A stretch of 64,000 nt of DNA from NCBI RefSeq assembly GCF_002278035.1, contig NZ_CP022603.1, positions 1,921,501 to 1,985,500 on the forward strand, in the 5' to 3' direction. The stretch is from Ochrobactrum quorumnocens (GTDB lineage Bacteria > Pseudomonadota > Alphaproteobacteria > Rhizobiales > Rhizobiaceae). The notes under the pieces were generated by a model, which ran no database searches, was not told where the DNA came from, and worked only from the letters and a program-made list of their open reading frames with translations. How positions within the stretch are numbered: the stretch's first letter is position 1; the number at the start of each line of letters is the position of its first letter. This document shows positions 1 through 64,000 of the stretch, piece after piece. Made by a program: the position numbers and the translations under genes.

Positions 1-637
1 ATGGCCGCTTCAACAAGGCTAACATCAATCGGAAGTCCTGCCTTTCGCGTGCGGGCAGGGACGGGAGTGCCGCAACGTGCCATACGAGATTGATAGCTAC
101 AATTGGCGTCAGCGCCCAGAACACCTCACGCCAGTCGAACAGACCGCCTAGGTAGCTTCCAATCGGCGCGGCAAAGGCCGCGGCGATGGCTTGGCCGCCA
201 TACATCAAAGCCAGCGCCCGGGGCACGTCCGCGGCCGGCACCAGACGCATGATGACGGCTGTGGCCAAAGCCCAGAAACCACCGATGCAGACGCCGAGAA
301 GCGCGCGGCCGAGTATAAGGACAGCAAAGTTTGGCGCGGTGGCGACCAGAACCAGCGATGCCAGCATAAGCGCGGTCATCGCCACCAGAACCCATTTCCG
401 ATTCAGCGTGCCAGCAGCCGTCGTGATTAACAAGCTGGCAACGACAGCGAAAAAGCCGCTCACTGAGATCGCCTGACCGGTCTGCCCCTCGGTCGCGTGC
501 AGCCCTTCTGCCATTGGCGTTAATAGACTCACTGGCATGAATTCCGAAGCAATGAGCATTGCCACGCAGAGCGCCATCGAAAGCACCGCGCCCCAGGCAG
601 CGGGTCTGCCGCCGGCATTTTCCTCAGTGGAAACCAT
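1..637 (-). CDS. MFS efflux transporter, NepI-like (C-terminus beyond window)
   Basis: The frame opens at the ATG at 637 and runs off the left edge, giving the first 212 codons of a major facilitator protein. It shows about six hydrophobic segments and the first-half MFS signature around the GRALLGVCIGGFW stretch. Compared with E. coli NepI (purine ribonucleoside efflux), the opening (VAMLIASEFMPVSLLTPMA), the FWALATAVIMRLVP segment and the SLPSLP linker are closely alike, so I place it in the drug/nucleoside:H+ antiporter group of the inner membrane. The actual substrate is unknown. It is divergent from the LysR gene at 780, the usual arrangement for a regulator and its target. Only the N-terminal half can be judged. 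Confidence 0.8.
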   Translation of the reverse strand, partial: MVSTEENAGGRPAAWGAVLSMALCVAMLIASEFMPVSLLTPMAEGLHATEGQTGQAISVSGFFAVVASLLITTAAGTLNRKWVLVAMTALMLASLVLVATAPNFAVLILGRALLGVCIGGFWALATAVIMRLVPAADVPRALALMYGGQAIAAAFAAPIGSYLGGLFDWREVFWALTPIVAINLVWHVAALPSLPARERQDFRLMLALLKRP

Positions 638-726
638 TCTCTGCGTATTCCTAAAATGAAACTATGAGGTCTGCACATCAATATAGCCTATCGACCTGCG
701 ACCGATTAGCCGTTACAATTTGATTG

Positions 727-751
727 GATCAATCGATATGATCGATTAATC
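727..751. promoter_or_regulatory. Candidate LysR operator (interrupted palindrome)
   Basis: AATCGAT-ATG-ATCGATT is a perfect 7-bp inverted repeat (731-747) that extends to 11-bp arms with one mismatch. It lies 28 bp before the LysR start and between the two divergent genes, where LysR proteins normally bind and autoregulate. Binding itself is inferred. Confidence 0.5.
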
Positions 752-779
752 TAAGGCCCACAGGAATGGGTGGAATTAC

Positions 780-1673
780 ATGGAGAAGACGGATTTCAAC
801 CAGTTGACCTGGTTCAGAATCGTTGCCGAGGAGAAGAGCTTCACCAAAGCGGCAGCAAAGATCGGCGTCGCGCAATCGACCCTCAGCTACGCGATCAAAC
901 AGTTGGAAGCCGGCATGGGTATCCGCCTCCTGACGCGCACGACCAGAAACGTCAGCACGACGCCTGCGGGGGAACGGCTCCTCAAGACGATCACCCCTCG
1001 AATGGCCGAGATCGAGGACGAGATCGCCGCGTTGATGACGTTCCGCGACAAACCATCCGGTTCGATCCGGCTGACGCTTTCCGATCATGCGCTGGAAAGC
1101 GTGGTCTGGCCGAACCTGAAGCCGGTGTTACGTGAATATCCTGACATCGCCGTCGAGCTGATCCTGGACAGCACCTTCCGCAATATAGTTGAGGAAGGTT
1201 TTGACGCTGGCGTTCGGCTGGGCGAGAGCGTCGAGAAGGATATGATTGCGGTCAGGATCGGACCGGACTGGCGGTTGGTGGCCGTGGCCTCGCCCGACTA
1301 TCTCGCCAAACATGGCGTGCCGGAACATCCGCAGGATCTAGTCCGGCACCGCTGCATCAACATGCGTCATGAGACTGGCGGCGGCCTTTATGCCTGGGAA
1401 TTCGAGAAAGAGAGACAGGAGCTGCGCGTCCGTGTGTCTGGCCAGCTTACCTTCAACAATTCATACGCCATGATTGATGCAGCGGTTAGTGGTTATGGTA
1501 TCGTCTATGTGCCTGAAAACATCGTCGCGCAGCACATTGCTTCCGGCGAGCTGATCCAAGTTTTGGACGACTGGTCGCCCTTATTCGATGGCTACTTTCT
1601 CTACTATCCCAGCCGCCGCCAGAATCTGCCCGCATTCAAAGTCATCATCGACGCTCTGCGATACCGTGGGTAG
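780..1673 (+). CDS. LysR-family transcriptional regulator
   Basis: This 297-aa protein has the standard LysR build. Residues 1-60 form a winged helix-turn-helix (SFTKAAAKIGVAQSTLSYAIKQLE), followed by a linker helix and a type 2 periplasmic-binding-like effector domain from about residue 90 to the end. The stretch VAVASPDYLAKHG and the C-terminal YYPSRRQNLPAFKVII are typical of the AaeR/PgrR-like subgroup. The ATG at 780 is preceded by a GGGTGGA-type ribosome site. It is transcribed away from the NepI-like transporter, which is its most likely target, and a palindrome sits between them. The inducer cannot be read from the sequence. Confidence 0.92.
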   Translation: MEKTDFNQLTWFRIVAEEKSFTKAAAKIGVAQSTLSYAIKQLEAGMGIRLLTRTTRNVSTTPAGERLLKTITPRMAEIEDEIAALMTFRDKPSGSIRLTLSDHALESVVWPNLKPVLREYPDIAVELILDSTFRNIVEEGFDAGVRLGESVEKDMIAVRIGPDWRLVAVASPDYLAKHGVPEHPQDLVRHRCINMRHETGGGLYAWEFEKERQELRVRVSGQLTFNNSYAMIDAAVSGYGIVYVPENIVAQHIASGELIQVLDDWSPLFDGYFLYYPSRRQNLPAFKVIIDALRYRG

Positions 1674-2079
1674 AGAAATACAACGTCATGCTCTGGCTTA
1701 GAGAAATCATTTACCGCGTCTCAAGAAAATGATCTTGCCGATGGAAAGGCAGTTTTTTGCAGACCAATTTGCTCACAGTCCAAACTGTACCGTTAGTCTT
1801 TCTGGACGAACGGCAGGCTTCGGTCGTAACTCATAGCCTTGGGGACGGGGACCATCAAGGTCGAAAACTGCCGGTAGGCAACGCGCCCGCTTATCAGTCA
1901 TTAAAATGATTGTCTGGAACACCTATAAGCGGACGCCATACCTACAACTCGGTAAATGTCTGTGAGTAGTGGGTACCGGTCGGGCAGCTTTCGGATTGGT
2001 TGGCGATGAAACGACCGTCAGATGTCGCAAAAGTCCCATGAATGTCACGGCTTTTGCGACCGAATTTCCCCTGATTTTT
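1674..2079. other. Gene-poor stretch left of the transposon
   Basis: No convincing gene. Short open frames on the minus strand (for example 1923-2105) match nothing I recognise and have no clear ribosome site. The only structure is a perfect 10-bp inverted repeat, GTCGCAAAAG (2024-2033) with CTTTTGCGAC (2051-2060), separated by 17 bp, just outside the transposon. It may be the end of an older mobile element. Confidence 0.4.
2074..2079. repeat. Target site duplication, left copy (ATTTTT)
   Basis: ATTTTT directly abuts the left terminal repeat and recurs in the same orientation at 6208-6213 immediately after the right one. Six bases fits Tn552-type insertion. The low complexity of the sequence leaves a small chance of coincidence. 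Confidence 0.7.
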
Positions 2080-2133
2080 CTGTGACTTTGATCGCTATTT
2101 GGCACTAATTATCAGCGCTATTTGGCACCGATT
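2080..2133. repeat. Left terminal inverted repeat of the Tn552-like element
   Basis: Matches 52 of 54 bases with the reverse complement of 6154-6207. It contains two direct copies of CGCTATTTGGCAC, as expected for tandem transposase-binding sites at a TniA/Tn552-type end. The dehydratase stop codon lies 17 bp inside it. Confidence 0.88.
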
Positions 2134-2149
2134 GGCGACAGTCTGATGC

Positions 2150-3121
2150 TCATGAGACCTGGGATCTATAAGCGATCCATTTCCTCATATCCTCTGACGC
2201 GATATTGCCTCCACAAACGATCAACCCGACGATTGCGTCAGAGGGAAGCTTCTTAGCCACCTGAATAGCACCTGCGAGGGCGGCTCCCGACGCAAGCTCA
2301 ACCCACTGCCCTGCACTCTCGCCATAACAGAGCATCCCAGCGATGGCCTCGAGATCGGAAACAACTGCAACATTTTCCAGATAGGTCTGGGCGTGATGCA
2401 GCATCAGATCACTGACCATCGGGACACCGAGCGTCGAGATAATCGAGCTTACTGCGATTTCTACAGGAGCTTTGGCGCGTAGTGCCCGATCCATAGAGTT
2501 CGCACCATCGGTCTCGACGCCCCATATCCGAATCTCCGGTTTGATGGCTTTTAAAGCCGTCGCGACACCAGCCAGCATTGCACCACCTCCCACCGCAGCA
2601 AAAACATCAGTTAAAGCCGGGCAGTCCTGGATGAATTCCAAAGCCAATGTCCCGTGACCCTCAGCAATCGCCGTATCGTCGCAGTCATCGAGAATAACAT
2701 AGCCCTGCTGTGCAAGCATTTCCGCGTGCGCAAAAGCCTCTCGAACGTCTACTGTCACGACAACGGGGACGCCAAGCGCCCGGATTTTTGCGATGGACGA
2801 AGCAGGCGCTGTTTGCGGCATAATGATCGTAACATTGGCGTTCAGGCTTGCAGCCGCCTGCGCGACCGCTATCCCGAAATTGCCGCCGCTGACTGCGACA
2901 AAGCGTTGGGAGGGCAGCTGAGATCGAATTTCAGCGAACTTGTTCAAAACACCCCGCGCCTTAAAAGAGCCGCCAACCTGCGTGTTCTCTAATTTGAGGT
3001 AGACTGGCCGCTTGATGATGGAAGACAAACCAGGGCTCTCGATGGTTGCGGTCCGGACGACGTTGTGGTGGATGCGGTCTGCGGCAACACGGATTGCGCT
3101 AGGGTCAATAAGGAATTTCAT
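2150..3121 (-). CDS. PLP-dependent threonine/serine dehydratase-like enzyme (transposon passenger)
   Basis: This 323-aa protein has fold-type II PLP enzyme features. SFKARG places the Schiff-base lysine at residue 54, SGGNFG (78-83) is the substrate-carboxylate loop, a glycine-rich phosphate loop GGGAMLAG lies near 178-185, and CGGN near the C-terminus is the usual ring-nitrogen region. Relatives deaminate L-threonine or L-serine to 2-oxoacids, and some are racemases or dehydratases of hydroxy-aspartate. There is no C-terminal ACT regulatory domain, so it is a catabolic-type enzyme rather than biosynthetic IlvA. It lies between the left transposon end and the resolvase, 41 bp downstream of the resolvase and on the same strand, with no strong ribosome site. 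Such a passenger is odd for this transposon group. Confidence 0.85.
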   Translation of the reverse strand: MKFLIDPSAIRVAADRIHHNVVRTATIESPGLSSIIKRPVYLKLENTQVGGSFKARGVLNKFAEIRSQLPSQRFVAVSGGNFGIAVAQAAASLNANVTIIMPQTAPASSIAKIRALGVPVVVTVDVREAFAHAEMLAQQGYVILDDCDDTAIAEGHGTLALEFIQDCPALTDVFAAVGGGAMLAGVATALKAIKPEIRIWGVETDGANSMDRALRAKAPVEIAVSSIISTLGVPMVSDLMLHHAQTYLENVAVVSDLEAIAGMLCYGESAGQWVELASGAALAGAIQVAKKLPSDAIVGLIVCGGNIASEDMRKWIAYRSQVS

Positions 3122-3162
3122 TTGAACTCGTGGAAATGATGAGGGGAAATCGAAGTCTGCTG

Positions 3163-3753
3163 TTATCTTGACGTGCTATCTGCAGCATGACGAGCAAGCG
3201 TGCGATAGACCGTCGGGCGGGCGATGGAAAACACTTCTGCAAGATCGCTGACCGAATAGTCGCCGGTGTCATACATCCGGCGCAGCTCCTTTTGCTGGCG
3301 ATCGGAGAGCTTCGGCTTTTTGCCTCGCAGCTTTCCCTTGGAACGGGCGACCGCCATTCCTTCGCGCGTCCGCATCCGGATCAAGTCGGCCTCGAACTCG
3401 GCGAAGGTGGCGAGGATGTTGAAGAACAGCTTGCCCATTGGGTCGGACGGATCATGGACGCTCGCCCCGATCTGCAACCTCACACCCCGCGCAGCAAGAT
3501 CATCCCCGATTGTGCGCGCGTCAGGGACAGAGCGTGCGAGACGGTCGAGCTTGGGCACGACGAGCGTATCGCCGCTACGCACCGCCGCAAGCGCTTGGTC
3601 GAGACCGGGCCGGGCTCGATTCGCGCCGGTGAATCCGTGATCGGTATAGATGCGATCCCCCGCGACGCCGAGCTTAATCAAAGTGTCCTTCTGGGCGGCG
3701 AGGTCCTGCTTGTCGGTTGAGCAGCGGGCATAGCCAATGAGCGTGTTCGTCAT
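3163..3753 (-). CDS. Serine resolvase/invertase of the transposon (TniR/BinL-like)
   Basis: This 196-aa small serine recombinase begins MTNTLIGYARCSTDKQD, which puts the nucleophile at Ser12. The catalytic-domain arginines lie in KLDRLARS (68-75), the long E helix follows, and a C-terminal helix-turn-helix (DLAEVFSIARPTVYRTL) binds the res site. Upstream in-frame codons exist, but the start at 3753 gives the family length. It resolves cointegrates formed by replicative transposition, acting with the transposase and ATPase that are transcribed divergently. The 156-bp gap between resolvase and transposase is the natural place for res. Confidence 0.92.
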   Translation of the reverse strand: MTNTLIGYARCSTDKQDLAAQKDTLIKLGVAGDRIYTDHGFTGANRARPGLDQALAAVRSGDTLVVPKLDRLARSVPDARTIGDDLAARGVRLQIGASVHDPSDPMGKLFFNILATFAEFEADLIRMRTREGMAVARSKGKLRGKKPKLSDRQQKELRRMYDTGDYSVSDLAEVFSIARPTVYRTLARHAADSTSR

Positions 3754-3909
3754 ACTTGAATCTGTAACGTAAGGGGCTCCTTCAACGCAAGAAATATAGT
3801 ACCATTCAAATGAGACGAACGTCACTCCACCAAAAGCGGACTTTCCGGCGTGCCGGTAAGTGCGGGGAAAACCGTCCGTTGAACGATCCTCTTTCGGACA
3901 GAGGGATGA
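3754..3909. promoter_or_regulatory. Putative res site and divergent promoters
   Basis: This intergenic stretch between the divergent resolvase and transposase genes includes the related stretches CCGTCCGTTGAACG and CTCTTTCGGACAG (about 3869-3902). In Tn552 and Tn5053 relatives res lies here. I could not define three paired subsites by eye, so this is a positional call. Confidence 0.45.
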
Positions 3910-5357
3910 ATGAGCAAGGCAGAGGATGGCGATGCAGATACCGCGATGTGCATCGCGGTATTGCGCCCCTACATCGACGGCGAAGCCCCACTGACGAAGG
4001 TGGCTGCCGCCGCCGGCATCCCGCTCCGCACCGCCCGGCGCTGGATCGCCCGGATGCGGGAGGGCGGCCCTGCAGCTCTCAGACGCAAGCAGCGCGCGGA
4101 TGCCGGTGATCGGCGGCTTGATGCCAATCTTATAGGATTGGTCGAAGGGTTGGCGCTCACCAGACCGCGCCTGTCGATCGCGACCATTCATCGCCGGATC
4201 TGCAAAGTCGCGGCGGAACGAGGATTGCGGCCGCCGTCCTACGCGAGCGTTCATTCAATCGTCGGCGGGATCGGTCCGGCCACCCTGACACTCGCCCATG
4301 AAGGCGAAGCCGCGTTCCGTGACCGATATGAACTCATCCATCGGCATCGTGCCGAGCGGCCGAACGCAACATGGCAAGCCGATCACACCCAGCTTGACAT
4401 CCTGATCCTCGACGCGAACGGCAAAGAAGTACGGCCTTGGCTTACGACCGTGATCGATGACTATTCCCGCGCCGTCGCGGGATACATGGTATTCCTGGGA
4501 GCCCCATCGGCGCTGAATACGTCGCTGGCACTGCGCCAGGCGATCTGGAGAAAGCCGCAAACCGATTGGCCGGTTTGCGGGATTCCTGACGTGCTGCATG
4601 TCGATCATGGGTCCGACTTCACCAGCATTCATCTCGACCAGGCGTCCGCCGATCTTCGCTTTCAGATCATCTATTCTACCGTTGCCCGTCCCAGGGGCGC
4701 GGCAAGGTCGAGCGGCTGTTTGGCACGATCAATACGGAATTGCTGCCCGAGCTGCCGGGGCACCTTCTCGAAGGAAAAGTCGCCTCCATGCCCCGTTTGT
4801 CATTGCCGGAACTGGACGCGGCGATCGGTACTTTCATCGTGAATATCTACAACATGAGGAAGCACAGCGCGATCGGCGTAGCCCCGATCGAAGCTTGGCG
4901 CGGCAAAGGCTGGCTACCTCGCCTGCCGGACGATCTGGAAGCGCTCGACACATTGTTGGTCATGGTCGCCAAGCCCCGCGTCATCCGCCGGGACGGAATT
5001 CATTTCGAGGGGCTGCGCTTCCTCAGTCCGACACTCGCGGCCTATGTCGGCGAGCCTGTGACCGTCCGCTACGACCCGCGCGACATGGGCGAGATACGGG
5101 TGTTTCACCGGAATGCGTTCCTCTGCCGCGCCGTCAACGCCGAACATACCGATCGGAGCGTCACGCTGAAGGACGTGCAGACCGCTCGCGCCGCCCATCG
5201 CCGCAAAGTGCGGCAGGACATCAAGGAGAAGCGAGGCCGTGTCGCCGATCTGCTGCCAGCTCCATCCGTCCCAAGTTCGGCTCCTGCAAAACCGAAACCG
5301 GAAGCAGCGCTACCAACTCGGCCACGTCTGCGCCTTTATGCCGAGGACAGAGGATGA
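3910..5357 (+). pseudogene. DDE transposase, TniA/Tn552 p480-like, frameshifted
   Basis: Two overlapping frames encode one rve-family transposase. The first part (from the ATG at 3910) has an N-terminal helix-turn-helix (LTKVAAAAGIPLRTARRWI), the first Asp at residue 158 (WQADHTQLD) and the second Asp at 232 (HVDHGSDF). After VARP the frame is lost at about 4690-4692. Inserting one C restores QGRGKVERLFGT, which carries the catalytic Glu at 4710-4712 and continues to the stop at 5355-5357. The repaired length is about 483 aa, matching the 480-aa Tn552 transposase. The break separates the catalytic Glu from both Asp residues, so no active enzyme should be made. The end overlaps the ATPase start as ATGA, so translation was coupled. 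Confidence 0.88.
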
Positions 5358-6169
5358 GAGTGCACCAGGGTGGCGAGCGAACAGGAACCTTCATCGTCAC
5401 CGGGGAGCATCGTCGTTTCTCCGAGTTCGCCGACGCTGTTCGCAAGCACCGCTATATCGGTGTTTGTCACGGCCCTGCCGGCGTCGGAAAAACACTTTCC
5501 GCCCGGCGCTATGCCCGATGGGATGTTGCCCAAACCCTACTGAATGAATGGGGGCCAAGGGAAGAATCGGACGCAAAGGTCTATGCAGCACTCGCCCGGT
5601 CACGTTCGGTCTTCTACACGCCGACAGTCGGGGCCACGCTCGGCGAGCTGCGCAAAGACTTGCCCCGCCTGCTTTCCCGCGTCGATATCTGCGTGGACCA
5701 GCATGTAAGTCCGCCGGGCTGTTCTCCTTCCCACCGCCGTCCCAGCCATGTCGAACTCATCATCGTTGACGAGGCAGAGCGTCTGTCAACGACTGCGCTC
5801 GAATATCTCCGGGACATGTTTGATCGAGAGGGCGTCGGCCTGATCCTAATCGGCATGCCCGGCATTCAGATGAGGCCCCAGCTCTACAGCCGGGTCGGCT
5901 TCGCCCATGCTTACCGGCCCTTGCAGGATGAAGAACTGACATTCGTTCTCACCCGGCGCTGGCGGCAGCTTGGGCTCAACCTCGATGATGCCGACTTTAC
6001 CGACACCAAGGCTATCGCCACGATCGTCCGGATCACCGGCGGCAACTTCCGCCTCGTTCATCGCCTGTTCGTCCAGATCGAGCGCATCCTGCGCATCAAT
6101 GAGCTCAACGCGATCACGGATGACGTGGTGGAGGCGGCGCGATCAGTCCTCGTAATCGGTGCCACTTAG
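5354..6169 (+). CDS. Transposition AAA ATPase, TniB/Tn552 p271-like
   Basis: A 271-aa AAA+ protein begins at the ATG at 5354 that overlaps the transposase stop. Walker A is GPAGVGKT (40-47) and Walker B is LIIVDEAER, with the acidic pair at 139-140. Sensor-like stretches LILIGMPG and a C-terminal lid follow. Proteins of this type (TniB, TnsC, MuB, p271) bind DNA and ATP, choose the target and activate the transposase. A much longer open frame that begins at 4598 in the same register is only an out-of-frame extension through the transposase. The stop codon at 6167-6169 falls inside the right terminal repeat, which explains why the two bases that differ between the ends lie there. Confidence 0.92.
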   Translation: MRVHQGGERTGTFIVTGEHRRFSEFADAVRKHRYIGVCHGPAGVGKTLSARRYARWDVAQTLLNEWGPREESDAKVYAALARSRSVFYTPTVGATLGELRKDLPRLLSRVDICVDQHVSPPGCSPSHRRPSHVELIIVDEAERLSTTALEYLRDMFDREGVGLILIGMPGIQMRPQLYSRVGFAHAYRPLQDEELTFVLTRRWRQLGLNLDDADFTDTKAIATIVRITGGNFRLVHRLFVQIERILRINELNAITDDVVEAARSVLVIGAT

Positions 6170-6207
6170 CGCTGATAATTAGTGCCAAATAGCGATCAAA
6201 GTCACAG
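6154..6207. repeat. Right terminal inverted repeat of the Tn552-like element
   Basis: Inverted copy of 2080-2133. The outer CGCTATTTGGCAC unit is intact and the inner unit is changed at two bases, where the stop codon of the ATPase gene overlaps it. Confidence 0.88.
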
Positions 6208-6213
6208 ATTTTT
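6208..6213. repeat. Target site duplication, right copy (ATTTTT)
   Basis: Direct repeat of 2074-2079. Removing the element and one copy gives a continuous sequence CCCCTGATTTTTCAGTGTCG across the site. Confidence 0.7.
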
Positions 6214-6323
6214 CAGTGTCGGCGACTTGGCGGCAAATTCAGGAGTGTTGCGACAGGTACGAACGGGATCGAAGCACCGTTGAAGTCGCGGGGCTAGCGA
6301 ACCTGCGCGCCCACACAGGCCGC

Positions 6324-7040
6324 TCACTTGATTTTTGGAATGCGTCGAGCCAACCAAGCGCCCCAGAACAGGCTGGCAAAGAACCGAAGTGGCTCCTCGA
6401 AACCGGCTTCCGTTAGCAAGGAGATTACCGCTTCCTCCGACCTGGGCGGCTCCGCACCTTGCAGAATCTTGTTCATCTTAGACTGGACTTCTTCCGGTCC
6501 TGCGTCGTTCATTCGCCAACGGGTGGCCCAAGCTGCCATGAGCAACGGCTGGGAAGCGTAAGCTCGGTAATTCCCTGCGATGACCAAGGGCGCGCCCGGC
6601 TTCAACCGCATTGCGATTTGCGCCAGAATATCCTGCTTCATCGCATCTCCCGGCAGATGGTGCAATACGCCGATCATGATCGCTGCGTCGAATGATGGGG
6701 CTGAATCGATGTCAGCGACGGTGCCATGAACAGTCTCCACCCGGTCGGACACTCCGGCCTCGACCAGATGTGTGCGTGCGAGATCCAGCATCGGCGGCGA
6801 CGGATCGACGGCGACAAAGGACCATTCCGGCTCCAGCCGCGCGGCGGCAATGATTTCACCCGCCGTTCCTCCGGCTCCGACAATCAGAACTCGGGCCTGC
6901 TTTCTTTCACCCAGGGCGGCAGACAACATACAAGCGGAAAGCTCATGGCAGGCATCATATCCGGCTAACGCGATCCGGCTCTGGCGTGCATACTCCTCGG
7001 CGCGGGAGGCGTCGAATTTGGCGGCGGAATCCGATGTCAT
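6324..7040 (-). CDS. Class I SAM-dependent methyltransferase
   Basis: This 238-aa cytoplasmic protein has a Rossmann methyltransferase core. Motif I is VLIVGAGGTAGE (51-62), an acidic residue follows at the end of strand 2 (VAVDPSPPML), and FDAAIMIGVLHHLPG is the post-motif region common to small-molecule methyltransferases of the UbiE/type 11-12 group. The C-terminus (SLFWGAWLARR) is less typical, and the substrate cannot be told. The ATG at 7040 follows an AGGAAATC ribosome site. It is divergent from an AraC regulator at 7118, which probably controls it. Confidence 0.85.
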   Translation of the reverse strand: MTSDSAAKFDASRAEEYARQSRIALAGYDACHELSACMLSAALGERKQARVLIVGAGGTAGEIIAAARLEPEWSFVAVDPSPPMLDLARTHLVEAGVSDRVETVHGTVADIDSAPSFDAAIMIGVLHHLPGDAMKQDILAQIAMRLKPGAPLVIAGNYRAYASQPLLMAAWATRWRMNDAGPEEVQSKMNKILQGAEPPRSEEAVISLLTEAGFEEPLRFFASLFWGAWLARRIPKIK

Positions 7041-7117
7041 ATGATTTCCTGTCGGTCGTTTCAGCTGTGGGCTGGTGAAAGGATAGACGATTTAGGATCA
7101 TGATGTAGAATAAGTAC

Positions 7118-7882
7118 ATGATCGAAAATTCTAATATCGAGCGAAAGCATGATCGACTGATCGCTTTTCTAAAAGCCTTTACCCTCAGCGTAACGCATTG
7201 TGAATCCGCGAAGGAAGCGAATCTTCTAATCGTCAACGTCAATGGTTCCGGTGGACCGACCCATCTGCTTTACCGGGCGCGATCCACAGCCGCGCTGCCG
7301 GACGGGGCCGCCTTGTTCGCTGCCGCCAAGGTGGATTTTGGCGGCAGCGCAAATCCGTTGGTCGGCGCGTTGCCAGATGAGTTGTGCTTCTCACTGACCG
7401 ACGAGCCGCAGTTGCTTTGGCTGTCCGAGTTGATCATGGCCGAGGTCGAAGTCACTCGCTGCGGTGGCGGTACGATTCAGGCGCGGCTATGCGAGATCGT
7501 CGTCGTGCTGGCGATCCGCAAAGCGATAGCGATCGGCACTGTCGATGCCGGGTTGCTGGCGGGGCTTGCTCATCCCAAACTTCACGTAAGCCTTGTCGCC
7601 ATGCACGACGATCCGGTGCGGCGTTGGCAGATTGCGGACTTGGCTGCCATCGCGGGAATGTCGCGCGGGCAATTCATTGTAGCCTTCAAGCAAACCGTTG
7701 GTCAGTCGCCGGGAGCGTATCTGAATGGCTGGCGTTTGGCGTTGGGACGTGCCGAACTGCGCTCTGGACGGAGCGTCAAGTCTGTCGCCGTCATGGTAGG
7801 CTTCGGTAGTGCCGCCGCCTTTTCCCGCGCGTTTTCGCGCAAATTCGGTTGCCCCCCGATCCAGAGCAAAGCGCAAAAATGA
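7118..7882 (+). CDS. AraC-family regulator with cupin-type N-terminal domain
   Basis: This 254-aa protein has an N-terminal ligand-binding segment (about 1-150) resembling the cupin_6 group, including PTHLLYRARSTAALPDGAALF and LPDELCFSLTDE. It is followed by a two-helix-turn-helix AraC domain (about 165-250): WQIADLAAIAGMSRGQFIVAFKQTVGQSPGAYLNGWRL is split here as IADLAAIAGMSRGQF and GQSPGAYLNGWRL, with SVAVMVGFGSAAAFSRAFSR as the second unit. Relatives often govern stress or efflux genes. It diverges from the methyltransferase with a 77-bp shared promoter region. An 11-bp-stem inverted repeat follows at 7956-7987. Confidence 0.88.
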   Translation: MIENSNIERKHDRLIAFLKAFTLSVTHCESAKEANLLIVNVNGSGGPTHLLYRARSTAALPDGAALFAAAKVDFGGSANPLVGALPDELCFSLTDEPQLLWLSELIMAEVEVTRCGGGTIQARLCEIVVVLAIRKAIAIGTVDAGLLAGLAHPKLHVSLVAMHDDPVRRWQIADLAAIAGMSRGQFIVAFKQTVGQSPGAYLNGWRLALGRAELRSGRSVKSVAVMVGFGSAAAFSRAFSRKFGCPPIQSKAQK

Positions 7883-7955
7883 CACGCAGGAGACTGCATT
7901 TGTTGCCCCCGATAACTGTGCTCCTTGCGAGTTAAGCGGCAGACACGAGATAATA

Positions 7956-7987
7956 CGCTGACTTTTACGACGTATCAAAAGTCAGCG
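7956..7987. repeat. Perfect inverted repeat (hairpin) after the AraC gene
   Basis: CGCTGACTTTT (7956-7966) pairs fully with AAAAGTCAGCG (7977-7987) across a 10-nt loop. It could end transcription of the AraC gene, although no long T run follows. It could also be a leftover mobile-element end next to the decayed genes. Confidence 0.5.
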
Positions 7988-8012
7988 ACTGGTGGCTGCT
8001 TCTCAACGCTGC

Positions 8013-8400
8013 CTATGTCGCTAATCGAAACTTGCCGCCCTCTATAGCCTTGATCATCATGCTCAGCGTTTCATGACGGGTTTGTCCATCGGTAGGCGGA
8101 ACATGCTGCTCTAGCGATGAGAATTGTTGAAGGGGTGCGGTGATAGGCTCTGGGTCGGTCAACGTGTCGCCACCACGTTCCTGACAGCGATGAATGGCCG
8201 CATCTAACGGCGGCCGGTACAACGTAGTGGAGTGGCGCGGCGACTGTCTTGAACGGTTGCAGAAACCAAGGGCCGATTTCCATCCACAACGACAAAATAA
8301 CCGCCCTTGGCATAGCCTTCGGCAACACCTGCGAGCACATCCACGACCACGGCGTAACCGAAAGCCCCGGATCGCTCTGTCTGCTGCGCAAAACCACGTA
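8013..8400 (-). pseudogene. Decayed P-loop kinase/AAA-type ATPase, 3' part
   Basis: Read on the minus strand, three frames form one protein-like track: EGYAKGGYFVVVDG (about 8330-8282), then EIGPWFLQPFK (from about 8280) and LHYVV, then PPLDAAIHRCQERGGDTLTDPEP through EGGKFRLAT to the stop at 8013. Shifts lie near 8280 and 8215. The pattern resembles small ATP-binding proteins related to chloramphenicol phosphotransferase and AAA-type kinases. The N-terminal half with the P-loop is missing, because the frame runs directly into autotransporter sequence at about 8390-8405. Function is lost. Confidence 0.6.
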
Positions 8401-9440
8401 TTGACCACGCTCGACACGTTCCATGAGCGCTTGGGCGAACTGCGCTCAGAAGATATGCAGGATGGCTTTCATGCCTGGATGCGCGGTATCGGCAAGACCG
8501 GTTCCTATTCGCCAAAGAGCATCACTGGTTATAATGGCCATGGGTTTGACATGACCACGGCCGGTGTCCAGATCGGTGCTGACTATTCAAAGGGCGATGT
8601 CTTTGTGGCTGGCGATAAGCTCACAGTCGGCATCTTTGGAGAATATGTGAATTCGAGCTTCGATGTTCGTGGCCGCACAGCCGATGGTTCGATATCCTCA
8701 AAAGGACTTGGTGGTTATGTGACCTGGCAGCAGAAAGCTCCAACTGACCGTAAGCCTGGAACGGGCGCCTATGTAGATGCCGTCGTCAAGCAAGACTGGC
8801 TCGACTTTGGCGTGAATGCCAAGTCTGTATCGGGTTTTGATCTGCGAAATGGCTATAAGGGCAAGGCAACCTCCGCGTCTATTGAAGCAGGCTATGGCTT
8901 TGATCTTGGCAACAATGTTGTGCTGCAGCCACAGGCTCAGCTGACCTGGTCAAAGATCAAGGCAGACAGCTTCACTGATCCCTACGGCATTGCTGTCCAT
9001 GGTCAGGAAGCGGAATCGCTGATCGGTCGTGTTGGTGTGCGTCTTGAAAAGACCTTCTATTTCGGTGGTGAAGAAGAGACGCTTGAAGCTGCCCCCGCCA
9101 AGCCGATGAGCCTGCTAAGAACGCGAAGGGCAAGAAGGGTGCAAAGGCAAAGACGGTTATTGCTCCTCTGCCGGAGGCTCCTAAAAAGAAGAAGTTCGTG
9201 AAGTCCGTTACGACCTATGCGGATGCTAACGTCAGGCGTGAGTTCAAGGGCAAGAATGGCCTTGTGGCTTCAGGCACTGGCATCGGTAATGATATGGGTG
9301 GCACACGTTATGATGTCGGTGTTGGCGTGGTTGCCCGTGTTTCGGAAAATGTCAGCCTGTTCGGCCGCGGTGCTGTCGAGTTCGGTGGTTCCACCAATGC
9401 CGCTGGCAAGGTTTCGGGTGGTCTCAAGATTACCTGGTAA
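8386..9440 (+). pseudogene. Autotransporter beta-barrel remnant, frameshifted
   Basis: From about 8386 the plus strand reads VLTTLDTFHERLGELRS, the usual lead into a type Va autotransporter translocator, then typical barrel strands (AGVQIGADYSKGD, GEYVNSSFDVRGR, ASIEAGYGFDLGNN, GRVGVRLEKTFYF). Near 9106-9110 one base appears lost. The other frame continues with an Ala/Lys-rich linker, then TYADANVRREF and VSGGLKITW, the correct aromatic barrel terminus. The passenger domain, signal peptide and start are absent, so only the outer-membrane domain of the former surface protein survives. The upstream neighbour is an oppositely oriented decayed kinase, so a deletion or rearrangement joined them. 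Confidence 0.85.
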
Positions 9441-9470
9441 TTGATCCGAGACTTTATTCTCAAGATAAAA

Positions 9471-9505
9471 AAGGGCGCTCTACCCAATGGGGAGCGCCCT
9501 TTTTC
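9471..9505. terminator. Rho-independent terminator
   Basis: AAGGGCGCTC (9471-9480) pairs with GAGCGCCCTT (9492-9501), followed by TTTTC. It ends the former autotransporter gene 30 bp after its stop and shows the locus was once a normal transcription unit. Confidence 0.85.
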
Positions 9506-9622
9506 TTACCCGGACGACTTCGAACACTGCATGACTAGTGCAGCAGGAAACGTCATAACGGGAGGTGTCCATTAATTGGTAATGGACTTGTTCAGTTTCA
9601 AGACCTCAAAGATCGAAACGGC

Positions 9623-10882
9623 TTACATAACGGCCAAGGCATCAAGAAGGACCGTTTCAGTTCCGGTCTTACCGGACTTGAAAAAGAACCGGGTATGATG
9701 ATTATCATCACTCTCGCAAAATCCCGTCCCGATACCGTTATCAGGAAACGCGCGAAGCCGCTGCAAGCCAAGACGCTTTATGACGCCTCCGGATGTTTCG
9801 CCACCCACCACAATAAGCTTGTCTATGCCAAGTTCGGAAACGGCTGCAGCCAGTTCCGATATCAGCCGCTCGCCTTTTTCACTGGCGCCGCGAACACCAA
9901 GCTCGGCCTGAATTTCCTTCACGCGCGTATCGTGTACTGTAGTGGATATAAGATAAGGCTGATTTCCATGGTGAGCTTTCGCCCATTGCATTGATTTTGA
10001 AACCATCTCTTCAACGCTACCATCCTTTATGAGGTCAAGCGTTAACACTGGATGCTTTGCGGCAAAGACAGCAATCTGCCCATCTGCAATAGGTCCAACG
10101 GTTCCAACCAGTACGGCTGCGGTGCCGTTGCTCGGTGATGGCGGCGCAACAGATATGGCTGGTTTGGGTGCGAAACGGTCGATCCCAAGCTGGATGAGAA
10201 CGGCGTCAGAACTGACCATTGTCGGTTGCGCTCTTGCCAGTTCTGCAGCGATTTTGACATCGCCATCATCGCTTGCATCGACGACGCAGTAGCAGGTGCC
10301 ACCTCTTGCCATCGCATCAAGATGTGCTTGTGCGGCCTCTCTGCCTTTGAGCAGAACGGAGTGGGGCAGAAGGCCGACAGGTTCGGCTGTCTGCTTGCCG
10401 ATGAAGCGTACCATGTCTGGATCGTTCATCGGGGTGGCAGGGTCATAGCGTTTGACAGATTCGGAGATGAGACGGCTTCGGTAGAAGAGATAGCCTTGAT
10501 GTACCGTAGCATTGAACTTTGGGAAGCCGGGGCAGAACAATAGGCTGCTTGGATTGTAGCGCGCACGCAATGTGTCAGCAGCAGGCCCCACGTTTCCCTG
10601 TTCCGTTGAATCGAAACTGGCGCAGACTTTGTAAATGACCTGATCACATCCAATCGCATCGAAAGCGCCGGCGGCGCGGGTAATCTGCAAACATGCTTCT
10701 TCCGGATCGGCGAGGCGTGTTCTTCCAGCCCATATAACGACAGTTTCACCGTCACATTCCCGGATTGCGTCGATTTCAGTTACTACCGCAGTTTTAATTC
10801 CTGCTGTCTCGTAATAGGCTGCGACCATCAACGCGCCAGTCATGTCGTCGGCAATGATACCCAGAGTGGCTGTGTTCCCCAT
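9623..10882 (-). CDS. otnK: Four-carbon acid sugar kinase (3-oxo-tetronate kinase family)
   Basis: This 419-aa protein is of the DUF1537/four-carbon acid sugar kinase family. It opens with GIIADDMTGA (8-17), the N-terminal motif that binds the acid sugar. The central YKVCASFDSTEQGNVGP and the C-terminal nucleotide-binding part with VVGGETSGGV and GIGTGFCE are family hallmarks. OtnK phosphorylates 3-oxo-tetronate (from D-erythronate or L-threonate) at O4. The start at 10882 is chosen because AGGA lies 5-6 nt ahead, whereas the ATG four codons upstream lacks one. It is divergent from the class II aldolase-like gene at 11139, which supplies the next step, so the pair supports the otn assignment. 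A TGAAATTTAATTCCA motif sits 45 bp upstream. Confidence 0.85.
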   Translation of the reverse strand: MGNTATLGIIADDMTGALMVAAYYETAGIKTAVVTEIDAIRECDGETVVIWAGRTRLADPEEACLQITRAAGAFDAIGCDQVIYKVCASFDSTEQGNVGPAADTLRARYNPSSLLFCPGFPKFNATVHQGYLFYRSRLISESVKRYDPATPMNDPDMVRFIGKQTAEPVGLLPHSVLLKGREAAQAHLDAMARGGTCYCVVDASDDGDVKIAAELARAQPTMVSSDAVLIQLGIDRFAPKPAISVAPPSPSNGTAAVLVGTVGPIADGQIAVFAAKHPVLTLDLIKDGSVEEMVSKSMQWAKAHHGNQPYLISTTVHDTRVKEIQAELGVRGASEKGERLISELAAAVSELGIDKLIVVGGETSGGVIKRLGLQRLRAFPDNGIGTGFCESDDNHHTRFFFKSGKTGTETVLLDALAVM

Positions 10883-10927
10883 TTTTATCCTCATATCAGG
10901 CCATATCCAACGCTATTTCTGTGATAA

Positions 10928-10942
10928 TGAAATTTAATTCCA
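10928..10942. promoter_or_regulatory. Copy of the TGAAATTWAATTYCA operator-like motif (otnK)
   Basis: TGAAATTTAATTCCA differs by one base from the perfect palindrome at 31075-31089 and by one from the copy at 22577-22591. It lies upstream of otnK on the minus strand. Shared control by the IclR regulator at 30185 is inferred. Confidence 0.5.
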
Positions 10943-10998
10943 AACAAGTATCATTTTGATAGACCACGTCAATTACCGGGATTATGAAGTTGGCGCAC

Positions 10999-11092
10999 AC
11001 TCCGAAAAGTGTGAAGCGGTTTTCGGATAAGATGTGTGTAAAAACGAACAATGAGAGCACCGATCTGATTTAATCAGATCGAAACGCGCTCT
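10999..11092. repeat. Composite intergenic repeat with two hairpins
   Basis: CCGAAAA (11002-11008) pairs with TTTTCGG (11020-11026), and CGATCTGATT-T-AATCAGATCG (11061-11081) is a perfect 10-bp inverted repeat bracketed by AGAGC and GCTCT. This kind of sequence (CCGAAAA...GGTTTTCGGATAAGAT and GATCTGATT...) resembles repeats I know to be scattered between genes in Brucella and rhizobia, so I prefer a repetitive element over a dedicated otnC operator. Confidence 0.55.
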
Positions 11093-11138
11093 ACGCGACA
11101 TCAAAAATTCTTGGCTGCAAACAGATGGGGAATACACG

Positions 11139-11798
11139 ATGCCAACCGACTACGATCAGAACCTTACTGCGCGCCGCGCAATTGTGGATGCTATGCGCCA
11201 TATGGAAAACAAGGGTTTTAATCACGGTAGCAGCGGCAATATCAGCATTCGTGAGGGCGAACATGTTTGGGTGACGCCAACGGGTGCCACATCGCTTATG
11301 AAGCCCGAAGATATGAGCCTTGTGTCGGTCGAAGGCGAGCATCTGGCAGGCAAGGTTCCATCCAGCGAATGGCGCATTCACACAGAGATCATGCGCAATC
11401 ACCCCGAAGCGGGTGCCGTGATCCACTCGCACGCAGATAATTGCGTTGCGCTCTCTTGCTTGCGTAAACCGTTGCCAGCTTTCCATTACATGATCGCTTC
11501 CTTTGGCGGCAGTAAGGTTCCATGCGCTGACTATCGTGTGTTCGGGTCTGATGCTCTGGCCTATGAAATCGTTCGTGCTATGGGCAACCATCGCGCCTGT
11601 CTGATGGCAAGTCATGGGATGGTCGTGTGGGGCCGGGATATGGCTCACGCGACGCTTCTGGCTGAAAAGCTTGAAACTCTGGCGCGTCAGTATATTTTGG
11701 CCTGTCAGGTCGGCGATCCGGCTATCCTGAGCGAAAACGAGCTTGATGAAGTGCGTGCACGCTATGGATATTATGGCAGCAAACCGATGCCTCGTTGA
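11139..11798 (+). CDS. otnC: Class II aldolase/adducin family protein, 3-oxo-tetronate 4-phosphate decarboxylase-like
   Basis: This 219-aa protein has the fuculose-phosphate aldolase fold. GSSGNISIR (30-38) is the phosphate loop, Glu77 is the catalytic acid in SSEWRIH, and the zinc ligands are His96 and His98 (HSHADN) with His159 (ASHGMV). OtnC decarboxylates 3-oxo-tetronate 4-phosphate to dihydroxyacetone phosphate and CO2. L-fuculose-phosphate aldolase is the main alternative, but pairing with the acid sugar kinase favours the otn role. The oxidoreductase that makes 3-oxo-tetronate (LtnD or PdxA2 type) is not in the window. A GGGGAA ribosome site precedes the ATG. Confidence 0.82.
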   Translation: MPTDYDQNLTARRAIVDAMRHMENKGFNHGSSGNISIREGEHVWVTPTGATSLMKPEDMSLVSVEGEHLAGKVPSSEWRIHTEIMRNHPEAGAVIHSHADNCVALSCLRKPLPAFHYMIASFGGSKVPCADYRVFGSDALAYEIVRAMGNHRACLMASHGMVVWGRDMAHATLLAEKLETLARQYILACQVGDPAILSENELDEVRARYGYYGSKPMPR

Positions 11799-11811
11799 TA
11801 GGCAATCGCGA

Positions 11812-11838
11812 CAGGCCCGAATGAGACATTCGGGCCTG
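11812..11838. terminator. Bidirectional terminator between otnC and the amidase-like gene
   Basis: CAGGCCCGAAT (11812-11822) and ATTCGGGCCTG (11828-11838) form an 11-bp stem with a 5-nt loop between convergent genes. T runs on either side are short. Confidence 0.7.
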
Positions 11839-11852
11839 AATTGATTTACCAG

Positions 11853-13532
11853 TTACGCAGCAGCTGGTCCCGTTTCCTGAAACCGGTCGAGCACATTGCG
11901 GGTAATGGTGGTTGTGTAGGCGCAGTTGCGCTTTAGGCCCATCACCCACTCACAAAGCCCTGCGGTTACCACTTCCCCGTCACCCTGCTTCATTGATACG
12001 AGCATTCCAGCGCCATGGGCCAATCGCTTTCGCGCGGATTCATAGCCATCAGGAGCCATTTCGCAGATGCCTTGCAGATCGCTATCCCGAACGTAGTAAC
12101 GATGTCCCTGGCCGTCGAGTTCGTACTCGTAGATCGAAGCCGGGGTCATGGCCAGAATCTCGATCTTCTCGGTCGGCACACCATGTTCTTCCGCGGCATA
12201 TGGGAAGCCATTCTTGAACGAATAATTGAGGCCATCGACTTCGTAGCCAAAGATTTGCGCTTCATGGCCGAAGATGTCGGCATAGCGCAGATGTGTGCCT
12301 TCGAAGATCCAATGCTCGGGTTGATAGACAGTAAGTCCGCGTGAGCCCCGTGGAGAAAAGCCACCCCAACTGCCATACATTCCGTTTTCACCGTTAACAC
12401 CAACCGTGGATGCGCCGGGCCAGTTTACGGCGCCGCTTGCCCAGTTTGCCGTACACAAGTGTTTCTGATCGGTCTGCATGATGGGGTCTTGCGTGGGTGC
12501 TTTGGTCTTCCAGCACACTTGCGTCTGCCCATCGTTCTCAAGCCGGATTTGCCAAAGGAAGTTACCACCAAAGCGAGCGAGATTCCCGCCGCGTGCGACA
12601 AACCCCTCGACGGTCTTGCGCATGTCCCACGACCAATATTCATCATGCCCAACGGTCACAAGACAATTATAATCATCGAGGATTGATGGGTTATAATGGA
12701 GATCGGTTTGAGTGATGTAGTCGATCTGGTAGCCTGCTGCTTCAGCCCAAGTCACGAAATAGCGCTCGTATTGTGCATAGCCAGCAGAAGAATAAAACTG
12801 TGAGAAGCCCATCGTATAACCCCATTCTTTAGATGGGTAACGGGTTGCATCGCCCATGTCCTGCCAGACTGGATTACAGACGCGCGCAGCTCCCTCCGGT
12901 AGCCAGCACATCCCCTTGGACCATGGACGGCGCAGGCTCAAGATAGGTGAACCCTCGTTCTTGTTGGGACCCCAAGTGCCAAAATAGTGGTTGGCACCGC
13001 CCCAATCATTATAGGCTGTCCAGGTGCCGGTTGCGAACATGAGGAGAATGCGACCCGAGCGGGTTTTCTTCGTGGGGCGCACGACGACAAAGTGATGCTG
13101 GACGAAGCGTTCGCCATCCGGACGCATACACGTCGAGACAACGCGATAAAAACCGGAACGAGCATCGTCTGGAATCTTCCAGCGATAGAGAACCGGCCAG
13201 TCGCAACCATCCATATAGGCGGTTTCCGATGTTTTGGTGAAGCTTCCGGGAAGGTCGAAAGCTTCGTCCATCATCTGGGGCTCATGGCTGTCCCGATATA
13301 TCTGGATCGACCATGTCTTGGCTGTGGTGGAGCCATGAAATTCGACTGTTTCGCCGGGATCGTAAGACATTTTTTCGGTATAGACGAAGACTTCGGGAAG
13401 GTTCGGGTCTTCACGCGGAAACTGATAACGATAATCGGAGAGGAAATGCTCGTCCGCATAGCCTTTGCGAACGGCCCAAGGCTTGATCGCGTGTGGTCCC
13501 ATCTCAGGAAATTTAAACTTGTCGCGGGGCAT
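11853..13532 (-). CDS. N,N-dimethylformamidase large-subunit-like hydrolase
   Basis: This 559-aa protein is related to the C-terminal domain of the N,N-dimethylformamidase large (beta) subunit. An N-terminal beta-sandwich (about 30-160) is followed by the core with TAYNDWGGANHYFGT and TVGHDEYWSWDMR. In the characterised Paracoccus enzyme the mononuclear iron uses a His and a Glu spaced HxE, as I recall. HDE at residues 296-298 fits, so a metal amidase acting on a small N-substituted amide is likely. No small subunit gene is adjacent. The start at 13532 follows a strong AGGAGAGAG site, whereas an in-frame ATG seven codons earlier has none. It is last in a minus-strand operon after the aminotransferase and a GntR gene. 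Confidence 0.78.
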   Translation of the reverse strand: MPRDKFKFPEMGPHAIKPWAVRKGYADEHFLSDYRYQFPREDPNLPEVFVYTEKMSYDPGETVEFHGSTTAKTWSIQIYRDSHEPQMMDEAFDLPGSFTKTSETAYMDGCDWPVLYRWKIPDDARSGFYRVVSTCMRPDGERFVQHHFVVVRPTKKTRSGRILLMFATGTWTAYNDWGGANHYFGTWGPNKNEGSPILSLRRPWSKGMCWLPEGAARVCNPVWQDMGDATRYPSKEWGYTMGFSQFYSSAGYAQYERYFVTWAEAAGYQIDYITQTDLHYNPSILDDYNCLVTVGHDEYWSWDMRKTVEGFVARGGNLARFGGNFLWQIRLENDGQTQVCWKTKAPTQDPIMQTDQKHLCTANWASGAVNWPGASTVGVNGENGMYGSWGGFSPRGSRGLTVYQPEHWIFEGTHLRYADIFGHEAQIFGYEVDGLNYSFKNGFPYAAEEHGVPTEKIEILAMTPASIYEYELDGQGHRYYVRDSDLQGICEMAPDGYESARKRLAHGAGMLVSMKQGDGEVVTAGLCEWVMGLKRNCAYTTTITRNVLDRFQETGPAAA

Positions 13533-13580
13533 AGTGAGCTCTCTCCTAGGCATTTATAAAATGTCGTTTTCGATCTGCGT

Positions 13581-14285
13581 CTAATGTCCAATTTCAGTAT
13601 CGGCATCGACATGATTGTTTTGTTCGTATTCTTGCAGATGCTTTATCAAAGCAGTGCCGCCCTCAATCAAATCAAGCTGGACCGCCAGACGCAGAGCGTA
13701 ACTATCGCGCGCCTTCAAAGCGGCAAGAATATTTTCGTGTTGATGACGCCCTGGATATGTTGGCTTTGCCGAGGGGTATTGTTCGGATGCCAAGGGTCCA
13801 ACCCTGATCCAGAGGCTTTCAAGCACATCGATAAGATGCGCCATGCCGCTTTGCTTATAGAGCGCAAAATGGAAATCCGAGTTGATCTGCAAGGCTGCTG
13901 GCCAATCCCCGGTGCGCTCGGCTTCGGTCAACTCACGATGGATAGTCTCCAGCTTGGCGATGGTTTCATCTGAGATATTCGTCAGCGCGTGTTCCGCAGC
14001 GAGAGGCTCAAGGACGAGCCGCATTGCACGGATTTCTTTGTATTCTGCAAGGCTCAAGCGTCGTACACGAATATAAAAGCGCGGTTTGATTTCAATCGCG
14101 CCTTCGCGTGACAATTGCATCAGCGCTTCGCGGACAGGCGTTTCCGATGTGCCCAGCGACAAAGCCAGTTGACGAACCTTGAACCGCTGATGCGGTTTGA
14201 ACTGCGCGCGCAACAGCCCCGATTTGAGCTGCTGATACACGATGTCAGAAAGGTTGTCCCGATCGTCGCCCGCCTGTTCGCTCAC
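13581..14285 (-). CDS. GntR-family regulator, FCD/FadR subgroup (copy 1)
   Basis: This 234-aa protein has an N-terminal winged helix (FKVRQLALSLGTSETPVREALMQLSREGAIEIKPR, here cited as its core LALSLGTSETPVREALMQL) and an all-helical FCD effector domain. Candidate metal ligands lie in NSDFHFALYKQ and HQHENILAAL. FCD regulators sense small carboxylates or amines and usually repress neighbouring genes. It lies 9 bp after the aminotransferase stop and 48 bp before the dimethylformamidase-like gene, so all three are probably one operon. It is about two-thirds identical by eye to the regulator at 19736-20464, with identical recognition-helix residues. Confidence 0.92.
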   Translation of the reverse strand: MSEQAGDDRDNLSDIVYQQLKSGLLRAQFKPHQRFKVRQLALSLGTSETPVREALMQLSREGAIEIKPRFYIRVRRLSLAEYKEIRAMRLVLEPLAAEHALTNISDETIAKLETIHRELTEAERTGDWPAALQINSDFHFALYKQSGMAHLIDVLESLWIRVGPLASEQYPSAKPTYPGRHQHENILAALKARDSYALRLAVQLDLIEGGTALIKHLQEYEQNNHVDADTEIGH

Positions 14286-14294
14286 GCTTTGTCC

Positions 14295-15545
14295 TTATCT
14301 GACGGAGATTGCCTTGAAGGCATCCTGCGTTCGCGAAAGAGCATCATCGATCACCGCATCCGTGTGCGCACAAGATATGAACATGTTGTGCTTGTGGTGC
14401 AGATAGACACCACGGTTTAAAGCTTCGCGGCAGAAGCGAGCACCAAGTTGCGCATCTGTGTCGCCGATGAATTGCACGAGAGGCATTGCGGCAGGTCCGG
14501 TTTGCAGAAGTTCAAATCCGTGAGCACGGGCTTGTGCATCCAGTCCATTGCGCAGGCGTTCGCCCGCATGTTTCATGAGCGCAGGGCCATTAATGCGCTT
14601 TAGTTCTTTAATGGTAGCAACTGCCGCGGCCATTGATGCTCCCGCATACCAGAACGAGCCGGTCATATAGGCCTGTCCTGCAGCTTCGCGAAAGCGGTTG
14701 GTGCCAGTGATGGCTGCAAGCGAATAACCATTGGCAATTGCCTTGGAATAGGCAGCCAGATCTGGCTCAACGCCTGTGCCACGCCAGCTTCCGCCAAGAT
14801 CGATGCGGAAGCCGCCACGAACGTCATCGAGAATGAGTGCTGCACCCGCTGCATCACACAGTGCGCGCGCCGTCATTGCAAATTCCGATGTCGGGAGTTC
14901 CTGCGGAATGGCAAGATCGTGCTTGAAAGCAGAAACAATGATTGCGGCCAGATCATCGCCCGCTTGCTTGGCTGCCGCTGTCAGGCTTTCAACATCGTTA
15001 TAAACATAGTGGATAAGATGCGCACGGTCTTCCGCTGTTACGCCAACAATCGATGGTGTGCACCATGGCACAGCACCGTGATAAGCGCCTTTGGCAACCA
15101 GTACCTTACGACGCTTGGTGGCGCCACGTGCAATCGTAACGCAGTTGGTCGTGGCATCCGTTCCGTTCTTTTGAAGCAATGCCCAATCTGCATGCGGCAC
15201 TGTCTCAACAAGCAGTTCTGCAAGTTCGACTGCGTGGGCTGTTGGGCCGTTGAGGCAGTCACCTGCTTGTATCTGGCTGAGCGCTGCTGCATCCACGAGA
15301 GTGTTGCGATGACCCAGTATGATTGGACCCCAAGCACACATGAAGTCGATATAGCTGCTACCATTAACGTCGGTGACATGGGCACCTTCACCAGACGCAA
15401 AATATTGAGGGTAACCCTCTGGGAGAGATGATGCGCGCTGATGTCCCCACATGCCGTTGGGGATGACGCGTTCGGCGCGCTCGCGCAGCTCAGCGTCGAG
15501 ATTGTGTGCGTTCAAGGTTTGGGCCGAAGTGGAATGCGCATGCAT
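14295..15545 (-). CDS. Class III PLP aminotransferase, glutamate-1-semialdehyde aminomutase-like
   Basis: This 416-aa class III aminotransferase has GTDATTNCVTIAR as the phosphate loop, LILDDVRGGFR as the cofactor-aspartate region (the common DEV is DDV here) and AAYSKAIANGY with the Schiff-base lysine at residue 268. Homologues include glutamate-1-semialdehyde aminomutase and omega-amine transaminases. Its place beside a Pot-type importer and an amidase-like enzyme, not in a haem cluster, suggests catabolic transamination or isomerisation of an amino compound. The start at 15545 has GGGAG eight bases upstream. It heads the minus-strand operon and shares a promoter region with the importer operon. 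Confidence 0.85.
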   Translation of the reverse strand: MHAHSTSAQTLNAHNLDAELRERAERVIPNGMWGHQRASSLPEGYPQYFASGEGAHVTDVNGSSYIDFMCAWGPIILGHRNTLVDAAALSQIQAGDCLNGPTAHAVELAELLVETVPHADWALLQKNGTDATTNCVTIARGATKRRKVLVAKGAYHGAVPWCTPSIVGVTAEDRAHLIHYVYNDVESLTAAAKQAGDDLAAIIVSAFKHDLAIPQELPTSEFAMTARALCDAAGAALILDDVRGGFRIDLGGSWRGTGVEPDLAAYSKAIANGYSLAAITGTNRFREAAGQAYMTGSFWYAGASMAAAVATIKELKRINGPALMKHAGERLRNGLDAQARAHGFELLQTGPAAMPLVQFIGDTDAQLGARFCREALNRGVYLHHKHNMFISCAHTDAVIDDALSRTQDAFKAISVR

Positions 15546-15593
15546 TGGTTGTCTCCCATTTGACGACGTTTTTACGCTCGTCACGTCGAATTA

Positions 15594-15793
15594 TGATATA
15601 TCAAAAATGATCCTGACGATGAAGATATGTCAAGATGGAATCCGTAAAGATGCGTAAATATTATTATAGTAGCGTACTTCATGGGTCATTTAGCGAAAAT
15701 ATCGGGGTCTGGCCGCGAAAAGCGGAGATTTCCGAAAGAAAACAGCAGGAAGGCTGCAGCCTGGCCGGTAAGTTCGATAAATTTGATATATCA
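15594..15793. promoter_or_regulatory. Divergent promoter region with two TGATATATCA palindromes
   Basis: Exact 10-bp palindromes TGATATATCA lie at 15594-15603 and 15784-15793, one near each of the two divergent genes. They resemble the short palindromes bound by FCD-type GntR proteins. A related half-site, ATATATCA, precedes the second GntR gene at about 20508-20515. Both GntR proteins have the same recognition helix, so they may compete for these sites. Confidence 0.55.
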
Positions 15794-15856
15794 TTCTAGA
15801 CAAAGAAGTGGAATGCGGGTTAAGCTCATCCAACAACAAAAACATCAGGGGAAAGC

Positions 15857-16933
15857 ATGGCTAGCCATAAAAGCACGCCCGATTCCGGGCTGGGCATCAG
15901 CATTCAGGGTGTGAGGAAAAGCTATGGAAGCTTTACGGCTGTTGACGATCTCGATATGGAGATTGCACCTGGTGAATTTCTCGCCTTGCTTGGGCCGTCT
16001 GGTTCCGGAAAGTCGACAATCCTCATGATGCTTGCCGGGTTTGAGCGTCCCGATAAGGGGCGTATCTTGTTCGGTAGCAACGACTATACGCGCGTTCCGC
16101 CGCATAAGCGCAATATTGGTATGGTGTTTCAGCATTACACGCTGTTTCCCAACATGAGTGTACTCGACAATGTTGCTTTCCCACTCAAAACGCGTGGTGT
16201 GCCAAAAGAGGAGCGGCATCGTATCGCCCGCGAGGCGCTTGCCCGCGTGCGGCTCGCAGATTTCGCCAATCGCAGTCCGAAACAGCTCTCCGGTGGGCAG
16301 CAGGAGCGTGTCGCATTGGCCCGCGCGATTGTCTATTCGCCGCGTGTTCTTCTGATGGATGAACCTTTGTCCGCGCTTGATAAAAACCTGCGCGAAGAAA
16401 TGCAGATCGAGATCAAGCGCCTTCATGCCGAACTGGGTATGACAATCGTGTTTGTGACCCATGATCAGGGCGAAGCGCTCACAATGGCTGACCGCGTTGC
16501 GATCCTTCAGGGCGGTCATATCCAGCAAATCGCGGGTGCGCGCGAACTCTACAATCGCCCGTCAAATCTGTTTTCTGCGAGCTTCATTGGTGAGATGAAC
16601 TTGATACCCATCACATGGGATGGTGTGCAGGCGCGGGCTGCCGATGGCACTGTCGTTTCCATACCGTCAGAAAATGTCATGGGCGCTCAATCCAGTGACG
16701 CGCTGATGGCGGTTCGCCCGGAGCGGTTGATACCTGCGGAGCAGGGGCTAGAGATCACCGTGCGTGATGTCATTTATGCCGGCCCAGATACTGCCATTCT
16801 GGGCACTATGGTCGACGGCACCGAACTGCGCGCACGTTTGGCGAGCGCTGCAATTTCCGACATTGGTGCCGGGCAAAAGCTGCGTTTAGGTTTCGCGCCT
16901 GAAGCCAGCCTCGTTTATTCTCGAGCGAGCTAA
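15857..16933 (+). CDS. ABC transporter ATPase, PotA-type
   Basis: This 358-aa importer ATPase has Walker A GPSGSGKST (46-54), signature LSGGQ (144-148) and Walker B VLLMDEPLSALD (165-176), then a C-terminal TOBE domain from about 280. It powers uptake with the two permeases and binding protein that follow. Gene order ATPase, PotB, PotC, PotD and the sequence class point to the polyamine/opine/Fe family importers. AGGGGAAAGC precedes the ATG. Given the amidase-like and aminotransferase genes across the divergent promoter, a nitrogenous organic solute is likely, but putrescine or spermidine cannot be claimed. Confidence 0.9.
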   Translation: MASHKSTPDSGLGISIQGVRKSYGSFTAVDDLDMEIAPGEFLALLGPSGSGKSTILMMLAGFERPDKGRILFGSNDYTRVPPHKRNIGMVFQHYTLFPNMSVLDNVAFPLKTRGVPKEERHRIAREALARVRLADFANRSPKQLSGGQQERVALARAIVYSPRVLLMDEPLSALDKNLREEMQIEIKRLHAELGMTIVFVTHDQGEALTMADRVAILQGGHIQQIAGARELYNRPSNLFSASFIGEMNLIPITWDGVQARAADGTVVSIPSENVMGAQSSDALMAVRPERLIPAEQGLEITVRDVIYAGPDTAILGTMVDGTELRARLASAAISDIGAGQKLRLGFAPEASLVYSRAS

Positions 16934-16937
16934 GCCG

Positions 16938-17804
16938 ATGTTAAAAATGTTTTTCGAGCCGGACGGACGCAAGCTCTCGAAAGGCGGGATGCTTCTCCTG
17001 CTATTGCCTTTCTTCTCGCTATTGTTGCTGTTCTTTATTTATCCGCTGGTCAGCTTGCTGGCTCTGTCTGTTACGGAGCCATCGCTTTCCTTTGATAATT
17101 ATCAGCGGGTCTTCTCCAATCCGGTTTATCTGAATGTGCTTGGGCGAACCGTATTGATTGCCGCGCTGGTCAGCGTGATCGCATTGCTTATGGCTTACCC
17201 GATTGCCTGGCTTATGGCGCATTCGAGCGGCCCCAAGCTGATTTTCATAACCGCTTGTATTCTATTGCCGTTCTGGTCGTCGGTGTTGGTGCGAACGGCT
17301 GCATGGGCTGTGCTTTTACAGCGCAATGGATTGGTCAATCAGGGGTTACTTCAGCTTGGCCTCATCGATCAGCCGCTGAAGCTTCTTTACACGCAAACCG
17401 CAGTCCTGATCGCGATGACGCATGTTCTGTTGCCTTTCGTTGTGCTGCCGATCTATGGCGCCATCCGGAATGTACCCCGCGACTATGCACGCGCGGCGGC
17501 CATTCTTGGCGCTGGTCCTGTGCGGACTTTCTTTGAGGTTATTTTCCCGCTGACACTGCCGGGTGTGATGGGTGGCATGATCCTCACCTTTCTGACGGCA
17601 CTTGGCTACTTTATCACTCCTTCGTTGCTGGGATCACCGAAGGAAATGATGATCGCAACGCTGATTTCCCAGCAGCTTCGCGAAACGCTGGATTGGCCTT
17701 TTGCAGCAGCTTTGGTCGGCATACTCACGCTTCTTGTTATGGCGGTTTCGCTGATCTTCGGTCGCGTCTTCAAGTTTAACCGAATGATGGGAGGCAGTGC
17801 ATGA
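16938..17804 (+). CDS. ABC transporter permease, PotB-type
   Basis: This 288-aa inner-membrane permease has six predicted membrane segments, beginning with a long hydrophobic helix after GGMLLLLLPFFSLLLL. The EAA loop for ATPase contact is RAAAILGAGPVRTFFEVIFP. It starts four bases after the ATPase stop and its end overlaps the next gene by four bases (ATGA), so the operon is translationally coupled. It forms the heterodimeric channel with the PotC-type partner. Confidence 0.9.
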   Translation: MLKMFFEPDGRKLSKGGMLLLLLPFFSLLLLFFIYPLVSLLALSVTEPSLSFDNYQRVFSNPVYLNVLGRTVLIAALVSVIALLMAYPIAWLMAHSSGPKLIFITACILLPFWSSVLVRTAAWAVLLQRNGLVNQGLLQLGLIDQPLKLLYTQTAVLIAMTHVLLPFVVLPIYGAIRNVPRDYARAAAILGAGPVRTFFEVIFPLTLPGVMGGMILTFLTALGYFITPSLLGSPKEMMIATLISQQLRETLDWPFAAALVGILTLLVMAVSLIFGRVFKFNRMMGGSA

Positions 17805-18604
17805 ACACCCGCAATCTGCTCCTCAATGCCTATGTTTATTTGGTACTGTGCTTTCTCGTGGTGCCGATCCTCATCATTCTGCCAATGGCTTTCAGTGAAA
17901 CGGATTACATCACGTTTCCGCCAAGAGGATTTACGTGGCAGTGGTTTGGAGCCTTCTTCCAGTCCGCACAGTGGATGAGTGCCACCGCATTCAGCGCTCG
18001 GATTGCTTTCTTCACGGCAATCTCCAGTGCTGTAATTGGCCTTTGTGCAAGTTATGCAATTGTGCGCGGGAAGGGTGCGCTGGCAACGGTGTTCCAGACC
18101 TTGCTCATTGGTCCAATCGTCGTTCCGCATATCGCCTTGGCAATCGCGCTTTACCTGCTGTTCCAAAGCGTTGGATTGTCTGAGACCACGGCTGGATACG
18201 TCATCGCTCATACGATTATCGCATTGCCATTCAGCGTGTTCACGATTGTTGCAGCCCTTTCGCAAGTCGATCCTGCGCTGGAGGACGCTGCTATGTGCTG
18301 TGGGGCCAATCGATTCGCGGCGTTTCGAGCCGTCACCTTGCCCCTTATCTGGCCGAATGTTTTATCGGGGGCGCTTTTCGCTTTTGTTATCTCGTTCGAT
18401 GAGCCGGTGATTTCTTTCTTTCTGGCAGGCGTGCGCGACAAGACCCTGCCGCGCATGATGTTCGACGATATCGAGCAAAATCTGACGCCGATTATTCCTG
18501 CGATTGCTGTGATGCTGACACTGCTTTCAATCATCGTTCTGGTGGGTGCTGCCGGACTTCGAGCGCTTGCCATGCGCTCGCAACAGACTGTGTCTGAAGA
18601 ATAA
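17801..18604 (+). CDS. ABC transporter permease, PotC-type
   Basis: This 267-aa second permease has six membrane segments. The EAA-type coupling loop is EDAAMCCGANRFAAFRAVTLP, here cited without its flanks, and the C-terminal SFDEPVISFFL segment is common to PotC proteins. The start codon lies inside the stop of the preceding permease gene. Together they form the pore for the solute delivered by the binding protein at 18630. Confidence 0.9.
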   Translation: MNTRNLLLNAYVYLVLCFLVVPILIILPMAFSETDYITFPPRGFTWQWFGAFFQSAQWMSATAFSARIAFFTAISSAVIGLCASYAIVRGKGALATVFQTLLIGPIVVPHIALAIALYLLFQSVGLSETTAGYVIAHTIIALPFSVFTIVAALSQVDPALEDAAMCCGANRFAAFRAVTLPLIWPNVLSGALFAFVISFDEPVISFFLAGVRDKTLPRMMFDDIEQNLTPIIPAIAVMLTLLSIIVLVGAAGLRALAMRSQQTVSEE

Positions 18605-18629
18605 ATAAAACAATAGATGTGAGGGAAAC

Positions 18630-19679
18630 ATGTTCAAGAAAACAACCAGACTATTGATGTGTGCCGGATTTATGCTTGCCGGTGGAGCGTCGACCGCAAA
18701 AGCCGACAGCGTCGTCTATGCAACGACCGGTGGCCAGATGCGCCTGACGCTTGAGAAAGAGTTTTACGGACCTTTCAAGGAAGAAAGCGGCACTGATGTC
18801 GTGCCGTTCGATATCGAAGTGCCGGACCAGTGGGCACGAGTCGAAGCCATGAAACGCACGAACAAATATGAGTTTGATATCGTGACTGCGACTGGTCCTG
18901 ATCTGGTCGACAAGGCCGATCTTCTATTGACGATTGATTGTTCCAAGCTACCCAATGTTGAAGCTAAAGGCGTTGAAGGTTCTTGCAAGGAAAAGGGCGT
19001 TGCCAGAACGACTGGCGGTATGCTGCTTGCTTATGACACGTCAGTTTACAAGGATAAGGTTCCTCAGACATGGGCTGATTTCTGGGACGTCAAAACCTTT
19101 CCCGGCCCTCGCGGATTGCCTGATACCGGCGACCGTGACTGGTGGTTGCCTGCAATCGCCTTGATCGCTGATGGCGTGCCGCGCGATAAAATCTTCCCGA
19201 TGGATCTGGATCGCGCTTACAAAAAACTCGATGAAATAAAGCCGCATATCAGCGTGTGGTGGAAGACAGGCAACCAGGTGGCGCAGATCATGCGCGATCA
19301 GGAAGTTGCTATGACCATGTCTTATTCCGGCAGAGCATTGAGCGCGATGAATGATGGCGCGCCGTTCAATGTAAGCTGGAACGATGCCGTGATGGATACG
19401 GGCTATTTCGCGATCCTCAAGGATGCGCCAAATCCAGAAGGCGCATTGAAGTTCATCAACTACTTCTATGGTCATGCCGAAGGCCACCCAGCCTTCATCA
19501 AGACGGCCAATTATGCGACGCATTCAAAGGAAGGCGTGGCTTTGTTGCCTGAGGCTGAACAGAAGAATTACGCTACGTCACCGGATAACTACAAATTATT
19601 GCTGGTGCCGGATTTCAAGTGGATCGGCGAAAATCGCAATATGCTGCGTGAGCGCTGGCAGAACTGGCTTGCTGAATAA
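18630..19679 (+). CDS. Periplasmic solute-binding protein, PotD/family 1 type
   Basis: This 349-aa exported protein has a Sec signal peptide (residues 1-25, ending ASTAKA). The mature part opens with VVYATTGGQMRLTLEKEFYGPF, cited to its core YATTGGQMRLTLEK, as in PotD-like binders. WWLPAIALIADG and the C-terminal PDFKWIGENRNMLRERWQNW are also PotD-like. It delivers the substrate to the permease pair. The acidic residues that hold polyamines in PotD cannot be assigned with certainty, so the ligand is open. A GTGAGGGAAAC ribosome site precedes it and a terminator follows. Confidence 0.9.
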   Translation: MFKKTTRLLMCAGFMLAGGASTAKADSVVYATTGGQMRLTLEKEFYGPFKEESGTDVVPFDIEVPDQWARVEAMKRTNKYEFDIVTATGPDLVDKADLLLTIDCSKLPNVEAKGVEGSCKEKGVARTTGGMLLAYDTSVYKDKVPQTWADFWDVKTFPGPRGLPDTGDRDWWLPAIALIADGVPRDKIFPMDLDRAYKKLDEIKPHISVWWKTGNQVAQIMRDQEVAMTMSYSGRALSAMNDGAPFNVSWNDAVMDTGYFAILKDAPNPEGALKFINYFYGHAEGHPAFIKTANYATHSKEGVALLPEAEQKNYATSPDNYKLLLVPDFKWIGENRNMLRERWQNWLAE

Positions 19680-19701
19680 GCAATGCTTCAAGCAATCTCC
19701 G

Positions 19702-19731
19702 GCCGACGCTCTTGTGGCGTCGGCTTTTGTT
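19702..19731. terminator. Rho-independent terminator of the Pot-type operon
   Basis: GCCGACGC (19702-19709) pairs with GCGTCGGC (19717-19724), followed by TTTTGTTT. It separates the importer operon from the convergent GntR gene. Confidence 0.85.
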
Positions 19732-19735
19732 TGGA

Positions 19736-20464
19736 TTAAACTGTATAGGCCGAGGACTTCAGGTGCCGGATGAGTGCCGCTCCACCCTCAAGAAGGTCCA
19801 TGCGAATTGCCATGCGCAAGGCATAGGAGTCGCGGTCGCGCAACGCTAAGAGGACAACTTCGTGTTGGTGCGGACCGGCATAGGTTGGCATGGCGTGCGG
19901 ATAAAGTTCTGAAAGTATGGGGCCGATACGCATCCAGAGCGCTTCGAGCACGTCTATCAGATGTTTCATGCCTGAACGGCGGTAGATGATGAAATGGAAA
20001 TCGAAGTTGGTCTGCAGCGCCTCGGGCCAATCTCCGCTTTGTTCGGCGGCAATCAAGCGGTGATGCAGGTCTTCGAGCTGAAGGATATCTTCGTTAGTAA
20101 TATGCGGTAAAGCGCGCTCCGCCGCCATCGGTTCGAGTTCAAGACGCATCGCGCGAATTTCTTCATACTCGTCGGCCGAAAGCTTCCGCACGCGGATGTA
20201 ATAGCGCGGCTTGATCTCAATTGCGCCTTCGCGGGAGAGCTGGATAAGTGCCTCCCGAACGGGCGTTTCAGATGTTCCCAGCGAGCGTGCAAGATCACGA
20301 ACTTTAAGCCGTTGGAGCGGCAGCAGCTGCGCCTGCATCAGCTGCGATTTGAGCGTATTGTAAACGGTGTTTGATAACACCTCGCCAGATTCTGCCTGAG
20401 CTTCTTCCGCGGTTGTGTCGTCGGCTTCAGTTAAGCTGCTGTCCGGTTCATTTACAAAGTTCAT
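19736..20464 (-). CDS. GntR-family regulator, FCD/FadR subgroup (copy 2)
   Basis: This 242-aa protein is a close relative of the regulator at 13581-14285. The winged helix contains LARSLGTSETPVREALIQL, and the FCD domain contains NFDFHFIIYRRSGMKHLIDVLEALW, cited by its core DFHFIIYRRSGMKHL. An acidic leader of about 25 residues is extra. The start at 20464 follows GGAG at a good distance, while the ATG eight codons upstream has its AAGG too close. It is read in the direction of the shikimate dehydrogenase-like gene, 66 bp after that gene ends. The two copies bracket the dimethylformamidase/Pot cluster. Confidence 0.9.
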   Translation of the reverse strand: MNFVNEPDSSLTEADDTTAEEAQAESGEVLSNTVYNTLKSQLMQAQLLPLQRLKVRDLARSLGTSETPVREALIQLSREGAIEIKPRYYIRVRKLSADEYEEIRAMRLELEPMAAERALPHITNEDILQLEDLHHRLIAAEQSGDWPEALQTNFDFHFIIYRRSGMKHLIDVLEALWMRIGPILSELYPHAMPTYAGPHQHEVVLLALRDRDSYALRMAIRMDLLEGGAALIRHLKSSAYTV

Positions 20465-20530
20465 CAATAGACTCCAATTGCCGGACACATCCTTGTCGAG
20501 CGGCCGAATATATCAATTCAATGTCACTAC

Positions 20531-21319
20531 TCAAATGCCCATATGTTTGCAGGCCAGAACCATCTGTGCATCAAGCATGGGCACACCATTGATGATCGTG
20601 CAGCCTTTTGCCTGAGCCAGTTGCAACAAGCGCGTCATCGGCGGATTGACTATTATATCCGATACAATCGTGTCAGACGAAACATCAATGGGATCAATCG
20701 GAAGTTCGTCCTCTTCGGCCATACCAAGCGAAGTTGTGTTGACGATCAGATCGAATTGCGTACCGTGATGTGGTCCGCTTTTGAGCTTACAGTCAGGATA
20801 GGCGGATTGTATATCCGTGACGAGTGCTGCGGCTTTATTCTGGTCACGATTGGTGATCCATACAGTTCGCACGCCTGCCTTGGCGAGAGCAAATCCCACA
20901 GCGCGTCCAGCTCCGCCTGCACCCAGCATCAATACAGTCATGTCTTTCGGTTCGATATTATGGTTGCGCAAGCCTTCGATAAAGCCGGGACCGTCAATGT
21001 TATCTCCAACGAGACGCCCACTTTCTTCACGGCGAACAAAATTGACCGCGCCGATCTCTCGTGCCGCATCGGACACTTCGTCCAGAAGAGGCATGATTGC
21101 GATCTTGTGCGGAATAGTCACTCCGAACCCGCTCACATTTCCTAGTTTGCGAATTGCATCAATGACCTGTGCAAGATTTTCTGGATGGACATGCAGCGGA
21201 ACTGCCGCAGCATTTTTGCCTGTTTTGCTGAAATAGGTGTTGAAGACGTGGCTTGCCCGAACATGGCCAACCGGATGCGCCAGAACGAAAAGGATTTTAC
21301 TTTTGCCAGTGACTTCCAT
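20531..21319 (-). CDS. Shikimate/quinate dehydrogenase-like oxidoreductase (AroE family)
   Basis: This 262-aa AroE-family protein has GVTIPHK with the catalytic lysine at residue 72, GDNIDGPGF with the partner aspartate near 106-109, and the nucleotide motif GAGGAGRA at about 134-141. Relatives reduce 3-dehydroshikimate or oxidise quinate-like cyclic polyols. The Asn-Ile-Asp replaces the common Asn-Thr-Asp of AroE. It lies 3 bp after the acyl-CoA dehydrogenase gene in the same operon, well away from aromatic biosynthesis genes, so a catabolic role on a cyclic hydroxy compound is more likely than shikimate synthesis. The true substrate is unknown. Confidence 0.85.
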   Translation of the reverse strand: MEVTGKSKILFVLAHPVGHVRASHVFNTYFSKTGKNAAAVPLHVHPENLAQVIDAIRKLGNVSGFGVTIPHKIAIMPLLDEVSDAAREIGAVNFVRREESGRLVGDNIDGPGFIEGLRNHNIEPKDMTVLMLGAGGAGRAVGFALAKAGVRTVWITNRDQNKAAALVTDIQSAYPDCKLKSGPHHGTQFDLIVNTTSLGMAEEDELPIDPIDVSSDTIVSDIIVNPPMTRLLQLAQAKGCTIINGVPMLDAQMVLACKHMGI

Positions 21320-21322
21320 GGG

Positions 21323-22465
21323 TTAGGCCCTCGTCATTTCGCGTGCGATAATGATCCGCTGAATTTGCGAAGTGCCCTCATAAAGACGAAACAGGCGCAC
21401 ATCGCGATAGAAGTGTTCGACAGCATAGTCCTGCATATAACCTGACCCGCCATGTATCTGAACAGCGTGGTCAGCAACGCGGCCCACCATTTCCGAACAA
21501 TAAAGTTTACAGCTTGCAGCTTTGCGGATGATGGTCGGGTCTTTGTCATCGAAAGCGCGTGCAGCATCAAGCACCATGCAGCGTGCGGCATAGGCCTCTG
21601 TGCTCATATCAGCAAGCATAGCCTGTATCATCTGATGTTCTGCAATCGGCTTGCCGAATTGAACCCGGCTTTTTGCGAAGTCGACGGCCTCGTCAATTAA
21701 TCGCTCTGCCATGCCTGTGCATACGGAAGATATATGCAATCTTCCACGATTGAGCACTTTCATTGCCGTCTTGAAGCCTCGGCCCTCTATCCCGCCAATG
21801 ATGCTTTCTGCAGGGACGCGAACATTCTCCAGATAGACATCACAGGTCTGCGTACCGCGCTGGCCCATCTTGTGGTCGGCTTTTCCCACAGTCAGACCGG
21901 GCGCATTGCGATCAACCAGAAAGGCCGTGACGCCGGAAGGCCCGGCTTCGCCAGTTCGCGCCATGAGTGTGAAAACACCGGCAATTGGTGCATTGGTTAT
22001 GAAGCGCTTCACGCCATTGAGAACGTAATCATCGCCGTCCCTGACCGCCGTGGTTTTAACCGCGCCTGCATCGGACCCCACATCTGGTTCAGTTAAAGCG
22101 AAGGAGCCGATAATCTCGCCGCTCGCAAGCTTGGGTAGCCAATAGGTTTTCTGGGCTTCAGTTCCGTCAACAATAATCCCTTGCGACCCGATGCCGTTGT
22201 TGGTTCCGATGACGGAGCGGAATGCTGGTGAGGTATAGCCAAGCTCAAAACCGACGAGAACTTCTTCCTCCATCGTCAAGCCAAGCCCATCATATTCTTC
22301 CGGGATTGAAAGCCCGAACAAGCCCATCGCCCTCATGTCATCGATGACATCTTCCGGGATGCTGTTTGTCTCTTCCACTTGCCTTTCGACAGGCATCAGC
22401 CGCTCCCGAACGAAGCGTCTGATCGTATTTATGAGAGATTGGAAGGTCTCCGGATCGCGGATCAT
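21323..22465 (-). CDS. Acyl-CoA dehydrogenase
   Basis: This 380-aa FAD enzyme introduces the 2,3-double bond into an acyl-CoA. FALTEPDVGSDAGA is the flavin-binding signature and the C-terminal RLYEGTSQIQR carries the usual catalytic glutamate. Middle beta and C-terminal helical domains have normal lengths. The start at 22465 has AGGGG seven bases upstream, and the longer frame adds ten residues without a ribosome site. Electrons would pass to ETF, which is not in the window. Its partner genes for the following beta-oxidation steps start on the opposite strand at 22643. Confidence 0.93.
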   Translation of the reverse strand: MIRDPETFQSLINTIRRFVRERLMPVERQVEETNSIPEDVIDDMRAMGLFGLSIPEEYDGLGLTMEEEVLVGFELGYTSPAFRSVIGTNNGIGSQGIIVDGTEAQKTYWLPKLASGEIIGSFALTEPDVGSDAGAVKTTAVRDGDDYVLNGVKRFITNAPIAGVFTLMARTGEAGPSGVTAFLVDRNAPGLTVGKADHKMGQRGTQTCDVYLENVRVPAESIIGGIEGRGFKTAMKVLNRGRLHISSVCTGMAERLIDEAVDFAKSRVQFGKPIAEHQMIQAMLADMSTEAYAARCMVLDAARAFDDKDPTIIRKAASCKLYCSEMVGRVADHAVQIHGGSGYMQDYAVEHFYRDVRLFRLYEGTSQIQRIIIAREMTRA

Positions 22466-22573
22466 AAGTTGCCCCTTCGCACACGATTTCAACAAAGATG
22501 AAACACGTCGCGTTTTGCAGAAATATCCTATTGCTAAGGGAATGTTTCATAGATTAAAGTTCGAAACAATATA

Positions 22574-22594
22574 AAATGAAATTAAATTCCATTT
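22574..22594. promoter_or_regulatory. Operator-like near-palindrome between divergent beta-oxidation operons
   Basis: TGAAATTAAATTCCA (22577-22591) with AAA and TTT flanks matches 19 of 21 bases with the perfect palindrome at 31072-31092 in front of the IclR gene. It sits between the divergent acyl-CoA dehydrogenase and enoyl-CoA hydratase genes, which suits control of both. Confidence 0.6.
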
Positions 22595-22642
22595 GTAGTT
22601 TTGGCTGTGATTGGAGTTGGTTCAGGGGAAGTTAGGGAGAGG

Positions 22643-23425
22643 ATGACCGAGCTTACCGATGTGGTGATTGAGAGCCGTCCGGCGACTGGTGTTGCTTTAC
22701 TGGAGATCAATCGTCCAGAAGCACTCAATGCTTTGAATATGGATATTCGGCAGAAGCTGTCTGAAGCTGTGGATCGCCTTGCTGCTGATCACGAAACGCG
22801 AGTGATCGTCATCGCCGGCAAAAGCGGAAATTTTGCCGCTGGGTCAGACGTGAAAGTGTTCGCGCAAACTGGTGCAGGAGAAATCCTTGCGCAGCGGCTT
22901 CACCGTTACTGGGAAAGTCTCGCGCACTGCCCGAAGCCTGTGATTGCTGCCGTTGAAGGCTATGCGCTGGGTGGAGGATGCGAACTTGCGATGCATGCCG
23001 ATATTATCATTGCATCGCGGACTGCGAACTTCGGTCAGCCAGAAATCAAGCTTGGGCTTATGCCGGGCGCGGGCGGCACGCAGAGGCTTTTGCGGGCGAT
23101 AGGTAAATATAAGACCATGTTATTGACGTTGACTGGCGAAATGCTTTCAGCGGTCGATGCCGAAAGATATGGCCTTGTCAGTCGGTTGACGGATGAGGGA
23201 AAAGCGCTCGAGGAAGCTCTGAAGCTTGCCGGGAAAATAGCGTTGATGCCGCCGCTTGCGGCAGAGCAGATCAAAGAAGCGGTAATATATGGTGAGGATG
23301 CGCCTCTGGAAACCGCTTTGAGATTGGAGCGTAAGGCATTCCAACTTCTTTTCGACACAGAAGATAAGAGGGAAGGAATCGATGCCTTCTTGTCCAAGCG
23401 CAAGCCAGAGTTCAAGGGGCGCTGA
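22643..23425 (+). CDS. Enoyl-CoA hydratase/isomerase family protein
   Basis: This 260-aa crotonase-fold protein has the oxyanion loop NFAAGSDV (63-70) and ALGGGCELAM (109-118). The paired catalytic glutamates Glu114 and Glu134 (GQPEIKLGLMPGAGGTQR) have the spacing of true hydratases. It adds water to a 2-enoyl-CoA. The start at 22643 follows GGGAGAGG. Its stop is 1 bp from the next gene, 3-hydroxyacyl-CoA dehydrogenase, which would use its product. PaaF, which hydrates 2,3-dehydroadipyl-CoA, is a close functional model given the thiolase at 37959. Confidence 0.92.
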   Translation: MTELTDVVIESRPATGVALLEINRPEALNALNMDIRQKLSEAVDRLAADHETRVIVIAGKSGNFAAGSDVKVFAQTGAGEILAQRLHRYWESLAHCPKPVIAAVEGYALGGGCELAMHADIIIASRTANFGQPEIKLGLMPGAGGTQRLLRAIGKYKTMLLTLTGEMLSAVDAERYGLVSRLTDEGKALEEALKLAGKIALMPPLAAEQIKEAVIYGEDAPLETALRLERKAFQLLFDTEDKREGIDAFLSKRKPEFKGR

Positions 23426-23426
23426 G

Positions 23427-24932
23427 ATGGATGTGATGTCAGGCCCCATCAGTGAAGTTGGTATCATTGGCGCTGGGATTATGGGCATCGGCATTGCTGA
23501 AACAATGGCTGCTGCCGATTTGAAAGTTTACCTGTTCGATCAGCTTCCGGGCAAAGCAGAGACAGCGAAGCGCGACCTTTCAAAACGTCTGGACACTCGA
23601 GTTGCACGTGGGAAACTGGAAGCTGCTAAAGCAGCGAATACTCTGGACCAGATTATACCTATTGCCGCCTTGAAGGAGTTGGCTTCGGCAAGTTTGGTTA
23701 TCGAAGCCATTGTGGAAGATCTGGGTGTGAAGCGCGAGCTGATTGCATCCCTGGAAGCGCATCTATCGCCTCAAACGATTATCGCGACGAACACATCGTC
23801 TTTATCCGTGACTGCAATCGCGGGAAAAGCTGAAAACCCGCAACACGTGGTGGGTTTTCATTTCTTCAACCCTGTTCCGCTGATGCGGGTTGTGGAAGTG
23901 ATCAAAGGTGCACTGACAAGTGATGCGGTCCTAGAGCGTCTGAAAGAACTTGCAGAGCGGATTGGCCATAGACCAGTCATGGCGGCCGATACGCCGGGGT
24001 TTATCGTCAACCATGCCGGTCGCGCCTATGGGACCGAAGCGCTTGCGATGATCCGCGAAAGCGTTGCGGATTTCACAACTATCGACGCTATTTTACGGGA
24101 TGCTGCGGGTTTCCGTATGGGGCCTTTCGAGCTTCTCGATCTGACGGGTCTTGATGTCTCCCATCCGGTGATGGAAGCGATCTACGGCCAATATTATCAA
24201 GAGCCGCGTTATCGACCTTCAGTGATTACGCGCCAGCGCCTTGATGCTGGTCTGCTCGGACGCAAGAGTGGGCGCGGCTTTTATGACTACTCTGACGATT
24301 CAATTACGATCACGACCACTGATGAACAAGGCAGTCTACCGAAATCGGTGACGATCATCGGCGATACGCCCGAAAAAGCGCTGCAAAAAGTTGCGGAGCT
24401 GGCAGGTGTTCAAATCAGTGACGATGCGCGTTCGAGTCCACTGGTTCTGATTGGTTTGATTGGCGATGATCTGACCTCGACAATCGTCCGCGAAGGCCTC
24501 GACGCCGCCAATACGATTGGTTTTGATCCGCTATTCGGCGTCGACAAGCATCGGACGCTGATTGCTTCGCCGGGAGCAACTGACAATGTGCGAGAACAAG
24601 CTTTAGCTCTTGCGCAATCCGACGGTGTCAAAGCGTCGGTGGTCGAAGACACATGCGGAACTGTTTGCCAACGTGTGTTGGCGATGATCGTGAATATTGC
24701 AGCCGACATTGTTCATCAGAAGATTGCGTCAGTTGATGATCTCGATGCTGCTGTGCGTTTGGGACTCGGTTATCCGCATGGGCCGCTCGAATGGGGCGAC
24801 AGGATCGGTGCGGACATGATTGTCCGTATTCTCGATGCCATTCATGAAAGAACCGGTGACCCGCGTTATCGTGCCAGCCTTTGGTTGCGTCGCAGGGCCG
24901 AACTGAAACTGCCGCTCGCAGAATACAATTAG
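23427..24932 (+). CDS. 3-hydroxyacyl-CoA dehydrogenase, PaaH-like
   Basis: This 501-aa NAD-dependent enzyme has the Rossmann motif IIGAGIMGIGIAE near the N-terminus, the catalytic histidine motif GFHFFNPVPLMRVVE, and two copies of the 3HCDH C-terminal domain, the second from about residue 400. The two-domain length of about 500 aa matches PaaH rather than short HbdA proteins. It oxidises 3-hydroxyacyl-CoA, for example 3-hydroxyadipyl-CoA, to the 3-oxo form. It lies between the hydratase (1 bp) and the fused E1 gene (12 bp), so these are one operon. Confidence 0.92.
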   Translation: MDVMSGPISEVGIIGAGIMGIGIAETMAAADLKVYLFDQLPGKAETAKRDLSKRLDTRVARGKLEAAKAANTLDQIIPIAALKELASASLVIEAIVEDLGVKRELIASLEAHLSPQTIIATNTSSLSVTAIAGKAENPQHVVGFHFFNPVPLMRVVEVIKGALTSDAVLERLKELAERIGHRPVMAADTPGFIVNHAGRAYGTEALAMIRESVADFTTIDAILRDAAGFRMGPFELLDLTGLDVSHPVMEAIYGQYYQEPRYRPSVITRQRLDAGLLGRKSGRGFYDYSDDSITITTTDEQGSLPKSVTIIGDTPEKALQKVAELAGVQISDDARSSPLVLIGLIGDDLTSTIVREGLDAANTIGFDPLFGVDKHRTLIASPGATDNVREQALALAQSDGVKASVVEDTCGTVCQRVLAMIVNIAADIVHQKIASVDDLDAAVRLGLGYPHGPLEWGDRIGADMIVRILDAIHERTGDPRYRASLWLRRRAELKLPLAEYN

Positions 24933-24944
24933 GGAACCTTTATC

Positions 24945-27122
24945 ATGGCCGAAAAAATTGATCTGAAACCTTCTGCGCCCTGGTATCGGCTTAATGTGAC
25001 CGAGGAGGATTGGCGCGCTGCGAAAGCCGGTGATCTTTTGAAATGGTATAGCCAGATGAAGCTCATCCGGCGCTTTGAAGAAAAAATACTCGACTTTGAA
25101 AAAGCCGGACTGGTCCACGGACCTGCTCATGCCAGTATCGGACAGGAAGCCGCCGCAGTTGGTGCCATGTCAATGCTCGGTTCCGACGATCAGATAAATG
25201 GTACGCATCGTGCGCATCATCAGGTGCTCACAAAGCTGATAAACGCACAGGCACCATCCGATTTCGATATTCTTCAATCTGATTTTACCGACGACATGAA
25301 TGATGCCGTCTATCGTCTGATGGCGGAAATCATGGGGCTTAATCCCGGATATTGCGGTGGTCGTGGCGGCTCTATGCATATGCGTGACGCTGCATCAGGC
25401 ATTGCGGGAACGAGCGCGATTGTCGGCGGAAATATTCCGCATGCCGCCGGTTACGCACTTGCGGACAAGCTTCTTGGCAGGAAAGGTGTATCGGTCGCTT
25501 TCTTTGGCGATGGTGCTTCCCTGCAGGGGGCCACTTATGAAGCGATGAACATCGCCGCACTCTACAGTTTGCCTGTCATTTTCTACGTTGAGAACAATCT
25601 CTACGCTGTATCGACCCACATTCAAGACGCCACGCGCGAAACCCGTATTGCGTCGCGTGGTCCGATGCTCGGCTTTGCCGGCATTGAATGTGATGGAATG
25701 GATGTTGTTGCCGTTCATCAGGCGATGCGTGATGCCTGCCGGATCATCGAAGAAGAGGGCGGCCCTGTCGTTATCGAAGCGCAATGCTATCGCTATTTGC
25801 ATCAAAGCGGAAGCAAGGCAGGCAGTGATTTTGGTTATCGCACCGGCGAAGAAGAAGAAGAATGGAAGCGTCGGGACCCTATCGCGCAGGCAGAGCGACG
25901 ACTGAAGGAACTCGGCATTGCAGGCGATGCTGAATTTGCTCAGATCGACGAAAAGGTGAGCGCTGCGGTGCAGATTGCTGGCGGGCGTCTGACGGAGACT
26001 GCACCCGGCAGCAATGTTCTGCGTATTCCAGACGCCTTGTGGCCTTCGCCGCAGAGTGTCGATGAAGGCATCCTCGGTGACGGCAAAGAATTTGACGATG
26101 CTCGCTTTCGCGAAATTGAGGACTATTCTCCCAATGAGCTGGAGAAGATACGGTTTGCTGCTGCAGCGTCTGACGTCATTGGTCGGGCGATGCAAAAAGA
26201 TCCCACAATCATCGTGATGGGCGAGGATGTTCATCGCTTTGCCGGTGGTGTGAGTGGTTTTACCAAAAACGCGCTTGAACAGTTTCCCGGCAGAGTTCTG
26301 GCCATGCCGATTGCCGAAAATGGCTTTACGGGTGTTGCTTTGGGAGCGGCATTACGCGGGCTGCGGCCAGTCGTAGAAATCATGTTTGGTGACTTCTGTT
26401 TCGTTGCAGCAGATCAGATTGCAAACGGTATTTCGAAAGTCCGCCACATGTTCGGCGATGGGTTTCCCGTTCCGATTGTTTTGCGCGTTCGTGTGTCGCC
26501 GCATACAGGTTACGGTTCGCAGCATTCAGGCGATCCGTCGGCATTGTTTGCAATGTTTCCGGGATGGCGCGTCGTTTCACCAACCAATGCCTTTGACTAT
26601 GTCGGTCTGATGAACAGCGCGCTCCGGTCTAACGATCCTGTGGCAATTATCGAGCATGTCGAATTCTACCAGCGCGAGAGCTTGGTGCCCAAGGATGATC
26701 GCGATTATTGCATTCCGCTCGGGAAGGCGCGAGTTGTCAGGTCTGGTTCGGCATGTACCGTGCTCGCGACATCGGTGATGGTGCAGGCTTCGGTTAAAGT
26801 TGCCGACGAATCCGGTATTGATGCCGAGATTATCGATATGCGAAGCCTCGACATGACCGGCATCGACTGGGAGCTTATTGGTCAATCTATCGCGAAGACC
26901 AATCGTGTGGTGATTGCCGAGCAGGTCGCGAGCGGGTTGTCACTCGGACGGCATTGGGCCGCTGAAATCCAGCGGCGTTTCTTCAACGATCTTGACCACG
27001 AAATTCTTCATGTGACGGGCAGTCTGTCCTCGCCTGTAGTTTCACTGGTCTTGAATAAGGCGGCTCTAGGGTCGGCGGAAAAAGTTCGGGCGGCGCTTGA
27101 ACAAATCACGCGTACTGCCTGA
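24945..27122 (+). CDS. Fused alpha/beta E1 component of a ThDP-dependent 2-oxoacid or acetoin-type dehydrogenase
   Basis: This 725-aa protein joins E1-alpha (about 30-330) to E1-beta (about 395-725). The alpha part has the thiamine diphosphate motif, GDG at 188-190 and Asn-Asn at 217-218, exactly 26 residues apart. The beta part opens with IIVMGEDV and contains SPHTGYGSQHSGDPSALF, cited to its core, typical of E1-beta. Such enzymes decarboxylate a 2-oxoacid or cleave a vicinal diketone and pass the acyl group to lipoate. Most relatives are two separate genes, so the fusion is notable. The likely partner is the lipoyl protein at 28839-30143, and no dedicated E3 is present. Confidence 0.88.
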   Translation: MAEKIDLKPSAPWYRLNVTEEDWRAAKAGDLLKWYSQMKLIRRFEEKILDFEKAGLVHGPAHASIGQEAAAVGAMSMLGSDDQINGTHRAHHQVLTKLINAQAPSDFDILQSDFTDDMNDAVYRLMAEIMGLNPGYCGGRGGSMHMRDAASGIAGTSAIVGGNIPHAAGYALADKLLGRKGVSVAFFGDGASLQGATYEAMNIAALYSLPVIFYVENNLYAVSTHIQDATRETRIASRGPMLGFAGIECDGMDVVAVHQAMRDACRIIEEEGGPVVIEAQCYRYLHQSGSKAGSDFGYRTGEEEEEWKRRDPIAQAERRLKELGIAGDAEFAQIDEKVSAAVQIAGGRLTETAPGSNVLRIPDALWPSPQSVDEGILGDGKEFDDARFREIEDYSPNELEKIRFAAAASDVIGRAMQKDPTIIVMGEDVHRFAGGVSGFTKNALEQFPGRVLAMPIAENGFTGVALGAALRGLRPVVEIMFGDFCFVAADQIANGISKVRHMFGDGFPVPIVLRVRVSPHTGYGSQHSGDPSALFAMFPGWRVVSPTNAFDYVGLMNSALRSNDPVAIIEHVEFYQRESLVPKDDRDYCIPLGKARVVRSGSACTVLATSVMVQASVKVADESGIDAEIIDMRSLDMTGIDWELIGQSIAKTNRVVIAEQVASGLSLGRHWAAEIQRRFFNDLDHEILHVTGSLSSPVVSLVLNKAALGSAEKVRAALEQITRTA

Positions 27123-27158
27123 TGAATTGATCATAAAAAGAGAAAAACGAGGAACACA

Positions 27159-28775
27159 ATGAAAAATGGGAAAACAGGGCTCAACCGCCTTTTGACGATG
27201 AATTTCAAAAGCGTGATAATGGCTGCAACGCTGTTGACTGCCGTTCCGGCAGCCTATGCACAAAATGCGGATTCACTTGTTATCGCGCGTAACATGGACA
27301 TCAATTCACTCGATCCACACCGGACCTTCTGCGACACGTGCCAGATTTATGACTCTGCAGTCTATGAAGGTCTTCTGTCGCTGGACAAGGACAATAAGGT
27401 CATCCCAGTTCTCGCTGAAAGCTATACAGCAAATGGCGACCAGACTGAGTTTACCTTCAAGATCAATCCGAAAGCCGTATTCTCGGATGGTGCCAAAGTC
27501 GAAGCCAAGGACGTCAAGTGGTCTTGGGAACGTCTGAAGAATGTTAAGGGCAGCCCGTCGTTTCTTGCGGATACAATCGGCTCGATAGAAACGCCTGATG
27601 AAGCAACTGTGGTTGTAAAAACCAAGGCGCCGAACTCGGAATTCTTCAACGTGGTTGCTTCGCCCTATTTCGGTATCGTCAACAGTAAAGTAGCGACCGA
27701 AGAGGCGAAGGCTGTCAACGGTGTGGACGCTGCCGAAAAGGATAATGCCGAGGCATGGTTTCTCGCCAATTCGGCTGGCAGTGGTCCATTCGTTCTGGGC
27801 GCTTACGAACCCAATTCCGAACTGCGTCTGAAGCGCAATGACAAGTATTGGCGCGAGACTCCGAAGGTTGCGGAGGTCGTTATCCGTCAGGTGAAGGATG
27901 CGGTGGCGCAGGCGCAGATGCTTGAAAATGGCTCTGCCGATATTGCAATGCAGATTGACCCAGAAACCGCCAAAACCATTCGCAATCCGGACGTGAAGAT
28001 CGATTCCATTCACTCTTATAACTTTATCTACATTGCACTTTCGCCGGGGGCCAAATCGAACGAAGTACCGCTGACGCCCGAAGTGCGCGAGGCAATTTCC
28101 ACGGCCATTGATCGTGAAACTTTGCTCGATTTCATGCTGGGCGACAAAGGCCAGTTGATTGGCGCTGCTATTCCGATCGGCTTTCCCGGTGGCTCGGATC
28201 ACAAAATCCCTGAATATAATGTGGACAAAGCCAAGGAACTGCTGGCGAAAGCTGGGCATCCAGATGGCTTCAAACTTGAGGCAACCTATCCAAATCTGAA
28301 TGTTTATGGCGTTGATTTCACGCAGATGATGCAAAAGATCCAGCAAGATCTGTCGAAGGTGAATATCAAGGTTGAGCTGCAGCCTGTTTCCTTTGCAACA
28401 TGGCGTGAAAAGGTGAACGGAGATGGCACACCGTTGACGGTGGTCTATTATGCACCTGATTTCTACGGCACATCACAATATATCGATGCGTTTGGCCTGG
28501 CCAAGGGCAGTCTATGGGCCAAGCGAGCCGGTGAAGCGCGTGACCCGTCATTCGTAATTGGCGATATTCAGCAAGTCATGGCCGACGCTCTCAAAGCGCC
28601 CGCCGATCAGGCAGATAAGGTCTGGTTTCAGGCCGGTGAGAAAATGGCCGCCGCAAACGTCATCATTCCAATGCTGAGCCCGGATGTCATTCTAGCCTAC
28701 AACAACAAGGTGAACGGCGTTCGCTATTCTGCCTGCTGCAACTTGCCATTGGCTGAGATTTCACTCGCCAAATAA
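27159..28775 (+). CDS. Periplasmic solute-binding protein, dipeptide/oligopeptide family 5
   Basis: This 538-aa exported binding protein has a cleavable signal peptide ending AAYA at about residue 35. The family 5 features are MDINSLDPHRTFCD, the LAESYTANGD segment and REAISTAIDRETLLDFM. The mature start contains a CDTC pair that may form a disulfide. It should feed the DppBCDF-type genes at 31178-35115. It follows the E1 gene by 36 bp with a GAGGAA ribosome site and is closed by a strong terminator, so the binding protein is transcribed with the catabolic enzymes. Confidence 0.92.
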   Translation: MKNGKTGLNRLLTMNFKSVIMAATLLTAVPAAYAQNADSLVIARNMDINSLDPHRTFCDTCQIYDSAVYEGLLSLDKDNKVIPVLAESYTANGDQTEFTFKINPKAVFSDGAKVEAKDVKWSWERLKNVKGSPSFLADTIGSIETPDEATVVVKTKAPNSEFFNVVASPYFGIVNSKVATEEAKAVNGVDAAEKDNAEAWFLANSAGSGPFVLGAYEPNSELRLKRNDKYWRETPKVAEVVIRQVKDAVAQAQMLENGSADIAMQIDPETAKTIRNPDVKIDSIHSYNFIYIALSPGAKSNEVPLTPEVREAISTAIDRETLLDFMLGDKGQLIGAAIPIGFPGGSDHKIPEYNVDKAKELLAKAGHPDGFKLEATYPNLNVYGVDFTQMMQKIQQDLSKVNIKVELQPVSFATWREKVNGDGTPLTVVYYAPDFYGTSQYIDAFGLAKGSLWAKRAGEARDPSFVIGDIQQVMADALKAPADQADKVWFQAGEKMAAANVIIPMLSPDVILAYNNKVNGVRYSACCNLPLAEISLAK

Positions 28776-28790
28776 GTGGAAAAACTGGAA

Positions 28791-28821
28791 AGGCCGGAGA
28801 GTGATCTCCGGCCTTTTTTTC
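28791..28821. terminator. Rho-independent terminator after the binding-protein gene
   Basis: AGGCCGGAGA (28791-28800) pairs with TCTCCGGCCT (28805-28814) around a GTGA loop, followed by a run of seven or more T. It separates convergent genes. Confidence 0.92.
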
Positions 28822-28838
28822 TTTCACGGCGTATTCTA

Positions 28839-30143
28839 TCAGCAAACCGAATTTGTAAGTTCACTGAGGATGCGCAGTGACAGGCTACGCTTTTCAAGAT
28901 GAGGCATGTGCCCGCACGCTTCAAACGCATGAAGGGCCACATTGTCGGGAAGATTGCGACTATGTTTGAAAGGCAGGATTCTATCCTGTTTTCCAAAGAC
29001 CACGCGCACCGGTATCTCAAGTGCAGCGAGATCGTCGATGATCGAAATTGTCTGCGTTCCATCGGCAAAAAAGCGCTTTGCAAAAGCCGCCATCGCGTCG
29101 CTTAAGCGCTGATCCTGTCGTTGCTGAACAACTGCAGAGATGAATGTTTCTGAGATAACGTCCTTTGCGTGCACAAGCTCATGCAACCATGGCGTTACAC
29201 TCTCTTTCGATTTGGCTCGCACGAAGTTTTCGACAAATCCAACATTGATTTCAGGCCCCAGACCTCCGGGTGCAAACAGGCCCAGAGCACGGATATCGAT
29301 ATTGCCTCGGGCCGCCAGTCGCGCGCTGACTGCTGCACCGAAGGAATGCCCCACCATAATTATTTCTGTGAGATTGAGCTGCCTGATGGTGGCTTCCACG
29401 AGGCCGGCGACTGCATCAAGGTCTGCAACGGTTTCAAGCGGCGAGGCGCCATGTGAAGGCAGGTCTATAGCGAGCAAAGGCTGCTGCCATTGGCTTCCCG
29501 CGAAAAGTCCGCGCCAGTTGTTATGGTCGGACGCGAAGCCGTGCAGGAGCACCAGTGGTATGCCTTCACCCTTGCGCAACCAGACGGCGTTCAAGACGGT
29601 GTCCTTATGAGAAGCGCTTGATTTGCCGCTGATTTGCCGTGGCAGAACATTGCCAGTCTCTATTGCAGCGATGATATCTTTCTTTTGTATGCGCCCGCTC
29701 GGTCCACTGCCATTGATCTGTGAAAGATCAATCCCGGCATCGCCAGCGAGGCGTTTTGCAAGTGGTGTTGCGACCATTCTGCCGGTCAGTGTGGTGTTTG
29801 AACGGATATCCGATGCCGGGATCTCAGAAACCTCTTTCGTTTCAGGAGCTTGTTCGGCAGTGGTTTCCGCGGCGAGTTTTGATGGGGCGAAAGAAACTGC
29901 TTCGCCCTGCAAGAACAGGCTCGCGACACTTTGACCGACGTCGATCTCATCGGAGGTCGATGGTTTGAGAATTTTCAGCGTGCCATCGTGAGGGGCATCC
30001 ACTTCAACAACTGTTTTATCGTTATCGATTTCAAACAACAGCTGCCCCTGTCGTACCTCCTCACCGTCCTTTACGTGCCAACGTGAGATTGTGCCGGAAT
30101 TGGTTTCCAGACTGACTTTTGGATATAGAATATCGGTGGCCAT
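28839..30143 (-). CDS. AcoC-like protein: lipoyl domain, E1/E3-binding domain and alpha/beta hydrolase
   Basis: This 434-aa protein has a lipoyl domain (1-80) with the lipoylation lysine at residue 43 (EIDNDKTVVEV), a peripheral subunit-binding domain (123-158, VATPLAKRLAGDAGIDL) and an alpha/beta hydrolase (180-434) with GHSFGA placing the nucleophile at Ser267 and the histidine in EACGHMPHLEK. It lacks the HxxxDG acyltransferase domain of ordinary E2 proteins. This is the layout of AcoC from acetoin dehydrogenase systems, where the hydrolase domain replaces the acyltransferase. It should work with the fused E1 at 24945. It is read in the opposite direction, just after the IclR gene. Confidence 0.88.
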   Translation of the reverse strand: MATDILYPKVSLETNSGTISRWHVKDGEEVRQGQLLFEIDNDKTVVEVDAPHDGTLKILKPSTSDEIDVGQSVASLFLQGEAVSFAPSKLAAETTAEQAPETKEVSEIPASDIRSNTTLTGRMVATPLAKRLAGDAGIDLSQINGSGPSGRIQKKDIIAAIETGNVLPRQISGKSSASHKDTVLNAVWLRKGEGIPLVLLHGFASDHNNWRGLFAGSQWQQPLLAIDLPSHGASPLETVADLDAVAGLVEATIRQLNLTEIIMVGHSFGAAVSARLAARGNIDIRALGLFAPGGLGPEINVGFVENFVRAKSKESVTPWLHELVHAKDVISETFISAVVQQRQDQRLSDAMAAFAKRFFADGTQTISIIDDLAALEIPVRVVFGKQDRILPFKHSRNLPDNVALHAFEACGHMPHLEKRSLSLRILSELTNSVC

Positions 30144-30184
30144 GAGATTTCCTGCATCAATCTACTACGTCGCCGCTGGCGAGG

Positions 30185-31018
30185 TTAGGGTAAGGACGTA
30201 TGTGAAAACGTGTCTGTATTGCCGATCAATCGTTCCTGCAGTTCAACGGTAAGTTGTCTGAGTGCTGGTCCGATTTCGGCGTAACAAGCGCCGCGCGGTG
30301 CAATGTCGGTGATGCCGCCGCAAGTGATTGCGACGAGCTGGGTTCCGTCGGTTGGCCGGAAAGGGATTCCAACAGCATTGATATAGCTGTACCAGTCGCC
30401 GCATGAAGCCACGAAGCCATCTCTTGCGAAGTCCTCAAGTGCGTGGCTGGTCAGTCGACGGATTTTCTCGGCATGTTCCGGTTCGGCCGCAAGCATTTGC
30501 TCGAGAAGAATCTCGCGCTGGGCTTCTTCCATACCAACATAATAAGAAAGTCCCATAGCTGTGCGCCAGATCGGCAATCTTGAGCCGACATTGAGGCGTA
30601 GCGAGACGGGGTTTTCGGAGCGCGCATTGGCGATATAGACCATCTCGCGCTGCTCACGCAGGCCCATGGCCACGGCAACGCCCGTTTTTTCTGCAAGCTT
30701 TCGCATCAATGGCATGGCCATATAGACGACAGCGTTCGAGCTTAGTCCCGAATAACCCAGCGAGATGGTTGCTGGGCCAATGCTGTAGCGACCGAGATTG
30801 TCGTCATAATTGAGATAGCCGAGATTGACCAAGGTCAGCGTCAAACGCGAAATCGTGGCTTTCGGCAATCCTGTACGGTCAATAAGTTCCTGATTCCCAA
30901 GAGAAATATCATTGGGGGTGAAGCTGCGCAAAATCTCCAGTCCTCGAACGAGGGCACTGGAAACCTGAGCGCTGTCTTTATCGAGGTCCACTGAACTGGG
31001 CTTCGCTCTTTTCTTCAC
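30185..31018 (-). CDS. IclR-family transcriptional regulator
   Basis: This 277-aa protein has an N-terminal winged helix (LGNQELIDRTGLPKATISRL) and a C-terminal IclR effector domain with VSLRLNVGSRLPIWRTAMG, cited to its core, and LVAITCGGI. PcaR, PobR and other IclR members govern beta-ketoadipate and related pathways, often sensing pathway acids. It is divergent from the dipeptide-type permease genes and is followed 41 bp later by the AcoC-like gene on its own strand. A perfect 21-bp palindrome lies in its promoter, and near copies occur at 22574 and 10928, so it is the obvious candidate regulator of the whole region. Confidence 0.92.
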   Translation of the reverse strand: MKKRAKPSSVDLDKDSAQVSSALVRGLEILRSFTPNDISLGNQELIDRTGLPKATISRLTLTLVNLGYLNYDDNLGRYSIGPATISLGYSGLSSNAVVYMAMPLMRKLAEKTGVAVAMGLREQREMVYIANARSENPVSLRLNVGSRLPIWRTAMGLSYYVGMEEAQREILLEQMLAAEPEHAEKIRRLTSHALEDFARDGFVASCGDWYSYINAVGIPFRPTDGTQLVAITCGGITDIAPRGACYAEIGPALRQLTVELQERLIGNTDTFSHTSLP

Positions 31019-31071
31019 GTTGTCTCCTGGACGATGTTGACGATTTCAGTTTGCAGGAATGTCATTCCAGA

Positions 31072-31092
31072 AAATGAAATTTAATTTCATTT
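31072..31092. promoter_or_regulatory. Perfect palindrome upstream of iclR and the dpp-type operon
   Basis: TGAAATT-T-AATTTCA (31075-31089) flanked by AAA and TTT is self-complementary over 21 bases. It lies 54 bp before the IclR start and 86 bp before the permease start. Near-identical copies upstream of other catabolic genes support operator function. Confidence 0.65.
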
Positions 31093-31177
31093 ATATTGAC
31101 GGCGTCAAATTTGCTTGTCAATACTATGTGCAAGGACGCACAAAAACTGCGCCAGATTTCCAGAATGGGAACCGTGC

Positions 31178-32191
31178 ATGTCAAATTATCTCTTTAAGCG
31201 CCTAATTGCGATGCCATTTCTAATTCTGGGCATCGTCACTATGGCCTTTGCGCTCACGACAATAACCAAAGGCGATCCGCTCACATCGATTGTGGCGGAG
31301 CAGCAAATGAATAATCCCGAGGTTGTGGCCGCTGCAAAGGCAAAATGGGGACTCGATCGAAGCCTTCCCGAGCGCTACGTCATCTATCTGAAAAATCTTG
31401 TAACTGGCGATATGGGAACGTCGTTCGTCACTAAGCGACCTGTCAGCACGGATTTGATGGCGCGTTTACCCGCCACCATGGAACTGGTGTTGTCGGCGAT
31501 GGTTCTTGGTTCCGTCGTCGGAATACTGCTGGGAATTCTGGCAGCATATTATCGCGATAGCGCCATTGATCATGTGGCGCGCCTGTTTGCGCTGCTGGGT
31601 TCCTCTCTGCCAGTTTTCTGGTTGGGCCTCGCTGTTCTGTTTATTTTTTCGGTGAAGTTTGAGTTGCTTCCGGGGCCAGGTCGGCTTGATCCTCGTATGG
31701 CGCCACCCGTTGCTGTTACGGGCTTTATGACCATAGACAGTTTGCTTGCGGGAAATTTCGCAGCTTTCAAAAATGCACTCGCTCACCTCATTCTGCCGGC
31801 AACGGTGTTGGGCTGGACGGTTGCTGGCACGATCTCGCGTTTGGTGCGCGCCAATATGCTTGATGTGATCGGGCGAGAATTCATTCTCACTGCCCGCGCA
31901 AAAGGTGCGGGTGAATTCCGCGTCGTGTTCCGCCACGCTCTTCGCAATATTCTTGTGCCGGTCCTGACGGTCATCAGCTACTCGTTTGCTTATCTTATTA
32001 CGGGCGCTGTGTTGACCGAAACCATTTTTGCCTGGCCGGGCATGGGGTCCTATGCGGTTGAAGCTGCGCGTTCGCTAGACTTTCCTGCAATCATCGGCGT
32101 CACCATTGTTGGTGGTGTCATGTTCCTGGTGACGAACCTTTTGACTGACGTTGCCTATGTTCTCGCAAATCCGCGCGTTCGGTTGGGATAG
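31178..32191 (+). CDS. ABC transporter permease, DppB-type (cluster 1)
   Basis: This 337-aa inner-membrane permease has six membrane segments, starting with LIAMPFLILGIVTMAFALTT, cited here as the first helix. GDMGTSFVTKRPV and the EAA loop RAKGAGEFRVVFRHALRNIL are standard DppB/OppB features. The ATG at 31178 is preferred over an earlier in-frame start because the protein then begins MSNYLFKRL, the family N-terminus. It pairs with the next gene to import the solute held by the binding protein at 27159. Confidence 0.92.
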   Translation: MSNYLFKRLIAMPFLILGIVTMAFALTTITKGDPLTSIVAEQQMNNPEVVAAAKAKWGLDRSLPERYVIYLKNLVTGDMGTSFVTKRPVSTDLMARLPATMELVLSAMVLGSVVGILLGILAAYYRDSAIDHVARLFALLGSSLPVFWLGLAVLFIFSVKFELLPGPGRLDPRMAPPVAVTGFMTIDSLLAGNFAAFKNALAHLILPATVLGWTVAGTISRLVRANMLDVIGREFILTARAKGAGEFRVVFRHALRNILVPVLTVISYSFAYLITGAVLTETIFAWPGMGSYAVEAARSLDFPAIIGVTIVGGVMFLVTNLLTDVAYVLANPRVRLG

Positions 32192-32200
32192 GGGGAACAA

Positions 32201-33046
32201 ATGGTTGCAACTGTAAATACTGCACCGCGCCAAATCAAAATACCACGCTGGCTTACCCTGCCAGTTGCCATCGGCATCGTGGTTGTTGGCTTCTGGATCA
32301 TCGCGACATTTTTCGCCCCCTATATGACACCTTATGATCCGCTTGATATGGTCGGGCGTCGTCTGCAGGCACCGAGTTGGTCTCACTGGCTTGGTACGGA
32401 TGCCCTTGGACGCGATGTGCTGACGCGAACGCTCTATGGAGCGAAGCACTCTTTGCCTATTGCTCTTATTGTGGTGGCGAGCGCCGTGATTATCGGCGCT
32501 TTGGCGGGCGCAATCTCCGGCTACAAGGGCGGTTTCATCGGCTCTGCAATCATGCGTCTGGTCGATATAACATTGTCTTTTCCGCCGATGCTGCTCGCCA
32601 TGGCCGTTGCCGCTTCGCTCGGACCGGGTCTGGAGAATGCTGCCATCGCAATGGTTATTGTTTGGTGGCCTGTTTATGCGCGGTTGATGCGCGCTCAGGT
32701 GCTGGAAGTGCGTGAACGCGAGCATGTGGAAGCAGCCATTGCCTCCGGCGCAAGCAGCACACGTGTTCTCTTGAAGCATATTCTGCCGCTCTGCTGGACG
32801 CCGATATTGATCAGCGCGACGATGGATTTGGGACAGGTCATTCTGCTTGCCGCTTCGCTCAGCTTTATCGGACTTGGTGCAACGCCGCCGACCCCGGAAT
32901 GGGGCTCGATGATCGCGGAAGGTGCGGTCTATTTCTACAATTGGTGGATCGCCATGGGGCCGGGTATTGCCATTCTGACGATCGTTCTGGGGTTCAATTT
33001 CATCGGCGATGGTCTTCGCGACTATTTCGACCCGCGTTCGAAGTGA
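32201..33046 (+). CDS. ABC transporter permease, DppC-type (cluster 1)
   Basis: This 281-aa second permease has a single N-terminal helix followed by the family segment WLGTDALGRDVLTR and five more helices. The EAA loop is AIASGASSTRVLLKHILP. SFIGLGATPPTPEWGSMI is a DppC hallmark. It starts 9 bp after the DppB-type stop and ends 12 bp before the first ATPase gene, so the whole importer is one operon. Confidence 0.93.
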   Translation: MVATVNTAPRQIKIPRWLTLPVAIGIVVVGFWIIATFFAPYMTPYDPLDMVGRRLQAPSWSHWLGTDALGRDVLTRTLYGAKHSLPIALIVVASAVIIGALAGAISGYKGGFIGSAIMRLVDITLSFPPMLLAMAVAASLGPGLENAAIAMVIVWWPVYARLMRAQVLEVREREHVEAAIASGASSTRVLLKHILPLCWTPILISATMDLGQVILLAASLSFIGLGATPPTPEWGSMIAEGAVYFYNWWIAMGPGIAILTIVLGFNFIGDGLRDYFDPRSK

Positions 33047-33058
33047 TTGGAGAACAAG

Positions 33059-34093
33059 ATGACAAATCCAAATGAGAACGCCAGTCTGTTTCGAATTGAG
33101 AACTTGCGCGTCGGTTTTGGCCGCGATGGCATGGTGCTCGATGCCGTCCGAGGTATTAATCTGGAACTGAACCGCCGCGAGGTTTTGGGAATTGTTGGCG
33201 AATCCGGTTCCGGAAAATCCATCGGGATGCTGGCTTCCATCGGGCTAAATCCACCAAACTCAAAAGTCACAGGTTCGGTCACTTTTCTTGGTGAGGAGCT
33301 TGTCGGTAAATCACGCCGCGAAATGCGCAGTTTGCGCGGTTCAAAAATCGCCATGATTTTTCAGGACCCGCTTTCGTCGCTTAATCCGGTGATGAAGATC
33401 GGCGATCAGCTGATTGAAGCTTTGCAACTTCATCAAAGAAAACTGAGCCGCAAGGCTGCAATGGCACGGGCTATCGAGTTGCTGGAACTTGTTTCCATCC
33501 CGCAACCGGATCAGCGGGTAAAGCAGTATCCGCATGAGTTTTCGGGTGGGATGCGGCAGCGTGTCATGATTGCTATGGCAGTTGCAAACGACCCCGAACT
33601 GCTGATCGCTGACGAGCCGACCACCGCGCTCGACGTGACTGTTCAGGCGCAGATCATGGCAGTTTTGCGCGAGTTGCAAAACAAGCTGGGTCTGGGACTA
33701 ATTCTCATCACTCACGATCTGGGTGTGCTCGCTGGTCACGCTGACCGCGTGGCGGTAGTCTATGCAGGCGAAGTGGTTGAAGAGGCGGATGTTTTTGAGC
33801 TTTTCGATAATCCTCGCCATCCTTATACGCGCGGTTTGATTGCTTCGATCCCTACGCTGAGCGACAGCGGCGGCAAGCTTTATTCCATTGAAGGTGCACC
33901 ACCAGTTCTGGGTGCGTTTCCAACCGGCTGCGCATTTCATCCGCGTTGCGCCCACGCACAGGAAATTTGCAAAACAACACCACCCGCATACCAGCATTTC
34001 GGGCGCCATATATCGGCCTGCCACTTTGCTGACAGCCTGCCTGCATACCAACGCAAGGCCGATATGCCGGTCACGAAAGAGGCCGTACTATGA
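33059..34093 (+). CDS. ABC transporter ATPase, DppD-type (cluster 1)
   Basis: This 344-aa ATPase has Walker A GESGSGKS, signature FSGGMRQRV and Walker [13 protein letters not shown]. The C-terminal cysteine-containing oligopeptide/dipeptide extension, [17 protein letters not shown], may hold an iron-sulfur cluster as in recent Dpp structures. The start at 33059 follows TTGGAG. An in-frame TTG at 33047 is less likely. Its last codons overlap the next gene as ATGA. Confidence 0.93.
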
Positions 34094-35115
34094 ATCCCGT
34101 TTTTTCATCACAGACGGCAACTCCATCCTTATCCGACGCAGCCCTTTCGGTTCGTAATTTGCGAAAGTCATTTCCAATCAAAGGTGGGACGATCTTTCAG
34201 CGTGACATTGCCGAGGTGAAGGCTGTCGACGACATTTCATTTGATCTGGCAAAGGGCGAAACCCTTGGTTTGGTCGGAGAATCTGGTTGCGGAAAATCAA
34301 CACTAGGGCGCTGCCTGCTGCGCCTAATTGAGCCGACCAGCGGCGAGGTTCTCTTTCAAGGACAAAACGTGGCGCAGTTTTCGCCAAGAGAAATGCGTGC
34401 GGTGCGCAAGCATTTGCAATTTGTCTTTCAGGACCCGTTTGCTTCGCTGCATCCGCGTATGCGGATTGCGGAAAGCATCGCAGAACCTCTCCGTATCAGC
34501 GATCTTTCGCAGCATCAGCGCAAAGAGCGCGTGGAAGAGATGTTGCGGCTCGTTAGGCTCAATCCAGAGCACGGCAAGCGGTATCCACACGAGCTTTCCG
34601 GAGGCCAGCGTCAACGTGTTGTGATTGCACGCGCCTTGGCGCTCAATCCGCAGGTCTTGGTGCTGGATGAACCGGTGTCAGCGCTTGATGTGTCTGTGCA
34701 GGCTGGTGTTTTGAACCTTCTTCAGGAAATTCAGGCTGAGTTTGGCACCTCATATATTTTCATTGCCCATGATTTGTCGGTCGTGCGGCACATCTCGCAT
34801 ACCGTTGCGGTAATGTATCTTGGCCGCATCGTTGAAAAAGCTCCGGCCAACGAGCTCTATAGCCGCCCGCTTCATCCCTATACGCAGGCTTTGATGTCGG
34901 CTGTGCCGCTCGCCGATCCGGTGATTGAGCGAAAGCGGCAGCAAATTCTCCTGAAAGGTGATGTGCCAAGCCCCATCAATCCGCCGTCTGGTTGTCCGTT
35001 CCGTACGCGCTGTTTCAGGACGGAGGCGGTCTGTGCCGAGATCAGGCCTGAGTTGCAGATGCAGGGAAATGGCCATGCCGTGGCGTGTCATTTTCCGCAG
35101 GAATGGCGCTCGTAA
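34090..35115 (+). CDS. ABC transporter ATPase, DppF-type (cluster 1)
   Basis: This 341-aa ATPase has Walker [10 protein letters not shown], signature LSGGQRQRV, Walker [13 protein letters not shown] and a C-terminal peptide-family extension with [10 protein letters not shown]. It completes the heterodimeric motor with the DppD-type protein, to which it is translationally coupled by a 4-bp overlap. The CoA-transferase gene follows 80 bp later on the same strand, so transporter and catabolic genes may share a transcript. Confidence 0.93.
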
Positions 35116-35195
35116 CAGTAATTTCGCCAATCAAGTTTGGCTATCGGCTCCCGCCGTTTGCGGGGTTGTTTGAGAAGGACGTGACTTTGACAATA

Positions 35196-36449
35196 ATGAA
35201 CGAGCTGAAGGTTCCCGCTGTGGGCGATAGTAACGCTGTTTTGCCACTGGCTGGAATAAAAGTTCTCGATCTCTCGCGCGTTCTTGCCGGTCCCTGGGCC
35301 ACGATGAGTCTCGCCGATCTGGGAGCTGAGGTCTGGAAGATCGAAAATATTCAGGGCGGCGACGACACGCGTGCGTGGTCCGTTCCCAATTATAAGGGAG
35401 CGAGCACTTATTTTCTTTGCGCGAACCGCGGCAAGAAAAGTCTGGCGCTTGATTTGAAATCGCCTGAAGGGCTCAACATCATTTACGAACTGGCAAAGCA
35501 GGCTGATGTTGTCGTCGAAAACTTCCGAGCCGGAACCGTCGAGCGATTAAAGATTGATTACGATACTTTGAAGGCGCTTAACCCGGCGCTCATCTATTGC
35601 TCTATTTCCGGCTATGGCCAGACCGGACCTGAGGCTCAACGTCCGGGGTATGATTTTGTGGTTCAGGCTGAAAGCGGCTTGATGTCAATAACGGGACAAA
35701 CCGACGGTGAACCGATGCGTATTGGTGTCGCTATGACGGATATTGTTGCCGGGATGGTCGGTACACAATCCATTCTTGCGGCGCTCTATCAGCGCAAAGC
35801 CACTGGTGTGGGGCAGTTTGTCGATATTTCGTTGTTTGAATGCGCGCTTAATACGCTTATCAATATCGGCAGCGCACATCTGAATGGCGGCCATGTGCCC
35901 AAGCGCTTTGGCAACGCGCATCCGACTGTTGTTCCCTATCAGATTTTCGAATGCTCAGATGGGGCTTTTGCGCTTGCCGTCGGCAATGATCGTCAGTTCG
36001 CTATCCTTTGCGAAAAGATTATCGATCTGCCTGAACTCGCAGCTGACGAGCGTTTTAAGACAGCAAGCGGTCGCGCCTTAAACCGGGCCGATCTGATACC
36101 GCCGATGGCAAAACGCTTCTCCAGCAATACACGTGGGTTTTGGATGGCTGAATGCTTGCGAATGGGTGTTCCTGCAGGTCAGGTGAAAACGGTCCCAGAA
36201 GCTTTTGAAAGCCCGAATGTATTGGCGCGTGAAGTCGTACAAACTCTGGAAAGCCCTTATCTGGGGCCGGTATCGCTGGTGCGGCCAGCGCAAGGGTTGG
36301 AAGCGCAAAAGCAGGCGTCTTACAAAGCGCCTCCGATGCTGGGCGAGGACAGTGTTTCTATTCTCGAAGACGTTCTCAATATGGACCAAATCAAGCTGGC
36401 CGAGTTGATCGATGCTGGCGTCATTCACCAATATCAACCGACAGTTTGA
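35196..36449 (+). CDS. Family III CoA-transferase (CaiB/BaiF)
   Basis: This 417-aa family III CoA-transferase has [24 protein letters not shown] (cited to its core [17 protein letters not shown]) at the N-terminus, [13 protein letters not shown], and the catalytic aspartate at residue 153 (RPGYDF). It moves CoA from a donor such as succinyl-CoA to a free carboxylic acid. In this setting it would activate the dicarboxylate before beta-oxidation. The start is uncertain: the ATG at 35196 lacks a near ribosome site, while TTG at 35187 has AAGGA eight bases ahead. It precedes the aldehyde dehydrogenase by 15 bp. Confidence 0.92.
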
Positions 36450-36464
36450 CAATAGGAGAGGACG

Positions 36465-37913
36465 ATGGAAACTCAAGTGGAATATTCCGACGTACAGCTC
36501 TTCATTGATGGGAAATGGCGTGATGGGTCGCGTGGCGAGACGATAGAGGTTCTAAACCCTGCCACAAATGAGGCTATTGGCCGTATAGCCAAAGCCACGT
36601 CCACTGATCTCGATGATGCACTGGCTGCTGCCGATCGCGGGTTCGAGATTTGGCGCAAGGTGTCGGCCTTTGATCGCTATAAAGTTTTGCGAAAAGCCGC
36701 TGATATCTTTCGCAGTCGTGGCGAAATCGTGGCCCATTTGCTGACGATGGAGCAGGGCAAGCCTCTTGCTGAAGCGCGCACCGAAGCTGCTGCAGCCTGC
36801 GATTTGATCGATTGGTTTGCTGAAGAAGCGCGCCGCAGCTATGGCCGTATCGTCCCACCGCGTTTTGCTCATGTGATGCAGACTGAGATTAAGGAACCAG
36901 TTGGTCCTGTAGCGGCGTTCACACCATGGAATTTCCCGATCAATCAGTCGGTTCGTAAAATTTCGGCCGCACTTGCTGCTGGTTGTTCCATTATTTTGAA
37001 AGCTGCGGAAGACACACCTGCTGCTCCGGCTGAGTTGGTGCGTGCTTTTGCTGATGCTGGTTTGCCAGACGGTGTCATCAATCTCGTTTATGGCGATCCG
37101 GCGGAAATATCGTCTTATCTCATTCCTCATCCCGTGATTAAGAAAGTGTCGTTTACTGGCTCTACACAGGTAGGGAAACAACTTGCGGCATTAAGCGGGT
37201 TGCATATGAAGCGGGCAACGATGGAGCTGGGCGGACATGCACCTGTCATCATCATGGCGGATGCCGATATTGATCAGGCGATCAAGGTTGCAGCCGCTGC
37301 AAAGTTTCGTAATGCGGGACAGATTTGCATCGCGCCAACCCGCTTTTTGATCGAAGAACCCGCATATGATCAAGTGATCGAAGGGCTTTCCCAATATGCG
37401 AGCGCGTTGAATGTCGGAAACGGTCTCGATGCAGAAACAACCATGGGGCCGCTGGTCAATGCACGCCGGGTCAATGCCATGGAACGATTGATCGGCGAAG
37501 CTAAAGAACACAAGGCTGCTGTGGTAACAGGGGGTGAGCGCATTGGTAATCGCGGAAACTTTTTCCAGCCAACCGTGCTGGCAGATGTGCCACTTGAGGC
37601 TGCGATTATGAACGAAGAACCGTTTGGCCCAGTAGCGCTGCTTAACAGTTTTCAGACGCTGGATGAGGCGTTGGGGGAGGCCAATCGGCTTAACTATGGT
37701 CTTGCGGCCTATGCATTCACCGGATCATCAGCCAATGCCGCGAAAATCTCGTCGTCCTTACGCAGCGGAATGATCACCATCAATCATTATGGTCTGGCTC
37801 TGCCGGAAGTGCCATTCGGCGGCATCAACGATTCTGGTTACGGAACAGAAGGTGGTGCCGACGCGCTGGATGCCTATCAGAATACGAAATTCGTTTCGCA
37901 TTTGCAGGCCTGA
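36465..37913 (+). CDS. NAD(P)-dependent aldehyde dehydrogenase (succinate-semialdehyde dehydrogenase-like)
   Basis: This 482-aa aldehyde dehydrogenase has the catalytic cysteine at residue 288 ([11 protein letters not shown]) and the general-base glutamate at 254 (TMELGGHAP). FTPWNFPIN and [10 protein letters not shown] are the cofactor and fold motifs. Length and motifs match the succinate-semialdehyde/glutarate-semialdehyde branch. In this operon a plausible substrate is the semialdehyde of a C6 dicarboxylate (6-oxohexanoate), which would give adipate for the CoA-transferase encoded just upstream. That substrate is inference. AGGAGAGGACG precedes the ATG. Confidence 0.92.
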
Positions 37914-37958
37914 ATACGTCCCAATCTTGTTGCTATGCCAGAACCATGAGACTTCATA

Positions 37959-39161
37959 ATGAGTGACGCCTATATTTGTGACTATGTTCGTACGCCCATC
38001 GGTCGCTTTGGCGGTTCGCTTTCGTCCGTGAGAGCGGATGATCTCGGAGCCATTCCGCTCCGCGCATTGATGGAACGCAATGCATCGGTCGACTGGGAAG
38101 CGGTTGACGATGTTATTTTTGGCTCTGCCAATCAGGCGGGCGAAGACAACCGTAATGTCGCACGCATGTCACTGCTTCTTGCGGGATTGCCAGTCGGCGT
38201 ATCTGGAACCACGATTAATCGCCTTTGTGGTTCAGGGATGGATGCGGTTATAAGTGCTGCGCGCGCAATCAAGGCCGGCGAGGCTGAGTTGATCATCGCA
38301 GGGGGCGTCGAAAGCATGAGCCGGGCCCCATTCGTGATGCCGAAGGCCGATGCCGCGTTTTCCCGCAAAGCGGAAATATTTGACACGACTATCGGTTGGC
38401 GTTTTGTGAACCCGCTGATGAAGAAACAATATGGCGTCGAATCCATGCCTGAGACCGGCGAGAATGTTGCTGAAGATTACAATATCTCACGTCAAGATCA
38501 GGATGCTTTCGCGTTGCGCAGTCAGGAGAAAGCTGCCGCAGCACAGGCCAACGGGCGTCTTGCTCAAGAAATCGTCGCTGTAAGCATCCCGCAACGCAAA
38601 GGCGAACCAGTCGTTGTGGATATGGATGAACATCCGCGTGTCACAACGATGGAAGCACTCGCAAAGCTTGGGACACCGTTCAGAGGCGGTGGAACTGTAA
38701 CGGCAGGCAATGCATCCGGCGTCAATGATGGGGCGGCCGCGTTAATCATTGCTTCTGAGGCGGCCATTAAGAAATACAATCTGAAACCTATCGCTCGTAT
38801 TATCGGCGGGGCCACCGCTGGCGTTCCACCAAGGACTATGGGCATCGGCCCTCTGCCTGCCACACGCAAACTTCTGGCACGGCTTGGGATCGCCATTGAT
38901 GTGATCGATGTGATCGAGCTCAACGAGGCTTTTGCTTCGCAAGGGCTCGCTGTGTTGCGGGAATTCGGAGTTGCTGACGACGATAGCCGCGTCAATCCAA
39001 ATGGTGGAGCAATCGCATTAGGACATCCGCTCGGCATGTCAGGCGCACGCATTACAGGTTCGGCGGCGCTTGAACTTTCGCTCACCGGTGGCCAATACGC
39101 ATTGTCGACAATGTGTATTGGCGTTGGGCAAGGGATTGCGATAGCGCTGGAACGCGTTTGA
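37959..39161 (+). CDS. pcaF: 3-oxoadipyl-CoA thiolase (PcaF/PaaJ type)
   Basis: This 400-aa thiolase has the acyl-accepting cysteine at residue 90 (NRLCGSGMDAV) and the C-terminal His and Cys motifs GGAIALGHPLGMSG and CIGVGQG. Whole stretches such as ICDYVRTPIGRFGGSLSSV, NQAGEDNRNVARM and IFDTTIGWRFVNPLM match E. coli PaaJ and Pseudomonas PcaF very closely, so the substrate class 3-oxoadipyl-CoA is well supported. It cleaves this to succinyl-CoA and acetyl-CoA. No pcaIJ or paa ring-cleavage genes are nearby. It closes the operon, and a short GC hairpin follows before the convergent GntR gene. Confidence 0.9.
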   Translation: MSDAYICDYVRTPIGRFGGSLSSVRADDLGAIPLRALMERNASVDWEAVDDVIFGSANQAGEDNRNVARMSLLLAGLPVGVSGTTINRLCGSGMDAVISAARAIKAGEAELIIAGGVESMSRAPFVMPKADAAFSRKAEIFDTTIGWRFVNPLMKKQYGVESMPETGENVAEDYNISRQDQDAFALRSQEKAAAAQANGRLAQEIVAVSIPQRKGEPVVVDMDEHPRVTTMEALAKLGTPFRGGGTVTAGNASGVNDGAAALIIASEAAIKKYNLKPIARIIGGATAGVPPRTMGIGPLPATRKLLARLGIAIDVIDVIELNEAFASQGLAVLREFGVADDDSRVNPNGGAIALGHPLGMSGARITGSAALELSLTGGQYALSTMCIGVGQGIAIALERV

Positions 39162-39168
39162 CCCAGAG

Positions 39169-39190
39169 GCGCGGATTTTACACTCCGCGC
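39169..39190. terminator. Possible terminator hairpin after the thiolase gene
   Basis: GCGCGGA (39169-39175) pairs with TCCGCGC (39184-39190) across TTTTACAC between two convergent genes. The stem is short and no T run follows, so this is tentative. Confidence 0.45.
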
Positions 39191-39209
39191 TTAACAACTG
39201 CCTTGCCGG

Positions 39210-40115
39210 TTAAACGTCTTCGGCGCCCGAGCGGCTGATATGGCGTTTCAGCAAGGCGGCGGCGAATTCGAAATCCTTGTTCTCAATAGCTTCCAAAATG
39301 CCCAAATGGTCCATACAAGCCTTGCGGATGCGCTCTTCGCCCAAGCGGTCGAAGTCGGAATATTCGGTCATACGCCGCAGATGGTTCTGCCAGCGGACGG
39401 ATTGCGTGAAAAAGCGGTTGTTCGCCCACGAAACAATGGTTTCATGGAAATTTGCATTGGCATTAAACCACAGGTCGCGTGTGAGACTTTGCAGTGGTAG
39501 AACTAGTATATCTTTCTGCTCGCGTTGAAGGGCGGCAAGCTGGATTGGGTCCGGTGCATACTCGGCTTGGGCAAGTGCTCCGCACTCAATCACCAGACGG
39601 AAAGCATAGCTTTCATTGACGGCACGCTCATTGTCGAGCGACTCGGCAAATCGCCAGCCATGACCCGGCAGGCGTTCTGCCAGACCTTCCGTTGCAAAAC
39701 GCATCAATACCCGGCGCACGGCACCACGTGTGGCGCCCAACTGGTCTGCAAGTTCAGCTTCGGACACTTCATCGCCGACCGTACCAGAGGCGCGTGAACT
39801 CATCAGGCGTCGGTAAAGCTCCTCAGCTTCGGATGGTGGAAGAAGCCTGTCGTTCAGCTCATCAGGTTCAGGAAGACGATGCAACTGATAGCCGCGATTT
39901 GGGGTCTGGCTGACAATGCCTTGCTGTACCAACAGGTTCAGTACCTGACGCACAGGCGAACGCGATACGCGAAGCTCCTTGGCAATTGCTGCATCAGACA
40001 GCCGGTCTCCAATATTCCAGCGGGCCGCAGATATGAGCGAGACCATTTTATGCGCGACTTCCGCCTGAAGACTGCTCAGGCCGGATTCGCCTTCTGTCGA
40101 TCTCTTAATGTTCAT
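39210..40115 (-). CDS. GntR/FCD regulator with two tandem winged-helix domains
   Basis: This protein of about 301 aa has an unusual layout. A first GntR-type winged helix includes LSDAAIAKELRVSRSPVRQVLNLL, cited by its core AIAKELRVSRSPVRQVL, and ends GYQLHRL. A second one contains AELADQLGATRGAVRRVLMRF and ends GHGWRF. An FCD-type helical effector domain follows, with NANFHETIVSW and CMDHLGILEAIE carrying likely metal-ligand histidines. Standard FadR/FCD proteins have one winged helix and about 230 aa. It diverges from the C45 acyltransferase operon and should regulate it. An in-frame GTG at 40130 is an alternative start. A perfect 14-bp palindrome lies just upstream. Confidence 0.85.
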   Translation of the reverse strand: MNIKRSTEGESGLSSLQAEVAHKMVSLISAARWNIGDRLSDAAIAKELRVSRSPVRQVLNLLVQQGIVSQTPNRGYQLHRLPEPDELNDRLLPPSEAEELYRRLMSSRASGTVGDEVSEAELADQLGATRGAVRRVLMRFATEGLAERLPGHGWRFAESLDNERAVNESYAFRLVIECGALAQAEYAPDPIQLAALQREQKDILVLPLQSLTRDLWFNANANFHETIVSWANNRFFTQSVRWQNHLRRMTEYSDFDRLGEERIRKACMDHLGILEAIENKDFEFAAALLKRHISRSGAEDV

Positions 40116-40152
40116 ATTCACGCCCGGCACCCCCTGAATGTGCGTTCCCCCA

Positions 40153-40166
40153 TGAATTTAAATTCA
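40153..40166. promoter_or_regulatory. Palindrome upstream of the tandem-winged-helix regulator
   Basis: TGAATTTAAATTCA is a perfect 14-bp palindrome 38 bp upstream of the regulator start, in the 241-bp AT-rich divergent gap to the C45 gene. It resembles but is not the same as the 15-bp IclR-region motif. An autoregulatory operator is likely. Confidence 0.45.
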
Positions 40167-40356
40167 AAGAATACGGAATATTTCGCAATAGGCTATTTCT
40201 TTCTCGTAGTGCCTATCCCATTGGAAAGACAGGCTGACTCTGCATAGGAAGGGTATAAATCAAATTGTTCCATATTCTAATAAAAAACTATTGACTCCGC
40301 AATGATTGAATGTGAATTGTATTAAGAAGATGCAAAATACAAAATATGGATCAAGA

Positions 40357-41523
40357 ATGTCTATTACCCCATTTCCATTCATCACAGTTTCTGGCGCACC
40401 GGAAGAGCGCGGTCGCCAATATGGGGTTTTGGCCAAAGAGCGTATCCGGCTAAGCGCTGGCCTTTACTCAGGCACGCTCGATGCGTTCGGTCTTTCGCCT
40501 GAGCGTAAGCAGAGCCTGATCGAGGATTTTGCTAGCAGGATCGAAGAATTCGACGCTTCTTATGTCGAGGAAATGCGCGGTATCGCCAAGGGGGCGGGTG
40601 TCCCTTTTGAGCAGATCGTCATGATCAATGCACGTACGGAAGTGGTTGCGATGGCGCGTGCGGAAACGGGCGCACCTGATCCGGAAGAGCAGGACGACGG
40701 TTGCACCGGCGCGCTCATCATGCCCGCCAGAAGTGCTTCAGGTAATCTTGTGCACGGCCAGAACTGGGACTGGCGTTCTGAATGTGTAGAGACTGGTATC
40801 GTGCTGCGTGTCCGCAACAATAACGGCCCCGATTTCGTTACTTTTGTCGAAGCAGGTGGTCTGGCGCGCAGCGGCTTTAATGAAGCCGGTATCTCGATTA
40901 CTGCCAATTATCTTGAATGCGAGCGCGACTATAAGAAGCTTGGCGTTCCGCTTGGTCTCGTGCGTCGTAAGGTGCTGGAGCAGGAGCATTTTGCCAAAGC
41001 AATCAAAGCTGTGGCTTCGACGCCGAAGTCCTGCTCAAACAATATCATGATCGCCACTAGTGCGGGCTTTGGTATTGATTTTGAATGTGCACCGGATGAG
41101 TCCTTCCCGATCCTGCCGGAGAACGATCTTATCGTTCATGCCAATCATTGGATAAGTCCGATTGCGCTGACCAAGCTGCGTGACACGGGCATTCCATATG
41201 TGCCGGAGAGCTTTTATCGCGACTGGCGTGTGCGCCAGTGTCTTGAAGCCCATGGTGGCAAAATTGGCCGTAAGGAACTCAAAGAAGCGCTGTTTGATGA
41301 CTTCCTGACGCCTTATGCCGTGTGCCGTCCGCCACGTCCGGGCAACCACGACAATATCACCGCAACGGTCGCGATGGTGGTGATGGAGGCTGCTCTCGGC
41401 ATGATGGAAATCGCGCCCTTGCCAGCCTTGAATCGTGAGTTTGCGACTTATTGTCTGCAGGATTATACGCCGCTTCCTGCCGATGCAGCGCCGCGCGCGA
41501 AATCCCTCTTTATCGAAGGCTAA
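40357..41523 (+). CDS. C45 family acyltransferase/peptidase (acyl-CoA:6-APA acyltransferase-like)
   Basis: This 388-aa protein is of the N-terminal-nucleophile C45 group, whose model is the fungal penicillin acyltransferase. GCTGAL places the nucleophile at Cys116, with a chain break expected just before it. HGQNWDWR and GFNEAGISITANYL are family motifs. Bacterial members hydrolyse or transfer acyl groups of small N-acyl compounds. The start at 40357 gives the family N-terminus FITVSGAPEERGRQYG. There is no signal peptide, so it acts inside the cell on an imported substrate, and the importer genes start 4 bp after its stop. Confidence 0.88.
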   Translation: MSITPFPFITVSGAPEERGRQYGVLAKERIRLSAGLYSGTLDAFGLSPERKQSLIEDFASRIEEFDASYVEEMRGIAKGAGVPFEQIVMINARTEVVAMARAETGAPDPEEQDDGCTGALIMPARSASGNLVHGQNWDWRSECVETGIVLRVRNNNGPDFVTFVEAGGLARSGFNEAGISITANYLECERDYKKLGVPLGLVRRKVLEQEHFAKAIKAVASTPKSCSNNIMIATSAGFGIDFECAPDESFPILPENDLIVHANHWISPIALTKLRDTGIPYVPESFYRDWRVRQCLEAHGGKIGRKELKEALFDDFLTPYAVCRPPRPGNHDNITATVAMVVMEAALGMMEIAPLPALNREFATYCLQDYTPLPADAAPRAKSLFIEG

Positions 41524-41527
41524 AGAA

Positions 41528-42472
41528 ATGCTGCGCTTTGCGCTCTCCAGAATAGGCATGGCCATTCCAACATTGCTGATTGTGGCGGTGGCTGTGTTTG
41601 TGATTGTCCGGTTGATACCGGGCGATCCTGCGGCTCTGATGCTTGGCGATTCTGCGGATGCGGCGACATTGGCTGCCTTGCGCGAACAGCTGGGGCTCAA
41701 CCATAGCATCATGACCCAGTTTCTGATCTGGGCCGGCAATGTTCTGCATGGCGATCTCGGTGTTTCCATAGCCAACCAACAGCCTGTACTTTCACTGGTT
41801 CTGGAAAGGTTTTTGGTGAGCGCGCGTATTGTGTTGTCTGCTGTCGTGCTTTCCACGCTGGTCGCGGTTCCACTCGGTATGATCGCTGCATGGAAACAAA
41901 ACAGCCTGACGGATCTCACGCTTGTGACAAGCGCCACTTTACTGTTGTCGATCCCGGCATTCTGGATGGGCTTGCTGTTGTTGCTGGCATTTGGTCTGAA
42001 GCTGGGATGGCTGCCGATTGTTGGTTATGTCAGCTTCGGCGAAAATCCATGGAAGGCGTTTCTCTATCTGGTATTGCCGGTCACGACGCTGTTTCTGCAT
42101 GAAATTGGCGTGATCCTGCGTATGGCGCGAGCATCGACGCTCGAAGTGCTGAACCTTGATTACATCACCCACGCACGCGCCAAGGGGCTGTCGGAAGCAA
42201 CCGTTATGTGGCGCCATGCATTCCGCAATGCATTTGGTCCCACCTGGACATTGCTTGGTTTGATCCTTGGTAATCTGCTCGGCGGTATTGCCGTCGTGGA
42301 AACTGTTTTCACCATTCCGGGTCTCGGCAGGCTGCTGGTCGATGCGATTTTTGCCCGCGACTATCCGGTCATTCAGGGTTGCTTGCTGTTTACGGCTTGC
42401 GTCTATGTGCTGGTCAATCTGATCGTGGACCTTCTTTATCCGTTCTTCGACCCGAAGGTGACGGCGAAATGA
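41528..42472 (+). CDS. ABC transporter permease, DppB-type (cluster 2)
   Basis: This 314-aa inner-membrane permease starts MLRFALSRIGMAIPTLL and has six membrane segments. LIPGDPAALMLGDSA and the coupling loop HARAKGLSEATVMWRHAFRN (cited as ARAKGLSEATVMWRHAF) are family features. It begins 4 bp after the C45 gene and overlaps the next permease as ATGA. A longer upstream frame lies inside the C45 gene and is not used. It is more like GsiC/DppB than the first cluster copy. Confidence 0.92.
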   Translation: MLRFALSRIGMAIPTLLIVAVAVFVIVRLIPGDPAALMLGDSADAATLAALREQLGLNHSIMTQFLIWAGNVLHGDLGVSIANQQPVLSLVLERFLVSARIVLSAVVLSTLVAVPLGMIAAWKQNSLTDLTLVTSATLLLSIPAFWMGLLLLLAFGLKLGWLPIVGYVSFGENPWKAFLYLVLPVTTLFLHEIGVILRMARASTLEVLNLDYITHARAKGLSEATVMWRHAFRNAFGPTWTLLGLILGNLLGGIAVVETVFTIPGLGRLLVDAIFARDYPVIQGCLLFTACVYVLVNLIVDLLYPFFDPKVTAK

Positions 42473-43283
42473 AAAACATCTCTCTTAATGCCCTAATCGG
42501 CGGGGCTTTGACTGCAACGCTTCTGACAGTGGCACTCGTTGGTTCCTTCTGGACACCGTACAATCCGCTCGCGCTTGATTTTACCGCACGTCTTGCGCCG
42601 CCAAGTGCTGCGCACTGGCTTGGTACGGATGAGTTTGGGCGCGACCAATTGAGCCGCCTGATGAAAGGCGCGTCCGCCAGCGTTTCGATTAGCGTTTTCA
42701 CAGTCTTCATCGCCACCTTGGGTGGTGTTCTGATTGGTGCGATCAGTGGCTTCTTACGTGGCTGGTTCGACCGGTTTCTAATGATGATCAATGATGCGCT
42801 GCTGGCATTCCCCGGCATATTGATGGCTCTTGGTTTGCTGGCCGTCTTTGGCGCCAACAAGAACGGCATCATCCTTGCACTGGCTCTCGCCTATATGTCT
42901 TCGGTTATTCGCGTTGTGCGCGGTACGGTACTGAGCCTGCGTGAACGGGAGTTCGTTGAGGCTTCCCGCGTCATGGGAAACTCGGAAATCTATACGATGG
43001 TGCGTCATATCCTGCCCAATTGTCTGGCACCTGTTCTGGTCATGGCAACATCCATGTGCGGCTGGGCAATTCTCGCAGAAAGCTCGCTCAGCTTTCTGGG
43101 GCTGGGCGTGCCGCCGCCAGCGCCGACATGGGGCAATATGCTAGCCGGAAGTCGCAATTTCATTGAGCAGGCCGTTTGGCTTGGTATCTTCCCCGGCCTT
43201 GCAATTTCGCTGTCGCTGCTTGGTATTAATCTTCTTGGTGACGCGTTGCGCGACCGCCTCGACCCACGCATGAGGAAGCGCTC

Positions 43284-43287
<4 letters not shown>
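42469..43287 (+). CDS. ABC transporter permease, DppC-type (cluster 2)
   Basis: This 272-aa permease has WLGTDEFGRDQLSRL after the first helix, the EAA loop ASRVMGNSEIYTMVRHILP and SFLGLGVPPPAPTWGNML near the end, all DppC features. The start is coupled to the previous stop and the end overlaps the ATPase gene by four bases. It forms the channel with the DppB-type partner for the solute bound by the protein at 45851. Confidence 0.92.
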
Positions 43288-44946
<1,659 letters not shown>

Positions 44947-44960
<14 letters not shown>

Positions 44961-45813
44961 AGAACAGCCTGCAACCAAACGGCAGGGTCACGGCAAAAAG
45001 CTCAGCTTCTATGATTTTGGTCCAACCACCTTTTTCGCAAGCCAGTTCGATCAGCGCTTCAGCTATTGCCTTTACGTGCCGGAAGACTACGACGAAGACG
45101 GCACGGAAACGCACGAGCTGATCATTATCGTCCATGGCACTGGACGCACCGCTGCGCAATATCGCGATCACTTCGCAAGTTTTGCGCAAAAGAACCGTTG
45201 CATCGTACTGGCACCGTTGTTTCCTGCTGGCATTGTTGTGCAGGACGATCTCGCCAATTACAAACGCATTGAGTTTCACGGCATTCGTTTTGATCATATT
45301 CTTCTGTCGATGATCGACGAAGTGGCGGCCAAATATCGCCTCAAGAGCAATCGCGTGATCATGTATGGTTTTTCGGGCGGTGGGCAGTTCTGCCAGCGCT
45401 TTTTCATACTGCATCCGCAACGGCTCAAAGCCGTTTCGATTGGTGCCCCCGGTGTCGTGACCTTGCTTAATCCCGATTACGACTGGTGGGTCGGCGTGCG
45501 CGATGTTGAGGCCCGCTTTGGCTGTCGTATCGATCTTGAAGCGATGAAAGCGGTGACGGTGCAAACGGTTATTGGCAAAGAGGATACCGCCACCTGGGAA
45601 ATTGCCATTCCGCGCGACAGTGCCTTCTGGATGGATGGAGCTGATTTGCAGGGCGATTGCCGGATTGACCGCATTGAAGCACTGGCCCGGTCTTTCGAGA
45701 CGCATGGCATCGGAGTTCGCAGAGACCAGGTGCCCGACGTGGCACATGAACCTTTCAAGGTTCTGGAGCCGGTGGAGGCGTTTTTCGCTGATGTTCTGAA
45801 GTCACAAAGCTGA
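44947..45813 (+). CDS. Alpha/beta hydrolase, polyhydroxybutyrate depolymerase-like
   Basis: This 288-aa alpha/beta hydrolase has the nucleophile elbow GFSGGG at Ser143 and an IVHGTGRTAAQYRD oxyanion loop. The C-terminal VPDVAHEPF provides the histidine. Relatives include esterases of the LpqC/PHB depolymerase group. Without a signal peptide it is cytoplasmic, so it probably hydrolyses an imported ester or amide rather than a polymer. The start overlaps the ATPase gene end by 14 bp, which suggests coupled translation, and GGGGAGGAGGG lies upstream. Confidence 0.85.
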
Positions 45814-45850
45814 CGTTGTCACAAAACCAAAAACAAAAAGGGGAAATCAA

Positions 45851-47413
45851 ATGTTCAATCCAACTTCAATATGCGCCGCATTTAGCGTCGCGCTCCTTGG
45901 CCTCTGCGCCACATCCTTCCAAGCACATGCCGCAGATGACGAGACCTTACGCGTAGCTTTTCATTCCGATGTCGCGAGCATTAACCCCGGTGTCAACCGT
46001 GACGCCAATGCCGATGTGGTCGTCGCGCACATTGCTGAAGGTCTGGTTGCCTATGGCGATGATCTGGCGATCAAGCCAATGCTGGCTGAAAGCTGGACTG
46101 CAAACGCTGACCATACCGTCTATGATTTTAAACTCCGCCAAGGCGTGAAATTCCAGAATGGCAAAGAGCTGACAGCCAAAGACGTAGTGTGGAATTTCGA
46201 ACGTTATCTGAAGCCTGAAACCGGCTTCCAATGCGTGAACCGCTATAACGGCAAAGTGGATTCCGAATTGAAGTCGGTTGAGGCTGTTGACGACAGCACG
46301 GTGCGTTTCAATTTCGCAGCGCCTGCGCCAAATTTCGTCATCACAATGGCGACCATCCAATGCACGCCATGGATATTAAGCCCTGAATCTGTTGATGCTG
46401 ATGGCAAGTTTGTAAAGCCGATTGGTACCGGTCCTTATGCCTTTTCCAAATGGGAACGGGGCCGTTTTCTTGACCTCACCCGTTTTGACGATTACGCGGC
46501 GCTGTCTGGTGCAGCGGATGGTTTGGCCGGTAACAAAAAGGGTCATATGAAAACGATCCAGTTTATGACGGTTCCCGATTCAAGCACGCGCACCAATGGT
46601 CTGTTGTCAGGCGAGATCGATTTCATCGATGAAGTTGAACCGACCGGCGTCAAGGATCTGGAAGCAAAGGGAATGAAGGTGAATGTCCAGCAGACGCCTG
46701 CATGGATGGTGCTGCAAATCCAGTCAGATTCTGACAAACTGAAAGATCCGCAGCTCCGTCAGGCGATCGCGCATTCTATCGATCTTAACCAACTGGCAGC
46801 GGCGATTGGCGAGGGCATGTACACACCGAATCCATCGGTCATCGCACCAAATACGATCTATTCGGATAATCAGGCAGCTGCCTGGCCTGCTTATGATCCC
46901 GCCAAGGCACAGGAACTGCTTACCAAGGCAGGGTACAAGGGCGAGCCAATCAGTCTTCTGGTTGCCAACCGCCAGAACCGTGTACAGGTCGCCACAATTA
47001 TTCAGGCGTTCCTTGCTGGATCGGGCATCAATGCGCAGCTTGAAGTGCGCGATTGGGCAACCCAGCTCGACCAGTATCGCCGTGGTGCATATGAACTTGC
47101 AGTCTTTGCCTACTCCGCGCGCCTCGATCCATTGTTGTCTTTCCAATCGATGATTGGTGACAAGAAAGCCGACGCTGCGCGTCAATGGGATGATGCAAAG
47201 GCGGAAGAGCTTCTCAAGCAGGTTTCAGCGACAAGTGATGTCGAGGAGCGTAAAAAGCTCTTCAACGAACTCAACAAGCTGATGGCCGAGCAGGTGCCGA
47301 TCCTTGGTCTGGTAAATTTACCATCCATTACGGCGACGGGCCCAAAAGTGAATGATTACAAGGGTTGGGCTGGTGACACTGACCGTTTCTGGACGGTTAG
47401 CAAGATGCAGTAA
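45851..47413 (+). CDS. Periplasmic solute-binding protein, family 5 (cluster 2)
   Basis: This 520-aa exported binding protein has a signal peptide ending AHA at about residue 27 and the family 5 pattern LRVAFHSDVASINPGVNRD, with LAESWTANADHTVYDFKL and LRQAIAHSIDLNQLAAAIG (each cited by core). Two cysteines (FQCVNR and IQCTPW) may pair in the periplasm. It captures the substrate for the permeases at 41528-43287. Because its operon carries an acyltransferase, a hydrolase and an amidase, an N-acylated or peptide-like compound is a fair guess. AAGGGGAAATC precedes the ATG. Confidence 0.92.
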   Translation: MFNPTSICAAFSVALLGLCATSFQAHAADDETLRVAFHSDVASINPGVNRDANADVVVAHIAEGLVAYGDDLAIKPMLAESWTANADHTVYDFKLRQGVKFQNGKELTAKDVVWNFERYLKPETGFQCVNRYNGKVDSELKSVEAVDDSTVRFNFAAPAPNFVITMATIQCTPWILSPESVDADGKFVKPIGTGPYAFSKWERGRFLDLTRFDDYAALSGAADGLAGNKKGHMKTIQFMTVPDSSTRTNGLLSGEIDFIDEVEPTGVKDLEAKGMKVNVQQTPAWMVLQIQSDSDKLKDPQLRQAIAHSIDLNQLAAAIGEGMYTPNPSVIAPNTIYSDNQAAAWPAYDPAKAQELLTKAGYKGEPISLLVANRQNRVQVATIIQAFLAGSGINAQLEVRDWATQLDQYRRGAYELAVFAYSARLDPLLSFQSMIGDKKADAARQWDDAKAEELLKQVSATSDVEERKKLFNELNKLMAEQVPILGLVNLPSITATGPKVNDYKGWAGDTDRFWTVSKMQ

Positions 47414-47452
47414 CGCGCCCATTGCTGAAGCTTATCACATCGGAATAATCCC

Positions 47453-48886
47453 ATGACGTCTACATCGTTTGATTATATCCGGACTGACGCGGTCGGTCTG
47501 GGAGAGGCCATTCGCGCCAAAGTTCTGTCGCCGCGCGAGGCCGTTCAGGAAGCATTTGCAGCGATTGATCGGTGCAATCCTCAGCTTAACGCTGTCATTC
47601 ATGAAATGCGCGATGAGGCCGAAGAGCAGCTTAAAACACTGCCAGAAGGGCCGCTCAGCGGTGTCCCGGTTTTGTTGAAGGATGATTGCCCATCCTATGC
47701 AGGCGCTGCCATGTCCTTTGGTTGCCGTGCAGCTGAAGGCAATATTTCGCATCGCGATCACGAGCTGGTTAAGCGCTATAAAGCCGCCGGTCTGGTCGTT
47801 GTGGGCAAGACCAATCTGCCTGAGTTTTCCTGCAATGTTGCAACGGAATCCTCTTTGCATGGTCCGGCCCTCAATCCTTGGGACGTGAAGCGCAGCATTG
47901 GTGGTTCTTCCGGTGGCGCGGCAGCAGCGGTTGCTGCGCGTATGGTGCCTGTGGCCTATGGCAATGATGGAGCCGGTTCCATCCGCATTCCTGCGTCCTG
48001 CGGCGGTCTTTTCGGACTGCGTCCATCACGTGGCCGCGTCCCATGTGGTCCGGTCTCGACAGAAAACTGGGGCGGGATGGTCAGCCACCACGTGTTGACG
48101 CGCTCGGTTCGCGATTCCGCGACGATGCTCGATCTGACAGATGCGCTAGAACCGGGTTCGCTTTATGCCGCACCGGCGAAGACGGATCTCTTTGTTAACA
48201 GTGCCAAAACCACTCCCCGTAAGTTGCGCATTGGCGTCTGGCAGCAATCCGCTCTTCGTGAGCATCTGGATGAGCAATCTGCTGCGGCACTTGAGGCGAC
48301 AATTACGTTTTGTGAACAGCTCGGCCACACAGTCGTTTTCGTGCAGCCAGATTTTGACGGTTCTCAGCTGGCAGATGCCGTGCAAAAACTGATTGCTGTC
48401 TACACTGCAATTGAAGTCGCCGATGTTACAGCTACAACTGGCAAGCCCGCCAATGATCTCTATTTCGAGCCGGCCAATCTGGGATTGGCTGCCTATGGTG
48501 AGGGTTTGTCCGCAACCGAAGTCATTCAGGCGCGCCTGACCGCAAACAGCACAGCTCGCAGTTTCGGTCGCCTGTTTCAAGGATGCGATGTGGTTTTAAG
48601 CCCCGTCATGCCAGTCGCATCATTTCCGCTTGGAATGCTCGACGTGCGTTCACCTGACTGGGAAAGCTTTGTTCAACAGTTTCTGGAACTCACGAGCTTT
48701 ACCCATCCTGTCAATGCGGCTGGCTTGCCTGCAATGAGTGTGCCGCTACACGAAACGTCGGATGGCTTCCCTGTTGGCAGCCAGTTCATTGCCCCCTATG
48801 GGGCAGAAAATCTGTTATTTGAACTCGCAGGCCAGTTGGAAACCATGTGCCCATGGTCTGACCGCCTGCCAGCAATTCACGCCTGA
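47453..48886 (+). CDS. Amidase signature-family amidase
   Basis: This 477-aa amidase-signature enzyme has the Ser-cisSer-Lys triad: Lys76 in VPVLLKDD, the serine pair 152-153 in GGSSGG, and nucleophile Ser175 in DGAGSIRIPASCGG. It hydrolyses a carboxamide to acid and ammonia or amine. The absence of gatB or gatC nearby and the operon context argue against the tRNA amidotransferase. It lies 39 bp after the binding protein and 16 bp before the PaiB-like gene, so it is part of the same uptake and degradation operon. Confidence 0.92.
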   Translation: MTSTSFDYIRTDAVGLGEAIRAKVLSPREAVQEAFAAIDRCNPQLNAVIHEMRDEAEEQLKTLPEGPLSGVPVLLKDDCPSYAGAAMSFGCRAAEGNISHRDHELVKRYKAAGLVVVGKTNLPEFSCNVATESSLHGPALNPWDVKRSIGGSSGGAAAAVAARMVPVAYGNDGAGSIRIPASCGGLFGLRPSRGRVPCGPVSTENWGGMVSHHVLTRSVRDSATMLDLTDALEPGSLYAAPAKTDLFVNSAKTTPRKLRIGVWQQSALREHLDEQSAAALEATITFCEQLGHTVVFVQPDFDGSQLADAVQKLIAVYTAIEVADVTATTGKPANDLYFEPANLGLAAYGEGLSATEVIQARLTANSTARSFGRLFQGCDVVLSPVMPVASFPLGMLDVRSPDWESFVQQFLELTSFTHPVNAAGLPAMSVPLHETSDGFPVGSQFIAPYGAENLLFELAGQLETMCPWSDRLPAIHA

Positions 48887-48902
48887 AATCAAGAGACAAG
48901 CC

Positions 48903-49529
48903 ATGCTCTATACAAAGCCCTATTTCCAGCCGCCCGATGTAAACGAGGTTTTCGATCTTGTTGACAGAACGGTTCTTGGCACTTTGATCACCAGCCATGA
49001 GGGTGGTGTTGCAATTTCTCATCCGATTTTCATGATGGATCGGACTAGAGGCGAAAACGGCACGCTGGTCTCGCATGTCGCGGCCTCAAACGATCATGTT
49101 GAGTTTCTGAAGCGCGGATCGCCCTCAATCGCGATCCTGATGGACGCTGGTCATTATGTGTCTTCGTCCTGGTATCCGGGCTACCCGGAAAGAGACAGCG
49201 CACCGACATGGAGTTTTATGGTCGCCCATATTCATGGGGCGCCCAAAATATTGTCGGAAGCAGCGACCACCAAGCATCTCCACGAGCTCGTCAGGCACAT
49301 GGAAAAGGGGCGAGACAAGCCATGGCAGATGAAGGAACTTGGTCCCGGCGGTCTTGAGCGACGCTTGCCAAATATCGTCGGCTACGAAATGCCGATCGAT
49401 AAAATGGAGATCAAGTTCAAGCTGGGGCAAGACGAGCGTTCAGCGGATATGAGCGCAGCTATCAAAAAATTACGCGAAGAGGGGCGGGATGACGTTGCCG
49501 AAATGATGACGCGTCACTGCAAACTTTAG
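48903..49529 (+). CDS. PaiB-family FMN-binding protein
   Basis: This 208-aa protein belongs to the PaiB/FMN-binding split-barrel group. Its start, MLYTKPYFQPPDVNEVFDL, with HVAASNDHVEFLK, SSSWYPGYPER and HIHGAPKIL, matches the family. PaiB of Bacillus was described as a negative regulator of sporulation and protease genes, but many members may be flavin-dependent enzymes. Here it ends an uptake and hydrolysis operon, so a metabolic role is at least as likely. A longer frame from 48738 overlaps the amidase and is not used. Confidence 0.88.
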   Translation: MLYTKPYFQPPDVNEVFDLVDRTVLGTLITSHEGGVAISHPIFMMDRTRGENGTLVSHVAASNDHVEFLKRGSPSIAILMDAGHYVSSSWYPGYPERDSAPTWSFMVAHIHGAPKILSEAATTKHLHELVRHMEKGRDKPWQMKELGPGGLERRLPNIVGYEMPIDKMEIKFKLGQDERSADMSAAIKKLREEGRDDVAEMMTRHCKL

Positions 49530-49720
49530 AAATCCAGATGGGGGATTTGAGTTGATGACGGTGCTGCACATTCCGTCCTGACCAAGCCAATTATCCAGCA
49601 ATCACAGCCATAGCAGGCGTCCGGTTTTAGCGAGTTCCGGCAGCTTGTTCTCAGCACGACGGAAAGCCTCTTTCCGCCGAAAAACTCCTATTGCCTAAAA
49701 TCAAAGGGGACACTACTCAA
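49530..49720. other. Promoter-bearing gap upstream of the porin gene
   Basis: About 190 bp without a gene. It must hold the porin promoter, but no strong -35/-10 pair or operator can be named by eye. AAAGGGGACAC immediately before 49721 is the ribosome site. Confidence 0.4.
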
Positions 49721-50812
49721 ATGAAGAAAATTCTATCTGCATCCGTTGCTGTGTTGGCATTGTCACAAGCGGCGTCGGCTGCCGACGCAATCATCGCACC
49801 AGAGCCAGAATCCGTTGAATATGTTCGCGTTTGCGATGCATATGGCAAAGGCTACTTCTATATCCCTGGAACTGAAACCTGCCTGCGTTTTGCTGGTTAT
49901 GTGCGTTATGATGTCAGTGGTGGCGACAATGCTTATGCGCGCGTACCGAGCACCAAAGATATGGATACTTATGCGCAGCTGACCCGTTTCACCTTCCGCA
50001 CATTTACCGGCACTGAAACGGAACTCGGGACACTCAAGACGGTCACTGAAGTGCGCTATCAATGGTACAATGGTGCAGACTCTTCATCGTCCGGTTCTCT
50101 GCGTTTGGGTTTTATTGAGCTTGGTGGCCTGCGTGTTGGTCTTGATCAGTCTGCATTTGTTACCTTCACCGATTATCTGGGTAATGTGCTGAACGACGAC
50201 GTCATTCTGGCGGGTGGTTATCGCACAAACCTCATCAGCTACACCTACAAAAATAAGGAAGGTTTCTCCGCGACCTTATCACTTGAACAGGGTGGTAATA
50301 CCGATGCGGATGTGGATGTCACCATCGATGATTACATGCCGCATGTGGTGGGTGGTCTTAAATATGCGCAGTCATGGGGCAGTATTGCTGGCGTCGCTGC
50401 CTATGATGCGCGCAATGAAGAATGGGCAGGCAAGGTCAAGGTCGACCTCAAGGTGAACGACAAGTTCTCAGTGTGGTCGCAGTTTGCTTACAAATCCAAT
50501 GATGATCACTACAAAGCCAATGCCAACGGCGAGGTGTATCGTATCGTAGACAGCTTCTACGGAACTTGGGGTGGTGCTTGGGCTTTGTGGGGTGGTCTTG
50601 CCTATCAGGCAACTGAAAAAGCAAAGCTCAACCTGCAGGTTGGTTATGATGCCAGCGAAACCCTGATGGCGACTGGTAATATCAGCTATGCTTTGGTGCC
50701 AGGTTTTAACATCACACCAGAACTCACCTATGTTCAATGGAACAACAAGCGCACCACGCTTGATGGCCAAGATGCGCTTGGTCTGAAAGTGCGCTTTCAG
50801 CGTTCATTCTAA
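49721..50812 (+). CDS. Outer-membrane porin, Omp2 family
   Basis: This 363-aa alphaproteobacterial porin begins with the signal peptide MKKILSASVAVLALSQAASA. The mature part has the Omp2/Rop pattern ESVEYVRVCDAYGKGYFYIPGT, cited by its core VRVCDAYGKGYFYIPGT, then TCLRFAGYVRYD, a cysteine pair, many alternating beta strands and a C-terminal phenylalanine (VRFQRSF). It forms trimeric diffusion channels in the outer membrane. The start at 49721, not the in-frame codon at 49691, fits the signal peptide and ribosome site. Brucella carries omp2a and omp2b side by side, whereas here there is a single gene beside the hydrolytic operon. Confidence 0.93.
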   Translation: MKKILSASVAVLALSQAASAADAIIAPEPESVEYVRVCDAYGKGYFYIPGTETCLRFAGYVRYDVSGGDNAYARVPSTKDMDTYAQLTRFTFRTFTGTETELGTLKTVTEVRYQWYNGADSSSSGSLRLGFIELGGLRVGLDQSAFVTFTDYLGNVLNDDVILAGGYRTNLISYTYKNKEGFSATLSLEQGGNTDADVDVTIDDYMPHVVGGLKYAQSWGSIAGVAAYDARNEEWAGKVKVDLKVNDKFSVWSQFAYKSNDDHYKANANGEVYRIVDSFYGTWGGAWALWGGLAYQATEKAKLNLQVGYDASETLMATGNISYALVPGFNITPELTYVQWNNKRTTLDGQDALGLKVRFQRSF

Positions 50813-50824
50813 TCGGTAAACGAG

Positions 50825-50860
50825 GCTCTGACGCTGTCTGTATGCAGGCAGCGTCAGAGC
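50825..50860. terminator. Bidirectional hairpin between porin and ROK genes
   Basis: GCTCTGACGCTG (50825-50836) pairs fully with CAGCGTCAGAGC (50849-50860). It lies between convergent genes 13 bp after the porin stop. T runs are weak on both sides. Confidence 0.75.
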
Positions 50861-50868
50861 ACTTTCCA

Positions 50869-52155
50869 TCAGGCGCTGTCTTTGAAAAGAACGCTCTGGT
50901 CGAAAAGATAGCGATGGGAAAGCGGCAGGCTTGCAGCCCCCATTGCTTTGCCATGAACGCCTACTTTTCCTTCTACGATCTCAGGTGCTGAAAGCCCTTG
51001 CAGATCGATGCGCGTAAGCTCGAGTTTCGTCGCTTCAACGATCCGATGACGAACGCTTTCTGGTAGCCAGCCATCAATGATCGCCGCCGGAAAATCAATA
51101 ACAGCTGCGGCGGCCACCGCAGCATGGGCCAGCCCGCGTGCTGCCAACGCGATCCATTCGTCGAGCAAAGCGCCGAAGTTTGACCACCGCTCAGGCGAGA
51201 GCCAGAGATCATCTGAAGAAATATTGTTCTCCTGCAACATGCGTTCGAGCACAAAGAGCGAGGCGGTGTCGATCAACTGCATGGTTTCGCGCGCGTCATT
51301 TGTGCTGCGCATGCGCATGGGCATGGAACCGAGTGCACCAGCATTGCCGGTACGCCCGGGATAGAGTGTGTTGTTCAAAACAACGCCGCCGCCAATGAAC
51401 GATCCGATGGAGAAATAAACGAAATCGGTGAATTCAGGCCCGCGCCCGAATGTCAGTTCCGCACCACAGGCTGCGGTTCCGTCATTCTGGAGGTAGACCG
51501 GAAAGGGCAGGGCTGAACCAAAGTCATTGATCAGATCGGCATCAAGCCAGGCATTCATATCGGCGGCAGGTGCGCCGACTTCTTCCACCCAGTTCCAGAG
51601 TTCGAAAGGAAGCGCGATACCAAGCCCGGCAATCCTTTCACGTTTGTCTGCATCAAGCGCGGCTGTAAACGCTCCGATGCTATCGAAGGAGAACTTGCGG
51701 ATTTCATCAGGCACAGGCCAGCGATAAGTAATGTGGCGGCGCTGGCGGATGTTGCCAAGAAAATCCATCAAAATGATTTCGGCGCTGCGACGACCGATCT
51801 TGAGGCCAAAGGAAAAGACACCGTCTGCGGCAAGCCGCATGGGCATGGATGGCTGCCCAACCCGCCCGCGCACGCGTTCGCCCTGTGTGATGAGACCATC
51901 TTTTTCCAGCTCTCGGATGATCACGGAGATGGTTTGTGCAGATAATCCCGTTTTTCGTGCAATATCGGCGCGCGCCATCGAACCATGTCTGCGCACAAGA
52001 GCAAGAACAAGACGCTCATTATAAGCGCGCACGCCGATCTGGTTGGAACCGCGATTGATGCTTGCTCCGGCTTGGGCAAATTGCGGCACGGCGGAGCCTG
52101 CCACGGCTGGTCCGTCGCGTTGATCAGAACCACGTTCTGAATTGTGCCTGACCAT
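50869..52155 (-). CDS. ROK-family sugar-responsive regulator (FrcR-like)
   Basis: This 428-aa protein has an N-terminal MarR-like helix-turn-helix (ARADIARKTGLSAQTISVII) and a ROK sugar-kinase-like domain from about residue 105. The ROK zinc motif CxCGxxGC is absent, so it is a regulator and not an active kinase. The effector glycine loop FSIGSFIGGGVVLNNTL is retained. It is divergent from frcB, so it probably represses the sugar importer until the sugar binds. A perfect 12-bp inverted repeat stands in front of frcB as a likely operator. Confidence 0.9.
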   Translation of the reverse strand: MVRHNSERGSDQRDGPAVAGSAVPQFAQAGASINRGSNQIGVRAYNERLVLALVRRHGSMARADIARKTGLSAQTISVIIRELEKDGLITQGERVRGRVGQPSMPMRLAADGVFSFGLKIGRRSAEIILMDFLGNIRQRRHITYRWPVPDEIRKFSFDSIGAFTAALDADKRERIAGLGIALPFELWNWVEEVGAPAADMNAWLDADLINDFGSALPFPVYLQNDGTAACGAELTFGRGPEFTDFVYFSIGSFIGGGVVLNNTLYPGRTGNAGALGSMPMRMRSTNDARETMQLIDTASLFVLERMLQENNISSDDLWLSPERWSNFGALLDEWIALAARGLAHAAVAAAAVIDFPAAIIDGWLPESVRHRIVEATKLELTRIDLQGLSAPEIVEGKVGVHGKAMGAASLPLSHRYLFDQSVLFKDSA

Positions 52156-52179
52156 AAGCCCTCCCAGGTCCCGCCTATT

Positions 52180-52262
52180 CTAAAGCGTGATCCCGCGCTT
52201 TAGCATTTTATTTTTATGCATGTTTTTACCCCCAACCCGGTTTCCGCTTTCAGGAGATATGC
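52180..52262. repeat. Intergenic repeat-like element with hairpin
   Basis: CTAAAGCG (52180-52187) pairs with CGCTTTAG (52196-52203). It is followed by a GCATG...ACCCGGTTTCCGCTTTC...ATATGC block of the type repeated between genes in Brucella and rhizobia. Together with 10999-11092 it suggests scattered repeats of one general class. Confidence 0.5.
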
Positions 52263-52411
52263 CTTAACACCGTCCGGCCTACTCCATTCGACGAAGCAGA
52301 AAAAGTCCCCTTTTGTAGAACATGTTAAATAAAAACATTAACTTAGACGGCGACTGTATTCACATGGCGCGTGAGCTAAGTTCATTCTGATTGCCAGAGA
52401 GTGGCACAGCA

Positions 52412-52440
52412 AATTAATAAATCAAGTGGATTTATTAATT
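52412..52440. promoter_or_regulatory. Candidate ROK operator upstream of frcB
   Basis: AATTAATAAATC and GATTTATTAATT form a perfect 12-bp inverted repeat around AAGTG, 76 bp before the frcB start. AT-rich palindromes of this shape are bound by the ROK regulators Mlc and NagC. Confidence 0.65.
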
Positions 52441-52515
52441 GACTCTCTCGGGAAGCCGTGTTTTGCTTCAAGCATGCCGGGGGAAGAGGAACCGGTTTCA
52501 CTCTGGGAGGAGTTC

Positions 52516-53547
52516 ATGAAGAAGACAGTTCTCTCGGCAGCGTTTGCTGCCTTCACGCTTGGCGTTGCCGCTTCCGCAGTCGGGCCGGCCAGCGCTGCTG
52601 ATGTTGGCGCGTGCCTGATCACCAAGACGGACACCAATCCTTTTTTCGTCAAGATGAAAGAAGGTGCGATTGCCAAAGCTAAGGAGCTTGGCGTCAATCT
52701 CAAGACCTATGCAGGCAAGATTGATGGCGATTCCGAAAGTCAGGTTGCTGCTATCGAAACCTGTATTGCAGATGGTGCCAAGGGTATTCTGATTACCGCG
52801 TCCGATACCAAGGGTATTGTACCATCGCTGCAGAAAGCCCGCGATGCTGGCGCGTTGATCATTGCGCTCGATACGCCGCTGGAGCCAGCCGATGCCGCCG
52901 ATGCTACTTTTGCAACGGACAATTTCCTTGCGGGTGAGCTTGTAGGCAAATGGGCCGCAGCAACGCTTGGCGATAAGGTCAAGGATGCGCGCGTTGCTTT
53001 CCTGAACCTCACTGCTTCACAGCCAAGCGTGGACGTTCTGCGCGATCAGGGTTTCGCGGTCGGCTTCGGCATTGACCCGAAGGACAAGACCAAGCTCGGC
53101 GATGAAGATGATCCACGAATCGTAGGTCGCGACCTTACCGATGGCAATGAAGAAGGTGGCCGTCGTGCCATGGAAAATCTTCTCCAGAAAGACCCGACCG
53201 TCAATGTCGTCCACACAATCAATGAACCGGCTGCTGCTGGCGCTTATGAAGCATTGAAGGCGGTGGGACGTGAAAAAGACGTTCTCATTGTGTCGATTGA
53301 TGGCGGTTGCCCCGGCGTTAAGAATGTTGAAGCTGGTGTGATCGGCGCAACATCGCAGCAATATCCGCTGCAGATGGCTGCCCTTGGCATCGAAGCGATC
53401 AAGAAGTTCGCTGATACTGGTGAGAAGCCTAAGCCGACCGAGGGTAAGACCTTTGTCGATACCGGCGTGGCACTGGTCACTGACAAGCCTGTTGAGGGTG
53501 TGGAGTCAATCGACACCAAAACAGCTCTTGGCAAGTGCTGGGGCTAA
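52516..53547 (+). CDS. frcB: Periplasmic sugar-binding protein of the Frc-type importer
   Basis: This 343-aa protein has a signal peptide ending ASA at about residue 28. The mature protein has the periplasmic-binding type 1 (ribose/fructose) fold: [34 protein letters not shown], and a hinge at [14 protein letters not shown]. FrcB of Sinorhizobium meliloti binds fructose, ribose and mannose, and this is the best match by gene order and sequence. GGGAGGAG precedes the ATG at 52516, and the longer frame lacks a signal peptide. Terminal cysteines (GACLIT and GKCWG) may form a disulfide. Confidence 0.88.
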
Positions 53548-53617
53548 ATAGTCTCGCGATAGTTCGCATCCGGCAGTTCCTGCCGGATGCTCTTGCACCA
53601 GATAGCAGGAGACTGAC

Positions 53618-54712
53618 ATGAGTGAGCCAGAGGCAACCTCCCCCCCCGTAAAGCCGTCAATCCAGGAGTATGAGAGCACGCTGTCGCGAAGTGCCAGTGA
53701 TGTCGCATCTTTTGATGATGGCGATCATTCGGTGCTCTATCGCCTCCGGCACTTTCTGCATCACAATCCAGCGGCTGTGCCACTGATTGTGCTCGTGATT
53801 TCGTTGTTGGTATTCGGCATTACATTGGGTGGGAAATTCTTTTCCGCCTTTGCGCTGACGCTCATTCTCCAACAGGTCGCGATAACCGGCATTGTGGCGG
53901 CAGCACAAACATTGGTCATCCTGACTGCTGGTATCGATCTTTCTGTTGGTGCCATTATGGTATTGTCCTCAGTCGTGATGGGGCAATTTACCTTCCGCTA
54001 TGGTTTACCTGCGGAAATTTCAATTTTGTTTGGCTTTGCGACCGGTGCGTTGTGCGGCTTTATAAATGGCTTTCTGATCGCATATGTTCGACTGCCACCG
54101 TTTATCGTTACTTTGGGCATGTGGCAGGTGATCCTCGCAACCAATTTCCTCTATTCGGCGAATGAAACCATTCGTGCGCAGGAAATTACCGCAGAGGCAC
54201 CCATTTTGCAGTTCTTTGGTGAAAGCATTCGTTTCGGCGGAGCGGTCTTTACTTACGGCGTTATCGCCATGGTCCTGCTGGTGTTGGTGCTTTGGTTTGT
54301 CTTGAACCACACCGCTTGGGGACGCCATGTCTACGCTATTGGCGATGATCCTGAAGCGGCAAAACTGTCGGGCGTTTCGGTCAAGCCGATCCTGATGTCG
54401 GTCTATATTCTGGCTGGACTTATCTGCGCGCTTGCTGGCTGGGCAATGATCGGGCGACTTGGTTCTGTATCACCGACCTCCGGTCAGTTTGCTAATATTG
54501 AATCCATCACTGCTGTGGTGATTGGTGGAATATCGCTCTTTGGCGGGCGGGGCTCTATCCTTGGCACAATGTTTGGTGCCTTGATTGTGGGCGTCTTTTC
54601 GCTTGGACTGCGCCTTTGGGGCACAGATCCACAATGGACCTATCTCCTGATTGGCGTGCTTATTATCGCTGCCGTTGCTATTGACCAGTGGATCAGAAAG
54701 GCTGCCGCATGA
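53618..54712 (+). CDS. frcC: Sugar ABC transporter permease, FrcC-like
   Basis: This 364-aa permease of the ribose/xylose/arabinose branched group has a hydrophilic N-terminal tail of about 50 residues followed by eight to ten membrane segments. LTAGIDLSVGAIM is the family signature, and GRHVYAIGDDPEAAKLSGVSV is the ATPase-contact region (cited by core GDDPEAAKLSGV). It carries the sugar across the inner membrane. The end overlaps the ATPase gene by 4 bp. A single permease gene is normal, because the channel is a homodimer. Confidence 0.9.
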   Translation: MSEPEATSPPVKPSIQEYESTLSRSASDVASFDDGDHSVLYRLRHFLHHNPAAVPLIVLVISLLVFGITLGGKFFSAFALTLILQQVAITGIVAAAQTLVILTAGIDLSVGAIMVLSSVVMGQFTFRYGLPAEISILFGFATGALCGFINGFLIAYVRLPPFIVTLGMWQVILATNFLYSANETIRAQEITAEAPILQFFGESIRFGGAVFTYGVIAMVLLVLVLWFVLNHTAWGRHVYAIGDDPEAAKLSGVSVKPILMSVYILAGLICALAGWAMIGRLGSVSPTSGQFANIESITAVVIGGISLFGGRGSILGTMFGALIVGVFSLGLRLWGTDPQWTYLLIGVLIIAAVAIDQWIRKAAA

Positions 54713-55491
54713 AACCCTCAGTTACGCCTGTTCTTTCCGCCCGTGGTCTGGTTAAGCGTTACGGACGCGTCACCGCCCTCGATCATGCCGATTTTGATCT
54801 TTATCCGGGAGAGGTTCTTGCCGTCATTGGCGATAATGGTGCGGGTAAGTCTTCGCTCATAAAGGCTTTGTCGGGTGCAGTTCGTCCCGACGAAGGCGAG
54901 ATCACGCTGGATGGAAAGCCAGTGAGTTTCCATTCACCAATGGAAGCACGCAAGGCGGGCATCGAGACGGTGTATCAAAACCTCGCGCTATCTCCGGCTC
55001 TTTCCATTGCAGATAATCTCTTTCTTGGACGAGAAATTCGCCGTAAAGGGCCGCTTGGCACATGGCTGCGGATGCTTGATCGTGGCGCAATGGAAAAGAT
55101 TGCCCGCGAGAAACTCTCGGAACTGGGCCTGATGACCATTCAAAACATTGGCCAGGCCGTGGAAACGCTGTCCGGCGGACAGAGGCAAGGTGTTGCGGTT
55201 GCGCGCGCAGCAGCCTTCGGGTCCAAGGTCATTATTATGGATGAACCGACAGCAGCTCTCGGTGTTAAGGAATCGCGCCGCGTTCTGGAGCTTATTCAGG
55301 ATGTGAAGGCACGTGGCATGCCTATAGTGCTGATCTCACATAACATGCCACATGTGTTTGAGGTGGCCGATCGCATTCATATCCACCGGCTTGGGCGTCG
55401 TCTGACGGTGGTTGATCCCAAGGAATATTCGATGTCGGATGCTGTGGCCCTGATGACTGGAGCGTTGGCACCACGCGCTGAGGCGGCCTGA
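54709..55491 (+). CDS. frcA: Sugar ABC transporter ATPase, FrcA-like (single domain)
   Basis: This 260-aa ATPase has Walker A GDNGAGKSS, signature LSGGQRQGVA and Walker B IIMDEPTAALG. Most ribose-type ATPases are double-domain proteins of about 500 aa. The single-domain form of 260 aa is typical of FrcA from rhizobia. It powers frcC. The fructokinase gene frcK that follows in S. meliloti is absent here, and the next gene is an unrelated small membrane protein. Confidence 0.9.
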   Translation: MKPSVTPVLSARGLVKRYGRVTALDHADFDLYPGEVLAVIGDNGAGKSSLIKALSGAVRPDEGEITLDGKPVSFHSPMEARKAGIETVYQNLALSPALSIADNLFLGREIRRKGPLGTWLRMLDRGAMEKIAREKLSELGLMTIQNIGQAVETLSGGQRQGVAVARAAAFGSKVIIMDEPTAALGVKESRRVLELIQDVKARGMPIVLISHNMPHVFEVADRIHIHRLGRRLTVVDPKEYSMSDAVALMTGALAPRAEAA

Positions 55492-55688
55492 TCGCTCAGC
55501 ACTACATCGAGCGATAGTTGTGTCTTTCGACAAGGTTCGGGGGCGGAAGACAACAATCCGCTTAAAATCACAAAATATCAGTCAAATTGAACACGTAGCT
55601 CTTACGAGACGCTCGCAAACTGGTTACACATGGCGCGAATTCTTTGGAAAAATGTTCCAGAGACGTGAAACCATTACAAGGCTGGCCA

Positions 55689-55877
55689 ATGTTTGAGTTT
55701 GATGACCCGCGATTTCGACCATTATGGACACGGGTATTAATCTCAGGAAGCTGTTTTGCCTGGACTGCATTCGAGTTTTGGATGGGCAGTGTCGGTTGGG
55801 CCATGCTTTTTGGTGCGATGGGCCTTTGGTCGGCGTTTCGGTTCTTTGTGACTTTTGATCCCGACAAGAAAAAGTAG
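55689..55877 (+). CDS. Small conserved membrane protein of unknown function
   Basis: This 62-aa protein begins MFEFDDPRFRPLWTRVL and has two hydrophobic helices, VLISGSCFAWTAFEFWMG and GWAMLFGAMGLWSAFRFF, before a charged tail FDPDKKK. Short proteins with this start and FDP ending occur in rhizobia as far as I recall, but no function is known. It stands alone between the Frc importer and fbp, with no obvious operon partner. Confidence 0.65.
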   Translation: MFEFDDPRFRPLWTRVLISGSCFAWTAFEFWMGSVGWAMLFGAMGLWSAFRFFVTFDPDKKK

Positions 55878-56242
55878 GATTGAACCGGCAACAGGCCATT
55901 TAGGCTGCTACCGCACATTTGCGTTGAAACACTAAAATTCGCTTCAATGTTTGAAATAGAGCGGGTTGTCGACTCGCTTTCAGGTCTTCCGCATGCATAT
56001 AGAGTGCGCAGATGACGTAGCTTATCCGTAATTAACATCATTTTAAAACACATTATCACATTTAAATCGTTATAATGTTATCCACATCATTGTGATGATA
56101 TCAGAACGGTGTTACGTCCTGCGTGTCTCAGCCCACTATCGGGCGTGTCTTGAAGACATCCGCATGGAGATTGCCAGTAAATGAATTCCGTTTCCCCCGC
56201 TTCCAACGTGCTGCAACTGTTTCTTCTTCAGGAGCAGGGCGA
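55878..56242. promoter_or_regulatory. AT-rich regulatory gap upstream of fbp
   Basis: About 365 bp without a convincing gene. The AT-rich part at 56030-56105 contains a TATAAT hexamer at 56071-56076 inside an inverted repeat, ACATTAT (56050-56056) with ATAATGT (56072-56078). An ATCACA element at 56056-56061 recalls the ery operator at 60526-60570. This is the likely fbp-fba promoter. Confidence 0.4.
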
Positions 56243-57274
56243 ATGACGATGGCAGGAAATTTTGCGCCACTGGTTCTGGCTGGCGATAGCGACCGCGTCG
56301 ACGCTCAGGCAGTCGGAGAATATCTCGACAACTGGGCAGGTCAGGACAGCTTACGTCTAGCGACAAGCAATTCAATCAAGGCCATTCTCGCAGGATCGGG
56401 CCGCCTTGCTGGCCGCATCGCGCGTGGTTCGCTTCCCGGCGATCCAGGCAAGCTGGTTGGCGTCAACAGCGATCAGGATCAGCAGAAGAGCATCGATGTT
56501 GGTTCGCACAATCTCTTCGTTGAATTGCTGATTGCGGCAGGTGCTGTATCGGTTCTTTCCGAAGAAGCTGATCTGCCAGTTGCGGGTAAGACCGATGGAC
56601 TAGTTGCCGTGGCAATCGATCCGCTTGATGGGTCCGGCAATGTTGGTCTTGGCGCACCGCTTGGCACCATTTTCTCAATCTTGCCTGCAGATACGGCGGA
56701 GCCTTTTCTCCAACCGGGTAATCGCCAGATTGCAGCAGGCTATGTGTCGTTCGGTAACTCGGTCGATCTCGCTTTGTCTGTTGGCGAAGGCGTTATCTTT
56801 GCAACGCTTGATCCGGTCAGCGGCATTTTCCAGATCACCCGCAAGAACATTATGTTGCCAGAGCGCACGTCCGATCTTGCATTCAACGCTTCCGTTTATC
56901 ATCACCTGTCGACTGGTATGAAGGCCTATGTCGATGATGCCTTCAAAGGCAAGGATGGCCCGCGCGGGCGCGGTTTTAACATGCGCTGGTTGGGTGCGGC
57001 TGTCGGTGACATGCACCGCATCATGCAGCGCGGTGGCATCTTCTTCTATGTGGATGACGCACGCCCCGGCTACGAAAAGGGCCGTCTGCGCCTCGTTTAT
57101 GAAGCCAATCCGATTGCTTTCCTCAGCCAGCAGGCAGGGGGCAAAGCGACCAACGGTTCCACACCAATCCTCGACATCGTCCCGGAAACCTATCACGAGC
57201 GCAGTGCGCTGGTGTTCGGCGTCGCGGAAGAAGTCGACGTTCTCGGTGAGTATTACGCGCGTTCGCGCAACTAA
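56243..57274 (+). CDS. fbp: Class I fructose-1,6-bisphosphatase
   Basis: This 343-aa class I FBPase has the metal-binding motifs LSEEADLP (with Glu at 107-108) and AIDPLDGSGN (124-133), the substrate loop RWLGAAVGDMHRIMQRGGIFFY (cited by core) and the C-terminal YEANPIAFLSQQAGGKA. It hydrolyses fructose-1,6-bisphosphate to fructose-6-phosphate for gluconeogenesis. It is not the GlpX (class II) type. The start at 56243 (MTMAGNF) agrees with Brucella Fbp, and upstream in-frame codons lack support. It precedes fba by 15 bp. Erythritol carbon enters as erythrose-4-phosphate and trioses, so this enzyme is a sensible neighbour of the ery genes. Confidence 0.92.
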   Translation: MTMAGNFAPLVLAGDSDRVDAQAVGEYLDNWAGQDSLRLATSNSIKAILAGSGRLAGRIARGSLPGDPGKLVGVNSDQDQQKSIDVGSHNLFVELLIAAGAVSVLSEEADLPVAGKTDGLVAVAIDPLDGSGNVGLGAPLGTIFSILPADTAEPFLQPGNRQIAAGYVSFGNSVDLALSVGEGVIFATLDPVSGIFQITRKNIMLPERTSDLAFNASVYHHLSTGMKAYVDDAFKGKDGPRGRGFNMRWLGAAVGDMHRIMQRGGIFFYVDDARPGYEKGRLRLVYEANPIAFLSQQAGGKATNGSTPILDIVPETYHERSALVFGVAEEVDVLGEYYARSRN

Positions 57275-57289
57275 TTAGGAGATATTAAC

Positions 57290-58354
57290 ATGGCGCGTAT
57301 TACGCTGCGGCAATTGCTCGACCACGCTGCTGAACACAGCTATGGCGTTCCGGCATTTAACATCAACAACATGGAACAGGCACTCGCCATCATGGAAGCG
57401 GCAGATGCTGCTGATGCGCCGGTTATCCTGCAGGCTTCGCGCGGCGCACGTTCCTACGCAAACGACATCATGCTGCGTCACATGATGGACGCGGTGACGG
57501 AAATCTATCCACATATTCCGGTTTGCGTGCATCTCGACCACGGCAATGAAGCCGCCACTTGCATGACTGCAATTCAGGCTGGTTTTACGTCCGTCATGAT
57601 GGACGGCTCGCTCAAGGCCGACGGTAAGACCCCGGCTGACTGGGATTATAACGTCTCGGTTACGCGTCAGGTCAGCGAAATGTCCCATCTGGGTGGCATT
57701 TCCGTCGAAGGCGAACTGGGCGTTCTCGGATCGCTCGAAACTGGCATGGGTGAAGCAGAAGACGGCCACGGTGCAGAAGGCCAGCTTTCGCATGATCAGC
57801 TTCTCACCGATCCGGATGAAGCCGTGAAATTCGTTCGCGAAACCAAGGTCGATGCGCTGGCAATCGCCATGGGCACATCGCATGGTGCATATAAGTTCAG
57901 CCGCAAGCCAGACGGTTCAGTGCTGGCGATGAATGTGATCGAAGAAATCCATCGCAAGCTGCCAAACACGCATCTCGTCATGCACGGTTCGTCGTCTGTG
58001 CCGGAAGAGCTTCAGGAAATCATCAACAAATATGGCGGCAAGATGAAGCCGACTTGGGGTGTGCCTGTTGAAGAAATCCAGCGCGGCATCAAGCATGGCG
58101 TGCGCAAGATCAACATCGACACCGACAACCGCATGGCACTGACAGGTCAGATCCGCCGCGTGTTGCAGGAAGATCCGAGCGAATTTGATCCGCGCAAGTA
58201 TCTCAAGCCAGCAATGGCGGCGATGACCAAGCTTTGCAAGGATCGTTTCGAGCAGTTCGGCACCGCGGGTCATGCCTCGTCAATTCGTCCGATCCCTCTG
58301 TCGGACATGGCAAAGCGTTACAGCGACGGCTCGCTGGACCCGAAGTTCAGCTAA
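57290..58354 (+). CDS. fba: Class II fructose-bisphosphate aldolase (CBB type)
   Basis: This 354-aa class II zinc aldolase has HLDHGNE (81-87) with the metal-binding His84, the catalytic Asp83, and later motifs [24 protein letters not shown] and HGSSSVPEE. Length and motifs match the Calvin-cycle (CBB) type common in alphaproteobacteria. It condenses dihydroxyacetone phosphate and glyceraldehyde-3-phosphate or the reverse. The gene follows fbp in the same operon and ends in a strong terminator, facing the ery isomerase operon. Confidence 0.95.
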
Positions 58355-58376
58355 GTTCTTAACTAAAAAGCAAAAA

Positions 58377-58402
58377 AGCGGCGGGGAAACCCGCCGCTTT
58401 TT
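58377..58402. terminator. Rho-independent terminator after fba
   Basis: AGCGGCGGG (58377-58385) pairs with CCCGCCGCT (58390-58398) around GAAA, followed by TTTT. A preceding A run makes it usable on the minus strand for the ery operon as well. Confidence 0.93.
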
Positions 58403-58441
58403 GTGCTTTAGAACATCGCCTTTGGGGCGCTGCTCAGATAA

Positions 58442-58897
58442 TCAACGCTTGTTGTACTTGGCGTCGACTTCGTTGATCGCATCAACATTGCCTGCCGAAC
58501 GGCCGTTTTCGTCAAACGTCTGTGCAAGGAATGCGTCAGCAATGGTCTTTGCCACTTCCGAACCGATTACGCGTGCACCCATGGTGATGATCTGCGCATT
58601 GTTGGAAAGTGCTGCACGCTCTGCCGAATAGGTGTCGTGCGTCAGCGCTGCGCGGATGCCTGGAACCTTATTGGCTGCAATGCAAACACCGATGCCGGTG
58701 CCGCAAACAAGAATTGCACGATCATAGGTGCCATCGAGAACTGCGGATGCTACGCGGTCCGAGAGGGTGGCGTAAAACGCATCTGCGCCAGCGTCCGTGC
58801 GGGAGATTTCGGACACTTCAAAGCGACCCTTGAGATGATCGGCAAGAACCTTGGCCAGACCTTCACCGGCGCTATCGCCTGCTACTGCTACTTTCAT
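58442..58897 (-). CDS. eryI: RpiB-type isomerase, D-erythrose-4-phosphate isomerase EryI
   Basis: This 151-aa RpiB/LacAB isomerase has the catalytic cysteine in [21 protein letters not shown] (cited by core [13 protein letters not shown]) and [26 protein letters not shown] (core [10 protein letters not shown]). In Brucella the equivalent gene converts D-erythrulose-4-phosphate to D-erythrose-4-phosphate, the last step of erythritol breakdown. Ordinary ribose-5-phosphate isomerase activity is possible too. It is the last gene of the DeoR-TpiA-RpiB operon, 12 bp after the TpiA-like gene. Confidence 0.9.
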
Positions 58898-58909
58898 GGG
58901 GAGACTCCT

Positions 58910-59692
58910 TTAATTGGATTGAATTTGTCTGGCGCACTTGTCCAGAATGTCGAGATAGCCTTCCACGTTCCATGCCGAACGGCCAATGAACAGGCCATCA
59001 ATATGCGGGCAGGCGATGAGTTCTTCGCAATTGCCGGGATTGACCGAGCCGCCATAGAGACAAGGCACGCGACGTCCCAGAATGCTTGTCGCAACTTCAA
59101 TGATTTCGGCCTGACGGGCATCAGCGTAATCGGCTGAGGCTGGGATGCCATTTTCGCCAATCGCCCATACCGGCTCATAAGCGAAAAGAATTTCAGCTTT
59201 TTTCTGCTCGTCGGACAGCTTAGAAAGTGCTGCGCGTACTTCTTCTGCCAGCACTTCTGCCGCACGTCCGCTTTCGCGGTCTTCCAGCGTTTCGCCAATG
59301 CAGATAAGCGGGATCAGACCGTTACGAACAGCTGCTTCAACCTTGAGGCCAACCGTTTCGTTGGTTTCACCAAAATGTTCGCGACGCTCGGAATGGCCGA
59401 GTTCGACGATGTCGAGATTGCAATCCTTCAGCATCAGTGGCGAGATTTCACCGGTCCATGCGCCCTGATCAGCCCAGTGCATGTTCTGTGCGCCGACCTT
59501 GACGGATGTTTCCGACAGGATTTCCTTCACTTCACGAACATAGGTAAACGGTGGAATGACAAAGCGCTGAATGTCTGCTGAACGGCTGCCGTCGGCGTCC
59601 TTGAGCGCGTTCGCGAAAACGCGGGCTTCGGCCAGCGTCTTGTTCATTTTCCAGCTCGTACCAACCCAGAATTTGGCCAAGAATTTGGACAT
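58910..59692 (-). CDS. eryH: Triosephosphate isomerase paralogue, tetrulose-4-phosphate isomerase EryH
   Basis: This 260-aa TIM-barrel isomerase keeps the catalytic residues Lys15 (WKMNK), His100 (ELGHSERR) and Glu173 (AYEPVWAIG), and the phosphate loop YGGSVNPGN. In Brucella this second TpiA acts in erythritol catabolism as EryH, handling D-3-tetrulose-4-phosphate between the racemase EryC and EryI. The housekeeping tpiA would be elsewhere. It lies 26 bp after the DeoR regulator gene. Confidence 0.9.
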   Translation of the reverse strand: MSKFLAKFWVGTSWKMNKTLAEARVFANALKDADGSRSADIQRFVIPPFTYVREVKEILSETSVKVGAQNMHWADQGAWTGEISPLMLKDCNLDIVELGHSERREHFGETNETVGLKVEAAVRNGLIPLICIGETLEDRESGRAAEVLAEEVRAALSKLSDEQKKAEILFAYEPVWAIGENGIPASADYADARQAEIIEVATSILGRRVPCLYGGSVNPGNCEELIACPHIDGLFIGRSAWNVEGYLDILDKCARQIQSN

Positions 59693-59718
59693 GCTCGAAT
59701 GCTCTTTCTTCTCGTGTT

Positions 59719-60519
59719 TTATTCTGCAATCGTCAGTTTGATGCCTGCCGGCTCAAGTTCGGCCACAAGCGCATCGCCCGGTGATTTATCCGTAATGATG
59801 GCATCGAAATCGCCAAGGTCAGCCATCACATGCAGCGCTGTGCGGCGGAAGCGCTGGTGGTTGACCAGCAGGCATGTGCGCGTTGCCGATGCCGTCATGG
59901 CGCGCTTGGTGCGAACAACATTCTCGTCCATGTGATAGACGAGGCGTCCGTTGACCGCAGGCGCGGAAATGAAGGCAATGTCGGCACTGAGCTTGGAAAG
60001 GGCCTCCTCGGTCAGCAGGCCAAAGAAAGCGTTGAATTTCGCAGAAAATACGCCGCCGAGCGCGATCAGATTGATGCCGCCTTCGCCCTTGAGGTTTTCA
60101 ATGATGACAGCATTGTTGGTGATGACCGTCAGCGGACGCTTTTCAATCAGCATACTCCCCAGAACTGCGGCGGTTGATCCATCATTGATCATAACCGTCA
60201 TGCCGGGCTCAATGAGCTCCAGAGCGGCGCGGCCCATCTCAATCTTGGCTTCATTGTCCTGCTGAACACGAAAACGGAAATCGCTCTCGAACTGAGAGCC
60301 GGCATCCATAGTCGCCCCGCCGCGCACTTTGCGCAGCACGCCAGATTCTTCAAGCGAATCCAGATCACGATGAATGGTCATCTTGGAAACTGCAAAACGC
60401 TCGGAAAGATCATCGAGATCGACTGCATGATTTTCAATCAGCAGATTGATGATCGCTTGTCTTCGTTCGTCGCGTTTCACGGAATTTCCGATCTCAGAAC
60501 ATGTTTGTTTATCGCACAA
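59719..60519 (-). CDS. eryR: DeoR-family regulator of the ery isomerase operon
   Basis: This 266-aa DeoR regulator has the N-terminal helix-turn-helix VDLDDLSERFAVSKMTIHRDLDSL (cited as LSERFAVSKMTIHRDLD) and a C-terminal sugar-phosphate sensing domain with VMINDGSTAAVLG, VITNNAVIIENL and LIALGGVFSAKFNAFFG (each by core). Position ahead of eryH-eryI matches Brucella. It likely represses its own operon until a sugar phosphate binds. A shorter GTG start fourteen codons in, giving MKRDERRQ, is possible. A long inverted repeat lies in its promoter at 60526-60570. Confidence 0.85.
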   Translation of the reverse strand: MCDKQTCSEIGNSVKRDERRQAIINLLIENHAVDLDDLSERFAVSKMTIHRDLDSLEESGVLRKVRGGATMDAGSQFESDFRFRVQQDNEAKIEMGRAALELIEPGMTVMINDGSTAAVLGSMLIEKRPLTVITNNAVIIENLKGEGGINLIALGGVFSAKFNAFFGLLTEEALSKLSADIAFISAPAVNGRLVYHMDENVVRTKRAMTASATRTCLLVNHQRFRRTALHVMADLGDFDAIITDKSPGDALVAELEPAGIKLTIAE

Positions 60520-60525
60520 GCTTAA

Positions 60526-60570
60526 ATCACAAAATCACAAAACAATCCATATAAAATGTGATTTTGTGAT
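60526..60570. promoter_or_regulatory. Long inverted repeat upstream of the ery DeoR gene
   Basis: ATCACAAAATCACA (60526-60539) and TGTGATTTTGTGAT (60557-60570) are perfect 14-bp inverted copies around 17 bp. Each arm is a tandem of ATCACA, so there are four half-sites. It starts 7 bp upstream of the start codon at 60519, in the 84-bp gap after eryD. Binding by the DeoR protein is most likely, and EryD is the alternative. Confidence 0.7.
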
Positions 60571-60603
60571 ATTTTGTTGATCGATGTGTAAGCGAGCCGT
60601 GTG

Positions 60604-61539
60604 CTACAGCAGAAGTACCTTTGCAGTGCGTTCATCCGTGATGAGGCCATAAAGACGACCACTTTTCAGTACGGCGCGAATGGCTTCTGCCTTCGAAAGA
60701 CCGCCTGCCAGACCAATGATGCGGCTCATATCGGCGTTTTCAACCGATGCCGCAATGGTTCGGGCCGTCAGCCCGGTTTCAAGACGCGTACCATTGCTAT
60801 CAAAGAAGTGGCCAAGCATTTCGCCAACGGCACCACGCTCCGCGATCTCTTCCATTTCGGAGAGGTCGATCACACCGGAAGTGACGAGCTGTGCATGGGC
60901 GTCGACTGTGCCGATGCCGACGATTTTCAGCTCTGCACGGCAGCCCATTTCGAAAACGCTGGTCACGCCCTTTTGCGCCAGCAACACTTCACGGTCTTCC
61001 GCAGTATTGGCGAAGAATGGCACCGGCATCACATAGGCTGGCCTGCCGGTCTTTTCAGCGATGCGATGCATCACGTCATGCGGATTAGCAGCAAAATTTC
61101 TGGTAAGGCCACCGAGCAATGAAACGAACTGCAAATCCTTTGCGCCAACACGTGGCATGTGATTGACCGCCGCAGAAAGTGTGCGACCGTGACCAAGACC
61201 GATCACCTCGTGATCGCCGTGCTCGATTTCGCGACGCAGAAATTCCGCACCGGCATTGCCGAGCGATAGAAGTGGCAAGGCTTCTTCACCGAGATCAGGC
61301 GCGACTTCGCAATATTCGAGGTTATATTTTTCGGCGAGCCGGTTTTCGAGATCGATACATTCGGTGATGTCACCGTCGATCGTCACTTTGACCGCGCCTT
61401 CGGCAACCGCCTTGGCAATAAGACGGTGTGCTTTCACGGAAGGTATTCCAAGCCGCTTTGCCACTGCAGACTGGGTCATTCCGGCGACGAAGTGAAGCCA
61501 GGCCGCACGAAGGGCTAAGGAATCGTCTGAATCTGCCAT
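60604..61539 (-). CDS. eryD: Erythritol repressor EryD, SorC/DeoR-type sugar-binding regulator
   Basis: This 311-aa SorC-family regulator has an N-terminal helix-turn-helix, GMTQSAVAKRLGIPSVKAHRLI (cited by core QSAVAKRLGIPSVKAHRLI), and a sugar-phosphate binding domain with VIGLGHGRTLSAAVNHMP and GLAGGLSKAEAIRAVLKSG. In Brucella EryD represses the ery operon and is relieved by erythritol. It is third after eryB and eryC, 42 bp after eryC, as expected. EryA should lie just beyond the right edge of the window. Confidence 0.93.
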   Translation of the reverse strand: MADSDDSLALRAAWLHFVAGMTQSAVAKRLGIPSVKAHRLIAKAVAEGAVKVTIDGDITECIDLENRLAEKYNLEYCEVAPDLGEEALPLLSLGNAGAEFLRREIEHGDHEVIGLGHGRTLSAAVNHMPRVGAKDLQFVSLLGGLTRNFAANPHDVMHRIAEKTGRPAYVMPVPFFANTAEDREVLLAQKGVTSVFEMGCRAELKIVGIGTVDAHAQLVTSGVIDLSEMEEIAERGAVGEMLGHFFDSNGTRLETGLTARTIAASVENADMSRIIGLAGGLSKAEAIRAVLKSGRLYGLITDERTAKVLLL

Positions 61540-61581
61540 TTTCGCGCTGCCTGTCCCCGATTCTTTATATTTTTCCTATGC

Positions 61582-62514
61582 TTATATCTTCAGGTCCGCG
61601 GTGCCCGTGTCAATGTACGGTGCCCAGAAGGCCACACTTTCCGCAATCTGTGGAATAACTTCACGATCGTTCGGCTCACGTTCCTTGAACGACAGCTCCA
61701 GGCAGATTTCATTGTCCACCGCACCGCCTTCGGCAAAAGCTTTGAGTAGCGGTTCCGGCTGAATGCGGCCCTTGGCATTGAACGCAGCGGTGAAAGGACG
61801 ATGCCCCCCCTTATCCATCAGACTCTGCTTGATGTGAATGATTGGCGAGACTTTCGGCACCGCACGCGCCCATGCATAGGGATCGAAATCATCCGGATTG
61901 GACGAGGTCACATCACCATGATCAATATCGGCCATCATCCACATCGGGATTGCCATTTGGGCAGCGGTCAGTCGATCCTGAAGCTTGATGCTTTCAGCAA
62001 TGGTGTCGCCAAATTCACGGCCAATGCTCATCGGTTCCCAGAAAACATAATCAAGGCCTACGCCGCTCGCATGTTCGGCAACTTCCGCCCAGCAGTCGAT
62101 GGCGATCTTGATCAGCTCTTCGCGGAGTTCAGGATTATCAAAATCCTTGTAAGTGAAGATCGCAAATTGTGTACCAACCGACTTGCCGCCCAGATCACCG
62201 ATGATATCGGCGAATGTCTTGAACCAGTCGATATAATAGCGGCGCACTTCTGCATCCGGGTGGCCGAAATGGTTGAGACGACCATAAGGGCCGGTCATAC
62301 CGGATGTGACGCGAACGCCAGTGCGCTGCAGCGCCTTGTCCATATCGCGGGTCAGACGGCGAACGGTTGATGCCTGCCAGCTTGGATTGATGAACTCATG
62401 CGTAAGTTGCAGATCGCGCAGACGCAAATCACGCGCAACCGTTTCGATCAGATCATCCGGCTCTGCAAAGCGGTTCACAAGCGGATTGGTATTGAGCGAT
62501 AATGTCAGAGCCAT
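61582..62514 (-). CDS. eryC: Tetrulose-4-phosphate racemase EryC (xylose isomerase-like TIM barrel)
   Basis: This 310-aa AP-endonuclease 2/xylose isomerase-like barrel contains likely metal ligands in YVFWEPMSIGREFGDT, MMADIDHGDV, IIHIKQSLMDKGGH and ICLELSFKERE. Early work called EryC a dehydrogenase. Later biochemistry in Brucella identified it as an isomerase/racemase that converts L-3-tetrulose-4-phosphate to the D form, and the barrel fold supports that. It lies 7 bp after eryB in the same operon. Confidence 0.92.
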   Translation of the reverse strand: MALTLSLNTNPLVNRFAEPDDLIETVARDLRLRDLQLTHEFINPSWQASTVRRLTRDMDKALQRTGVRVTSGMTGPYGRLNHFGHPDAEVRRYYIDWFKTFADIIGDLGGKSVGTQFAIFTYKDFDNPELREELIKIAIDCWAEVAEHASGVGLDYVFWEPMSIGREFGDTIAESIKLQDRLTAAQMAIPMWMMADIDHGDVTSSNPDDFDPYAWARAVPKVSPIIHIKQSLMDKGGHRPFTAAFNAKGRIQPEPLLKAFAEGGAVDNEICLELSFKEREPNDREVIPQIAESVAFWAPYIDTGTADLKI

Positions 62515-62521
62515 GAGAACC

Positions 62522-64000
62522 TCAAGCAGAAACTTTAGCGTTGTCGAACCATGCGATGAAAGCAGCGCGTTCGGTTTCGGTCAGGTGCAAATAATGCTTG
62601 GTACGGCGATAGAGAATGTCATTTGCCGTCTTCGCCCATTCCTTGGAAATGAGATAGCGGACTTCAGCCTCATAGAAATTGCCGCCGAAATGCTGGCCGA
62701 GACCGCTGAGATCGCTAGCTCCCGCGACGATATCCTTCGTGCGCGCACCATAGAGACGTCCATAATGCTGGACCAGCTTGCGCGGCATCCAAGGATAGTT
62801 GTCACGCAGACTGTTGGCGAAGGTTTCGTAATCCGCATTTGGAATTTCGCCGCCCGGTAATGGAGCGTCATGCGTCCAGTCGCCGCCCATATTTGGGAAG
62901 ATGTGCTTGAGGCGATGCATACCGCGCTCTGCAAGCTCGCGGAATGTGGTGATCTTGCCCCCAAAAACGTTGAGAAGAGGGGCGTCGTTGGTCTCATCAA
63001 GATCGAAAACATAATCGCGCGTAACGGCGGAAGGGTTGCCCTTGCCATCGTCAAACAGCGGACGCACGCCAGAGAAGCTATGCAGCACGTCTTCGCGGCG
63101 CAGCTTTTCCTTGAAGTAGCGATTGACTGCGGTGAGCAGGTAATCGATTTCTTTTTCGTCCGCGCTCACGTCTTCGGCTCGGCCTTCATAAGCAATATCG
63201 GTTGTGCCGATGAGTGCCTTGTCGCCTTCATATGGATTGATGAAGATTACGCGCTTGTCGTGGTTCTGAACCAGATAAGCATTCGCACCCGACCAGAACT
63301 TTGGCACGATGATGTGGCTGCCCTTGACCAGACGCACATTGCGCGAAGAATTCGATCCAGCCACATTGGTGATAACGTCAGTAACCCACGGACCTGCGCA
63401 ATTGAGGATGCAGCGCGCGCGGAAGCTGCGCACTTCGCCGGTATCGCGGTTCTTGGTTTCAACAATCCAGCCGCCTTTTTCGCGACGTGCGGAAGTAACC
63501 GGCGTACGGGTCAGAATGGTAGCACCTTTTTCGGCGGCACCTACGGCATTGAGTACGACGAGACGGGCGTCATCGACCCAGCAATCTGAATATTCAAAGC
63601 CCTTTGTATATTGATCAAGGATCGGCGTGCCTTCCGGGTCGCGCTTCAAATCAAGCGTGCGGGTGCCGGGCAGCTTTTTGCGACCACCGAGATGATCGTA
63701 GAGGAACAGGCCGAGGCGTACCAACCACGCCGGGCGATCCTGCGGGCTGTGCGGCAGAACAAAGCGCATCGGCCAGATGATATGCGGTGCGGCGTTCAAC
63801 AGAACTTCGCGCTCGATCAAAGCTTCGCGAACCAGACGGAATTCGTAATATTCGAGATAGCGCAGGCCACCATGCACAAGCTTGCCGGAGCGGGAGGAGG
63901 TGCCTTCCGCGAGATCGTCTTTTTCCGCCAGCACAACCTTGAGGCCGCGCCCAGCCGCATCGCGAGCTACACCCGCGCCATTGATACCGCCGCCAATCAC
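62522..64000 (-). CDS. eryB: Erythritol-4-phosphate dehydrogenase EryB, GlpD-like (N-terminus beyond window)
   Basis: The frame covers 493 codons and runs off the right edge. Only about ten N-terminal residues should be missing, because the visible part starts in the FAD motif VIGGGINGAG. It is a GlpD-type flavoprotein: SSRSGKLVHGGLRYLE, CAGPWVTDV, FINPYEGDKALIGTTD and FSGVRPLFDDG are family motifs. In Brucella EryB oxidises L-erythritol-4-phosphate to L-3-tetrulose-4-phosphate with quinone as acceptor, on the inner membrane. It is distinguished from housekeeping GlpD by its neighbours eryC and eryD. Confidence 0.92.
   Translation of the reverse strand: MIGGGINGAGVARDAAGRGLKVVLAEKDDLAEGTSSRSGKLVHGGLRYLEYYEFRLVREALIEREVLLNAAPHIIWPMRFVLPHSPQDRPAWLVRLGLFLYDHLGGRKKLPGTRTLDLKRDPEGTPILDQYTKGFEYSDCWVDDARLVVLNAVGAAEKGATILTRTPVTSARREKGGWIVETKNRDTGEVRSFRARCILNCAGPWVTDVITNVAGSNSSRNVRLVKGSHIIVPKFWSGANAYLVQNHDKRVIFINPYEGDKALIGTTDIAYEGRAEDVSADEKEIDYLLTAVNRYFKEKLRREDVLHSFSGVRPLFDDGKGNPSAVTRDYVFDLDETNDAPLLNVFGGKITTFRELAERGMHRLKHIFPNMGGDWTHDAPLPGGEIPNADYETFANSLRDNYPWMPRKLVQHYGRLYGARTKDIVAGASDLSGLGQHFGGNFYEAEVRYLISKEWAKTANDILYRRTKHYLHLTETERAAFIAWFDNAKVSA

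What the first reader, a model, noticed from the sequence alone, without database searches (positions are those of the whole stretch)
2074..6213. Complete Tn552-like transposon in an alphaproteobacterium carrying a PLP dehydratase as passenger
The element has 54-bp ends (52 matches), a 6-bp direct duplication, a resolvase, a roughly 480-aa transposase and a 271-aa ATPase, so the Tn552 plan is met in detail. The passenger is a threonine/serine dehydratase-like gene rather than a resistance gene. A mobile amino-acid catabolic or detoxifying trait would be unusual for this group.
Basis: partly seen in the sequence, partly recalled or inferred. Interest (0 to 1): 0.7.

Follow-up and report, generated by a model that had tools for sequence, protein, structure and literature searches.

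The report
Tn552-like transposon carrying a dehydratase gene
A 4.1-kb jumping element of a known kind has inserted into an alphaproteobacterial chromosome carrying one amino-acid-breakdown gene, but its own transposase gene is interrupted by a frameshift, so this copy probably cannot move by itself.

Summary
The element is real. Inverted ends at 2081-2133 and 6154-6206 match at 51 of 53 bases, an 8-bp direct repeat (GATTTTTC) flanks it, and the ends lie nowhere else in the genome. It holds a serine resolvase with a res-like region, a DDE transposase, a 271-aa ATPase and a 323-aa PLP (PALP-family) enzyme. The repeat is 8 bp, not 6.

Tn552-group membership holds: staphylococcal homologues (480 and 271 aa) are 43-44% identical. 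Single metabolic passengers are ordinary here: 7 of 11 relatives with both ends found carry genes between the left end and the resolvase, e.g. epoxide hydrolase, M1 peptidase, SulP transporter. None of the 20 relatives read has this dehydratase. The dehydratase family is rare and patchy, with no match at E<=1e-40 in 34 other genomes of the genus. 18 of 19 testable relatives sit beside a second recombinase gene or remnant; this copy does not. The empty site could not be tested because the right flank is not conserved.

The parts
2073..2080 (.). left copy of the 8-bp flanking direct repeat GATTTTTC
2081..2133 (+). left terminal inverted repeat (TGTGAC...), with two copies of CGCTATTTGGCAC at 2093-2105 and 2116-2128
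2150..3121 (-). passenger: 323-aa PALP-family PLP enzyme, serine/threonine dehydratase-like
   Evidence: PF00291 3.9e-65; best solved-structure matches named L-threonine dehydratase (8y1j) and L-serine dehydratase/L-threonine deaminase (4h27); invariant SFKARG (K54) and SGGNFGIA in 18 sequences
3163..3753 (-). serine resolvase, 196 aa
   Evidence: PF00239 and PF02796; DNA 81-83% identical to the best plasmid matches
3754..3909 (.). putative res region between resolvase and transposase; blocks TCTGTAACGTAA and CCGTCCG-TGAACGATCCTCTTTCGGAC shared with L038, L039, L095 and partly L089
   Evidence: alignment
3910..4698 (+). transposase, first part: HTH and rve (DDE) core
4692..5357 (+). transposase, second part, in another frame, with Mu-transpos_C domain; the frameshift lies at about 4692-4698
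5354..6169 (+). AAA ATPase, 271 aa (PF13401)
6154..6206 (-). right terminal inverted repeat, overlapping the end of the ATPase gene
6207..6214 (.). right copy of the 8-bp flanking direct repeat GATTTTTC

Best explanation
A unit transposon of the Tn552 group inserted between a conserved MFS-LysR pair and strain-specific DNA. Shown: paired ends with repeated binding-site-like motifs, an 8-bp direct repeat, a transposase/ATPase/resolvase gene set, a frameshift in the transposase, and a dehydratase-like gene inside the ends. Inferred from the family: the transposase with the ATPase would insert a copy replicatively, and the resolvase would resolve the cointegrate at res. The passenger lies 41 bp downstream of the resolvase on the same strand, so it is probably co-transcribed with it. 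It most likely encodes a PLP ammonia-lyase for L-serine, L-threonine or a similar 3-hydroxy amino acid, giving a 2-oxo acid and ammonia or removing an inhibitory amino acid. The frameshift makes transposition of this copy unlikely unless a transposase is supplied in trans; the passenger ORF is open.
For: Ends and direct repeat. Pfam domains. ATPase 43% and transposase 44/43% (two parts) identical to a staphylococcal 271-aa/480-aa pair. Paired ends that begin TGTG or TGTA in 11 of 18 relatives searched, two of them marginal by score. Flanking direct repeats in 4 of 10 relatives checked: 5 bp in the script for L038 (6 bp, CTTATG, if its end is set one base inward), 7 bp in L041, 8 bp in L039 and L093. 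Frameshift against 7 of 7 relatives. No match to the dehydratase at E<=1e-40 in the 34 kin. No similar transposase, ATPase or resolvase at E<=0.01 in 21 other loci with a match to the dehydratase family. GC 55.0% for the dehydratase against 61.9% for the transposase-ATPase stretch.
Against: No empty site was found, so insertion rests on ends plus direct repeat. This copy has no recombinase gene or remnant beside it, unlike 18 of 19 relatives (annotation; remnants). The direct repeat is longer than the 6 bp given for Tn552, and 6 of 10 relatives show a repeat of only 0-4 bp. The substrate is unassigned. No sigma-70-like promoter was found in 2000-4000.
Confidence: 0.85

Rival explanations
1. 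The transposase frameshift is a sequencing or assembly error and the element is fully active.
For: The break lies among short runs of C and G. The resolvase, ATPase and passenger frames are open. The sequencing method is unknown.
Against: There is no second copy to compare. The genome is 4 contigs and 99.99% complete. A frameshift that splits the same gene into two overlapping ORFs is reported for Tn552 in all pMW2-like staphylococcal plasmids (PMC3276174, passages), so real breaks of this kind occur.
Confidence: 0.3
2. The dehydratase is not a passenger of the transposon but a resident gene beside which the ends happen to lie.
For: Relatives of the gene occur without this transposon in other genomes.
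Against: Its 3' end lies 16 bp from the inner edge of the left end, which matches the right end at 51 of 53 bases. The 34 kin have no match at E<=1e-40, including those with the left flank. Relatives carry other genes in the same slot.
Confidence: 0.04
3. The PLP enzyme has another activity, such as a racemase or a biosynthetic elimination/replacement enzyme.
For: PALP is broad; serine and aspartate racemases and cysteine synthases are among the solved structures matched. On a Klebsiella plasmid a 58% homologue lies beside an alcohol dehydrogenase and a LysR gene.
Against: The best structure matches are dehydratases, and the top NCBIfam hits are ammonia-lyases or dehydratases. The phosphate loop reads SGGNFG, with Gly where serine racemase has its re-face Ser; this last point is recalled, not from a call.
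Confidence: 0.2

Closest known systems
Tn552 of staphylococci (bla transposon)
   Same: Transposase about 480 aa and ATPase 271 aa in the same order, a serine resolvase gene, flanking direct repeats. Tn552's genes (p271, p480, bin, blaI/R1/Z), 6-bp repeats and about 120-bp inverted repeats are from PMC3276174 (passages). The protein comparison is with L087 of Staphylococcus equorum.
   Different: 43-44% protein identity; 53-bp ends; 8-bp repeat; dehydratase instead of bla genes; no resolvase gene beside the site; chromosomal. In L087 the resolvase points towards the transposase, here away from it.
Tn552-like elements on alphaproteobacterial plasmids (Qipengyuania citrea L038, Sphingobium baderi L039, Acetobacter pasteurianus L082, Methylobacterium aquaticum L041)
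   Same: ATPase 66.7-75.6%, transposase 56-66%, same gene order, similar ends. Resolvase DNA 81-82% for the Qipengyuania and Sphingobium elements.
   Different: Transposase in one ORF; cargo an M1 peptidase (L039), a short hypothetical gene (L038) or none (L041, L082); a resident recombinase gene beside the element.
Tn5053/Tn402 family
   Same: rve-type transposase, ATPase, resolvase (recalled); res-site hunters (PMC7765201, title and start of abstract in a listing).
   Different: Tn5053 is listed as tniABQR (PMC8865565, passage); no tniQ-like gene was found inside the ends here.
Tn7-like transposons with metabolic cargo
   Same: PMC8865565 places Tn552 in the Tn7 family (passage). Metabolic genes are reported as cargo of Tn7-like transposons (PMC8649781, passages).
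   Different: That survey began with HMMs for core Tn7 proteins; in its main text Tn552 occurs once, for its end repeats, and 'dehydratase' not at all.
L-serine/L-threonine dehydratases (8y1j; 4h27, recalled as the human enzyme)
   Same: Match over most of the length, PLP-lysine motif SFK-RG, glycine-rich loop.
   Different: Only 113.5 and 106.5 bits; no NCBIfam cut-off met among those shown; Pfam shows the PALP domain alone.

Membership tests
Tn552 group | DDE transposase with rve and Mu-transpos_C domains, about 480 aa | tested here: met
   Both domains present, in two frames because of a frameshift; a 480-aa staphylococcal homologue aligns to both parts. As a working protein: not met.
Tn552 group | AAA ATPase (p271 type) directly downstream of the transposase | tested here: met
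   271 aa, 43% identical over 270 columns to a 271-aa staphylococcal homologue.
Tn552 group | Serine resolvase with res | tested here: met
   PF00239 + PF02796; intergenic blocks shared with L038, L039, L095 and partly L089, but not with L041 or L081. Resolution itself not tested.
Tn552 group | Terminal inverted repeats with repeated transposase-binding sites | tested here: met
   53-bp ends, each with two CGCT(ATT or AAG)TGGCAC repeats; shorter than the about 120 bp given for Tn552. Binding not tested.
Tn552 group | 6-bp target duplication | tested here: inconclusive
   8-bp direct repeat here; 6, 7, 8 and 8 bp in the 4 of 10 relatives with a clear repeat. 10-bp repeats around Tn552 in a sin res site are also reported.
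Tn552 group | Insertion in a resolvase res site (a preference) | tested here: not met
   Against 15 recombinase proteins the flanks 1-2078 and 6209-16000 give nothing better than E 0.10.
Tn5053/Tn402 family | tniQ as a further transposition gene | tested here: not met
   Only the four gene products were recognised inside the ends.
Serine/threonine dehydratase (PALP) | PLP-binding lysine and phosphate-binding loop | tested here: met
   K54 in SFKARG and SGGNFGIA invariant in 18 sequences; that K54 binds PLP is by alignment and recall.
Serine/threonine dehydratase (PALP) | Membership in a named NCBIfam equivalog | tested here: not met
   37 NCBIfam matches; all 25 shown are below cut-off.
Serine/threonine dehydratase (PALP) | Lyase activity on L-Ser or L-Thr | not testable with these tools
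   Needs an enzyme assay.

The most novel reading that the evidence does not exclude
Tn552-group transposons outside the staphylococci work as shuttles for single metabolic genes: the stretch between one end and the resolvase is an exchangeable slot, refilled by recombination at res sites after insertion beside resident resolvases, and the dehydratase family seen here owes its patchy spread across Brucella, Rhizobium, Pseudomonas, Serratia and Kushneria genomes partly to such carriers.
Probability: 0.2. Interest if true: 0.55.

Novelty: new member of a known kind. Interest (0 to 1): 0.3.

Why it matters
It adds an amino-acid lyase to the cargo of a transposon group known mainly for beta-lactam resistance. 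The comparison shows relatives in alphaproteobacteria, actinobacteria and an acidobacterium with single metabolic or transport genes in one slot, and with resident recombinase genes beside them. How the slot is filled can be tested by comparing insertions with and without cargo. If the frameshift is real, this copy is a relic that left a gene behind rather than an active element.

Tried and rejected
Empty site: flanks 1500-2078 and 6209-6800 were searched in all 35 genus genomes (own included). 12 of 35 match the left flank, only the own one over its whole length; for the right flank there is the own genome and one 33-base hit. Five kin stretches (two cut short by contig ends) were compared: left synteny ends at window 1645-1874 and 6207-24000 has no match in them. 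Untestable here.

A lost res site at the target: the left flank holds a dyad TGTCGCAAAAG...CTTTTGCGACC at 2023-2061. The pattern occurs once in the own genome and in none of 34 kin. A shortened pattern occurs in none of 384 other class genomes. A spaced version of the same dyad and a symmetrised one, which the window itself would not match, gave nothing in viral contigs. The flanks have no plasmid match at E<=0.1. Left unexplained.

The same dehydratase as cargo elsewhere: 20 genome loci and one plasmid locus show no transposase, ATPase or resolvase of this kind. The closest proteins, P0122 (89%) and P0123 (86%), lie on contigs I could not fetch, so a second carrier is not excluded.

ATPase in sampled genomes: of 150 (own included) one other, weak hit; of 385 (own included) 13 others, 2 of them strong.

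Papers: no paper holds 'threonine dehydratase', 'transposon' and 'passenger gene' together. 'Tn552' + 'alphaproteobacteria' gave 6 papers, none with a title on such elements. A search for serine dehydratase, transposon, Ochrobactrum and horizontal gene transfer gave 124 papers with 3 of the 4 terms; the 8 listed have no title on this. Subscription papers are not in the library. A Tn552-like transposon with inverted repeats is mentioned for a Pseudomonas putida plasmid (PMC3894933, one passage).

Promoters, Rfam families and tRNAs: none found.

Limits of the relatives survey: I read 20 of 719 plasmid records, picked by hand from best and spread rows, not at random. Ends were sought in 18 of the 20 (L085 has no left DNA; L040 was tried only, without result; L081 was searched but has no DNA beyond the ATPase). 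They were found in 11; L086 and L093 are marginal (30 and 28 against null maxima of 27), though L093 has an 8-bp repeat. L081 is left out of the neighbour count. L092 was skipped in the repeat check. No control was run for how often any plasmid gene has a recombinase neighbour.
Full report
Observation. The inverted pair is in the sequence: 55 nt at 2079-2133 and 6154-6208, 96% complementary. Relatives' ends begin with TGTG or TGTA; with the same start here the ends are 2081-2133 and 6154-6206, 51 of 53 matching. The score of 100 against at most 27 in 15 shuffles makes chance very unlikely. Each end has two copies of CGCT(ATT or AAG)TGGCAC, 23 bp apart. The end has only these two places in the 5.6-Mb genome.

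Genes. From left to right: a 323-aa PALP enzyme (minus strand), a 196-aa serine resolvase (minus), a 156-bp gap with blocks shared with some relatives and probably res, a transposase (plus), and a 271-aa AAA ATPase (plus). The transposase is split. With seven relatives' proteins of 470-499 aa as queries, a second frame starts at window 4692 in all seven; the first frame stops at 4698 for two and runs on to 4779-4821 for five. The staphylococcal 480-aa protein breaks in the same place. A similar split of p480 is reported for pMW2-like staphylococcal plasmids (PMC3276174, passages).

What it is. An element on a Staphylococcus equorum plasmid (L087) has a 480-aa transposase and a 271-aa ATPase; the window's proteins are 44/43% (two parts) and 43% identical. 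The description of Tn552 (p271, p480, bin, 6-bp repeats, about 120-bp ends, res sites as hotspots) is from PMC3276174 (passages). No tniQ-like gene was recognised inside the ends, which separates it from Tn5053 (tniABQR in a table of PMC8865565, passage).

Relatives. tblastn of the ATPase finds 719 of 72,556 plasmid records, 546 of them with at least 80% coverage. I read 20. Paired ends were found in 11 of the 18 searched. Seven of the 11 have genes between the left end and their own resolvase: an M1 metallopeptidase (L039), a short hypothetical gene (L038), thiC with a hypothetical gene and an IS (L086, marginal ends), an epoxide hydrolase (L089), a SulP transporter with a MerR regulator (L090), a HAD hydrolase (L092), and LysR with a hypothetical gene (L093, marginal score, 8-bp repeat). 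Four have none (L041, L082, L088, L094). None of the 20 records shows an annotated PALP gene in the stretch read. In 18 of 19 testable records a second recombinase gene, or a remnant found by tblastn (L085, L095), lies next to an end or, where ends were not found, next to the ATPase gene. Weak cases within the 18: L092 (a short partial gene about 360 bp off), L093 (a tyrosine recombinase) and L094 (an integrase pointing towards the element). L096 has none right of its ATPase; L081 could not be judged. No background rate was measured. The window copy has no such neighbour: 15 recombinase proteins against 1-2078 and 6209-16000 give nothing better than E 0.10.

The passenger. The top NCBIfam hits are ammonia-lyases and dehydratases, with no cut-off met among the 25 shown. 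The best PDB sequence matches are named L-threonine dehydratase and L-serine dehydratase/L-threonine deaminase. SFKARG and SGGNFGIA are invariant in 18 sequences. The family is sparse: a scan of 84,980 species genomes with two peptide patterns gave 20 loci, 16 of them at 46% identity or more. Of 35 genus genomes only the own one has it at E<=1e-40, although proteins 86% and 67% identical are named for Brucella pituitosa and B. pseudogrignonensis. The tree puts the window with the unnamed protein P0122 and B. pituitosa, while B. pseudogrignonensis pairs with Pseudomonas gingeri (97/84), as horizontal transfer would; deep and long branches are unsure. Neighbours differ between the groups looked at: a sodium/bile-acid-symporter-family gene and an FAD oxidoreductase in Rhizobium (L006), ecotin and an Asp-Al_Ex permease in Serratia (L010), a 3-hydroxyisobutyrate-dehydrogenase-like gene and a DUF3100 protein in Kushneria (L005). 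Its GC is 55.0%, against 61.9% for the transposase-ATPase stretch and 53.9% for the window. I read it as a stand-alone lyase for L-serine, L-threonine or a similar amino acid; the substrate is inferred.

Site. The left neighbours (MFS, LysR) are conserved in part of the genus, but synteny stops at window 1645-1874 in the stretches compared. The right neighbour, a methyltransferase at 6324-7040, has only 26-39% identical matches in the kin. An empty site was therefore not available. The host is probably in the genus Brucella in the wide sense: RpiB matches PDB 5ifz at 146 of 150 residues by my count of the alignment. That 5ifz is from Brucella, and that the genes at 60-64 kb are an erythritol operon, is recalled.

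How it works. Shown: ends, direct repeat, gene set, broken transposase, passenger inside. Inferred from the family: replicative transposition by transposase plus ATPase, cointegrate resolution by the resolvase at res, co-transcription of resolvase and passenger (41-bp gap, same strand). This copy likely cannot transpose alone.

Verdict. A new member of a known kind, with a passenger not seen in the 20 relatives read. The paper searches named in Tried and rejected found no description of it in the open-access library held. Interest is modest; the cargo slot is the part worth following.

Noticed in passing
window 2023-2061: A 39-bp imperfect dyad TGTCGCAAAAG...CTTTTGCGACC just left of the element, with TTGCGACA again right of it; once in the own genome and in none of 34 kin. 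Possibly a remnant recombination site.
   Followed up: partly
L085 851-3130: In Methylobacterium radiotolerans pMRE25 one annotated CDS covers both the transposase and the ATPase part, an apparent fusion.
   Followed up: no
L086 2426-4234: A Tn552-like element on a Dinoroseobacter shibae plasmid may carry thiC (thiamine synthesis) as cargo; related ATPase copies lie on several plasmids of the species. Ends are marginal.
   Followed up: partly
window 9623-11798: A protein with SBD_N/NBD_C domains (PF07005, PF17042) near an aldolase-like ORF; looks like a four-carbon acid sugar catabolic cluster (recalled).
   Followed up: no
window 8371-9444: 82.7% identical to an autotransporter-domain gene on a plasmid of Ochrobactrum sp. 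LM19 (H86).
   Followed up: no
L042 3828-6969: On a Klebsiella pneumoniae plasmid a 58% homologue of the dehydratase sits beside an alcohol dehydrogenase and a LysR gene.
   Followed up: no
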